Virus record (IMG/VR): IMGVR_UViG_3300035430_000406
Coordinates: 1 to 31,498 of that record
Length of the DNA: 31,498 bases
Origin: a virus
Direction: 5' to 3' (one strand)
Within the stretch, counting starts at the first letter, position 1. Every line of letters starts with the position of its first letter. The notes below the pieces were generated by a model that saw nothing but the letters and a program-made list of their open reading frames with translations, made no database searches and was not told the origin of the DNA. Shown piece by piece: positions 1-31,498 of the stretch. The position numbers were made by a program, and so were the translations under genes.

Positions 1-673
1 TTAATTTTGTGTTTTGATTAACGTATTCTGGTATGGATTCTTTATAGATATTCGACATAATAGTTGGAGTCCAGTCATCGCAGCACAAGTTAAAATCACC
101 GTTAAGATTAATAAAAAGTTTTTCAAAAACGAAACCGCAAGTCGAACCTTCGCACTTGTTCTGCTTGACGCTTTTTAAAAAGCCGCCCCTATTGCTAAAG
201 TCTTTTTTAAATTCTTCGTTATATTCTCCGTAATCAATTCCTACATCTGGGCGGTATTTTACTATTACGTTTTTATGTTCAGAGTATCTTTGTTTTTGTT
301 TTTCGTAAACTGATTTATCTACATCATATACATCTAGATTTATCCAAGAAAAAAGAGGAATATATTTTTCATATTTTTCTAACTTTTTTCCATTTGTATT
401 CATGTAGGCTCCATACTTTCTATCGCCCTTTAATAAAATATCTAAAATTTTATCAAAGTCTTTTGTTAGCGTGGGTTCTCCCCTGCCAGTAATTGAAATA
501 AATCTATCATAACCAGACTCATCTAATTGTTTTCTTATTTCTCTGGCGACCTCTTCTGAGATGTGAGCATTTTGATTGGGATAGCCCTCTGATCTCGGAC
601 AAAAACTGCACTTGAGGTTGCACAGTTCTGTAGGATTTATTTCTATTTTTTGTATTAATTTAAACCAATTCAT
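1..673 (-). CDS. Radical SAM enzyme with C-terminal cysteine cluster (3' end outside window)
   Basis: Read by translating back from the ATG at 673; 224 codons stay open to the window edge, so the C-terminus is missing. Residues 18-25 read CNLKCSFC, the CxxxCxxC site that binds the SAM-cleaving [4Fe-4S] cluster. GRGEPT at about 63-68 matches the family's SAM-binding GGEP motif. Near residues 176-205 there is a CEGSTC segment followed by CCDDW, which looks like a SPASM-type site for an auxiliary iron-sulfur cluster. SPASM enzymes often modify peptides or carbohydrates; the substrate here is unknown. The ATG overlaps the stop of the upstream glycosyltransferase (ATGA), so translation is probably coupled. 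It is the last visible gene of an operon containing two virion-like proteins. The radical SAM assignment is firm; its function is not. Confidence 0.88.
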   Translation of the reverse strand, partial: MNWFKLIQKIEINPTELCNLKCSFCPRSEGYPNQNAHISEEVAREIRKQLDESGYDRFISITGRGEPTLTKDFDKILDILLKGDRKYGAYMNTNGKKLEKYEKYIPLFSWINLDVYDVDKSVYEKQKQRYSEHKNVIVKYRPDVGIDYGEYNEEFKKDFSNRGGFLKSVKQNKCEGSTCGFVFEKLFINLNGDFNLCCDDWTPTIMSNIYKESIPEYVNQNTKL

Positions 674-1365
674 TTCCAATGTTTCATTATTTCATGTTCA
701 TCTTCATCAAAGTATTCCATCTTTGGTGGGCCATTAAAAATTGCGACACTGTGATCGTTTAGCATTTTCCAGACTGGTTTTGGGTGTATCAGATCTTTTT
801 CATCAAAATTATAATATTCGTCTGGTTTCGATCCCCTTGTATAAGAATAGAAAATGTCTGGCAAAAATGTTGGCTTTATTTTATTGGCGTAAAAATAATT
901 ATCTATTCCTCTGTGCTCTGCTATGTTTTTTTCTTTTTGCTTGAGCCAATTGTTGTAGATTTCTTTGTTATCTTTCCATACCATGCAGCTTGAATTATAC
1001 TCTGTACCAAACAAAAGTCTTTTCTTCCATTTTGAAAATATCAAAGAAAAATTTTCATCGTGTTCTAGCACTTTAGATATGCTGCCATGAATTATTACAT
1101 CCAAATCAAAAAATATTTTTTTATCATATTGATCCAGTTCCTCTCTGCCAAAAAGCTCTATTTTATTCCAGGCTGGCCAGTAATTTTTGCAGTCGTATTT
1201 ATTTATTGGGAAGGTTGTTACCTCTTCGTTAATGTCTTTGGTGTCATCGGTGAAACAAATAAACGGCAAGTCAGTTTGTTTTCTTATCATTGAGTATAAT
1301 ATATTTACATATTTTGCCGAATATTTTTCGCCAATTTTCAAACACACTATACAACTATTGCTCAT
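670..1365 (-). CDS. GT-A fold glycosyltransferase-like protein
   Basis: A 231-residue protein. The N-terminus (CIVCLKIGEKYSAKYVN) and the later FFDLDVII with a DxD at about residues 87-89 resemble small GT-A transferases (GT8-like), in which DxD holds the metal and the nucleotide sugar. Length fits a single catalytic domain; no signal peptide or membrane helix is seen. I start it at the ATG at 1365 (MSNSCIV) because the longer open frame lies deeper inside the upstream gene. This start leaves an 11 bp overlap with the upstream radical SAM gene. No Shine-Dalgarno site is visible, so it is probably translated by coupling. It lies between two radical SAM genes, suggesting a shared job such as sugar transfer to a protein or glycan. 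Donor and acceptor sugars cannot be read. Confidence 0.7.
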   Translation of the reverse strand: MSNSCIVCLKIGEKYSAKYVNILYSMIRKQTDLPFICFTDDTKDINEEVTTFPINKYDCKNYWPAWNKIELFGREELDQYDKKIFFDLDVIIHGSISKVLEHDENFSLIFSKWKKRLLFGTEYNSSCMVWKDNKEIYNNWLKQKEKNIAEHRGIDNYFYANKIKPTFLPDIFYSYTRGSKPDEYYNFDEKDLIHPKPVWKMLNDHSVAIFNGPPKMEYFDEDEHEIMKHWK

Positions 1366-2443
1366 AATATTTTTCAAATTCTGGGCAAAAATCAAAAAGA
1401 TCATTGCCTCTTATCTTATCTAATGATTTTAGATATATTAAACCTTGCTTGAATAGATTCAAGTCTGGTTCTACGTCTCTTATGGATTCTAGATTTGCAG
1501 ATGGCAGTTGATAACTTTTTTTTATTTCCGTTGGGATATTTTTGGGGCTCAAAATTGTTGGGAAATTCACCATATTAATTATCATGGTAGAATTAAATTC
1601 TTTTAATAGGAAAGATAAAAATTCACCCATATATCCAAAATTAACAATAGAAACACAAGAGGTGAACTTAACATTTATTCCCTGATTTATAAAAGTTTTT
1701 GCATTTTCGATACACTTGTCAAAATTCATTGGGTATCTGATATACTCGCATCTTTTGCCAAGTGCATCTACCGAAGCTAATATTGAGATTGATTTAAATT
1801 TTTTAAGTTTTTTTAAATTTTCTGGAATTATTGTCCTTGAACAATTACTGGTAAAATGCACATTTAGATGAAAAAAACTTTGCTGACAGAGCCAATCAAT
1901 AAACTCCCAAGTCATAGGGTTAATCAATGGTTCGCCGCCCACGAACTTAACAGATTTTGTGTAGGGTAGAACTTCTTTAAGCCCTTCAAGATAAGTTTCG
2001 GTGGGTTTTGAGGAAATTACAATTTCATCTTCCCAACCAAAGTGATTTTTAGCTTCTAAGGCAAGTGCGGAAGAAGCTGATGGCGAACACATTACGCATT
2101 TTTGATTACAAAGATTGCCTATGTGTTTTACTTTGATCGACTCAAATTCCAAACTGGATAAATCAGAATTAGAATATCTTAGATTGGAAGATTGTCTTCT
2201 GGACATGACACCATTCGATTCGTCAGAAATACATTTGCCACAAGTCTTTTTTACCAGCTCGGAGAAATTACCCTCTTCTTGATCTTTTCTTAATTGATTT
2301 AGTTCTTTTGAATTAAAAAAATCCAGAAACTTGGTGTCTTCAAGTTTCATGTCATTGACCCTTTTGCCTATGCAGCAAGGCTTCCAATAACCATTAGTGT
2401 TAGAAGAAATGTTTTTGTAAACTTCCGAACAAAGCCAAGACAT
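1355..2443 (-). CDS. Radical SAM enzyme with N-terminal twitch/SPASM-like cysteines
   Basis: A 362-residue protein. CNQKCVMC at residues 112-119 is the radical SAM cluster motif and GGEP at 169-172 is the SAM-binding motif. Further cysteines before the barrel (C5, C23-C24, C68, C71, the last two as CGKC) look like an extra metal site of the twitch/SPASM kind, placed N-terminally as in radical SAM proteins annotated in many marine phages. Members with such sites usually act on peptides or sugars; I cannot name a substrate. The start ATG shares its A with the stop of the upstream structural gene (TAATG), so it is tightly coupled to a virion-like protein. It overlaps the following glycosyltransferase by 11 bp. 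Class is confident, reaction unknown. Confidence 0.9.
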   Translation of the reverse strand: MSWLCSEVYKNISSNTNGYWKPCCIGKRVNDMKLEDTKFLDFFNSKELNQLRKDQEEGNFSELVKKTCGKCISDESNGVMSRRQSSNLRYSNSDLSSLEFESIKVKHIGNLCNQKCVMCSPSASSALALEAKNHFGWEDEIVISSKPTETYLEGLKEVLPYTKSVKFVGGEPLINPMTWEFIDWLCQQSFFHLNVHFTSNCSRTIIPENLKKLKKFKSISILASVDALGKRCEYIRYPMNFDKCIENAKTFINQGINVKFTSCVSIVNFGYMGEFLSFLLKEFNSTMIINMVNFPTILSPKNIPTEIKKSYQLPSANLESIRDVEPDLNLFKQGLIYLKSLDKIRGNDLFDFCPEFEKYYEQ

Positions 2444-3171
2444 TAACTACCTCGGTGATCAGCAGTGAATTGATAAGTTACAAGACCAGTTTCAAAGGCC
2501 AAAATGCCAGTTTGTCTTAAAATGACGGTTTTATCTTCGCTGGTTGAAGTTTCTTTTAATTCTACAATGCAGTCGCCGCCATGAGATATAGTGAATATTT
2601 CATCCCTGGGGGTATCTTGAAGATTTGAATTTGCTCTAACGATTGCTTCTATAAGATCTCCTGTTTGACCGTTTGAAAGAAAATCTCTATCAAAGTCTCC
2701 TCCGATAGCTCCGTTTAATGACTCTCCAGTAAAGTCTAAACCGCCAGGATTGTTAATAAAGCCTGAAGTTTGTTCTGGCCCAAAAATATCTTGATCAAAA
2801 ACTAGATTAGAATTTCCTCCCCCTTGAGTCCTTACAGCACTGGTTACAGGGAAGCTTAAAAATTTAACTTCAACGTTTGAGGGTAATCCAGTTACAGAAT
2901 ATCTAACTGGATCATAGGTTAAAGTTCTACTGGCAGTAGGTGTTGCTGATATTGTTCTAGGGGTATCTAATATAAAAGAAAATTGACCAGTATTCAAATC
3001 AGAAATGCCGAAGTCAGAAACGTATCTATCAAAAAAATTACCACTATTTATATTAATGATTTTTGAAATTTCAGCTTTCTTCATTTCGTTGTCAGAAGAG
3101 TCCACTACAACGACAAAATCTCCGCTTTGTGTATCTGTTAATTCTGTTAGATCTGTTATTTTTTTGCCCAT
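2443..3171 (-). CDS. Virion-like structural protein, paralog B of a tandem pair
   Basis: A 242-residue protein. Residues 1-40 carry the pattern KITDLTEL-x-SGDFVVVVDSS-x-KKAEISKI, often seen at the N-terminus of phage tail-fibre, head-fibre and decoration proteins, where it probably docks the protein to the particle. The rest is rich in short beta-forming stretches, Gly, Ser, Thr and Asn, with no enzyme motif. It is clearly homologous along its full length to the upstream gene (shared YSVTGLP, DQD-FGP, NGQTGDL-EAI-RA and SHGG segments), so the pair arose by duplication. The start ATG lies one base after the upstream stop, and its own stop overlaps the radical SAM start. A structural role is inferred from the N-terminal motif and composition. 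Confidence 0.65.
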   Translation of the reverse strand: MGKKITDLTELTDTQSGDFVVVVDSSDNEMKKAEISKIININSGNFFDRYVSDFGISDLNTGQFSFILDTPRTISATPTASRTLTYDPVRYSVTGLPSNVEVKFLSFPVTSAVRTQGGGNSNLVFDQDIFGPEQTSGFINNPGGLDFTGESLNGAIGGDFDRDFLSNGQTGDLIEAIVRANSNLQDTPRDEIFTISHGGDCIVELKETSTSEDKTVILRQTGILAFETGLVTYQFTADHRGS

Positions 3172-3172
3172 A

Positions 3173-3916
3173 TTAGCTTCCGTGGTTATCTGATGTGAAT
3201 TGATAAATCACATCATTAAATGTTAAAAATCCAGTTGTGATTAATTCCGCTGTAAAGCTGCCAGATGTGACAGTCTCTGTAATTTCCATCAAGCAGGGGC
3301 CGCCATGACTTAATGTGTAAGTCTCGGTGCCTACACTGGACTCTGGAAGATCTGCAGACCCTGTTGCTCGAATAATGGCCTCTACAAGATCTCCTGTCTG
3401 ACCATTTTGTATAGGAGATCTATTAAAATCAGAATTTACAAGACTATCAACGGTTTCAGCTTGGTAATCCAATCTTTCAAAAACATTTGTTTGTGTTGGT
3501 GTATTTGGCGGGCCAAAAAGATCTTGATCAGAAACTAAAGCATTATCATTGATTGCTGTTTCGCTATAACCAGTATTACTAGTGATTGGAAAAGTCAAAA
3601 ATCTTACTGAAACTCCTTGTGGTAATCCAGTAACGGAATATCTAACTGGATTATAGGTTAAACTTACAACTTGGTTATTTTGCTGAGTTGCCGTAACTGT
3701 TTTAGGAGTATCTAATATAAAATTAAACTGACCAGTGCTTAAATCAGAAATGCCTAAATTGGGAACATATCTTGCGGCGACATCGCCAGAATTGGTGTTT
3801 AGTATTTTGCTAGCTTCTACTTTTTTAGTAGTATCAGTCTCGGAATCAACAACCAATAAAAAATCTCCACTTTGGGGATTATCCAATTCGGGTAAGTCTG
3901 TTATTTTTACTGCCAT
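3173..3916 (-). CDS. Virion-like structural protein, paralog A of a tandem pair
   Basis: A 247-residue homolog of the gene that follows it. It has the same N-terminal docking-like pattern (KITDLPEL, SGDFLLVVDS, KKVEASKI) and the same downstream landmarks (YSVTGLP, DQDLFGP, NGQTGDLVEAI, SHGG, and YQFTSDNHGS at the C-terminus). No catalytic motif, signal peptide or membrane helix is seen. It appears to have its own promoter: an AAGTGTAAA box lies 8 nt upstream of the ATG in the 20 bp gap after the sulfotransferase gene. That fits a need for higher expression than the enzymes around it, as expected for a virion component. Two diverged copies side by side may form a hetero-oligomer or provide alternative receptor contacts; both ideas are inference. 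Confidence 0.65.
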   Translation of the reverse strand: MAVKITDLPELDNPQSGDFLLVVDSETDTTKKVEASKILNTNSGDVAARYVPNLGISDLSTGQFNFILDTPKTVTATQQNNQVVSLTYNPVRYSVTGLPQGVSVRFLTFPITSNTGYSETAINDNALVSDQDLFGPPNTPTQTNVFERLDYQAETVDSLVNSDFNRSPIQNGQTGDLVEAIIRATGSADLPESSVGTETYTLSHGGPCLMEITETVTSGSFTAELITTGFLTFNDVIYQFTSDNHGS

Positions 3917-3920
3917 ATTA

Positions 3921-3933
3921 GTGTTTTACACTT
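3921..3933 (-). promoter_or_regulatory. Putative AAGTGTAA-type promoter before the structural pair
   Basis: Reading the minus strand, AAGTGTAAA sits 8 nt before the ATG at 3916, in a 20 bp intergenic gap. The same box occurs before 5122, 18199 and 25839, with close variants before 20836 and 30997. No -35 of TTGACA type is seen, which suggests a phage-specific or late-type signal. Confidence 0.5.
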
Positions 3934-3936
3934 AAA

Positions 3937-4581
3937 TCAAAAGCTGTATTTAAAATAATCAATATCTTCGCCCCAAATTTCTTCCACTATTTCCCTGGAT
4001 CTGGGGCAGTAAATTTCTTTGTAATGTTTGTGGCTTGTTGAATTTTCTTTTTTAAGCTTTCTGTTGTGTTTTTCGTAGTATTCTTTTAAATCTGTTTCTG
4101 TTAAAAATGTTTCAAGATCTTCTGATAGATTTTCAAAGGTGAGCAAATATTTGATTCCAATTTTGTTGTTTGATTGAATATAGGATTTTTGAGTCCAGGA
4201 ATGCATGAAATCTTTTTCTTTTGAGATTTGTAAAAAATATTCGTAAAATTCTAAAAAATCGTCTTTAAAATCGCACCCATAAATTTTTTTAAAATTTATA
4301 AAATCATATTCATTAATCTTTTTGGCGAAACTAAACATTGAAACGGCTCGATCGTATGGGTTTCTAATGACCGCCAATGATGGAAGTGAAGTGATCTCTT
4401 GACCAAGTTCCTCAATGGCGGTTTCAAGCTTGCAGTGAGATGTTGAATAGATCTCTTCGTGTTCTGGGCGAATTTTAAGAGAATGCTCTCTGATTGTATT
4501 CGAAGCGCCGAAAAAATTATACAAAGAAGTACTGGCGTTTTTGGGTATTCTAACAAATGTTACTTTTTTGTTTTTGTTCAT
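3937..4581 (-). CDS. PAPS-dependent sulfotransferase family protein
   Basis: A 214-residue protein with both PAPS-binding signatures of the sulfotransferase superfamily. FVRIPKNASTSL at residues 10-21 corresponds to the 5'-phosphosulfate loop (the family's K-x-ST-x-L pattern), and AVIRNPYDRAVSMF at about 70-83 to the 3'-phosphate-binding R-x-P-x-R-x-S segment. Enzymes of this family move a sulfonate group from PAPS to a hydroxyl on sugars or proteins. Length is at the short end for a complete single domain. It overlaps the upstream gene by 32 bp, lacks a clear Shine-Dalgarno site, and comes before the structural pair and the radical SAM/glycosyltransferase genes. Sulfation of a phage glycan, a virion protein or the host surface is possible, but the acceptor cannot be told from sequence. 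Confidence 0.82.
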   Translation of the reverse strand: MNKNKKVTFVRIPKNASTSLYNFFGASNTIREHSLKIRPEHEEIYSTSHCKLETAIEELGQEITSLPSLAVIRNPYDRAVSMFSFAKKINEYDFINFKKIYGCDFKDDFLEFYEYFLQISKEKDFMHSWTQKSYIQSNNKIGIKYLLTFENLSEDLETFLTETDLKEYYEKHNRKLKKENSTSHKHYKEIYCPRSREIVEEIWGEDIDYFKYSF

Positions 4582-5077
4582 AATAATTTTTGTAATTAAC
4601 TTTTAGTAGGTAATGTGTCGGATATTGATTTTTTAAATATAAGTCTTCTATATAGAATTCTTCATCAGAAAAGAAAAATCTTTTGTTGTAATTTTTAAAA
4701 GATTCGTATTTTTTGCGATCTTTGTGCATTGGTATAATCATGTTTTTTATACCTTTTTCGGCGGTTTGAGCAAAAAATTTTTCAAAAAAGCATCTCACCT
4801 CGTGCATATTCGGTTCAAAATTCGTCACATTCCAAAAGAAAATGTCTGTAAAAGTGTTATCGCCAACATGGTGCGCCAACATCCCGCACTTTAACTTGTT
4901 TCCCTGTTTCATGAAGAGGTTGTGGCCACCGACGCTCATCCCAAAAAGCTCTTCAAAATCATCTTTGAATTTTTGTTGATTTAAATTATTAATAATTTTT
5001 TTAAATTGAATTTTAGCAATCATATAAGCCTCATGCTTATCAGTAGTATTGCAAAATTCATATTTATTTTCTTCCAT
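4550..5077 (-). CDS. Unrecognised protein, possible GNAT-fold acyltransferase
   Basis: A 175-residue protein without a decisive motif. The order of predicted elements resembles a GNAT fold: helices at residues 15-45, strands around 50-85 (KLKCGMLAHHVGD and TDIFFWNV), a helix (EVRCFFEKFFAQTAEKG), a strand (IKNMIIPMHKD) and a C-terminal strand (THYLLKVNYK). The R/Q-x-x-G-x-G/A acetyl-CoA loop is not obvious, so activity is uncertain. It leads the leftward accessory operon and has the best sigma70-like promoter in this part of the window (TTTACA, 16 nt, TATAAT, 8 nt, ATG). Its stop overlaps the sulfotransferase start by 32 bp. Several nearby genes encode group-transfer enzymes, which supports but does not prove such a role. 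Confidence 0.45.
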   Translation of the reverse strand: MEENKYEFCNTTDKHEAYMIAKIQFKKIINNLNQQKFKDDFEELFGMSVGGHNLFMKQGNKLKCGMLAHHVGDNTFTDIFFWNVTNFEPNMHEVRCFFEKFFAQTAEKGIKNMIIPMHKDRKKYESFKNYNKRFFFSDEEFYIEDLYLKNQYPTHYLLKVNYKNYYEQKQKSNIC

Positions 5078-5085
5078 ATTAATTT

Positions 5086-5113
5086 ATTATAAAATTAACA
5101 AAGAAAGTGTAAA
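5086..5113 (-). promoter_or_regulatory. Sigma70-like promoter for the leftward accessory operon
   Basis: On the minus strand TTTACA (5108-5113) and a perfect TATAAT (5086-5091) are separated by 16 nt, and the ATG of the 5077 gene begins 8 nt after TATAAT. A start 7 nt after the -10 would give an almost leaderless mRNA. The -35 overlaps the divergent box for the tail operon. Confidence 0.65.
5105..5113 (+). promoter_or_regulatory. Putative AAGTGTAA-type promoter for the tail operon
   Basis: AAGTGTAAA lies 8 nt before the ATG of the gpL gene. It matches the boxes before 18199, 25839 and 3916 in sequence and distance. There is no convincing -35 and no Shine-Dalgarno site in the short gap. Because it overlaps the opposing -35, the two directions may exclude each other. 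Confidence 0.5.
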
Positions 5114-5121
5114 GTAGAAAT

Positions 5122-6093
5122 ATGGGACAAGGTATAAACAAAGATGTGGCAACGGAGATACTTTCGCTAGAACCATCACAGGTTTTGGAGTTTTATCTAA
5201 TTTACTACGATTGGCCAGAGGATCCCAATAAAATTTTAGCGATCACCCCCATTTCTAACGGGTTGGGCCCAAAAGTTATTTGGCAAGGGCAGCAATACAT
5301 AGCTTTGCCCTTGGAGGGGTCTAATTTCAATACGTCTGGGGGAGGAGAATTACCCCGACCAAGATTAAAAATTTCTAATCATCAGTTAATTATATCTAAA
5401 TATCTAAAGGTAACAAATAATTTGATTGGGGCAAAAGTAGTCAGGAAGAGAACTTTTGCTAAATTTTTAGATGACGCAAATTTTGAGGGAGGAGAAAATC
5501 CCTTCTACGATTTATCTTCACAGGATTCTATGGCTTCTGGAGACTCTTATTTGCCAGAGCAGGTATTTTATGTTAATAGAAGAGTTTCCGAAAATAGGGA
5601 AATGGTTGAGTTCGAGCTTTCTTCGGTGCTTGAATTGGATAATGTATTTTTGCCAAATAGAAATGTGTATTCTAGGTACTGCACTTGGATTTATAGGGGT
5701 CATGGTTGTAGGTACGCTGGAAACCCCAAAACAGCAAACAATTCAGCCGCCTTTAAAGATTCTTCGGGAAGTACAGTAACTCCTTCAACCGCAAAGGGCA
5801 AGTGGGACAAAGATGTGACATACAACAAAGGGGATTTTGTATTTGTTGAGGTTTCAAACATGCCATTAAGAGAAGATGGCGATACTGATTTAAACAGCCC
5901 AGCCGAAAGATTAAAGTCATTTTATGTTTGTGTACAAGATGGGACAGTTGGAAGCCAAAATTTTCCACCAATTTCTCCGAAGTGGCAAAGAGATGAGTGC
6001 TCAAAGAAAATATCAGATTGCAAATTAAGATTTGGATCAAAATTAAGATTTGGAGGATTTCCAGGAACAAATGCATACCCACCAAAAGGCTAA
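5122..6093 (+). CDS. L: Minor tail protein L (gpL-like) with an inserted CBM5/12-like segment
   Basis: A 323-residue protein matching the lambda gpL family, which forms part of the tail tip and is reported to carry an iron-sulfur cluster in lambda. Family features seen: the N-terminal EFYLIYYDWPED/LPLEGSNF-like region, then cysteines C187 and C196 (YCTWIYRGHGCRYAG), and C293 and C300 near a FGGFPG C-terminus, likely the four cluster ligands. Between the two pairs is an insertion of about 95 residues. It includes a W-x-VTYNKGDFV segment, FYVCVQDG and a final P-x-W, which resemble small CBM5/12 carbohydrate-binding modules. First gene of the rightward tail operon; the order L, K, I, J is the lambda order. 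The next start lies inside its 3' end. Confidence 0.85.
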   Translation: MGQGINKDVATEILSLEPSQVLEFYLIYYDWPEDPNKILAITPISNGLGPKVIWQGQQYIALPLEGSNFNTSGGGELPRPRLKISNHQLIISKYLKVTNNLIGAKVVRKRTFAKFLDDANFEGGENPFYDLSSQDSMASGDSYLPEQVFYVNRRVSENREMVEFELSSVLELDNVFLPNRNVYSRYCTWIYRGHGCRYAGNPKTANNSAAFKDSSGSTVTPSTAKGKWDKDVTYNKGDFVFVEVSNMPLREDGDTDLNSPAERLKSFYVCVQDGTVGSQNFPPISPKWQRDECSKKISDCKLRFGSKLRFGGFPGTNAYPPKG

Positions 6094-6472
6094 AACATTA
6101 AAAGAAATTTTAATAGAATATTCGGAAGATTCACCAATGCGTGAAGCTTGCGGCTTTATTTGCTCGAAAGATGATGCTTTTTATTTCCAAGAGGCTATAA
6201 ACCATTCTGCTCAGGATGACACTTTTTCAATAAAACCTATGGATTATATCAAGAAAAAATTGGATGGCGATTTGGTGGCGATATTCCATACACATCTAGA
6301 GGGAACCGCAGATCCATCACAAAAAGATATAATTACTGCCCAAAATTTGCTTATGCCTTTTGCGATATATTCACTCGAAACCGAAAATTTTTCTGTATTT
6401 TATCAAGATGGCTTTGAAATAGAGCAAAATTGTGTAAAAAGACTCAAGAAGGAGCTGGCAATAGATGACTAA
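6071..6472 (+). CDS. K: JAMM/Mov34-type metallopeptidase-like tail protein (gpK N-domain)
   Basis: A 133-residue protein with a complete JAMM zinc site: H73 and H75 in HTH, then S83 and D86 (HxH-x7-S-x2-D), plus E25 just before the CGFI strand. Lambda-type gpK joins this domain to an NlpC/P60 peptidase; here only the JAMM half exists and the gene ends before any NlpC/P60 part. Such proteins act in tail-tip assembly and, in two-domain forms, may cleave peptidoglycan. I chose the ATG at 6071, preceded by AGGA at a suitable distance, over an in-frame TTG at 6050 further inside gpL. It overlaps gpL by 23 bp and gpI by 8 bp, consistent with coupled translation and with the gpK place in the tail order. 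Confidence 0.85.
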   Translation: MHTHQKAKTLKEILIEYSEDSPMREACGFICSKDDAFYFQEAINHSAQDDTFSIKPMDYIKKKLDGDLVAIFHTHLEGTADPSQKDIITAQNLLMPFAIYSLETENFSVFYQDGFEIEQNCVKRLKKELAIDD

Positions 6473-7049
6473 AATTTTTATACATGGCAAATTGGGCAAA
6501 ATTTTTGGAGAACATCATGAATTAAATATCCAAAAAAAAGTCGATGTCGTTAATGCCATCAATGCTAATCGTAAAGGATTTAAGCAGAAAATATTGTCTG
6601 ATTTTAAAAAGGGTGTTGATTATGATTTAATTAATCCAAATGATCCAGATAAAAAATGGAATACGGTTGATGAGTTTTTAAATGAACCAGCACCCGAAGA
6701 ACTTCATATCGTTCCATCTATTAATGGATCTGCTGGGCTTATTGCAGTCGGCGCAATTGTATTCAAGGCCGTAGTTGCAGTAGGTACTTTTTTGGGTAGT
6801 GGTGGCTTTTTGGCAAATTTGGCGCTTGGAGTAATATTAAATGGCATACAAATGTTATTGTTCCCCATGCCCAAGGGCCCCGCTGCACAGCAGGTGGAGG
6901 GTAAATTAGATCAATCTAGTTATCTTTTTTCTAGTCTGGATAATCAATCAGTCCAGGGTTTTGCAATACCTCTCGTTTACGGAGAATTAAGAATTGGTTC
7001 TAACGTAATTTCTGTAAACGTATTCAACGAAGATATAGACCAATCATGA
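6465..7049 (+). CDS. I: Tail assembly protein I (gpI-like)
   Basis: A 194-residue protein in the gpI position between K and J. The N-terminal part (FIHGKLGKIFGEHHEL, then an NAINANRKGFKQ helix) matches the ubiquitin-like first domain of lambda tail assembly protein I. Residues about 89-133 form two hydrophobic glycine-rich stretches that look membrane-seeking, also typical of the family. The C-terminus (IPLVYGELRIGSNVIS) matches the usual ending. gpI is needed for tail-tip assembly in lambda, though its presence in the finished particle is uncertain. A good Shine-Dalgarno sequence AAGGAG lies 10 nt before the ATG, one of the few in the window. Its stop overlaps the gpJ start as ATGA. Confidence 0.85.
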   Translation: MTKIFIHGKLGKIFGEHHELNIQKKVDVVNAINANRKGFKQKILSDFKKGVDYDLINPNDPDKKWNTVDEFLNEPAPEELHIVPSINGSAGLIAVGAIVFKAVVAVGTFLGSGGFLANLALGVILNGIQMLLFPMPKGPAAQQVEGKLDQSSYLFSSLDNQSVQGFAIPLVYGELRIGSNVISVNVFNEDIDQS

Positions 7050-10000
7050 GTTATTATAAAAATATATTTCAGAAAAGGATAGAGGTCGCTGGATCTAGTA
7101 AGGGAGCGAAGCCTGCCTTCATGATGCCTCCAGATGGAGCGTTTTCTAAAATAGGGTATGCCGTTTATGAAGCCTTAGATTTAATATGTGAGGGGCCAGT
7201 AGCTGGTCTTGTTGACCAAAAAGGTATTTTGCTTCAAGGCGATAGGGCAACGAAAAATTTCGATAGCCCTCTGAATGCGGTTGGGGATGATGATTCTGGA
7301 ATTGATAGGGGAATTTACTATAATGATATTCCATTGAGAACAGATGGTGGAGTACCAACCGCAGCAAAATACGACATATCTTTCATGTCTGGGGAAGAAT
7401 TTCAGGATGGGCCTAAAATATTAAAAAGTCCAAGAAGATTGGTTAAAGTCAATGAATCAATTAAGGGGCCATACATAGCGGGCGGAAATAGTAATGGGGC
7501 TAGAAATGGAACTGGAAGCCAAGACATAAGAACAGAACCTGAAGGAGGCAGCGCTCACCTGGGACCGAATTTATCTATTGTTGGCCAGGAGTTTGGTACT
7601 ACAGTTGAAGGAGAAGAATTTGTAGAAGATGATCAAATTTTTGGCGTAGATAGAGCAACAATTATATCCCTCATTGCAGCGCTAGCTGGGGCTAGCGCTG
7701 CTAGTGGAGAATCTAGGGATTTTGTGAATTGGCAAAATTTTATTCCAGCAGAAGTCCTTGAAAAACCATATCTTTATACAAATCATGATAAAGATGTTAC
7801 AAAGTTGGATATCACCTTAGTGGTAAACACCTTAAATGATACCAGAACTTCATCCACCGCAAGTGAAAATGAAGCTGGAAGAAGCAAAATGGGCCAACCG
7901 ACGCCAATAACAATAACATTTGAAATTGGAGTAGGCAAGGCGGACAAATTTGGCAACGAAACAATTTCTCCCGCATCTTTTGTCGCAAGAGGGGGAAAGG
8001 GCGTAACCTTGGGGGAGGGTAACGGACGAATTGCCGTAAGTGGCATCGTTACCAGCGCATATCATGTTTCAGTAGAGAATATTGTTTTACCAGAAATTGG
8101 CGAAGACGATCTTTATAATTTTATTAGAATTAGAAAAATCGAAGCCGAAACGTTTTCCAGTGTTGTTAATCGAAACGGTGGGGTAGCCCATATAGCAGAA
8201 ATAATAGATGAAACTTTATTGTATCCAAATTCTGTTATTGTAGAAAGCTCTATTGATGCAAAATATTTTTCGAATGTTCCGTCTAGAAGCTTTAGGCTTA
8301 AGGGTAAAAAAGTTTTAATCCCATCTAATTACACTCCTATAAATGCAGATGGAAGTGATAGAAGGTTTCATAAAGCGGGAGAAGCCAGCACAAGGGGCAA
8401 CTTAATATATAGCGGGGACTGGGATGGCACTTTCAAATTCGGTTGGACTGATAACCCCGCTTGGATTTATTATGATCTTCTTGTAAACACCAGATATGGT
8501 GTAGGTTCGTACTTAAGAGATGTTAATATTGTAGATAAATGGTCTCTTTATGAAATAGGTATGTATTGCGATGCGGTCACAATGAATGACAATAGTCAGC
8601 AAACAAAAGTATCGGGTGCTGGCGTTTTTATAGGATTAGACGATGGATTTGGTGGGCTAGAGCCAAGATTTAGTTCAAATGTTATAATAAGCGACCAGGC
8701 AAAAGCGTATGAAACTTTGCAGGATTTTGCAAAGTCATTTATGGCCATGACTTATTATAACAATTCCGTTGTAAATGTTAGAATCGACCAGCCGTTTTCG
8801 TTTGAAGGTTTTGAGAGAGATCAGCAATTTGAAGAAGATTTGTCTGATTCAGCAGAAGTTTCTGATGAGTTTATACCACCAAAGGAATTGCAATTTCCTA
8901 GTCATTTAAATTTCAACAACCTAAATGTTAAAGATGGAATTTTTGTCTACTCTGATGTAGATAAAAATACAAAATTTAATGCTGTAGAGGTTTCTTATCT
9001 AGACAAAAGAAATAATTTTACTTACAAAACAGAATATGAGGAAGACCCAGAATCAATTAAAAAAATTGGAGTTAATTTTAGACAAATGGCTGGATTGGGA
9101 GTTACCTCAAGGGGGCAGGCAAAAAGACTTGCTAGATCGTTGCTGTTTGAATCTATTAACACTAGTGAAAAAGTTTCCTTCACCGCTGGTTTGGATGCCC
9201 TTTTATTAGAGCCTGGGGATATTATTAGAATAGACGATGAGCTGAAGGGTTTTACTAAAAATTTCGGTGTTGTATTGGGGACTTCTGGGCAAACAACTTA
9301 TTATGATCCAGACTCAACTGGAATATTACCAGATATAACTACTGGATTAGGGCCAAGGGCTATCATAGTAGACCCAGCAAAACAAAGCGACCAATTGGAT
9401 TATTTAACTGGTGGAGTTCTGACAATAAGAAACCCTCTGGGACAAAGTGGTATCGATCAATTTTACTCCAACCCGACCGCAGACAATGATCTTTACAAAA
9501 GAATACACCAGCCACAAACGATAGAGCTTAAGTTGCATGTTGGTGGATCTGGACTTACTTATGATGTGTTGGATGATGGTTTGGCTTTATATATAGATGG
9601 AGTGGCGACATTTAAGGATGGAAGTGGTGGAACAAATTTACCGAGCCAATGGTTTTCTGAAAAAGATGTTAATATATTGCACGGGTCGCATTATACTGTT
9701 GATGCTAGTGGAAGGTTCCCTAGATATTATAGAGTTTTAAGTATAGAAGAATCCCCAGATAAAGGATTCGATGTATCTGCTACAGTATTCTATACTGGAA
9801 AACATAAATTTATCGAAGAGGGTATTAGTTTCGATATTAATGAAGATGTATTTGAACCAGAATTGAGCTTGAGTCAGGTGCAAACCCCAAATCCGCCACA
9901 AGGAATTTCTACTGGCGCATTTGTGCAACAAGCTGATAATTCTTTAGTTCTGCCAATACAAATTACTGGAGCAGCGAGTATCCCAGGGGATAGATTTGTG

Positions 10001-12457
10001 GTGATTTTAGAAGAGCCTAATACTAATTCAATAATAGGAGAAGTTAATAAAAGCGTGAGTCTTGTCACTAATTTTAATTTAAGTGGAAACCAAAAAATTG
10101 ATCAAATAGGAGATTATACTATAACTGTATTTTCTGAAAATGCTTCAACTAATGTAAGAAGTATTGGTTTTGCAACTTTAAATTTCTCAACAACTCCAGG
10201 CGACTTTTTGTTTGATATAAACAATGATGCATTCATAGAATATGCAAATATATCGCTTGATACAAATTTTGGACAGGGATACTCTTCCGTAGATAGAACT
10301 GGAAGTGGTGATAATTCATTTAAACAATTCGACCCGTCAATAAATGCCGTATTCGATATGGTATTTAAGGACGCTTTTAATAACAGCGGCAATGCAATTT
10401 TGCCGCAAGTTTCTGGGCAAATCATTAATCTAAAAAACGTTCAAGGAGATTTACTGGCTTCTCCATTAAAAACGTTGTCAAATGAAACCACCGTTACAAT
10501 AACAAACGACGAATTGAATAGCGGCTTTGGGTATACTGGTGATGGAAGATACCTTATACCGCCAAGTGTTGATTTTGAGATTTCGGAATTTACCTTAACT
10601 GGAACTGGCACTTCGACATCTAGTCATTTTGTTTCTTTCGAGGAATCGTTCGATGAGACCCCAGTGGTGTTTACTTCTCAAGTGTTAAATGATATTGAAG
10701 GCTCACATGCAAAAATTGGAATAGTGAGCGTAGGTTCGGGTGGTTTTACGATTACTGGTTTGAATGGAGTGGATTCTAGTTATAATTACATAGCTACAAA
10801 AACTGGAACTTTTTCATTAAACAATTCTCTTGAAAAAATTGAAGTTGGCATAGCTACAAAAACGGGTGCATCTGGATATAGTCAAGTACAATTTAGCAAT
10901 ACTTTTGATTCAGCGCCAAATGTCATAATTCAAATACAACAGCCAGAAACTGAAAAAGAAAGTTATTTTTCAGAAACTGTAATAACTGGAATAACCACAT
11001 CTGGATTTTCTTTTAATGCATTCCAACCAGATGGATCAAACCCCAGCGGAACAGGGAATTTTGCTTACATAGCTACAGAGGATAGTATATTTAATGTTTC
11101 AAGCTCAAGTCAGTTCCCGATTCAATCCATTAACTACGCATCAACGGGAGAAGCCTCTTTTGAGTTTACATCTGGAAATGTTTTTGAATCTATAAATGGC
11201 AGCAATAATGCTGGATTAAGATTTAATCACGATAATTCTGCCGTTTTCCCTCAGAGAATTGGAGTTAATGCTGGTATGCAAGATAAGTGCATGGCTGTTT
11301 TCAGAACAACTGGAGACACTAACCAAATATCGTTACATTATTTTGATAGAGACAATGCGACATCTGGAATGTATTTCGGGTCATCGGATGAAACTTTAAA
11401 TTTTATTGATGTTGAATCAACGGACGAATCTTTGGATATTACTGGATATTCAACAACCGTTACGCCTGGAACTTTTATTACAGGGGATGATGGTTTCCTT
11501 TTTGACGACCCCGATTCATCGGTTCACAGAATTATATGTGCGTTGGCAACACCAGTTCCAACTGGTGCGACCGTTGATGTTTCGTTCAATTGCTTAAATG
11601 AAACTGGTTCTTATACATACTTTTTGGGTAAATTAAATGGCCTTGGATTAGTGCAGACACCATCAACTACTAGTGTGGTGCTGGGATCAAATTCTCAAAC
11701 CATTGTAAATGGTTCAGAAATAGGATCTGGTTTGGTGTTTTTTGCAAACACCCTGGCTGGGGCACTTGAGGTAGAAAATATAGATGTTTCTATTAGTGGG
11801 GCGGCTGCTACGACTTACGACTTTACTGGAGATTTATCTCTGGAAACTTGGGCGAGGTTTGATGAAGGTTTAACAGGTAAACAGTATCTTTTTGAACACT
11901 ATCTAAGTGGGACTGGTATTGGATGGTTCCAGTCTGGAGATGGCAAAAATTACATAAATGTGAATGGAACGGATTTCGAGGCGAGTGCCACTAATTTGAA
12001 TGATGGAGAAAAGCATAATGTTAGAGTTATTCTTGATAGAGATGCTGGAATCAAAACATACGTTGATGGATCCCTGGATATCACTAATACTGGTATAACT
12101 GGGTCAGGTTTTACTGGCGATCTTTTTGCATCAACATCTTTCAAGGTTCTCGCAAATTCTCAGCAGACTGGATCTACCTTGCATCAAGGAGGGGTTTATC
12201 ACTATTTTGGATTTATCGCAAGCGGGATAACTGGAGATTACACAAATTCTCCAGATTTATTTAGGGATACATATAGTGGCCACGCTGATTCCGTATTTTT
12301 AATCAATACTGGAGAATCTTCTATTGTTGATTATACGGCAAACAACAATCAAGTAACCATAAGTGGAGACTTAATAGTTTTAGATCAACTAATTGATCAA
12401 ACATCTTTGGTTAGCGATATTAGTATATTACAAATTTCTTCTACTGGACAATTATGA
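7046..12457 (+). CDS. J: Tail tip host-specificity protein J (gpJ-like), 1803 residues
   Basis: The largest gene in the window. The N-terminus has the gpJ signature (FSKIGYAVYEALDLICEG, then GIYYNDIPLR), followed by the central-hub part with AWIYYDLLVNTRYGVG near residue 475 and LEPGDIIRIDDE near 725. From about residue 950 onwards the protein is a string of beta-rich domains. Around 1190-1360 two similar units each contain an F-x2-FD-x-xP-V element and end near YIAT; they resemble H-type-lectin-like receptor modules. Residues about 1590-1760 look like a LamG/concanavalin-type domain (LSLETWARF, TYVDGSLDI). Lambda gpJ is about 1130 residues, so the extra length is mostly C-terminal and is likely the receptor-binding part. 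It is followed by an ATGA overlap with the next virion gene. Confidence 0.9.
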   Translation: MSYYKNIFQKRIEVAGSSKGAKPAFMMPPDGAFSKIGYAVYEALDLICEGPVAGLVDQKGILLQGDRATKNFDSPLNAVGDDDSGIDRGIYYNDIPLRTDGGVPTAAKYDISFMSGEEFQDGPKILKSPRRLVKVNESIKGPYIAGGNSNGARNGTGSQDIRTEPEGGSAHLGPNLSIVGQEFGTTVEGEEFVEDDQIFGVDRATIISLIAALAGASAASGESRDFVNWQNFIPAEVLEKPYLYTNHDKDVTKLDITLVVNTLNDTRTSSTASENEAGRSKMGQPTPITITFEIGVGKADKFGNETISPASFVARGGKGVTLGEGNGRIAVSGIVTSAYHVSVENIVLPEIGEDDLYNFIRIRKIEAETFSSVVNRNGGVAHIAEIIDETLLYPNSVIVESSIDAKYFSNVPSRSFRLKGKKVLIPSNYTPINADGSDRRFHKAGEASTRGNLIYSGDWDGTFKFGWTDNPAWIYYDLLVNTRYGVGSYLRDVNIVDKWSLYEIGMYCDAVTMNDNSQQTKVSGAGVFIGLDDGFGGLEPRFSSNVIISDQAKAYETLQDFAKSFMAMTYYNNSVVNVRIDQPFSFEGFERDQQFEEDLSDSAEVSDEFIPPKELQFPSHLNFNNLNVKDGIFVYSDVDKNTKFNAVEVSYLDKRNNFTYKTEYEEDPESIKKIGVNFRQMAGLGVTSRGQAKRLARSLLFESINTSEKVSFTAGLDALLLEPGDIIRIDDELKGFTKNFGVVLGTSGQTTYYDPDSTGILPDITTGLGPRAIIVDPAKQSDQLDYLTGGVLTIRNPLGQSGIDQFYSNPTADNDLYKRIHQPQTIELKLHVGGSGLTYDVLDDGLALYIDGVATFKDGSGGTNLPSQWFSEKDVNILHGSHYTVDASGRFPRYYRVLSIEESPDKGFDVSATVFYTGKHKFIEEGISFDINEDVFEPELSLSQVQTPNPPQGISTGAFVQQADNSLVLPIQITGAASIPGDRFVVILEEPNTNSIIGEVNKSVSLVTNFNLSGNQKIDQIGDYTITVFSENASTNVRSIGFATLNFSTTPGDFLFDINNDAFIEYANISLDTNFGQGYSSVDRTGSGDNSFKQFDPSINAVFDMVFKDAFNNSGNAILPQVSGQIINLKNVQGDLLASPLKTLSNETTVTITNDELNSGFGYTGDGRYLIPPSVDFEISEFTLTGTGTSTSSHFVSFEESFDETPVVFTSQVLNDIEGSHAKIGIVSVGSGGFTITGLNGVDSSYNYIATKTGTFSLNNSLEKIEVGIATKTGASGYSQVQFSNTFDSAPNVIIQIQQPETEKESYFSETVITGITTSGFSFNAFQPDGSNPSGTGNFAYIATEDSIFNVSSSSQFPIQSINYASTGEASFEFTSGNVFESINGSNNAGLRFNHDNSAVFPQRIGVNAGMQDKCMAVFRTTGDTNQISLHYFDRDNATSGMYFGSSDETLNFIDVESTDESLDITGYSTTVTPGTFITGDDGFLFDDPDSSVHRIICALATPVPTGATVDVSFNCLNETGSYTYFLGKLNGLGLVQTPSTTSVVLGSNSQTIVNGSEIGSGLVFFANTLAGALEVENIDVSISGAAATTYDFTGDLSLETWARFDEGLTGKQYLFEHYLSGTGIGWFQSGDGKNYINVNGTDFEASATNLNDGEKHNVRVILDRDAGIKTYVDGSLDITNTGITGSGFTGDLFASTSFKVLANSQQTGSTLHQGGVYHYFGFIASGITGDYTNSPDLFRDTYSGHADSVFLINTGESSIVDYTANNNQVTISGDLIVLDQLIDQTSLVSDISILQISSTGQL

Positions 12458-13335
12458 GATTAAATAGCAGTTTTATAGGGCCACACCCTGCAAAAAGTGG
12501 ATATGTGTTGGACTTTTTTGTAAACGATAACGACCCAGTTGATTTTCAAAGTGGTTCGGGATCATTTACCGTCAATCTGCCAGATTTTGCAATCACAGGG
12601 GTTATATTTGAGGGTAAAAATTCTATATTTGAAACGGGGGTGACATTAGCTAATGTAGATCCAGTTGTAGATGCGGTGCATTTGACTTGCCTTTTTTCTG
12701 GAGATTTGGATGGAGTAACTGGTAAAGCGGTAAGTAATATAAGAAAAGTGGCGGTTTATACTGGAGTCCACCCAAGCTTTCAGCCAGATATTATTAATTT
12801 TACTAATCGTGTAAGTGAGTTTAATTTAGCTAGTGATTTAGCTGAAGCTTTTGCTTTAATTCAAGTAGATGCCTCCGAATTACAAAACAGATATAACGAA
12901 AATCTTTTCTACAAAACTATACCTTTAGATTATTTGACTTTTGGGGAGGAATCTGTTTCCGTAAGTGGAGAAATGTTTTCTGGGTTTGCCGCTAATCCAA
13001 CTATCAATCAAACTGAGGTTTTAATTTCTAGAGAAAATGCAAAAGATTTAGAGTTCTTCCAAGCTGAGGGAGTTATAGATATTTTCACTGGAACTTCAAT
13101 AACTTTAAAAAGCGGAATACCCTCTGATTTTTATGCAGAATTTAGAATAAGAACAAATACAGAAGAAGTTTCAATTTCTGGTAGTGGCCTGCCTTTAGTA
13201 TCCTCAATTAGTGGATTAACTGTATCTTCAAACGCCGTTACAATACCAACTGGAAATCAATTTTCTGAATTTGCAATTGATATGCTACTGGACTCATTGG
13301 GGCAAATTGAGAGCTTTATTATTCTTGAGTCTTAA
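12454..13335 (+). CDS. Virion protein downstream of gpJ (probable tail/receptor-binding component)
   Basis: A 293-residue protein, coupled to gpJ by an ATGA overlap and last in the rightward tail operon. Composition is typical of beta-rich tail proteins, with many Ser, Gly, Thr and Val residues and repeated -ISG- and -VSG- turns; no enzyme motif, signal peptide or membrane helix is seen. An early segment (SGYVLDFFVNDNDPVDF) and the C-terminal SISGLTVSSNAVTIP stretch look like exposed beta-sandwich parts. Position after gpJ suggests a protein attached to the tail tip or fibre. It ends face to face with the leftward GNAT gene, sharing the bases of the two stop codons. I do not recognise a named family. 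Confidence 0.6.
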   Translation: MRLNSSFIGPHPAKSGYVLDFFVNDNDPVDFQSGSGSFTVNLPDFAITGVIFEGKNSIFETGVTLANVDPVVDAVHLTCLFSGDLDGVTGKAVSNIRKVAVYTGVHPSFQPDIINFTNRVSEFNLASDLAEAFALIQVDASELQNRYNENLFYKTIPLDYLTFGEESVSVSGEMFSGFAANPTINQTEVLISRENAKDLEFFQAEGVIDIFTGTSITLKSGIPSDFYAEFRIRTNTEEVSISGSGLPLVSSISGLTVSSNAVTIPTGNQFSEFAIDMLLDSLGQIESFIILES

Positions 13336-13796
13336 GTTTTTTTAAAAAAATAATTAGCTTTTTTAAAACCCTGTCTTTTGTAGAATTTTTCCAGCCTCAC
13401 GTTTTCTTCTGAATTGCCAGAAACAACAATATCAAATTGATAGCTTTTAGAAACATCTTTAATGCTCTCTTTGAAAAGGGTTAGTGATGTTTTGGGGTCT
13501 TTTGATACCCAAATAAATTCACGCAAAATTTTAGATTTGGTGGAAAAATCAAAATCTTTAACCCAAATTATGCCGCCAAGGGGTTGGTTCTTTTTATTAA
13601 AAGAGGCGTATATAAAGAAATTTTTAAATCTTTCTGGATTGGAAAAGCATGACTTAAATGTATTTTTGTTGTACGGTGAACCGTAATGTGTTATAGGCCC
13701 AACGAGATCCGACACCCCATCTATCATGGAGTGCGAATCTTCGATGTTTTCGGCCTTACAAATCCAGCCTATAGGAGTTTTAACAATTTTCTGCAC
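13332..13796 (-). CDS. GNAT-fold acetyltransferase-like protein
   Basis: A 154-residue protein whose strand-helix order fits GNAT: FFIYASF strand, PLGGIIWVKDF strand, ILREFIWVS strand, a helix around LTLFKESIKDVSK, FDIVVSG strand, an NVRLEKFYKRQGFKK helix, and a last strand. The RLEKFYKRQGF segment is the common GNAT C-terminal signature; the acetyl-CoA pyrophosphate loop (Q/R-x-x-G-x-G) is weak. The most upstream plausible start is a GTG at 13796, which overlaps the upstream gene by 28 bp. It is the last gene of a leftward operon with the Rad52-like and glycosyltransferase genes. The substrate is unknown; small phage GNATs may act on proteins, sugars or nucleotides. Confidence 0.6.
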   Translation of the reverse strand: MQKIVKTPIGWICKAENIEDSHSMIDGVSDLVGPITHYGSPYNKNTFKSCFSNPERFKNFFIYASFNKKNQPLGGIIWVKDFDFSTKSKILREFIWVSKDPKTSLTLFKESIKDVSKSYQFDIVVSGNSEENVRLEKFYKRQGFKKANYFFKKT

Positions 13797-14521
13797 TCTT
13801 TTGCTGGAATGTCTTTATAATCTTCCCAGGATTTAATAATCTCTGGATCGTTAACATATTCTTTGTTCTTATAAAGCTCTCTAAGGTTAGCTTTGAAGTC
13901 TGAAAAGGTAAGACCCGCTTTTTCCTTCAAAATGCCTTGTGGGCTAATATCCTTTGCTCCAGAAGAGGATGGGGCGACTACGATAGGAGATTTATTCTTC
14001 GAGGAATCAATCTCGTCAGCACCAACAATATGAATACCAAGGAAGTTGCGAACAGTGCGAACAAATGCACGATTTTCTGCAATACACTCTAGGAACTTCG
14101 CCGCAAATCCGTTTGTATTGTGGATTGTAGCGTTGGCTAAAGACGAATAGTATAAACTGTGATGTGTGTCTAAACCATTTTCGTAGTTTGGCATAAAATT
14201 AATAACACAACGAACAACCGCTCTTTCGTCTGAACTTTCTTCGAGATCGTAGGTGACAGAATAAATTCCACGAAGCTTTGCAAGCTCTTTGATGCCGCTG
14301 AGCTTAATCAAAAGCTGGGAATCATCCAACCCTTCGATGGATTCTGGAACTGGCATCTTTCGCATCTCAAACCAATCTTTGTTGGGGTAAAGATGTTCTG
14401 GGTTAATCATGGCTCGCCAGTTGACGGAACCATCCTCATTAAAGATATAATCAACAGACTCTAGGAGTCCATGTTCGTTGCGCTTCCAGATGTCTGGGCC
14501 ATATAATTTATTCTTCGTCAT
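13769..14521 (-). CDS. Rad52/ERF-like single-strand annealing protein candidate
   Basis: A 250-residue protein. The core at residues 85-170 follows the Rad52/ERF pattern: a strand (IYSVTYDLEE), a charged turn (SSDERAVVRCVINF), a short link, then LANATIHNT and a helix FLECIAENRAFVRTVRNFLGI. The last helix resembles the AETRA-x-x-RALR motif of annealing proteins, which fold ssDNA onto complementary strands during phage recombination and end joining. Residues 175-200 are a likely flexible linker and the C-terminal basic helix may contact DNA or partners. Its operon begins with a possible ssDNA-binding protein, but glycosyltransferase genes lie between them. It overlaps both neighbours (14 and 28 bp). 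Family placement is by pattern only; a related recombination mediator is an alternative. Confidence 0.55.
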   Translation of the reverse strand: MTKNKLYGPDIWKRNEHGLLESVDYIFNEDGSVNWRAMINPEHLYPNKDWFEMRKMPVPESIEGLDDSQLLIKLSGIKELAKLRGIYSVTYDLEESSDERAVVRCVINFMPNYENGLDTHHSLYYSSLANATIHNTNGFAAKFLECIAENRAFVRTVRNFLGIHIVGADEIDSSKNKSPIVVAPSSSGAKDISPQGILKEKAGLTFSDFKANLRELYKNKEYVNDPEIIKSWEDYKDIPAKECRKLLKLL

Positions 14522-15629
14522 ATAAATATAAACTTTCTAATTCTTTTGATGAGGCTTCATCATAGACGAAGTTATTTGATTTGTCAAGTCTTTTTGCGGA
14601 AGATTCTGATCTAAAAACTTCGCCATTAGATACGAACCTTTTCTTAGAGAGAAATTTTGCAGCTTTTATTTTTTCATCAGGGCTAACATCTTCCAACACG
14701 TTAAAATCAAAATACTTTAAACGAACAGAAGAAACCTTACTTTTGTCTTTGACTCTGATTATGACTTGGATTTTTTTGTTTTTTAAAATTTTAAAAAATT
14801 CTGAAAGATCGGTTTCTTCGTGTTCGTCGTATTCGTAAATAACTTGCTTTAGATTAGGCATATATTGCAAGGCTTCGGTATCGAAAATTTCAGATAAGTG
14901 GAGGCTCACAATACACATTTGACTCCATTGGCAAATGTTGTTTAAATCAAAATGCAAATCTCCCCTAATGTTTACTGGTTTGCCAGCTAATTCTTTTGAA
15001 TACCCAAAGAAGTTTGGTATAATTTCAACAGTATCGTTATTGAAATTTGATCCCATTCTAATTGTTTTGAAATTAATTTTTTTGGGAATCTCTAATTGAT
15101 CTAAAATAGCTTGTGCGATTTTTTCTGGCTTGATTTCGTTGATTCTTTTACAGTTTGTCCCGAAGGAAGGTTTGTTTTCGGAAAAATCTGGGCACAAACT
15201 AATGCAGGAATTATTTTTATGCCAAAGTGGTTTTGAGTTTTCTGGATAAAGATTAAAATGTAAAATCACCGATGGAACATCGTAAATACTGGAAACGTGG
15301 GCTGGAAGACTATCGCAACCAAAATGAGCTTTAGAATTTTTGATTACATAGTTCATTTGCCTGTAAGAGTTTCCTAGGGTGGATGAATCTATTCCGTTTA
15401 TTTGTTTATCTTCTGGGCCGCCCACTTGAACTATCTTTATGTCGCCAAGGTGAGGTTTGATTAAATTTAATACCAAATCCCAATACAAATAATTTGCGGC
15501 TGGCATCTTGTTTGATGCCTGAAGAGTTACATATTTTTCAGGAAGTCCTGGATAAAAATGATCTGTAATTACGGGCTTGCCGATTTTAACGCCCAAATCT
15601 TTTGCATAAACTTCAGCTATATGACTCAT
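14508..15629 (-). CDS. C-terminal half of a split GT9-like (heptosyltransferase-type) enzyme
   Basis: A 373-residue protein. Residues 1-140 match the second Rossmann domain of GT9 ADP-heptose:LPS heptosyltransferases: an early YVTLQAS strand, a VQVGGPED strand-turn, and HFGCDSLPAHVSSIYDVPSVIL corresponding to the family's -DS-x3-H-x2A- nucleotide-sugar site. The first Rossmann domain is missing here; a matching segment lies at the end of the gene at 16007-17695. The rest (about 190-373) contains no motif I recognise. The start (MSHIAEVY) looks like the inter-domain link of an intact GT9 enzyme. It overlaps the DUF6165 gene by 17 bp. Likely role: completing a GT-B glycosyltransferase by association with the N-terminal half. 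Confidence 0.65.
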   Translation of the reverse strand: MSHIAEVYAKDLGVKIGKPVITDHFYPGLPEKYVTLQASNKMPAANYLYWDLVLNLIKPHLGDIKIVQVGGPEDKQINGIDSSTLGNSYRQMNYVIKNSKAHFGCDSLPAHVSSIYDVPSVILHFNLYPENSKPLWHKNNSCISLCPDFSENKPSFGTNCKRINEIKPEKIAQAILDQLEIPKKINFKTIRMGSNFNNDTVEIIPNFFGYSKELAGKPVNIRGDLHFDLNNICQWSQMCIVSLHLSEIFDTEALQYMPNLKQVIYEYDEHEETDLSEFFKILKNKKIQVIIRVKDKSKVSSVRLKYFDFNVLEDVSPDEKIKAAKFLSKKRFVSNGEVFRSESSAKRLDKSNNFVYDEASSKELESLYLYDEE

Positions 15630-16017
15630 ATGATTTTACTTCTTTTACGTTTGAATTTGTAAGTTGATTAATTTGGTTTTTGATTTCAAAGCGTTTGTCG
15701 TTTGTGTGATATACGTCTCTAGCAAGACGAATAAACCTTGCGCCAAAATCTTTATTTCTTTCACATTCTGTGATATTATCTTCAATATGCCAAAGGCCTA
15801 AGTTAATTTGATAAAGATCGGCTTTCAATGCATAGAATTGAGATTTTGAAACCGATGTCGATGAAAAAACTACTTCAATAAATGCCGCAGAAAGTTGTTC
15901 TTTTTCGTTTTTGACTTCGTTGAGCTTATCTTCGTCTTTGATCATTGCCGATTTGATTTCAAGAATCGTCAGTTTATCAACAAGCTCGCCTACTGATATT
16001 GGTGTATTAATTTTCAT
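15613..16017 (-). CDS. DUF6165 family protein
   Basis: A 134-residue protein with the hallmarks of DUF6165: ISVGELVDKLTILEIK at the N-terminus, LYQINLGLWHIEDNI in the middle, and FIRLARDVYHTNDKR followed by a KNQINQ helix. The fold looks all-helical. Family members commonly sit beside glycosyltransferase and TPR genes, but their role is not established. The ATG at 16017 (MKINTPISVGE) is preferred to a TTG at 16026 because family members start this way. It overlaps the upstream glycosyltransferase by 11 bp and the downstream GT9 half by 17 bp, so it physically separates the two GT9 parts. It could bridge the halves or be an unrelated insertion. Confidence 0.8.
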   Translation of the reverse strand: MKINTPISVGELVDKLTILEIKSAMIKDEDKLNEVKNEKEQLSAAFIEVVFSSTSVSKSQFYALKADLYQINLGLWHIEDNITECERNKDFGARFIRLARDVYHTNDKRFEIKNQINQLTNSNVKEVKSYESYS

Positions 16018-17695
16018 ATAATTCAAATTGTGTTTTATCTATACCATTATGAGTATAATTAAGTACTTTTTGTGTCCCGCAATGCGGCAAAAATGCAATA
16101 TCAAAAAATCCTTTGTGGTTTCCTTGTCCCTCCAAAAAACAAAGATTATCAATCTCTTTGGAGTAGGGTAGGGCTTTATGAACCGCTGGATGGTCTTCTA
16201 TATAATCAAAAAATTGAGATTTAGTGAAAACATAAATATCGTATGAGGGGTAAAGCTTTTTAAGGTTGCCCATTAATGAGTTCACCCATAATACATCTCC
16301 AGCGGATTGTGGCATAACGACAGCAATTCGATTACCTTCATCTAATAGGTCTTCTAAATCAATTCCTTGTTTTTCTTCCTTTTCCCAGTCAAAATCGTAA
16401 TCTATGTCTGGCATTGCGTCTAGAATGGCTTCGAGCTTTTTACCTACGGCTTCCGTTGAGTAATTATCAATAGTCCACTGTCGGCCTTTTTTGCCCATCT
16501 GGAGGCGTTTAGGAGAGTCCATTTGCCAAACCTTTTTCAATTGTTTCGCTATACTAGATGGATAGGTTGACGCTTTGATAAATTGAGTTCCTGGCTCACG
16601 ATACTCGGCCCAATCCAACGGAAAACTTCCACAATCTTGAGATGCCGAATCTTCACCGCAAGAATAATTTGTGACAAGGGTAATAAGCTCTGTCATTTTA
16701 GCTTCAAAGATTGGGATTTCCATACCTCCACTTGTGAATGGATGACAATAAACATCCATCAGGTTATAAACCTCGTTTAATTGTTCCTCGTTTACTCCCG
16801 CTTTGACATTGGTGGTATTCAAAGATTTTTCTGTCCCACAAAAGCGACATTTTTGTTCTTGGCCAATAAAAGCACGAACTTCGTATTGTCCGCAGGCAGA
16901 ACAATAATAGGTAGTTAGGATGTCCTCTTTCTTTAGCCCTTTCTCTTCAATGAGTCTTGGAATGTCCCAACCCTCAGACCAATGAGTGTGTAAAAGTAAT
17001 TTTGCTTTGGGGCAATCTTTTTTGAATATTTTAAAGCCCTCCATGAGGTTTGGAACACTTTTCCGTAATTGGTTTCTAAACACAAAGCCTACAATAAACT
17101 CATCAGAAAGTCCGAATTTTTTTCTAAGTTCTTTGCGTTCGAGATTTGAAAGGCGATAAAAATCATCGGTGTCAACGGTGCCGTGAAGTGTGCCAACATG
17201 ATCGTGACCCATTTCTTTTAAATCTCTTTCCGCAAAAGAAGACCAGCAATAAAAATTTTTTGTTTTTGGTGCTGCTTCTACAGCTTGCGGCAAAATAGGC
17301 TGACTATCCAATGTAGTCCAAATCATATTATTGATTTTGTCCCACCAGGGTTTTTCCCAATAACCTCCAAAAGCCCAAATATCCTCTACTCCAAGATAAA
17401 TGTCTGGCTTGTATTCTTTTATCGCAGAATCAATTGTCGCTGCGCCATACCCAGCCGCACGACCTTTTTGCTGATCTGCGTTTAGTTGTTTTAGGAGCGC
17501 AGGATTGTTTGGTAAAGAGCCTTGGGCTTCCCAAGGTCTAAGCTTGAGGGATGGATCATTCCATTGTGTGCCATTTGCAAATTCAATGATTTCGTACTTG
17601 CCAGTTTTGTGGAGATAGCGAAGAATGTTTTTTGCATTTTTGCCAAAACCAGTAAATGCTTTGGCATTATTGGAATGGAAAAGTATCCGCTTCAT
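16007..17695 (-). CDS. GT4-type glycosyltransferase with zinc ribbon, fused to a GT9 N-domain
   Basis: A 562-residue protein with two parts. Residues 1 to about 430 are a GT-B glycosyltransferase: an N-terminal ILFHSNN strand with TGFGKNAKNI, then VGFVFRNQLRKSVPNLMEGF, and a nucleotide-sugar site SGGMEIPIFEAK (322-333) equivalent to the E-x7-E segment. Unusually, a CxxC...CxxC zinc ribbon (C265, C268, C283, C286) is inserted between its second-domain strands. After a linker (about 430-455) the C-terminus (IAVVMPQSAGDVLWVNSLMGNL, seen in pieces) resembles the first Rossmann domain of GT9 heptosyltransferases; its partner domain lies two genes downstream. The start shares bases with the upstream stop (TAATG). 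Probable role: building or modifying a glycan; substrates unknown. Confidence 0.8.
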   Translation of the reverse strand: MKRILFHSNNAKAFTGFGKNAKNILRYLHKTGKYEIIEFANGTQWNDPSLKLRPWEAQGSLPNNPALLKQLNADQQKGRAAGYGAATIDSAIKEYKPDIYLGVEDIWAFGGYWEKPWWDKINNMIWTTLDSQPILPQAVEAAPKTKNFYCWSSFAERDLKEMGHDHVGTLHGTVDTDDFYRLSNLERKELRKKFGLSDEFIVGFVFRNQLRKSVPNLMEGFKIFKKDCPKAKLLLHTHWSEGWDIPRLIEEKGLKKEDILTTYYCSACGQYEVRAFIGQEQKCRFCGTEKSLNTTNVKAGVNEEQLNEVYNLMDVYCHPFTSGGMEIPIFEAKMTELITLVTNYSCGEDSASQDCGSFPLDWAEYREPGTQFIKASTYPSSIAKQLKKVWQMDSPKRLQMGKKGRQWTIDNYSTEAVGKKLEAILDAMPDIDYDFDWEKEEKQGIDLEDLLDEGNRIAVVMPQSAGDVLWVNSLMGNLKKLYPSYDIYVFTKSQFFDYIEDHPAVHKALPYSKEIDNLCFLEGQGNHKGFFDIAFLPHCGTQKVLNYTHNGIDKTQFELYEN

Positions 17696-18162
17696 TAATA
17701 ATTAAAATACTTAAACAGGAAAAGATCAAACAAGCCCTTGAGAGTTCTCGCTTCTGCTAATTCTACTCCTATGCCAAACTTTAGGGTAGAGTTTTTAACG
17801 ACGCTTAGGGAAAAAGCTTTATCTCCATTTTTCTTTGTGTAGGGCTTGAAAGAAATTTGGGTCTTGTCATCGTTATAGGTATGATATGCCGAAAACTCTG
17901 TGTAGTTTTCAATAGCATACAAAACACCGCCCACCTCGTTTTCATTTAGTTTGAAGTAAATATTCTTTTCTGGATCTTTTGCGTTGCCACTAAAGGAGCC
18001 CGTTTTCTTTTTAGAGTCCCAGGTGGATTGTTTGATGGATTGAACCAAAATAGATGGTTTAACCTTGTTCCCTTCCTTGTCTGTTTCTACAATCTTGAAA
18101 GAAAACGCACAGCCAGTATTAAAAGAATTTGGCTTATAAATATCGTGTTGTTTATGACTCAT
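17695..18162 (-). CDS. Conserved phage protein, possible ssDNA-binding protein
   Basis: A 155-residue protein, predicted to be mostly beta with a C-terminal helix. Visible landmarks are DIYKPNSFNTGCAFSF near residue 7, KPSILVQSIKQSTWD, a lysine-rich turn (SKKKTGSFSG), NENEVGGVLYAIENYTEF, and a last strand (FGIGVELAEARTLKG). I recall no firm family, but a basic beta-rich protein of this size at the head of an operon that ends with a Rad52-like annealing gene would suit an ssDNA-binding role. An anionic C-terminal tail typical of bacterial SSB is absent. The TATAAT-like -10 lies 5 nt before the ATG, and the gene is divergent to the 18199 gene. Function is inference. Confidence 0.5.
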   Translation of the reverse strand: MSHKQHDIYKPNSFNTGCAFSFKIVETDKEGNKVKPSILVQSIKQSTWDSKKKTGSFSGNAKDPEKNIYFKLNENEVGGVLYAIENYTEFSAYHTYNDDKTQISFKPYTKKNGDKAFSLSVVKNSTLKFGIGVELAEARTLKGLFDLFLFKYFNY

Positions 18163-18167
18163 GCCAG

Positions 18168-18173
18168 ATTATA
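18168..18173 (-). promoter_or_regulatory. -10-like element before the 17695-18162 operon
   Basis: On the minus strand a perfect TATAAT lies 5 nt before the ATG at 18162. No good -35 is found at 16-18 nt; the ATTACACTT that belongs to the opposite-strand box begins about 10 nt upstream, too near for a -35. The promoter call therefore rests on the -10 and position alone. Confidence 0.4.
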
Positions 18174-18180
18174 AGACAAA

Positions 18181-18189
18181 AAGTGTAAT
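18181..18189 (+). promoter_or_regulatory. Putative AAGTGTAA-type promoter for the 18199 gene
   Basis: AAGTGTAAT ends 9 nt before the ATG at 18199. Same box and spacing as before 5122. No Shine-Dalgarno sequence lies between box and ATG, so any transcript starting after the box would have little or no leader. Confidence 0.5.
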
Positions 18190-18198
18190 ATTCTATAC

Positions 18199-18855
18199 AT
18201 GGCTTATTTAAATCATAATTTGCCCACTTTTACTTGTTTTATTAGGAACGAATATCTTTTTAATCATGAAAAGGGACATAAGGAATATACATTATGCGAC
18301 GTTCACTCAGTGGCGTCTATGGAAAAAAGAGTGCCATTATTTGAATGTTACTTAGATAATGGAGTAAATTGGACAAGAAGGCCAATAACAGCACTATGTT
18401 GGAAGAAATGCGACCCTGTTCCTCTTGAGGAGTCTATGTATTGGGATTGTTTTTCTCCGTATGTTGATGTTAATATTAGAACCAGATTGAAAGGCTTGAG
18501 GGCGGTTTTAATTACGCCATCAAACAAAAGAGAATGGGGCGAATATATGTTTACTATTGATTGGGCTTGGGAGAGTAAAAGCGTATTGGATACAAATTTC
18601 TCAGAGCATCCAGAACATAAGTGTGCGCATTTTTTCAAGATGGAAAATGGCAACTTTTATGCCTATCCAAACAATAGAATAATTTGGCATGATGATGCAT
18701 GGGTAGAAAAGCCGCTTACATCAAACCCTGGATACCAAATCGATCAAAATGTTTATAGCGTAGAAAACAAAAGAATTAAATACACAGATAATTCTTTCAT
18801 GACAGAATTTAGTGATCTGAATTACACTGAGAAGGATTCAAAAAACGAATCGTAG
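18199..18855 (+). CDS. Unrecognised conserved-looking phage protein, single-gene unit
   Basis: A 218-residue protein, the only plus-strand gene in the right-hand part of the window. It is rich in Trp, Tyr, His and Cys, with cysteines at residues 13, 33, 50, 67 and 71, and segments such as TFTCFIRNEYLFNHEKGHKEY, VPLFECYLDNGVNWTRRP and WDCFSPYVDV that look like tightly conserved surface or core motifs. No known catalytic triad, nucleotide-binding loop, signal peptide or membrane helix is evident. It has its own AAGTGTAAT promoter-like box and runs into the leftward 18822 gene, overlapping it by 34 bp at the 3' end. The shared box with the tail operon hints at late expression. I do not recognise a function. 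Confidence 0.6.
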   Translation: MAYLNHNLPTFTCFIRNEYLFNHEKGHKEYTLCDVHSVASMEKRVPLFECYLDNGVNWTRRPITALCWKKCDPVPLEESMYWDCFSPYVDVNIRTRLKGLRAVLITPSNKREWGEYMFTIDWAWESKSVLDTNFSEHPEHKCAHFFKMENGNFYAYPNNRIIWHDDAWVEKPLTSNPGYQIDQNVYSVENKRIKYTDNSFMTEFSDLNYTEKDSKNES

Positions 18856-19586
18856 GAATTGGTTAGATCTTCTATTGATTTAATTTTTTCGTCTTGGTCT
18901 AATAGGTCGTGATATTTTGATTCATCGGCGCACCATTTTCTTCCTGTCCAAAACTCAAATCCTGGGAACGAGCTTTTGTATTTTCCGTGATTTTCGTAAC
19001 TTGGCCCAAGATATAAATACTTCAATTTTAATTCTTTAGCTAGCTTTATCTCCCTATATGTAGAAAACCTGCCAAGCCCTAAAACTTTATCTTTATAATC
19101 CCAGCAAAATTGATGACATATCAAACTTTCTCCAACTTTTTCAACTACGCTGAAAGCAATATCGCCATACATTAAAAATATATCATTGCTATTTTTGTAA
19201 GTATTTAAAAACTCTTCTTCGGATAGGGTTGAGGAAAAGTTTTTGTGAGTTACATAATTTAAATAAATTTTATATAGTTTTTTAAAGTCTGGATTAGTAG
19301 TAACTTCTATCTCTATGTTGCCTCTATTGATTTTTTTCCAAGCCTTTCTTTCATTTTTTGTTTCTATATATTTGCTTAAATCTAGTCTAGTTTGACGGCT
19401 TTGGTACCAAATTGCTTTATTTTGATTCACGAAGTTTGTATCTTGATTGTACCATATATTGGATGGACACCAACCATTATTGAGAGCCTCTTGCTCTTCT
19501 TTTTTTTCTACAGTTGCGCTAATTAATGTGTGTATAAAATCTGTATCTGCTTGTTTGCCACAAATATGGTCAAAAAATAATTTCAT
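18822..19586 (-). CDS. Aminoacyl-tRNA-protein transferase (ATE/Bpt)-like protein
   Basis: A 254-residue protein matching the layout of arginyl/leucyl-tRNA-protein transferases, which add an amino acid to protein N-termini and so create N-degrons. The N-terminal part has NNGWCPSNIWY and then SRQTRLDLSKY-x-RKAWKKIN (about residues 37-87), like the family's GW-x, LRIDLSKF and SQRRVLKKN elements. The C-terminal GNAT-like domain has the strongest match: LGLGRFSTYREIKLAKEL (169-186), KYLYLGPSYENHGKYKS, and F-x2-FEFWTGRKW, equivalent to LGT-x4-REI-x2A, YLGYWI-x-KM-YK, and the final W. The multi-Cys N-terminal cluster of classical enzymes is mostly missing, so tRNA use is not certain. It follows the pseudokinase-like gene with a TAATG junction. 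Confidence 0.68.
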   Translation of the reverse strand: MKLFFDHICGKQADTDFIHTLISATVEKKEEQEALNNGWCPSNIWYNQDTNFVNQNKAIWYQSRQTRLDLSKYIETKNERKAWKKINRGNIEIEVTTNPDFKKLYKIYLNYVTHKNFSSTLSEEEFLNTYKNSNDIFLMYGDIAFSVVEKVGESLICHQFCWDYKDKVLGLGRFSTYREIKLAKELKLKYLYLGPSYENHGKYKSSFPGFEFWTGRKWCADESKYHDLLDQDEKIKSIEDLTNSYDSFFESFSV

Positions 19587-20836
19587 TATTGATACATTTC
19601 TTGTATAATTTTTAACTCTTCTAGATCATACGTTTTGACCGTAGGCATTACTGTGAAAAACAACTTATCAAAAGATTTAATATACTCTGGGAAAACTGTT
19701 TCTAAGGTCGGCTTAAGGTTTAAATATAGATTCATGTAATGCTCTAATTTTTCTTTTTTTGTGAACGCTCCGTAGGCCGCAAAGTGAAACAGTATTCTAG
19801 ATAACAATTCTTGAAAAAATAAAATTCTATTTAATTTTGCCTTTTCTTCATATTTTAGCAAAAATTCTGAAATAGAAATGCCTCCCAAGATATTAGAGTG
19901 TTGATGGTATTTTGTCAAAAAGTTTTTAATTGAACTTTTATTTTTAAAAAGATATAAATTATTAACCACTCTTAGGAGACTGTAATAAAGATCAGCGGAG
20001 TGACTATATTCAAAATTTATAAATTTTATATATTGAGATTGGTATAAAATATTTGATTTTTTTAAATTTCCATGACACAGCACAGAAATGTCCTCTTTGT
20101 ATTGAGGTAAAAACTCTTCTTTGATTTTGGAAAAAATGTCTTTTAGGTTTTGTGGAGTGAGATCCGTCAATTTTTCAAACATGAGAATTTCTTTTTCATT
20201 TATCTCTTCTAGGGCTTCGGTGATAGATTCATTTTCATGAAAGTTATCCATAAATGATGTAATATTTGTTGTATCGCTTTCGTGGACTCCGTCTAGAACC
20301 GCCGAGAATGTTCCAAAGTTATATTCTAAATCATTAATTCCGAAGGTCTCAAAACTTTCGCCGTTTTCCCACGTTGTTAGCAAAAACTCTATTCCAGAAT
20401 CTTGTTCGTTTCTATACGCAATTAACTGTGGGCTAAAAAGACTTGGCACGGATTTGAGAGCATCTCTTTCTCTCGATAATTTTTTATTTTCTGGATCTAT
20501 GCTTATTTTTAAAATTAAACAAATTATATTTTCACCGTATTTAATTTCGACCCTTACGCTTTCGTAAAAAAAGTTTGAATTGATCGGTGTTAATGAAACT
20601 CCATCTTCTTTAAGTCCAAGCGAAATATCTTTTAACAGTTCATATTTGGGGTCTTGCAATGTAGCGTTTTTTGTATTTTCTGGAAGACATTCAACGAGTT
20701 CGCTAAGCGTAAGGGTAGAAAGAAATTTGAGTATAATATCTTTTTCAAATTGTGATAATTCGTTAGATCTGCCCAATGGATCTGGGTCAATAACCACATA
20801 ATTATTCAATGACACCTGTTTGTCGTCTTCCAGCAT
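19586..20836 (-). CDS. APH/choline-kinase-fold protein lacking catalytic aspartates (pseudokinase-like)
   Basis: A 416-residue protein with the aminoglycoside-phosphotransferase fold: an N-lobe around residues 85-160 ending in the hinge-like FLLTTWENGESF, then a helical C-lobe with CHGNLKKSNIL (254-264) and KFINFEYS (271-278). These correspond to the family's HGD-x4-N catalytic loop and D-x-E/D metal site. Both key aspartates are asparagines here (N257 and N274), while H255, N262 and E276 are kept. The enzyme is therefore likely inactive or strongly altered as a kinase and may bind a ligand or protein instead. It starts after a strong terminator with its own GTGTAAT-type box and is coupled by TAATG to the transferase-like gene. 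The fold is fairly clear; the role is unknown. Confidence 0.72.
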   Translation of the reverse strand: MLEDDKQVSLNNYVVIDPDPLGRSNELSQFEKDIILKFLSTLTLSELVECLPENTKNATLQDPKYELLKDISLGLKEDGVSLTPINSNFFYESVRVEIKYGENIICLILKISIDPENKKLSRERDALKSVPSLFSPQLIAYRNEQDSGIEFLLTTWENGESFETFGINDLEYNFGTFSAVLDGVHESDTTNITSFMDNFHENESITEALEEINEKEILMFEKLTDLTPQNLKDIFSKIKEEFLPQYKEDISVLCHGNLKKSNILYQSQYIKFINFEYSHSADLYYSLLRVVNNLYLFKNKSSIKNFLTKYHQHSNILGGISISEFLLKYEEKAKLNRILFFQELLSRILFHFAAYGAFTKKEKLEHYMNLYLNLKPTLETVFPEYIKSFDKLFFTVMPTVKTYDLEELKIIQEMYQ

Positions 20837-20846
20837 ATTAGTATAT

Positions 20847-20855
20847 ATTACACAA
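20847..20855 (-). promoter_or_regulatory. Putative GTGTAAT-type promoter for the 20836 operon
   Basis: TTGTGTAAT on the minus strand, ending 10 nt before the ATG at 20836 and directly after the T-run of a terminator. It is a variant of the AAGTGTAA box found before other lead genes. Confidence 0.5.
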
Positions 20856-20878
20856 AAAAGGCGGTATTTCTACCGCCT
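20853..20878 (-). terminator. Rho-independent terminator
   Basis: On the minus strand an 8 bp stem (AGGCGGTA pairing with TACCGCCT, positions 20871-20878 and 20859-20866) closes a GAAA loop and is followed by a run of T (20854-20859). It lies 7 bp after the stop of the 69-residue gene and ends the long replication transcript. The clearest terminator in the window. Confidence 0.9.
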
Positions 20879-20884
20879 AGAGTT

Positions 20885-21094
20885 TTAGATCTTTGTTTCA
20901 CCCATTGAGAACTTGGAAAGGCTCGACTTTGCGAACTTCCGAGTTTTTTGGGCATTTCGATCTCGCACAACCACATATTGTGGGGTTTCACGAACGAATT
21001 GTGCGTTTAGGGTTTCCCCCTGCCGAGTTGTAAGACCGAAGAAACGGCCACGACTCGCACTGATTGCTTTTACTATACGGTTTGTTTTTCTCAT
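20885..21094 (-). CDS. Small basic protein (69 aa), unrecognised, possible nucleic-acid binder
   Basis: A 69-residue protein, strongly basic (many Arg and Lys). A likely short beta-barrel core reads FFGLTTRQGETLNAQFV, then YVVVRDRN, with a tail KTRKFAKSSLSKF; this is reminiscent of small SH3-like or ribosomal-type folds that bind RNA or DNA. No named family is certain. It starts 2 bp after the stop of the AAA+ gene and is the last gene of the replication transcript, just before the strong terminator. Its base composition looks more GC-rich than its flanks. Length and the clean stop make it a believable gene despite its size. Confidence 0.7.
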   Translation of the reverse strand: MRKTNRIVKAISASRGRFFGLTTRQGETLNAQFVRETPQYVVVRDRNAQKTRKFAKSSLSKFSMGETKI

Positions 21095-21096
21095 AA

Positions 21097-22593
21097 TTAA
21101 AATCCTATTCTACCTTTGATTCTGATATTTTTGCCAGATTTAATATTTTCTATTGATTCGTTTAATTTATGTGCAAATATATCATATATAGTCTCTGTGT
21201 CAATAATAAAAGTTTGTTTTTCCAACTTTTTTCCCCAATCTAGTAGTATTTTTTCATATTTTTTTTGAAATTTATGAAATTCTTTAGAATTGGTAAATTT
21301 TTGATCAGAAAACATCGGCTCCATGTCTTTAGCCTCTTGAGGTCTGACTACATTGATTTTTTTTGTTTTTGCTCCAGATTCGTCTAGGATGTCGAAAGCC
21401 TTGTCTGGGAATTTTTTCTCTGGGATATATTTACAGCAAAGATCTATAATCAAATCTATAATTTCCTCTGAGTATTTAACCTGATGGTAGTTTTCGTAGG
21501 AAGTTTTTGCACTCATCAAAAGTGTTTTCACATCTTCTTTGGAGGGTTCTGCTATATTGATGTTTTCGAAACGCCGATCTAGTGCGGCATCCCTTTTAAA
21601 ATATCTTTTGTATTCTTCTTCTGTTGTAGCTCCTATGCAAGAAATTTCCCCTCTAGATAGGGCAGGCTTTAATATATTGGCTAAGTCGAGACTGCCTTCA
21701 GAACTGCCAGAACCGATGATTGTGTGGATTTCATCAATGAATAAAATGTATTGAGGGTTTTGGGAAACAAACTCCAAAATGTTTTTCATCTTTTCTTCCA
21801 TTTGCCCTCTGAAGATTGTCCCAGAGATTACTGATGTAATATCCAGCGTCAGAATTTCTTTATGCAAAAGAAGGTCTGGGCACTCTCTCTGGACTATTTT
21901 TTCTGCCATACCCTCTACCAGTGCGGTTTTGCCAACGCCAGCGTCTCCTACAAAAATTATATTGCTCTTATTTTTTCTAAGCAGGATTTCAAAAGCTCTT
22001 TCTATTTCTTTGTCTCTGCCAAAAATTTCAAAAGTTCCCCTTTTGGCTATTTTTTGATTAAGATTTTCGCAACAATTTTCCGTTGGATTCGAGTTTTTTG
22101 TTTGGGTAGATCCTGCTGCGGTTTGGTTGCCTTGTGGCGTAATGGATTCAAAACCTTTTGAAATGCACTCAGAAAGATTTGTATTAAGTTTTTTAAGATC
22201 AATTTCTAGGCTATTTAAAAACTCTATAATTTCGTCTCTGGATTGTAAGCAAGATAGGAAAATGTGATCTACTCCAATATAATCGTGCCCTTTTTTGTTG
22301 GCAATTTTTGCAGAAAGTTCCAAGATTTCAAAGATTTCTGGAGCATAGATTTTTTTCTTTCTTTTTGGCTCTTTATATGCTTCCAAGATCTGGTAAAAAG
22401 CATCTGCCAGTGCTGCTTGGTTAATGTCTATACTTTGTAGAGAGAACCCAATGTTTGCATTATCCTTTAGTAGTAGGATATATACCAAATGAAGATCAAC
22501 AACTTTTAAGTGACCTAGTTCATCTGCAATTTTTCGGGATTCTTCGATTGCACTTTTGGCGCTTGGCGTTAAATTAAATTTAGTAAAGTCCAT
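21097..22593 (-). CDS. Single-ring Clp-type AAA+ ATPase (ClpC/ClpA N-domain plus D1 only)
   Basis: A 498-residue protein. Residues 1-150 are two Clp_N repeats (LTPSAKSAIEESRKIADELGHLKVV; then GHDYIGVDHIFLSCL), the substrate- and adaptor-binding part of ClpA/ClpC. The D1 AAA+ domain has Walker A GDAGVGKT (216-223), an aromatic pore loop FRG (261-263), Walker B ILFIDEIH (283-290), sensor-1 GATT (321-324) and an arginine finger RRFE (340-343). The protein ends at the place where ClpA/B/C would continue into D2, so the D2 ring and ClpP-docking loop are missing. Known full-length relatives are about 750-850 residues. It could unfold or remodel a replication or host protein without proteolysis. Coupled to the polymerase by TAATG. 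Confidence 0.87.
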   Translation of the reverse strand: MDFTKFNLTPSAKSAIEESRKIADELGHLKVVDLHLVYILLLKDNANIGFSLQSIDINQAALADAFYQILEAYKEPKRKKKIYAPEIFEILELSAKIANKKGHDYIGVDHIFLSCLQSRDEIIEFLNSLEIDLKKLNTNLSECISKGFESITPQGNQTAAGSTQTKNSNPTENCCENLNQKIAKRGTFEIFGRDKEIERAFEILLRKNKSNIIFVGDAGVGKTALVEGMAEKIVQRECPDLLLHKEILTLDITSVISGTIFRGQMEEKMKNILEFVSQNPQYILFIDEIHTIIGSGSSEGSLDLANILKPALSRGEISCIGATTEEEYKRYFKRDAALDRRFENINIAEPSKEDVKTLLMSAKTSYENYHQVKYSEEIIDLIIDLCCKYIPEKKFPDKAFDILDESGAKTKKINVVRPQEAKDMEPMFSDQKFTNSKEFHKFQKKYEKILLDWGKKLEKQTFIIDTETIYDIFAHKLNESIENIKSGKNIRIKGRIGF

Positions 22594-25163
22594 TATTTTA
22601 TTTCAGAAAGTTTGGTATAAATTTTTTCATCTAGAATTGTTAGCTTTTCGCCGAAGATTATGTCCTCGCCCTTACTGCCATAAACAAAAACAATTTCTCC
22701 TTCTTTTGGCTTCTTGCCTCCATTGTTGAGATAATTATCTAATGTATTAGATCTACGGTTGTTTGCAAGCATAAAATTAACTTTCCCAAAATCATCTTGG
22801 ATTTCTACTCGCATATACTTATTTCCATTTCGGCTTGTTCTAGAGACGCAATCCGTGACAACTCCAACAAACTTTACTCTATCGTTGTCGGGTATGGATT
22901 TCATTTCCAAACTATTGAATAGGTTGTCAGAATTTTGAAAAACTTTTTTAATTTCTGTAGAGTGGCTATATCCAAGATACTTACGCTCAAAGAACCAATT
23001 TGCAAAATTTAAATGGTTTTTGTTCTTTTCATATATTTCTTTATAACCTTTATACTTACTTTTAAAAGTCTCGAATCTAGAGGGTTTCATGATTGGTTTT
23101 CCATCATCGGCTATTCGGGAATCTCGAATAACTGATTGGATCGTGTTAAGAACGTCATAATCAAACTCTGAACCAAGGTGAATGATGTTTCTCTTTTCTC
23201 TTTCTGTGAGGATGTTGAATGATTGGGCTTCTAATACCAAGCGGCAACGATTTGGTGAACCGTTTGGATTTTCACAAAAAGAATCCATCATCCCGCCCTG
23301 AATCAATCCAGATAAAACGCCAATGTTAATTCCTGATTCCTTAGCTGTTGTGAATATATCATACTTATTTTGGTTATCTTCTTGAGCTTTTCTAAAGTCA
23401 ACCAAGTTTTCTAGTGTTTTTTCAGAAACGCCCTTTACGCTGTTGACACCAAACCGAATGTTACGACCTTCAATAGCGAAATTAATGTCAGACTTTGATA
23501 GGTCGGGCGGAAGAAGCTTCATGTTAAATAAACAAAACTCTTGGCTAATCAATGAGATCTCGGCGTGAGAATCTGGTTCATGCTTTGTCATTTTAAGCAA
23601 GCTAAGAAAGAACTCTTGTGGGTGCTTAAACTTTAAATAAGTTGTAATTGCGGCAAGAATAGCATAGCTGATTGAGTGAGATTTGTTGAAAGAGTAGTTT
23701 GCCGAGTCTTCAGCGACCTTCCATAAAACTTCGCCAACCTGTTTATCTAGATTGTTTTCTTCAACCTTTTGTTCGATCTTCGCTTTCCATGCTGGCATTT
23801 GGTCAACTTTCTTCTTGCCGACAATCCGTCTAAGCTGTTCTGCTTCATCAAGAGTGAAACCAACCTTAACGGCCATCTTCATTAACTGTTCTTGGTATAA
23901 TGGAATGCCACCAGTATAAGAGAGAATATCGTCAAAGAATTCATTAACAGACTGGAATTGACCACTGCTGGTATAATCAGCATAGACATCAAGATAGTCA
24001 AGTGCGCCAGGGCGAGCAATCGCAACGACAGCAGAAAGGTCTTCCAAACATTTGGGAGCAACCTTTTTGCAGACTTTAAAGTTGGTATCGGCCTCAATTT
24101 GGAAAAGACCCTTGGGGGCTTCAATGTTTTGAAAGTTTTCATATATCTCTGGGAGTTCCACATCTATATCTTCAATATTGATACCTAATTGTTCGCAGGT
24201 ATCGCTAACGACAGAGAGTGTTCTCAGGCCAAGAATATCAAACTTGACCATCAATGAAGCCACATCATTCATGTCGTAACCAGAGATAAGATTGCCATCA
24301 TTTGTTCTTTGCATCGGCATAACTTCTTCAATATCGTAGAAGCTAATTGCGATGCCAGATGGATGGACTCCTGTATTTTTATTTAATCCTTCTAATTTTT
24401 TTGCTATTTTAAATATTTTAGGGTTTTTATCCGCAAATTCTTTGAATTTGTCGCTCTCGTCATAAGCCTTATCTAGCTTAAATACTTTGCCAAACTGCTT
24501 CGGGATGTGATTACTAATAACATTTACATCATCCTCGGAAAGTTCTCCTACAATTTTACCACACTCTTTTACACAAAGCTTGCTACTTAGGGTATTGAGT
24601 GTTAGGATTTTGCAAGTTCTGCCTTTATGTTTTTTTTCAATGTATTGTATAACCTCTTGTCGGCGATCATAGGAAATATCATTATCAACGTCAGCAAGCA
24701 AAGAGCCGTCTAGGTATGTAATACCATCAACAACAGTTTTCTTGGCACGACTCTTTGAAACGAATCTCTCAAAGAAAAGATCGTACTTGATCGGGTCAAC
24801 ATTTGTAACACGAAGTAAATAAAGAACAAGCGAACCAGCCGCAGAACCTCGACCTGGCCCTGTTGGGATGCTATTGTAGTGGCAAAAATTTAAAATGTCC
24901 CAATTAAGCAGGATATAATCTACAAAACCAAGATCTTTGAGAACCGAAAGCTCCATCTTTACACGATCGTAATATTCTTGCTTGTTTTCGAGCTTATCGA
25001 TACCTCTTTGTTGAACGCCACGAAGGCACAATGCTCTTAGAAGATCGTAATTTGAGGATTTGGGGTCTAGATCTAGCTGGTAGTAAACACGGCGATCTAC
25101 TTCAATCCCTGGTAAGCGAACGCCTGCTGGCATTGGTTGCTTTAATGGTTTCAATTCTAACAT
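22593..25163 (-). CDS. dnaE: DNA polymerase III alpha subunit, catalytic core without PHP domain
   Basis: An 856-residue replicative polymerase of the C family. The thumb/palm entry (YYDRVKMELSVLKDLGFVDY) leads to GPGRGSAAGS (102-111), then the palm aspartates D158 and D160 in ADVD and D309 in VKFDILGL, which hold the two metals. Finger helices follow (IPLYQEQLMKMA; SANYSFNKSHSISYA), and an OB-fold segment (VKFVGVVTD) lies near the C-terminus. The PHP domain normally found at the start is not here; it is encoded separately at 26486-27163, with two genes between. The start at 25163 follows TTGACG-17-TAACAT with 7 nt to ATG. A short insertion before the first palm aspartates is unusual. Enzyme class is secure. 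Confidence 0.95.
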   Translation of the reverse strand: MLELKPLKQPMPAGVRLPGIEVDRRVYYQLDLDPKSSNYDLLRALCLRGVQQRGIDKLENKQEYYDRVKMELSVLKDLGFVDYILLNWDILNFCHYNSIPTGPGRGSAAGSLVLYLLRVTNVDPIKYDLFFERFVSKSRAKKTVVDGITYLDGSLLADVDNDISYDRRQEVIQYIEKKHKGRTCKILTLNTLSSKLCVKECGKIVGELSEDDVNVISNHIPKQFGKVFKLDKAYDESDKFKEFADKNPKIFKIAKKLEGLNKNTGVHPSGIAISFYDIEEVMPMQRTNDGNLISGYDMNDVASLMVKFDILGLRTLSVVSDTCEQLGINIEDIDVELPEIYENFQNIEAPKGLFQIEADTNFKVCKKVAPKCLEDLSAVVAIARPGALDYLDVYADYTSSGQFQSVNEFFDDILSYTGGIPLYQEQLMKMAVKVGFTLDEAEQLRRIVGKKKVDQMPAWKAKIEQKVEENNLDKQVGEVLWKVAEDSANYSFNKSHSISYAILAAITTYLKFKHPQEFFLSLLKMTKHEPDSHAEISLISQEFCLFNMKLLPPDLSKSDINFAIEGRNIRFGVNSVKGVSEKTLENLVDFRKAQEDNQNKYDIFTTAKESGINIGVLSGLIQGGMMDSFCENPNGSPNRCRLVLEAQSFNILTEREKRNIIHLGSEFDYDVLNTIQSVIRDSRIADDGKPIMKPSRFETFKSKYKGYKEIYEKNKNHLNFANWFFERKYLGYSHSTEIKKVFQNSDNLFNSLEMKSIPDNDRVKFVGVVTDCVSRTSRNGNKYMRVEIQDDFGKVNFMLANNRRSNTLDNYLNNGGKKPKEGEIVFVYGSKGEDIIFGEKLTILDEKIYTKLSEIK

Positions 25164-25170
25164 ACATTAT

Positions 25171-25199
25171 ATGTTAGACCATTAACAGCTAAACGTCAA
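25171..25199 (-). promoter_or_regulatory. Sigma70-like promoter for the polymerase core
   Basis: TTGACG (25194-25199) and TAACAT (25171-25176) with 17 nt between, and 7 nt from the -10 to the ATG. It gives a predicted start at or next to the A of the ATG, so the message would be close to leaderless. Confidence 0.6.
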
Positions 25200-25200
25200 G

Positions 25201-25839
25201 TTAAAACTTGCCAGAAAATGGAACAAATATTTTTAAATAAATATTTATAATTTTTCTGAGCTTGGGATATTTGTAGTAAATGAGTGAAGCAAGACGCAGT
25301 TGTGGGTACACCCATTTGTCGGAATAAAAAGAAAGAAATTTACTTTTTTTGATTTTATCTCTCATTTCTATTCTTTTTTTCAAGGAAGCTTTTAGTTCTG
25401 CTTGAATTTTTTTTCTTTTGTAATTGAAGATGGCTTCAGCTTCTGTGCAGGTGATTTTTTCAAGTGTTCCGTTTGTGAATTTAAGTTCAAAATCAAGCCA
25501 CCAGTCTTGATCTAAGAAGTCAACTATTTCAGAGCAGTAAATTTTAATATTACCATGTATATTTTCGTCCAGCCAATATTCTCCTTCTTGTTGGATAGAG
25601 CTTTTTATGGGAGCATCATCATTCAAAACAAAATGATACTCTTCAAAGTTTTGCGATCTTAGCTTACCATCTATTGTGATGAAGTGGTTTGTTAGAGAAT
25701 TTGATAAGCATTTAGTTTGGAAGTTGTTTGCCTCTTTGATTGTGGCAATAACTTGTGAAGGAACAGAGAAATCGCCCCAATCAACCATTTGGGCGAATTT
25801 TTCTGGACTCTCGAAATGAACTGTGTCAAACATTCCCAT
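25201..25839 (-). CDS. MFDTVHF-type phage protein of unknown function
   Basis: A 212-residue protein that begins MGMFDTVHFESP and has FQTKCLSN at about residue 40, then HFITIDGKL. The MFD... and QTK... pair recurs in a family of unnamed phage proteins encoded near replication genes. Later features are a lysine-rich helical stretch (about 140-175) and a tail with several aromatic residues. No enzyme motif is clear. I take the ATG at 25839 because the longer frame runs back into the exonuclease gene and its -10-like box sits 7 nt upstream. It lies between the exonuclease and polymerase core genes and shares their direction, so a role in replication is reasonable but unproven. Confidence 0.6.
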   Translation of the reverse strand: MGMFDTVHFESPEKFAQMVDWGDFSVPSQVIATIKEANNFQTKCLSNSLTNHFITIDGKLRSQNFEEYHFVLNDDAPIKSSIQQEGEYWLDENIHGNIKIYCSEIVDFLDQDWWLDFELKFTNGTLEKITCTEAEAIFNYKRKKIQAELKASLKKRIEMRDKIKKSKFLSFYSDKWVYPQLRLASLIYYKYPKLRKIINIYLKIFVPFSGKF

Positions 25840-25846
25840 GTTATAT

Positions 25847-25855
25847 ATTACACTT
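25847..25855 (-). promoter_or_regulatory. Putative AAGTGTAA-type promoter before the 25839 gene
   Basis: AAGTGTAAT on the minus strand, 7 nt before the ATG at 25839 and overlapping the stop of the exonuclease gene. It could also be read with a weak TTGGGA -35 at 16 nt from TAATAT. Confidence 0.5.
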
Positions 25856-26486
25856 ATACCTCTATTTCCCAAATTTGTTTTTGAAATATTTCAAAATTCT
25901 TTTCGATGTCGTAAAGAGCGTCATGTAGCTTTGCTTCATCAAACTTGATGTCATAATGCTGTAAGAGGAACTTCTGATTGGTCTTTAAGCCTCTTTCTCT
26001 GTGATTTAGGTATCTGAGTTGCCAAGCAAGAAAATCGTCCTTATCGGGCGTTTTATTGCCCTTGGCAATTGCTGTTGCAATGGCTTTAGTATCGAAGCAT
26101 CTTTTAGAGAAAGAGTAATCAACCTTTATGCCCAAATTTCGGCCAATGACTCCAAGCATATATAGATCGTACCCAAGAATATTTTGACCAACGACAATTA
26201 CATCATCTTGGTTTATCAATTCCATAAACTCTTTGAAGACTATAGCGGGATCTTCCGCTTTGGACAAATAGTCTTTTTTATCGAATCCAGTAATTTGTGC
26301 CGCTTCTTCTGATACGTTAAGCTCGTCCCACTTTAGAAATCTGTTTTGTTTCTTTGTAATCTTCTTGCCAGTAGCCTCAATCCAAGCTAATTGCCAAGGT
26401 TTTGATGATACGAGGTTAAGGCCTTCGGTTTCGGTGTCGAAGATAACGTATTTTTGGTCAAATTTAAATCTAAGTAAGTCTTCCAT
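25854..26486 (-). CDS. dnaQ: DnaQ-type 3'-5' proofreading exonuclease (DEDDh)
   Basis: A 210-residue protein of the RNase H-fold DEDD superfamily. YVIFDTETEGL gives the first metal ligands D17 and E19; GQNILGYDLYML supplies the second aspartate; HDALYDIE near the C-terminus gives the His and last Asp of the DEDDh type. This is the epsilon-like proofreading subunit for polymerase III alpha. The ATG at 26486 overlaps the stop of the PHP gene (TAATG) and has a full Shine-Dalgarno GGAGGA 6 nt upstream, rare in this window. Because the PHP domain has lost metal ligands, proofreading probably depends on this protein. No clamp-binding peptide is evident. Confidence 0.88.
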   Translation of the reverse strand: MEDLLRFKFDQKYVIFDTETEGLNLVSSKPWQLAWIEATGKKITKKQNRFLKWDELNVSEEAAQITGFDKKDYLSKAEDPAIVFKEFMELINQDDVIVVGQNILGYDLYMLGVIGRNLGIKVDYSFSKRCFDTKAIATAIAKGNKTPDKDDFLAWQLRYLNHRERGLKTNQKFLLQHYDIKFDEAKLHDALYDIEKNFEIFQKQIWEIEV

Positions 26487-27163
26487 TATTTGTCCTCCTT
26501 CCAGGCTTCTATGCAAAAACGATCACTGCCAAAATGGTCAAGTCGTGGATTAGATAGGCTGGCTTGTCGGCCAGGCTGACGGTTGCAAATACACTTGTAT
26601 GTTTGAAACGCTTCAACATCTTCTTTGTTTTCATAATAGATGGATTTCACCTCTGCTGACGGATTGGGGTTGTTCTTAATAAATTCTTTGATTCTTGATC
26701 TGAGTGCTTGATCGTAAGGTAGGCCGTTGTCTTCTAGGAAAAACCAAATTTGTTCTGGAAGGTTTGGCATACAGTTGGAGAAACTAAAAAGATTTTTATG
26801 AAGAAAGGAATCATAAAAAGGAATACAAAATTTTAAATTTTTATAATCAAACCAAGGGCTTTTGATCTTTTTGTCGAAGCTCTCCGTGTGTAGTTTGTAT
26901 AGTTCTTTGCAGCCTTCATCTCCGTCAGCAAAAGCTATAATTTTACTTTCTGATTCGGGGCTTTCATCATTGTTGAATATTGACAATCGCAACCCAAAAC
27001 GAAGCCTGTCCCCAAATAAACGAAAGGCTTCTGGGAAGCCAGTCATGCTGTCCTCGACAAAATAAACCTCGTCAATATTGTTATCGGTGGCAATTCGGTC
27101 AACATCATCCAAACGAAGTATGCTTCTGCCGATAGAGAAATGAGTCTTAAATAACGGTATCAT
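26486..27163 (-). CDS. Separate PHP domain of DNA polymerase III alpha (degenerate)
   Basis: A 225-residue protein that aligns by landmarks with the N-terminal PHP domain of DnaE: THFSIG (7-12) for HTHSxxSLLDG, VEDSMTGFPEAF (36-47) for TDHGNLFGA, LRFGLRL, IIAFADGDEGCKELYKL for LLAKNEEGYRNL-KL. The C-terminal stretch (EAFQTYKCICN, LDHFGSDRFCIEAW) matches DnaE's linker to the palm. Several metal ligands are changed: the first His of H-x-H is Lys and the His of TDHG is Ser, so the exonuclease activity known in some PHP domains is probably gone, as in E. coli DnaE. It starts an operon from its own TTGACA/TATATT promoter and is followed by the DnaQ-like exonuclease. It probably docks to the catalytic core. 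Confidence 0.8.
   Translation of the reverse strand: MIPLFKTHFSIGRSILRLDDVDRIATDNNIDEVYFVEDSMTGFPEAFRLFGDRLRFGLRLSIFNNDESPESESKIIAFADGDEGCKELYKLHTESFDKKIKSPWFDYKNLKFCIPFYDSFLHKNLFSFSNCMPNLPEQIWFFLEDNGLPYDQALRSRIKEFIKNNPNPSAEVKSIYYENKEDVEAFQTYKCICNRQPGRQASLSNPRLDHFGSDRFCIEAWKEDK
26493..26498 (-). promoter_or_regulatory. Strong Shine-Dalgarno site deciding the exonuclease start
   Basis: GGAGGA on the minus strand with 6 nt to the ATG at 26486. It supports that start over an in-frame TTG at 26516 and stands out because most genes here have no such site. Confidence 0.75.
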
Positions 27164-27170
27164 ACAAACG

Positions 27171-27198
27171 AATATACATGATCTTAACGATTTGTCAA
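27171..27198 (-). promoter_or_regulatory. Sigma70-like promoter for the PHP/exonuclease operon
   Basis: TTGACA (27193-27198) and TATATT (27171-27176) separated by 16 nt, 7 nt before the ATG at 27163. The -35 lies in the last codons of the RecB-like gene. The strongest match to the sigma70 consensus in the window. Confidence 0.7.
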
Positions 27199-28182
27199 GT
27201 GTTTTGGACATCCACGATAGAACTTTACCTCGTGGCTTCCACCTTCTGGCACCATTTCTTTTTTGAAATCTTCTTGGAAGCAGGAAGAATGAAACTCGCC
27301 CTCTTCGTCTAAAATAGTGACATACCAAAAATCAAACTTGTATGGACAGTGCCACATCGGCGAGCCATCTTTCTTTAGTTGTCCTTTTTCTGTGGCAAAC
27401 CCACATTGTAGTTTGCCGCCAAACGAACCGTCTTCTGGAAAACCTTTATCTATCGCAAAGTTGGCGACGGCGTCCTTTTCATCAAAGTTTTCTAGGTATT
27501 CCTGGATGGACGCCAACTGCATCTCAAAACCTTCTAAATCATCGTCTTCGATTGGGGCCATTTTCATTAAGCCCTTCTTTTTTAAATCAAATTTTAAAAA
27601 CAAAAACTCAGAACTCCTATTCACATATTCTGGGAAAAGGGTTTTAACAGCTAAAGAATATATATAATCTTGGAGATTGTCTTCTTTTTCTTTGCCCTCA
27701 AACATTTTTTTGCTGGTCTTGTAGTCTCTAATGATCGCAATCTTTTTGTCTTTGTATAAAAATAACTGGTCAATGAAGCCACGAATATGGTAGCCGTTTT
27801 GTTCAATATCAAAATCCAGTTCGGCGTGAGCTTCATCTGGAATACCCAAGTCTTCACCGTGAAAATTGCAACTTAATCCATTAAGAATCATTTCTTTAAT
27901 GAGGTTCATATTATCCTCATCGGTAACACCAAGCTCAGAGGCGTCAGACATAATCAATTCATGTACAGCTTTTGACGCAAATGGATCTTTGGCTTTTACG
28001 ATCTTATTAAAATGAGCCTTTGTTTTTTGCTTGGACAAAAACTCAAAAACATTATGGCAGACTGTACCACGCCGAGCGCCGTCATTGTTTGTGTCAGGCA
28101 AATTCTGTACATATTTACTCCAGTATATCCAACTGCACGATTGCGCCGTTTTGATGCGGCTTGCTGATAATTTAACTTCCAT
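27184..28182 (-). CDS. RecB-family PD-(D/E)XK exonuclease
   Basis: A 332-residue nuclease with motifs of the Cas4/RecB-C-terminal group. ASRIKTAQSCSWIYW at 7-21 holds the first Cys, GTVCHNVFEF (39-48) has the G-x3-H-x2-FE motif, GFIDQL (135-140) and RDYKTSKK (152-159) give active-site Asp and D-x-K, and Q171 with Y173 fits the QxxxY helix. Several C-terminal cysteines (LQCGF, WHCPY, SSCF and RGCPKH) could join C16 in an iron-sulfur cluster as in AddB or Cas4, but spacing is not exact. Probably acts in DNA end processing during phage recombination or host DNA breakdown. It overlaps the primase by 11 bp. No cas genes are near, so a CRISPR role is unlikely. Confidence 0.82.
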   Translation of the reverse strand: MEVKLSASRIKTAQSCSWIYWSKYVQNLPDTNNDGARRGTVCHNVFEFLSKQKTKAHFNKIVKAKDPFASKAVHELIMSDASELGVTDEDNMNLIKEMILNGLSCNFHGEDLGIPDEAHAELDFDIEQNGYHIRGFIDQLFLYKDKKIAIIRDYKTSKKMFEGKEKEDNLQDYIYSLAVKTLFPEYVNRSSEFLFLKFDLKKKGLMKMAPIEDDDLEGFEMQLASIQEYLENFDEKDAVANFAIDKGFPEDGSFGGKLQCGFATEKGQLKKDGSPMWHCPYKFDFWYVTILDEEGEFHSSCFQEDFKKEMVPEGGSHEVKFYRGCPKHLTNR

Positions 28183-29212
28183 TTAAAATTTTTATTAATT
28201 TTTTGCAGTGGGTGTTTTTTTCGAGTTGTTCGTATTTATTTATTTGTTTAATGATATAGTTTTGAAATTGTTCGTCATCCATTCTCCACTTATCTTTTCT
28301 TTCATGCCATTGTTTAAAATTATCCAACATACCTGTATCGCACTCCAACATCTCTCCAAAGTCGTTGCAAACTGGTGGGTTGATTCTTATCAATGATAAA
28401 TCAAAAACAGTAGATAATTTTGCGGCAATTTTGATTGAGGCTAAAGCCCCAGAATTAACTTCTTTGCTTTTGTCGTTATTTGTTGCGATGATGATTCTAT
28501 CTAGATCAAATGTGTTGAGATAGGAAATCATTTTTGCGGAAATATCTAAACCAGCTAACATTAAAACATTTTCGAAGCCAGCTTCATGAAGAGCCATGCA
28601 ATCACCAATACTTTCTACGAGTATGACCTCTTGTTTTTCTTCAATCGAGTTGTGGGAAAGATGGTGTGGATAGACCCAATTTGTTTTACGACCCATATGC
28701 TTCCATTTTGGCACGTTATCTTCATCTACGACAGAGCGACCAGAAAATCCATGTATTTGATTATCTAAATCATAAATTGGGAAAACAATCCTTCGATACA
28801 TTTTGCCCCCACCAGCATAGCCACATTTAAATTTATCTTGTGTTTTAGCAGAGATGCCCCGCTTTTCGTAAAAAGTTTTCATGGGCAAAAGTTTATCTAG
28901 ATAAGATTCTGGATATATTTTTTCCATTTCTATTTTTTCTGTCTTGGGTTGATTTGATCGATATTCTTCTGGGTTATCGATTAAGTATTCTTTTAGTATT
29001 TTGGGATCGTCTGTTCTTAGTGTTTCTTTAACCAAAGCCTTGAAGGGTTTTGCTTGATTGTCTAAACCAAAGTCTTTCCAAACACCAGTGTCTTTATATA
29101 TAATAACAGAAGTATTGGTTTTTCCATTTCTATAAATTGCACGGGTGCGCCAATGGTTACCACAATCCTGCAAATTATATCCGAGCTTTTCTAATTTATC
29201 TTTATAGGTCAT
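28172..29212 (-). CDS. dnaG: Toprim-domain primase (DnaG-like) lacking the zinc site
   Basis: A 346-residue protein. The RIVFPIYDLDNQIHGFSGR stretch (141-159) is the RNA polymerase-like motif of DnaG primases, and LVESIGDCMALHEAG (198-212) with IATNND (242-247) is the Toprim site. The E200 and D247 ligands are present, but the first Asp of the D-x-D is Asn245, which may weaken metal binding. The N-terminus looks like a CHC2-type fold (CGNHWRTRAIYR, VWKDFG) but only one Cys remains, so zinc is not bound as in DnaG. Its start overlaps the helicase by 11 bp and its stop overlaps the RecB-like gene. It should make primers for the phage polymerase next to the DnaB-type helicase. Confidence 0.83.
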   Translation of the reverse strand: MTYKDKLEKLGYNLQDCGNHWRTRAIYRNGKTNTSVIIYKDTGVWKDFGLDNQAKPFKALVKETLRTDDPKILKEYLIDNPEEYRSNQPKTEKIEMEKIYPESYLDKLLPMKTFYEKRGISAKTQDKFKCGYAGGGKMYRRIVFPIYDLDNQIHGFSGRSVVDEDNVPKWKHMGRKTNWVYPHHLSHNSIEEKQEVILVESIGDCMALHEAGFENVLMLAGLDISAKMISYLNTFDLDRIIIATNNDKSKEVNSGALASIKIAAKLSTVFDLSLIRINPPVCNDFGEMLECDTGMLDNFKQWHERKDKWRMDDEQFQNYIIKQINKYEQLEKNTHCKKLIKILNGS

Positions 29213-30716
29213 CGAACGAGGGGATTTCGTTTTGGTTGGATTGGGTTAAGTCTCCGCCAGTATTTCGAAAGGAGACAATATCTCTCAAGTCTCCACATTC
29301 TGTAATATTGAAGTTTCTGAAAGAGAGGTTTATAAAATTCTTACGCAGATTGTCGTCAACTTGGACTGGCTCAACAGCGCCAGCAATATCTTTACCCAAG
29401 TGTCTTGATTTAACATTGATAAGCTTGTGTGTGCCGAATTGATTGCCTTCTTCTGCAACCTCATCATTGGTTTTTTGTCGCAGAATGAACATATGCGAAC
29501 AGAACTGAGTAATTCGGTCGGAAAGCGAAACAATTGATTCATCATCAATAATGTTTGCGCTCTGGCGGTTGGTGGTGATACCACTACGGTTTGACTGTAC
29601 GGATGTAATCATCGGAATGACTGGGTTGCCATCTTCTAGTATTTCTTTTTGAATACATTTTTTAAACTTGTCAACCATCTCACCAACAAGTTGCCATTCG
29701 TTTTTATTGCTTCCTGCTTCTGATGATGTTTTGATGTAGTCAAAAGAGAAAACCATTTTATTGCCACGACCAACTTTTGAATAGTAGAAACGCTTGAGAG
29801 TATTGATCATAGAATCTACATCCATGCCGCCAACGTTGTAATAATAAAATTTTAAATTCTTAACCTTGCTCCACACGGAGCGAACTTTGTTGACAACATC
29901 TTCGCCAGCTTGTCGCCACTTGCCGCTTTCAAGGAGGTGAGATGGAACGCCAGACAAGGATGCGCATTGGCGAATAATTAATTCTTCCTTGCTCATTTCT
30001 CCGTTATCAAAATGCAAAACTGGAACGTCATATTTCGATGCAACTTGAGTTGCGTAGTGCATACAAAACTGCGTCTTGCCTACACCAGAACGAGCAACGA
30101 TGACTGTAATATTTCCTGGGCGCAAAAGTGACCCATAGATGTCATTAATTTTTTCGTGCGGCCCCATCATACCAAATTCTTCAATTGGGTTATTGCCACG
30201 CTCTTCAATGAAATTTTCCATCTCGTCATAAATGTTAGACGGAACATCATCGCCAATCTCAAAAAGATTTATCTTATCGTTGTATATTTGGTCTGCATTT
30301 TCGATGATTTTCAGATAGGGCACATCTGGCGAAATGCTTTTCATAGAGTCTGCAATTTTTTGTGCAGTCTTTTGTATCTCCCTACGAACACTGTATTTTT
30401 TAAGCTCTTTGATTGAAGACTCAATTTTTTCCTCAGAGTGAATCTTCCGCATGGATAAGGATCTTACATAATCAATCAAAGAAATATCCTCCTCGAACTT
30501 GATTCCTAGGTCTTTGATTCTTTGAACCAAAACAATATCGTCAATTGATTCGTCTCTCTGGCAGGCTCTTTTAAGAACAGCGAAGAGCGTCTTGTGCAAC
30601 AAAGACCCATCATGAAAGTCAGACTCACTGATAAGGTGAATGAAGTTTAAAAGAATTTTTGGCTTTTGGATAAAGGCGGCCAAGACCTGTTTTTCAATTT
30701 CCAAACTATATATCAT
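29202..30716 (-). CDS. dnaB: Replicative DnaB-type helicase
   Basis: A 504-residue hexameric helicase of the RecA-like F4 group. The N-terminal helical domain (EIEKQVLAAFIQKP; FHDGSLLHKTLFAVL) matches DnaB's primase-contacting part. The RecA-like domain has Walker A ARSGVGKT (about 208-215), DNGEMSKEEL for H1a, FSFDYIKT for Walker B, and TSVQSNRSG for the H3 sensor. Start at ATG 30716 was chosen over an upstream frame because a TTGACA/TAGTAT promoter ends 7 nt before it. It leads the operon helicase-primase-RecB nuclease. Its role is unwinding parental DNA ahead of the polymerase. Confidence 0.92.
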   Translation of the reverse strand: MIYSLEIEKQVLAAFIQKPKILLNFIHLISESDFHDGSLLHKTLFAVLKRACQRDESIDDIVLVQRIKDLGIKFEEDISLIDYVRSLSMRKIHSEEKIESSIKELKKYSVRREIQKTAQKIADSMKSISPDVPYLKIIENADQIYNDKINLFEIGDDVPSNIYDEMENFIEERGNNPIEEFGMMGPHEKINDIYGSLLRPGNITVIVARSGVGKTQFCMHYATQVASKYDVPVLHFDNGEMSKEELIIRQCASLSGVPSHLLESGKWRQAGEDVVNKVRSVWSKVKNLKFYYYNVGGMDVDSMINTLKRFYYSKVGRGNKMVFSFDYIKTSSEAGSNKNEWQLVGEMVDKFKKCIQKEILEDGNPVIPMITSVQSNRSGITTNRQSANIIDDESIVSLSDRITQFCSHMFILRQKTNDEVAEEGNQFGTHKLINVKSRHLGKDIAGAVEPVQVDDNLRKNFINLSFRNFNITECGDLRDIVSFRNTGGDLTQSNQNEIPSFDDL

Positions 30717-30723
30717 TGTGCCT

Positions 30724-30751
30724 ATACTACACAATTGATATGGTTTGTCAA
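30724..30751 (-). promoter_or_regulatory. Sigma70-like promoter for the helicase operon
   Basis: TTGACA (30746-30751) and TAGTAT (30724-30729) separated by 16 nt, with 7 nt from the -10 to the ATG at 30716. Same geometry as before 27163 and 25163. Confidence 0.65.
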
Positions 30752-30757
30752 GCCTTA

Positions 30758-30997
30758 TTAAGATTCAGCCTCTTCGAAGTTATCTTCGCTACTCTGTTGA
30801 ATATAATCTTCTAATGATTTAATCAAGCCATTTTCTAAAATTTGAGATTCGCAGCTTGTATAGACTATAGGTATCCCGTTTTCATCAGAATATACGATAA
30901 TAAAGCCTTTGTAGCATTCTTTGCCCCCAGTTAGCTCATAAAGCTGGCTTAGGATCTTTTGTGGCAGTTTAAATTCTTTAAATTGTGGCGTTTCCAT
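30758..30997 (-). CDS. Small acidic protein (79 aa), unrecognised
   Basis: A 79-residue protein with a helix-strand layout: FKLPQKILSQLYELTGGK at the N-terminus, then KGFIIVYSDENGIPIVYTSC forming a likely beta-hairpin, and GLIKSLEDYIQQS as a last helix, ending in an acidic tail. No named family comes to mind. It has its own GAGTGTAAA-type box 9 nt before the ATG and lies just before the helicase promoter, so it is transcribed as a short unit or as part of the replication region. Its size and compact structure suggest a regulatory or accessory protein rather than an enzyme. Confidence 0.6.
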   Translation of the reverse strand: METPQFKEFKLPQKILSQLYELTGGKECYKGFIIVYSDENGIPIVYTSCESQILENGLIKSLEDYIQQSSEDNFEEAES

Positions 30998-31006
30998 TCA
31001 ATCTAT

Positions 31007-31015
31007 TTTACACTC
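31007..31015 (-). promoter_or_regulatory. Putative GTGTAAA-type promoter before the 79-residue gene
   Basis: GAGTGTAAA on the minus strand, 9 nt before the ATG at 30997 and abutting the stop of the nuclease-like gene. A one-base variant of the AAGTGTAA box. Confidence 0.45.
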
Positions 31016-31498
31016 ACCCCAAAAGTTTTGCGAAAAATTCTTCTGACAATTCATCGTCTGGGTATATTTCTATCAGCTTAATTTCGTTAATTTCACAAAA
31101 TTCCAGCTTTTTGTTGTCCCTGCGTATTTGGCGAACAAAGTTTGCTTTATTTTTATGAAAATGTTTTACAAATTGTAAATGTTGGGCGCCCTGGACCTCT
31201 ATTGCTATTTTTCGAGTATGATTGTAAAAATCAAGAGTTAATTGTGTGCCAACCACCTTAAATTCTTCATATACAGCATCGTATTTCCAGTATGAGTATA
31301 TGTATTTTCTGACTTCTGCTTGGAATTTGCTGCGGCATTTGCCGTTCCACTTAATTTTGTATTTGTGTGCGTTTCTTAGTGGCTTTTCTTTGCCATATAG
31401 AGTCAAAAATTTCATAAAAAAATGATCACGGACACCCTTGGGGATGATATCAGTCTGCGACCTCCTAGGAAGCAGGGCCAAGGGGCCGTGAAACAGCA
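31014..31498 (-). CDS. Vsr/DUF559-like nuclease fragment (5' end outside window)
   Basis: The frame stays open to the window edge, so the N-terminus may be missing; internal starts at 31481 (TTG) or 31415 (ATG, MKFLTLYG) cannot be excluded. The core LTLDFYNHTRKIAIEVQGAQH, then IRRDNKKLEFC and IKLIEI, follows the Vsr/DUF559 nuclease pattern: a first Asp, E-x-Q in place of E-x-D/K, a His, an RRD helix and a last strand. Proteins with this fold nick or cut DNA; phage versions act as homing endonucleases, mismatch-type nickases or resolvases. The lysine- and tyrosine-rich N-terminus could contact DNA. Its place before the replication genes suits any of these roles. Family call is moderate, exact role open. 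Confidence 0.6.
   Translation of the reverse strand, partial: LFHGPLALLPRRSQTDIIPKGVRDHFFMKFLTLYGKEKPLRNAHKYKIKWNGKCRSKFQAEVRKYIYSYWKYDAVYEEFKVVGTQLTLDFYNHTRKIAIEVQGAQHLQFVKHFHKNKANFVRQIRRDNKKLEFCEINEIKLIEIYPDDELSEEFFAKLLG

Follow-up and report, generated by a model that had tools for sequence, protein, structure and literature searches.

The left end of this phage genome looks like a host-recognition locus, in which exchangeable fibres are encoded together with glycan-tailoring enzymes whose target would most likely be the surface glycan of the host, a reading that we believe has about an even chance of being right. The window, by which we mean the whole stretch of DNA that was analysed, is a linear IMG/VR virus record of 31.5 kb. 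Its left 5 kb hold a single run of minus-strand genes, in the order GNAT-fold acetyltransferase, sulfotransferase, VP1, VP2, rSAM1, glycosyltransferase (GT) and rSAM2, back to back with plus-strand tail-tip genes:

4550..5077, minus strand: predicted GNAT-fold acetyltransferase, first gene in the unit, its place conserved in relatives
3937..4581, minus strand: carbohydrate-type sulfotransferase (PF03567, phrog_3347)
3173..3916, minus strand: VP1, fibre-like, made of an N-terminal module (about residues 1-45) and a unique C-terminal domain (N-module HMM, slot)
2443..3171, minus strand: VP2, VP1 paralogue (53% identity, N-module HMM)
1355..2443, minus strand: rSAM1, N-terminal-twitch radical SAM enzyme (NF033640)
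670..1404, minus strand: GT, glycosyltransferase of the phrog_1962 type, likely start at codon 14 (phrog_1962, DLD)
2..679, minus strand: rSAM2, radical SAM enzyme with a partial auxiliary-cluster domain, running off the contig end (PF04055, BtrN)
5086..5113, minus strand: promoter-like site TTTACA-16-TATAAT, in the 44-base gap preceding the unit
5122..12457, plus strand: tail L, gene 6050-6472, tail assembly and central fibre J-like genes, the divergent tail-tip genes that anchor the slot in relatives

An earlier note on this DNA had described here an operon of five genes, where two virion-like proteins stood next to two radical SAM enzymes and a glycosyltransferase. All five reading frames are found on the minus strand where it placed them and their order stands, while the extent of the operon has to be revised: it is incomplete because rSAM2 runs off the contig, and two upstream enzymes, the sulfotransferase and the GNAT protein, had been left out. 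The promoter-like site agrees with 11 of 12 consensus bases, a weak indication, such sites being in total no commoner than in shuffled sequences. On the opposite strand, tail L is recognised by PF05100 (148.8 bits) and the tail assembly protein by phrog_32, phrog_18 is also matched among the tail-tip genes, and the J-like protein is 1803 aa long; judged from homology, the phage is a tailed one with a lambda-like tail tip. The VP2/rSAM1 junction does read TAATG, as had been noted. It is uninformative because three further minus-strand junctions (at 17695, 19586 and 22593) share the same one-base overlap; overlaps of 10-30 bases are found at most of the remaining minus-strand junctions, tight packing being the norm in this genome. 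Coupling of a kind that is common elsewhere in the genome was therefore rejected as functional evidence.

VP1 and VP2 are paralogues of 242-247 aa, 53% identical, with one cysteine each and no leader/core layout. No family in Pfam, PHROGs or NCBIfam recognises them. Syntenic relatives, found via tail L and J, have, in the corresponding slot, between one and three genes whose products start with MADKKISxLTELTSAxxxTDFLPVVDxxxxETKKI, and an HMM of this module, made from the N-modules of nine relatives with the window excluded, scored 33 bits on VP2 and 24 bits on VP1 and matched no other protein of the window, the top score among 2000 shuffled VP N-termini being 9.9 bits. By homology and by genomic slot, both proteins thus belong with the fibre proteins that carry the KISxLTEL...VVD module, which supports the earlier proposal that they are of virion type. 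The C-termini of the relatives' fibres are unrelated: most are BspA-type leucine-rich repeats (PF13306, 223 bits in L020), while L071 has a long FIGGG-type repeat, L021 yet another domain, and the window the VP1/VP2 domain. This last domain had no relative in 50,697 phage records, Pfam, PHROGs, NCBIfam or the sequences of the PDB, nor in IMG/VR when the query was VP1, VP2, both aligned or the C-terminus only, a search requiring exact 8-residue words, which distant relatives can escape. An AlphaFold2 model of VP1, derived from a two-sequence alignment, was unusable (pLDDT 35). A conserved N-module followed by swapped C-termini, in tandem copies, would be the pattern expected of receptor-binding or decorating fibres, and we infer from these features that VP1 and VP2 are located in the virion.

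Read outward from tail L, the slot of the relatives is composed of (a 198-aa gene), GNAT, sulfotransferase, one to three fibres, a Sulfotransfer_3 gene (PF13469) and a DUF4376 gene, with parts absent in some. Tail L is 58-69% identical in close relatives, and their DUF4376 gene at the far end (29.6 bits for a cut-off of 25) has weak matches to tail or tail-fibre PHROGs. Two relatives, L020 and L042, have tail L proteins of 34% identity and second sulfotransferases of 93% identity, and we may therefore conclude that the slot moves between phages. In the window, rSAM1, GT and rSAM2 occupy the place of the second sulfotransferase and of the DUF4376 gene of sister phages. The radical SAM model PF04055, which recovered both enzymes of the window as a positive control, found none in the 23 records to which the tail L and J matches belong, contigs of 113, 87 and 84 kb included, and none in 50 further records, most of them with the N-module; all 73 related viral records are possibly fragments and absence in any single one is weak, while the total is consistent. 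Because sister phages, in whose records no radical SAM gene was found, retain such fibres in this slot, the three genes resemble an exchangeable cassette rather than a fibre-modifying machine, as far as gene content can tell. The earlier note had stated that its link would be only positional if related phages kept the structural genes without the enzymes, and at the level of fibre architecture, that is N-module genes sitting in the slot, this is what the relatives do.

rSAM1 matches the NCBIfam family NF033640 (N_Twi_rSAM) with 228.7 bits, for a cut-off of 170, its residues 3-360 aligning with positions 3-398 of the model. Its cysteines 112, 116 and 119 (CxxxCxxC) and its twitch cysteines 5, 23, 68 and 71 are invariant in the 10 members compared. 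It had been described as a twitch/SPASM-like radical SAM enzyme; the radical SAM and twitch parts of this description hold, while its auxiliary cysteines lie at the N-terminus, as a twitch, and do not make up a C-terminal SPASM domain. We know of no established substrate for this family. It was found in three Pseudomonadota genomes, in two partly overlapping samples of 385 and 398 genomes, and at each of the three loci its neighbours are polysaccharide genes: GT2, GT41-like, methyltransferase and NAD-dependent epimerase genes in L168, RfbC, RfbD, an ABC-2 exporter, WbsX and a TylF-type methyltransferase in L176, a sugar epimerase and GT2 in L177. The L176 locus has four NF033640 enzymes in tandem, the first of which forms one open frame with a Wzt ABC ATPase and Wzt_C (O-antigen exporter ATPase). 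As a rough control, GT2 genes were counted in these genomes: one of 1.9 Mb, in which they are frequent, has 17, another of 2.9 Mb has 12 and the third, of 7.5 Mb, has 11; to meet one within a few kb by chance is unlikely in at least the 7.5-Mb genome, three loci being a small number. Further phage proteins of this family (L002, L004 and L005) are encoded beside genes that read as oxygenase-, desaturase- and ATP-pyrophosphatase-like, not plainly glycan genes. rSAM1 shares no more than 22-26% identity with the bacterial members compared, and for this reason its substrate may differ from theirs. As a query, it had no match in phage records, and its sole match in GTDB contigs (L158), a generic radical SAM protein, was set aside as irrelevant.

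The gene of rSAM2 is truncated by the contig end; its product matches PF04055 (48.9 bits, 1e-12), falls just below the cut-off for SPASM (20.4 against 21.5 bits), and has the motif CNLKCSFC as well as cysteines 176, 181, 199 and 200. That it is a second radical SAM enzyme, as had been claimed, is borne out, while the type of its auxiliary cysteine cluster is more than a truncated gene can tell. Its nearest solved structure is BtrN (4m7t, 8.7e-7), the aminocyclitol enzyme 2-deoxy-scyllo-inosamine dehydrogenase, with which it aligns over residues 7-218, the start of the auxiliary domain included; identity is low, the C-terminus of rSAM2 is missing, and the activity of BtrN is not transferable to it. 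The identity of the glycosyltransferase was correctly recognised, with a match to phrog_1962 (3.1e-12) and a DxD motif, DLD, at residues 100-102. The sulfotransferase matches PF03567 (58.9 bits for a cut-off of 22), which we take to be the carbohydrate sulfotransferase family, and phrog_3347 (1.8e-13), and shows the PAPS-binding motifs RIPKNAST and RNPYDR; it stands at the same place in several relatives. As a query, it had no match in phage records. The gene at 4550-5077 is not named by its sequence. Its AlphaFold2 model (pLDDT 93.2, from a 12-sequence alignment) has GNAT acetyltransferases as its top PDB matches (E 6e-6), so that it is predicted to fold as one of them, and its orthologues in syntenic relatives are 41-55% identical. 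It is the polysaccharide context of NF033640, the likeness to BtrN, PF03567, the GT and the GNAT protein together that make a glycan substrate better supported than a peptide one.

We can therefore outline how such a locus might operate. VP1 and VP2 would be a duplicated fibre, serving for receptor binding or decoration, attached to the particle by the short conserved N-terminal module and contacting the host through the swapped C-terminal domain. The GNAT protein, the sulfotransferase, the GT, rSAM1 and rSAM2, co-oriented and tightly packed, would make up a glycan-tailoring set: a sugar would be edited (oxidised, epimerised or otherwise), transferred, and sulfated or acetylated on the surface glycan of the infected host, and sibling or competing phages would cease to bind the altered surface. 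In this way, the GTs of the host recognition clusters of pelagimyophages have been read as modifiers of the O-chain that block coinfection (PMC7029224). We infer both the glycan nature of the substrate and the host surface as its target, and remodelling of that surface would be the explanation to be placed first.

Its main rival, unlikely and yet worth keeping in sight, is that the glycan made or edited by the enzymes is carried by the virion, on VP1/VP2 for instance, and protects the particle or assists its binding. The enzymes do share a unit with the fibres, and the sulfotransferase recurs beside fibres with very different C-termini; virion glycosylation, moreover, is known in mycobacteriophages, as cited in PMC12619734. 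Yet N-module fibres occur without GT or radical SAM genes, and the published reading of comparable clusters favours the host O-chain (PMC7029224). It is quite unlikely, in our opinion, that the radical SAM and GT genes are morons, unrelated metabolic genes lodged in a variable slot and acting on a small molecule of the host, with no tie to adsorption. An interchangeable radical SAM module exists in Campylobacter phages (PMC2853527), and the phage relatives of rSAM2 lie in that of CPt10, downstream of baseplate and PAAR genes; the companions in the window (sulfotransferase, GT, GNAT), however, fit glycan decoration and adjoin fibres, and GT-type genes at 14508-17695 are conserved across the clade as well.

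The idea put forward in the earlier note, that the locus resembles a RiPP operon where rSAM1, rSAM2 or both modify residues of VP1/VP2 directly (by crosslink, epimerisation or thioether formation), the virion protein being the substrate, now appears very unlikely. Enzymes of the twitch/SPASM kind include many peptide maturases, VP2 is directly coupled to rSAM1 by TAATG, and the C-terminal domain of the VPs and the radical SAM genes have so far been seen only together, in the window. Against this, the junction is an ordinary one in this genome, neither rSAM1 nor rSAM2 reaches the cut-off of an NCBIfam peptide-maturase equivalog, Pfam finds no recognition domain (RRE/PqqD), a fold of which the RRE type can escape it, and the VPs, with their 242-247 aa and one cysteine each, do not have the layout of a short leader/core precursor. 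The claim is left unsupported by the fibres of the same clade that do without radical SAM, by the company that NF033640 keeps with polysaccharide genes, and by the aminocyclitol enzyme that is nearest to rSAM2. A related thought starts from what has been met in the window alone: this holds for the VP1/VP2 C-terminal domain as well as for the radical SAM cassette, and the two may therefore belong together. That they form a matched set, through which the phage would equip its own receptor-binding fibre with a radical-derived modification, possibly including a sugar, we hold to be very improbable. If it were so, a virion protein would be matured by radical SAM chemistry, and we know of no earlier one.

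Among known systems, the closest is the host recognition cluster (HRC) of pelagimyophages, a hypervariable island with fibres and GTs, to which radical SAM cassettes were added between two close genomes (PMC7029224). Fibres, GT and radical SAM cassettes that vary between relatives are all found in the window. HRCs, however, are found in T4-like myophages, in the interval from VrlC to gp14, whereas the genes next door in the window are of the lambda tail-tip type, and its compact unit, encoded on the other strand from the tail genes, contains paralogous fibres in tandem together with a sulfotransferase and a GNAT protein. Judged by its genes, the locus of the window works like an HRC but outside the HRC lineage. 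In Campylobacter phages, radical SAM genes number 11-12, and five of these belong to an interchangeable module (PMC2853527). CP220/CPt10 resemble the window in having several such genes as an interchangeable module, and rSAM2 matches one at about 30%; they differ in that a glycine amidinotransferase is present there, that no GT or sulfotransferase is annotated in the stretch viewed, and that the module is not coupled to such fibres. Among the papers searched, none names radical SAM enzymes with phage tail fibres and sulfotransferases. The combination has precedent, and the novelty resides in the type of phage, in a compact unit whose paralogous fibres have an unfamiliar C-terminal domain, and in the sulfotransferase/GNAT companions.

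Two consequences may be drawn. N_Twi_rSAM, a little-known radical SAM family, is now tied to surface polysaccharide by three bacterial clusters and by the fusion with Wzt, which points to where its substrate may be sought. As for the phage, the locus offers a compact and testable example of how receptor-binding fibres may be swapped along with sugar-modifying enzymes.

In the related viral records L042 and L045, the genes to the left of tail L, the tail-tip gene, include a sulfotransferase that matches the L020 enzyme at 93% identity, together with fibres that share 60% identity with the L014 and L015 fibres. Since tail L itself is only about 34% identical in this comparison, these identities point to horizontal exchange of the recognition module between phages. 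In two further relatives, the slot equivalent to that of the paired fibre-like genes VP1 and VP2 holds very long repeat fibres:

L072 1504-5067, leucine-rich repeat fibre of 1187 aa
L071 1-2070, Cys-rich FIGGG-repeat fibre of at least 690 aa

In a bacterial locus lying among polysaccharide genes (L176), an exporter ATPase and a radical SAM enzyme share one open frame, which is followed by three further N-Twitch radical SAM enzymes in tandem:

L176 8579-11143 (genome G553 contig 19), Wzt-type polysaccharide exporter ATPase, Wzt_C domain and N-Twitch radical SAM, fused

Elsewhere in the window, several genes have counterparts in related records:

13769-17695, minus, block conserved in relatives: g13769 and two glycosyltransferase-like genes (14508-15629, 16007-17695)
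18822-19586, minus, ATE_C-domain gene (PF04377, 34.3 bits, cut-off 25)
21097-22593, minus, ClpA/B-like protein, read as an N-domain and one AAA module
22593-25163, DnaE-type polymerase gene, adjoining the preceding one

The ClpA/B-like and DnaE-type genes each have relatives at 52-77% identity in L068, L069 or L072. PF04377 is the C-terminal domain of arginine-tRNA-protein transferase, and the gene that carries it, with a counterpart in L068 at 77% identity, is predicted to encode a phage aminoacyl-tRNA-protein transferase-like enzyme. The glycosyltransferase block is 62-85% identical across relatives, mostly above the tail genes, and it probably provides a core glycan function of this phage clade.

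Follow-up and report, generated by a model that had tools for sequence, protein, structure and literature searches.

We have identified a conserved, cysteine-less branch of the ATE/Bpt aminoacyl transferases, which is restricted to viruses in the searches made and tightly paired with a second protein family, PHROG_3704. The member studied here lies in the window, i.e. the whole stretch of DNA that was analysed (31,498 nucleotides), a 31.5-kb virus record with lambda-like tail genes, a DnaE-type polymerase, a primase and a DnaB-like helicase (Table 1). The carrier of the gene is a marine phage. With moderate confidence, we place the protein in the ATE/Bpt branch as a virus-specific transferase that depends on aminoacyl-tRNA, is changed in its N-terminal half and acts with or on PHROG_3704.

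Table 1. Location of the features discussed; nucleotide positions are those of the window and residues those of the transferase
Feature	Position	Strand	Basis or remark
ATE/Bpt-like transferase, 254 aa	18822-19586	(-)	ATG start; Pfam ATE_C, hhalign to Bpt, ATE1 fold, dN/dS
Cys-less N-terminal domain of the transferase	residues ~1-70
Basic helix of the transferase	residues ~72-92
GNAT/ATE_C domain of the transferase	residues ~100-220
Partner gene p218, PHROG_3704, 218 aa, all-beta model	18199-18855	(+)	PHROG_3704 E 2e-48
Tail-to-tail overlap of transferase and p218, 34 bp	18822-18855		kept in L001-L008
APH-like (kinase-fold) gene	19586-20836	(-)	Pfam APH E 4e-5; stop overlaps transferase start
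Clp-like AAA+ protein: Clp_N, one AAA module, D1-type lid, C-terminus IGF	21097-22593	(-)	Pfam Clp_N, AAA_lid_9
Radical SAM, sulfotransferase-like and glycosyltransferase-like genes	1355-2443, 3937-4581, 670-1404, 16007-17695	(-)	twitch-domain radical SAM: NF033640 E 1e-67
PHROG_405 match	22593-25163	(-)
PHROG_405 match	26486-27328
Exonuclease subunit	25854-26516
Region of the exonuclease subunit and the second PHROG_405 match	25854-28182	(-)

Pfam ATE_C (PF04377) was found on residues 103-210 of the transferase with an E-value of 4.1e-8 and 34.3 bits, passing the gathering score of 25, and it was the sole Pfam entry at E up to 1, with no GNAT, FemAB or ATE_N family. It was also matched in 23/23 aligned relatives scanned (E up to 0.1; best 1.4e-11). 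Seven NCBIfam arginyltransferase models match the window transferase as well (best E 4.8e-11), the equivalogs (PRK01305 set) giving at best 42.6 bits against a cut-off of 170, which is thus not reached, while a profile search of PDB sequences retrieved yeast ATE1 at E 1e-6 with the strand-helix motifs F.WD, LG, Y.LG and YK aligning. For the comparison with Bpt, 26 canonical Bpt-like proteins, found by a YLGYW[IV] DNA pattern, were taken from proteobacterial genomes; hhalign of 67 viral sequences against these 26 gave a probability of 98.8% and an E-value of 9e-16 (one comparison) over 226 columns, covering residues 1-239. Eight positions, namely G38, R67, Y111, G172, Y192, Y203, K204 and W218, are identical and near-invariant in both families. 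The initial annotation had read this gene as an ATE/Bpt-type protein of a phage with a well kept C-terminal signature, and both points are borne out; of the profiles it had proposed for comparison, ATE_C and Bpt match and ATE_N does not.

The predicted fold leads to the same family. An AlphaFold model of the transferase (pLDDT 79, pTM 0.82; weak at residues 4-17 and 44-52) has human ATE1 as its best structural match, with Z 17.1 over 227 residues, across the whole length of the model. KlAte1 follows at Z ~15, then MprF/A-PGS at ~14, FemX at 12.7, which is thus not a better match than ATE, and Sba18/Sbb17 at ~11.5, so that the top structural matches are mostly aminoacyl-tRNA users; ordinary GNATs reach Z 11-12. 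It could be argued from the GNAT fold, and from Acetyltransf_6 matches in 5/23 members (best 2e-6), that the protein is an N-acetyltransferase of the ordinary acyl-CoA type, built on an ATE-like scaffold. We consider this very improbable, since these matches are weaker than those of ATE_C, Acetyltransf_1 appeared marginally (0.058) in a single member of the 23, and the fold ranking favours ATE1. Moreover, the conserved GxG P-loop of acetyl-CoA GNATs is not kept, as its first glycine at position 170 is replaced by Y, S or D in 17/67 sequences and G172 alone is invariant, as in the SLG motif of ATE/Bpt. FemAB was absent from the Pfam listing of the 23 members. What had been named at the outset as speaking against the assignment, namely that ordinary GNAT or FemAB families match better, was thus not seen.

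The N-terminal half differs from that of Bpt. The four Bpt-invariant cysteines map to C9, K57, W60 and S63, and cysteine is conserved at none of these positions across the viral family; C9 is the sole Bpt-type cysteine kept in the window transferase, and its column holds A, T, C or S in the family. The loss of most N-terminal cysteines, noticed earlier from the sequence of this one protein, therefore extends to the whole family. ATE_N, the N-terminal domain whose four metal-binding cysteines are conserved, was looked for in the transferase and is absent, and the protein should on this account not be classed as an arginyl- or leucyltransferase. Since the viral family has lost the acceptor and metal site that ATE/Bpt carry at the N-terminus, the acceptor, and even the donor, could differ.

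The family as a whole is well conserved. Among the invariant or near-invariant residues of the 67 distinct sequences, numbered as in the window transferase, are H7, G38, W39, W60, R64, R67, Y111, F160, W162, Y164, L169, G172, E179, Y197, E198, K204, G209, F210, E211, W213, G215 and W218. A first scan of IMG/VR returned 43 relatives, and a second one, queried with the family alignment, at least 210 confirmed stretches, of which the best 80 of 210 were kept. Between near relatives, dN/dS was 0.04-0.10, with synonymous sites near saturation in most pairs and a value of 0.087 in the unsaturated pair L009/L010; this purifying selection indicates a strongly constrained protein and, together with the IMG/VR relatives, excludes a chance ORF. 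A single-sequence tblastn of GenBank phages gave no hit, and no cultured carrier is therefore known here. A bacterial origin was also considered and found no support in a GTDB scan of 84,980 genomes, made with the family alignment and two strict patterns, which returned no relative. Within the IMG/VR, GenBank phage and 84,980-genome searches, the family is confined to viruses.

How such a protein might work can be outlined from its relatives. ATE1 grips the acceptor stem of the tRNA via a Lys/Arg-rich helix and offers a hydrophobic patch for the 3′-CCA (PMC10115844). In the viral family, residues 72-92 occupy the place of this ATE1 helix, correspond in the alignment to RSxRR of Bpt and carry a mean net charge of +6.0 (67 sequences); the range of 0 to 9 means that this basic helix is not uniform. 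The helix would dock on a host aminoacyl-tRNA at its acceptor stem, with the 3′ end of the tRNA held in the aromatic GNAT pocket, and an amine of an acceptor protein would receive the aminoacyl group; the remodelled N-terminal domain (FDH..G...D; GW.P..W; W..R..R) would substitute for the zinc or Fe-S acceptor site. Aminoacyl-tRNA is in our opinion a fairly likely donor; the variable charge of the helix and the Z scores of ordinary GNATs count against this picture.

The closest companion of the transferase is PHROG_3704, which directly adjoins the transferase gene in 56/67 distinct transferase sequences. The two genes lie tail to tail with the 34-bp overlap in the window and in L001-L008; in the rest they follow each other in tandem, and in most of these cases the stop of one overlaps the start of the next. 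L007 has the same genes on either side, but the pair between them is inverted as a whole. The evolutionary distances of the two proteins are correlated (r 0.85, 50 pairs; 0/2000 permutations as high, maximum 0.34), although much of this correlation would be expected from vertical co-inheritance alone. The likeliest acceptor would be the paired PHROG_3704 protein itself or something that it binds or presents, an assignment which we make tentatively and hold as possible rather than probable. Nearly all PHROG_3704 proteins start with M[A/P/S][Y/F]L; a role as canonical N-terminal acceptor was accordingly set aside, this start not being Asp/Glu.

Other features of the partner were inspected. PHROG_3704 occurs in 112 phage records of GenBank, most of them cyanophages and some pelagiphages. 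The family, seen in the window and in L045-L050, is widely deposited in cyanophages and pelagiphages as PurM or ferredoxin; these labels are unsupported, as 27 members matched neither AIR synthetase nor ferredoxin families of Pfam at E up to 0.1. No Pfam family was found for the members, and no relative among PDB sequences. A Tudor/SH3-like barrel was weakly suggested (best Foldseek E 0.027, Z 7.0; model pLDDT 69.5) and is not used as evidence. The transferase was found at 0/80 pelagiphage-type PHROG_3704 loci and in 0/6 whole GenBank phages checked, from which it follows that only some PHROG_3704 systems have the transferase as an addition, and that the partner can do without it. Both this wide occurrence of PHROG_3704 without the transferase, and a clade that has the transferase without the partner, count against the reading that we favour.

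In that distant clade (contigs of 21-206 kb), speD lies directly upstream and overlaps the transferase start in those inspected (AdoMet_dc E 1e-10). The speD-like gene of L111 (5600-6777), and those of L108 and L112-L116, belong to this clade of large phages and show the same overlap; an AdoMet decarboxylase-like ORF was also seen by eye in the very large record G012 (347 kb; L069, L226, L227). SpeD homologues of phages can decarboxylate ornithine or arginine (PMC9992855). A polyamine pathway link was weighed and dropped, the adjacency being real but mostly that of one clade. More broadly, the aminoacyl group might be passed to a small molecule or glycan (a polyamine, a peptide or a surface sugar), as by FemX, MprF and the streptothricin-type enzymes. 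MprF, FemX and Sba18/Sbb17 are indeed among the structural neighbours, a row of speD, speE, p218 and transferase exists in L067 besides the speD-linked clade, and the window is rich in sugar-modifying genes. We nevertheless hold such an acceptor to be decidedly unlikely, given that sequence and fold alike lie nearer to ATE1 and Bpt than to FemX or MprF, that speD is common among marine phages (PMC9992855), its adjacency to the transferase being so restricted, and that no AdoMet decarboxylase was found among the scanned window proteins.

Bpt and Aat act as N-degron taggers in bacteria, and ClpX-type unfoldases dock on ClpP through the tripeptide IGF. The transferase might attach a destabilising residue to proteins of the host or the phage, for delivery to ClpP by ClpS/ClpA or by a Clp unfoldase of the phage. 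Several carriers encode suitable parts. Six distinct Clp-like homologues, that of the window included (the others being in L053, L054, L056, L057 and L058), all end in IGF, IGFL or IGFGV and are 51-76% identical to the window protein, which may be a minimal ClpP-docking unfoldase; alternatively, the terminal IGF could be a remnant of a D2 start motif. A single-sequence scan for D1-only Clp proteins returned only the contig of L008 itself, with strict patterns that missed homologues otherwise known. Two-ring unfoldases of the ClpA/C type, with an [MVI]GF loop, are encoded by four large carriers; G012, putatively viral throughout, combines the transferase and PHROG_3704 with ClpS, ClpP and a ClpX-like protein, and the gene row of L067 starts with ClpP, ~2 kb upstream. 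Yet Clp parts are absent from the small carriers tested (38-59 kb), and the acceptor site of ATE/Bpt for N-terminal Asp/Glu is remodelled in the viral family. The transferase occurs in 7/40 Clp-bearing large contigs, these seven probably being related phages; Clp enrichment was set aside, being too confounded by this relatedness for a test. The link to Clp proteolysis is one of gene co-occurrence only, in some lineages, and N-degron tagging by this protein is in our view unlikely. Perhaps marine phages have a complete N-degron system of their own, in which the cysteine-less transferase would write a new N-terminal mark, PHROG_3704 would be marked or do the presenting, and phage Clp unfoldases, including the one-ring IGF form, would deliver the substrate to host or phage ClpP; this is a speculative scheme, to which we give still less credence.

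Further neighbours vary among the carriers. For twelve small-phage cases, Hsp20 comes next, with GroES nearby. In the window, the catalytic Asp of the APH-like protein is replaced (HGN for HGD, NFE for DFE), and its gene is missing in L008, with homologues of 26-28% identity in L001/L004/L007 and 64% in L006. These replacements, and the variability at this slot, suggest that it is probably a pseudokinase and not active; a fixed kinase partner of the transferase was rejected on the same observations. Elsewhere in the window, the tail genes are flanked by the radical SAM, sulfotransferase-like and glycosyltransferase-like genes, which probably make up a set for modifying surface glycans or the tail. 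DNA polymerase III alpha-like functions appear to be distributed over several ORFs (Table 1), which suggests a split polymerase.

In the open-access literature searched, no phage-encoded aminoacyl-tRNA-protein transferase was found. That a virus-only branch has dispensed with the metal site suggests that this site is not essential for the ATE/Bpt core to function or to be put to another use. The pairing also provides a functional handle on PHROG_3704, which is carried under misleading names by more than 100 deposited phages, mostly cyanophages. If it is true that the transferase tags proteins, this would be a new phage route to steer host proteolysis.

Among known systems, Bpt, the bacterial leucyl transferase for N-terminal Asp/Glu composed of ATE_N and ATE_C, resembles the viral protein in the 226-column homology, in the eight common positions and in a length of ~250 aa. 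The viral family differs from it in lacking the four conserved cysteines, in falling under every NCBIfam arginyltransferase cut-off, in being found only in viruses in the searches made, and in having its own invariant motifs FDH..G, GW.P and GFEFWTGR.W. Eukaryotic ATE1 arginyltransferase is the closest in fold and shares the aligned motifs; in contrast to it, the viral protein is about half as long and lacks both the zinc or Fe-S cysteines and the variable domain. Aat, the leucyl/phenylalanyl-tRNA-protein transferase of E. coli, has the same GNAT-type aminoacyl transferase fold (Foldseek 2cxa, E 9e-5), but hhalign with the single E. coli sequence gave a probability of 0.1, nor did it support a supposed likeness of the N-terminal GW.P..W motif to Aat. 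Finally, FemX, MprF and Sba18/Sbb17 share aminoacyl-tRNA-dependent GNAT cores with the viral protein (Z 11-14), whereas in sequence and fold they are less similar to it than ATE1, and they serve other acceptors.
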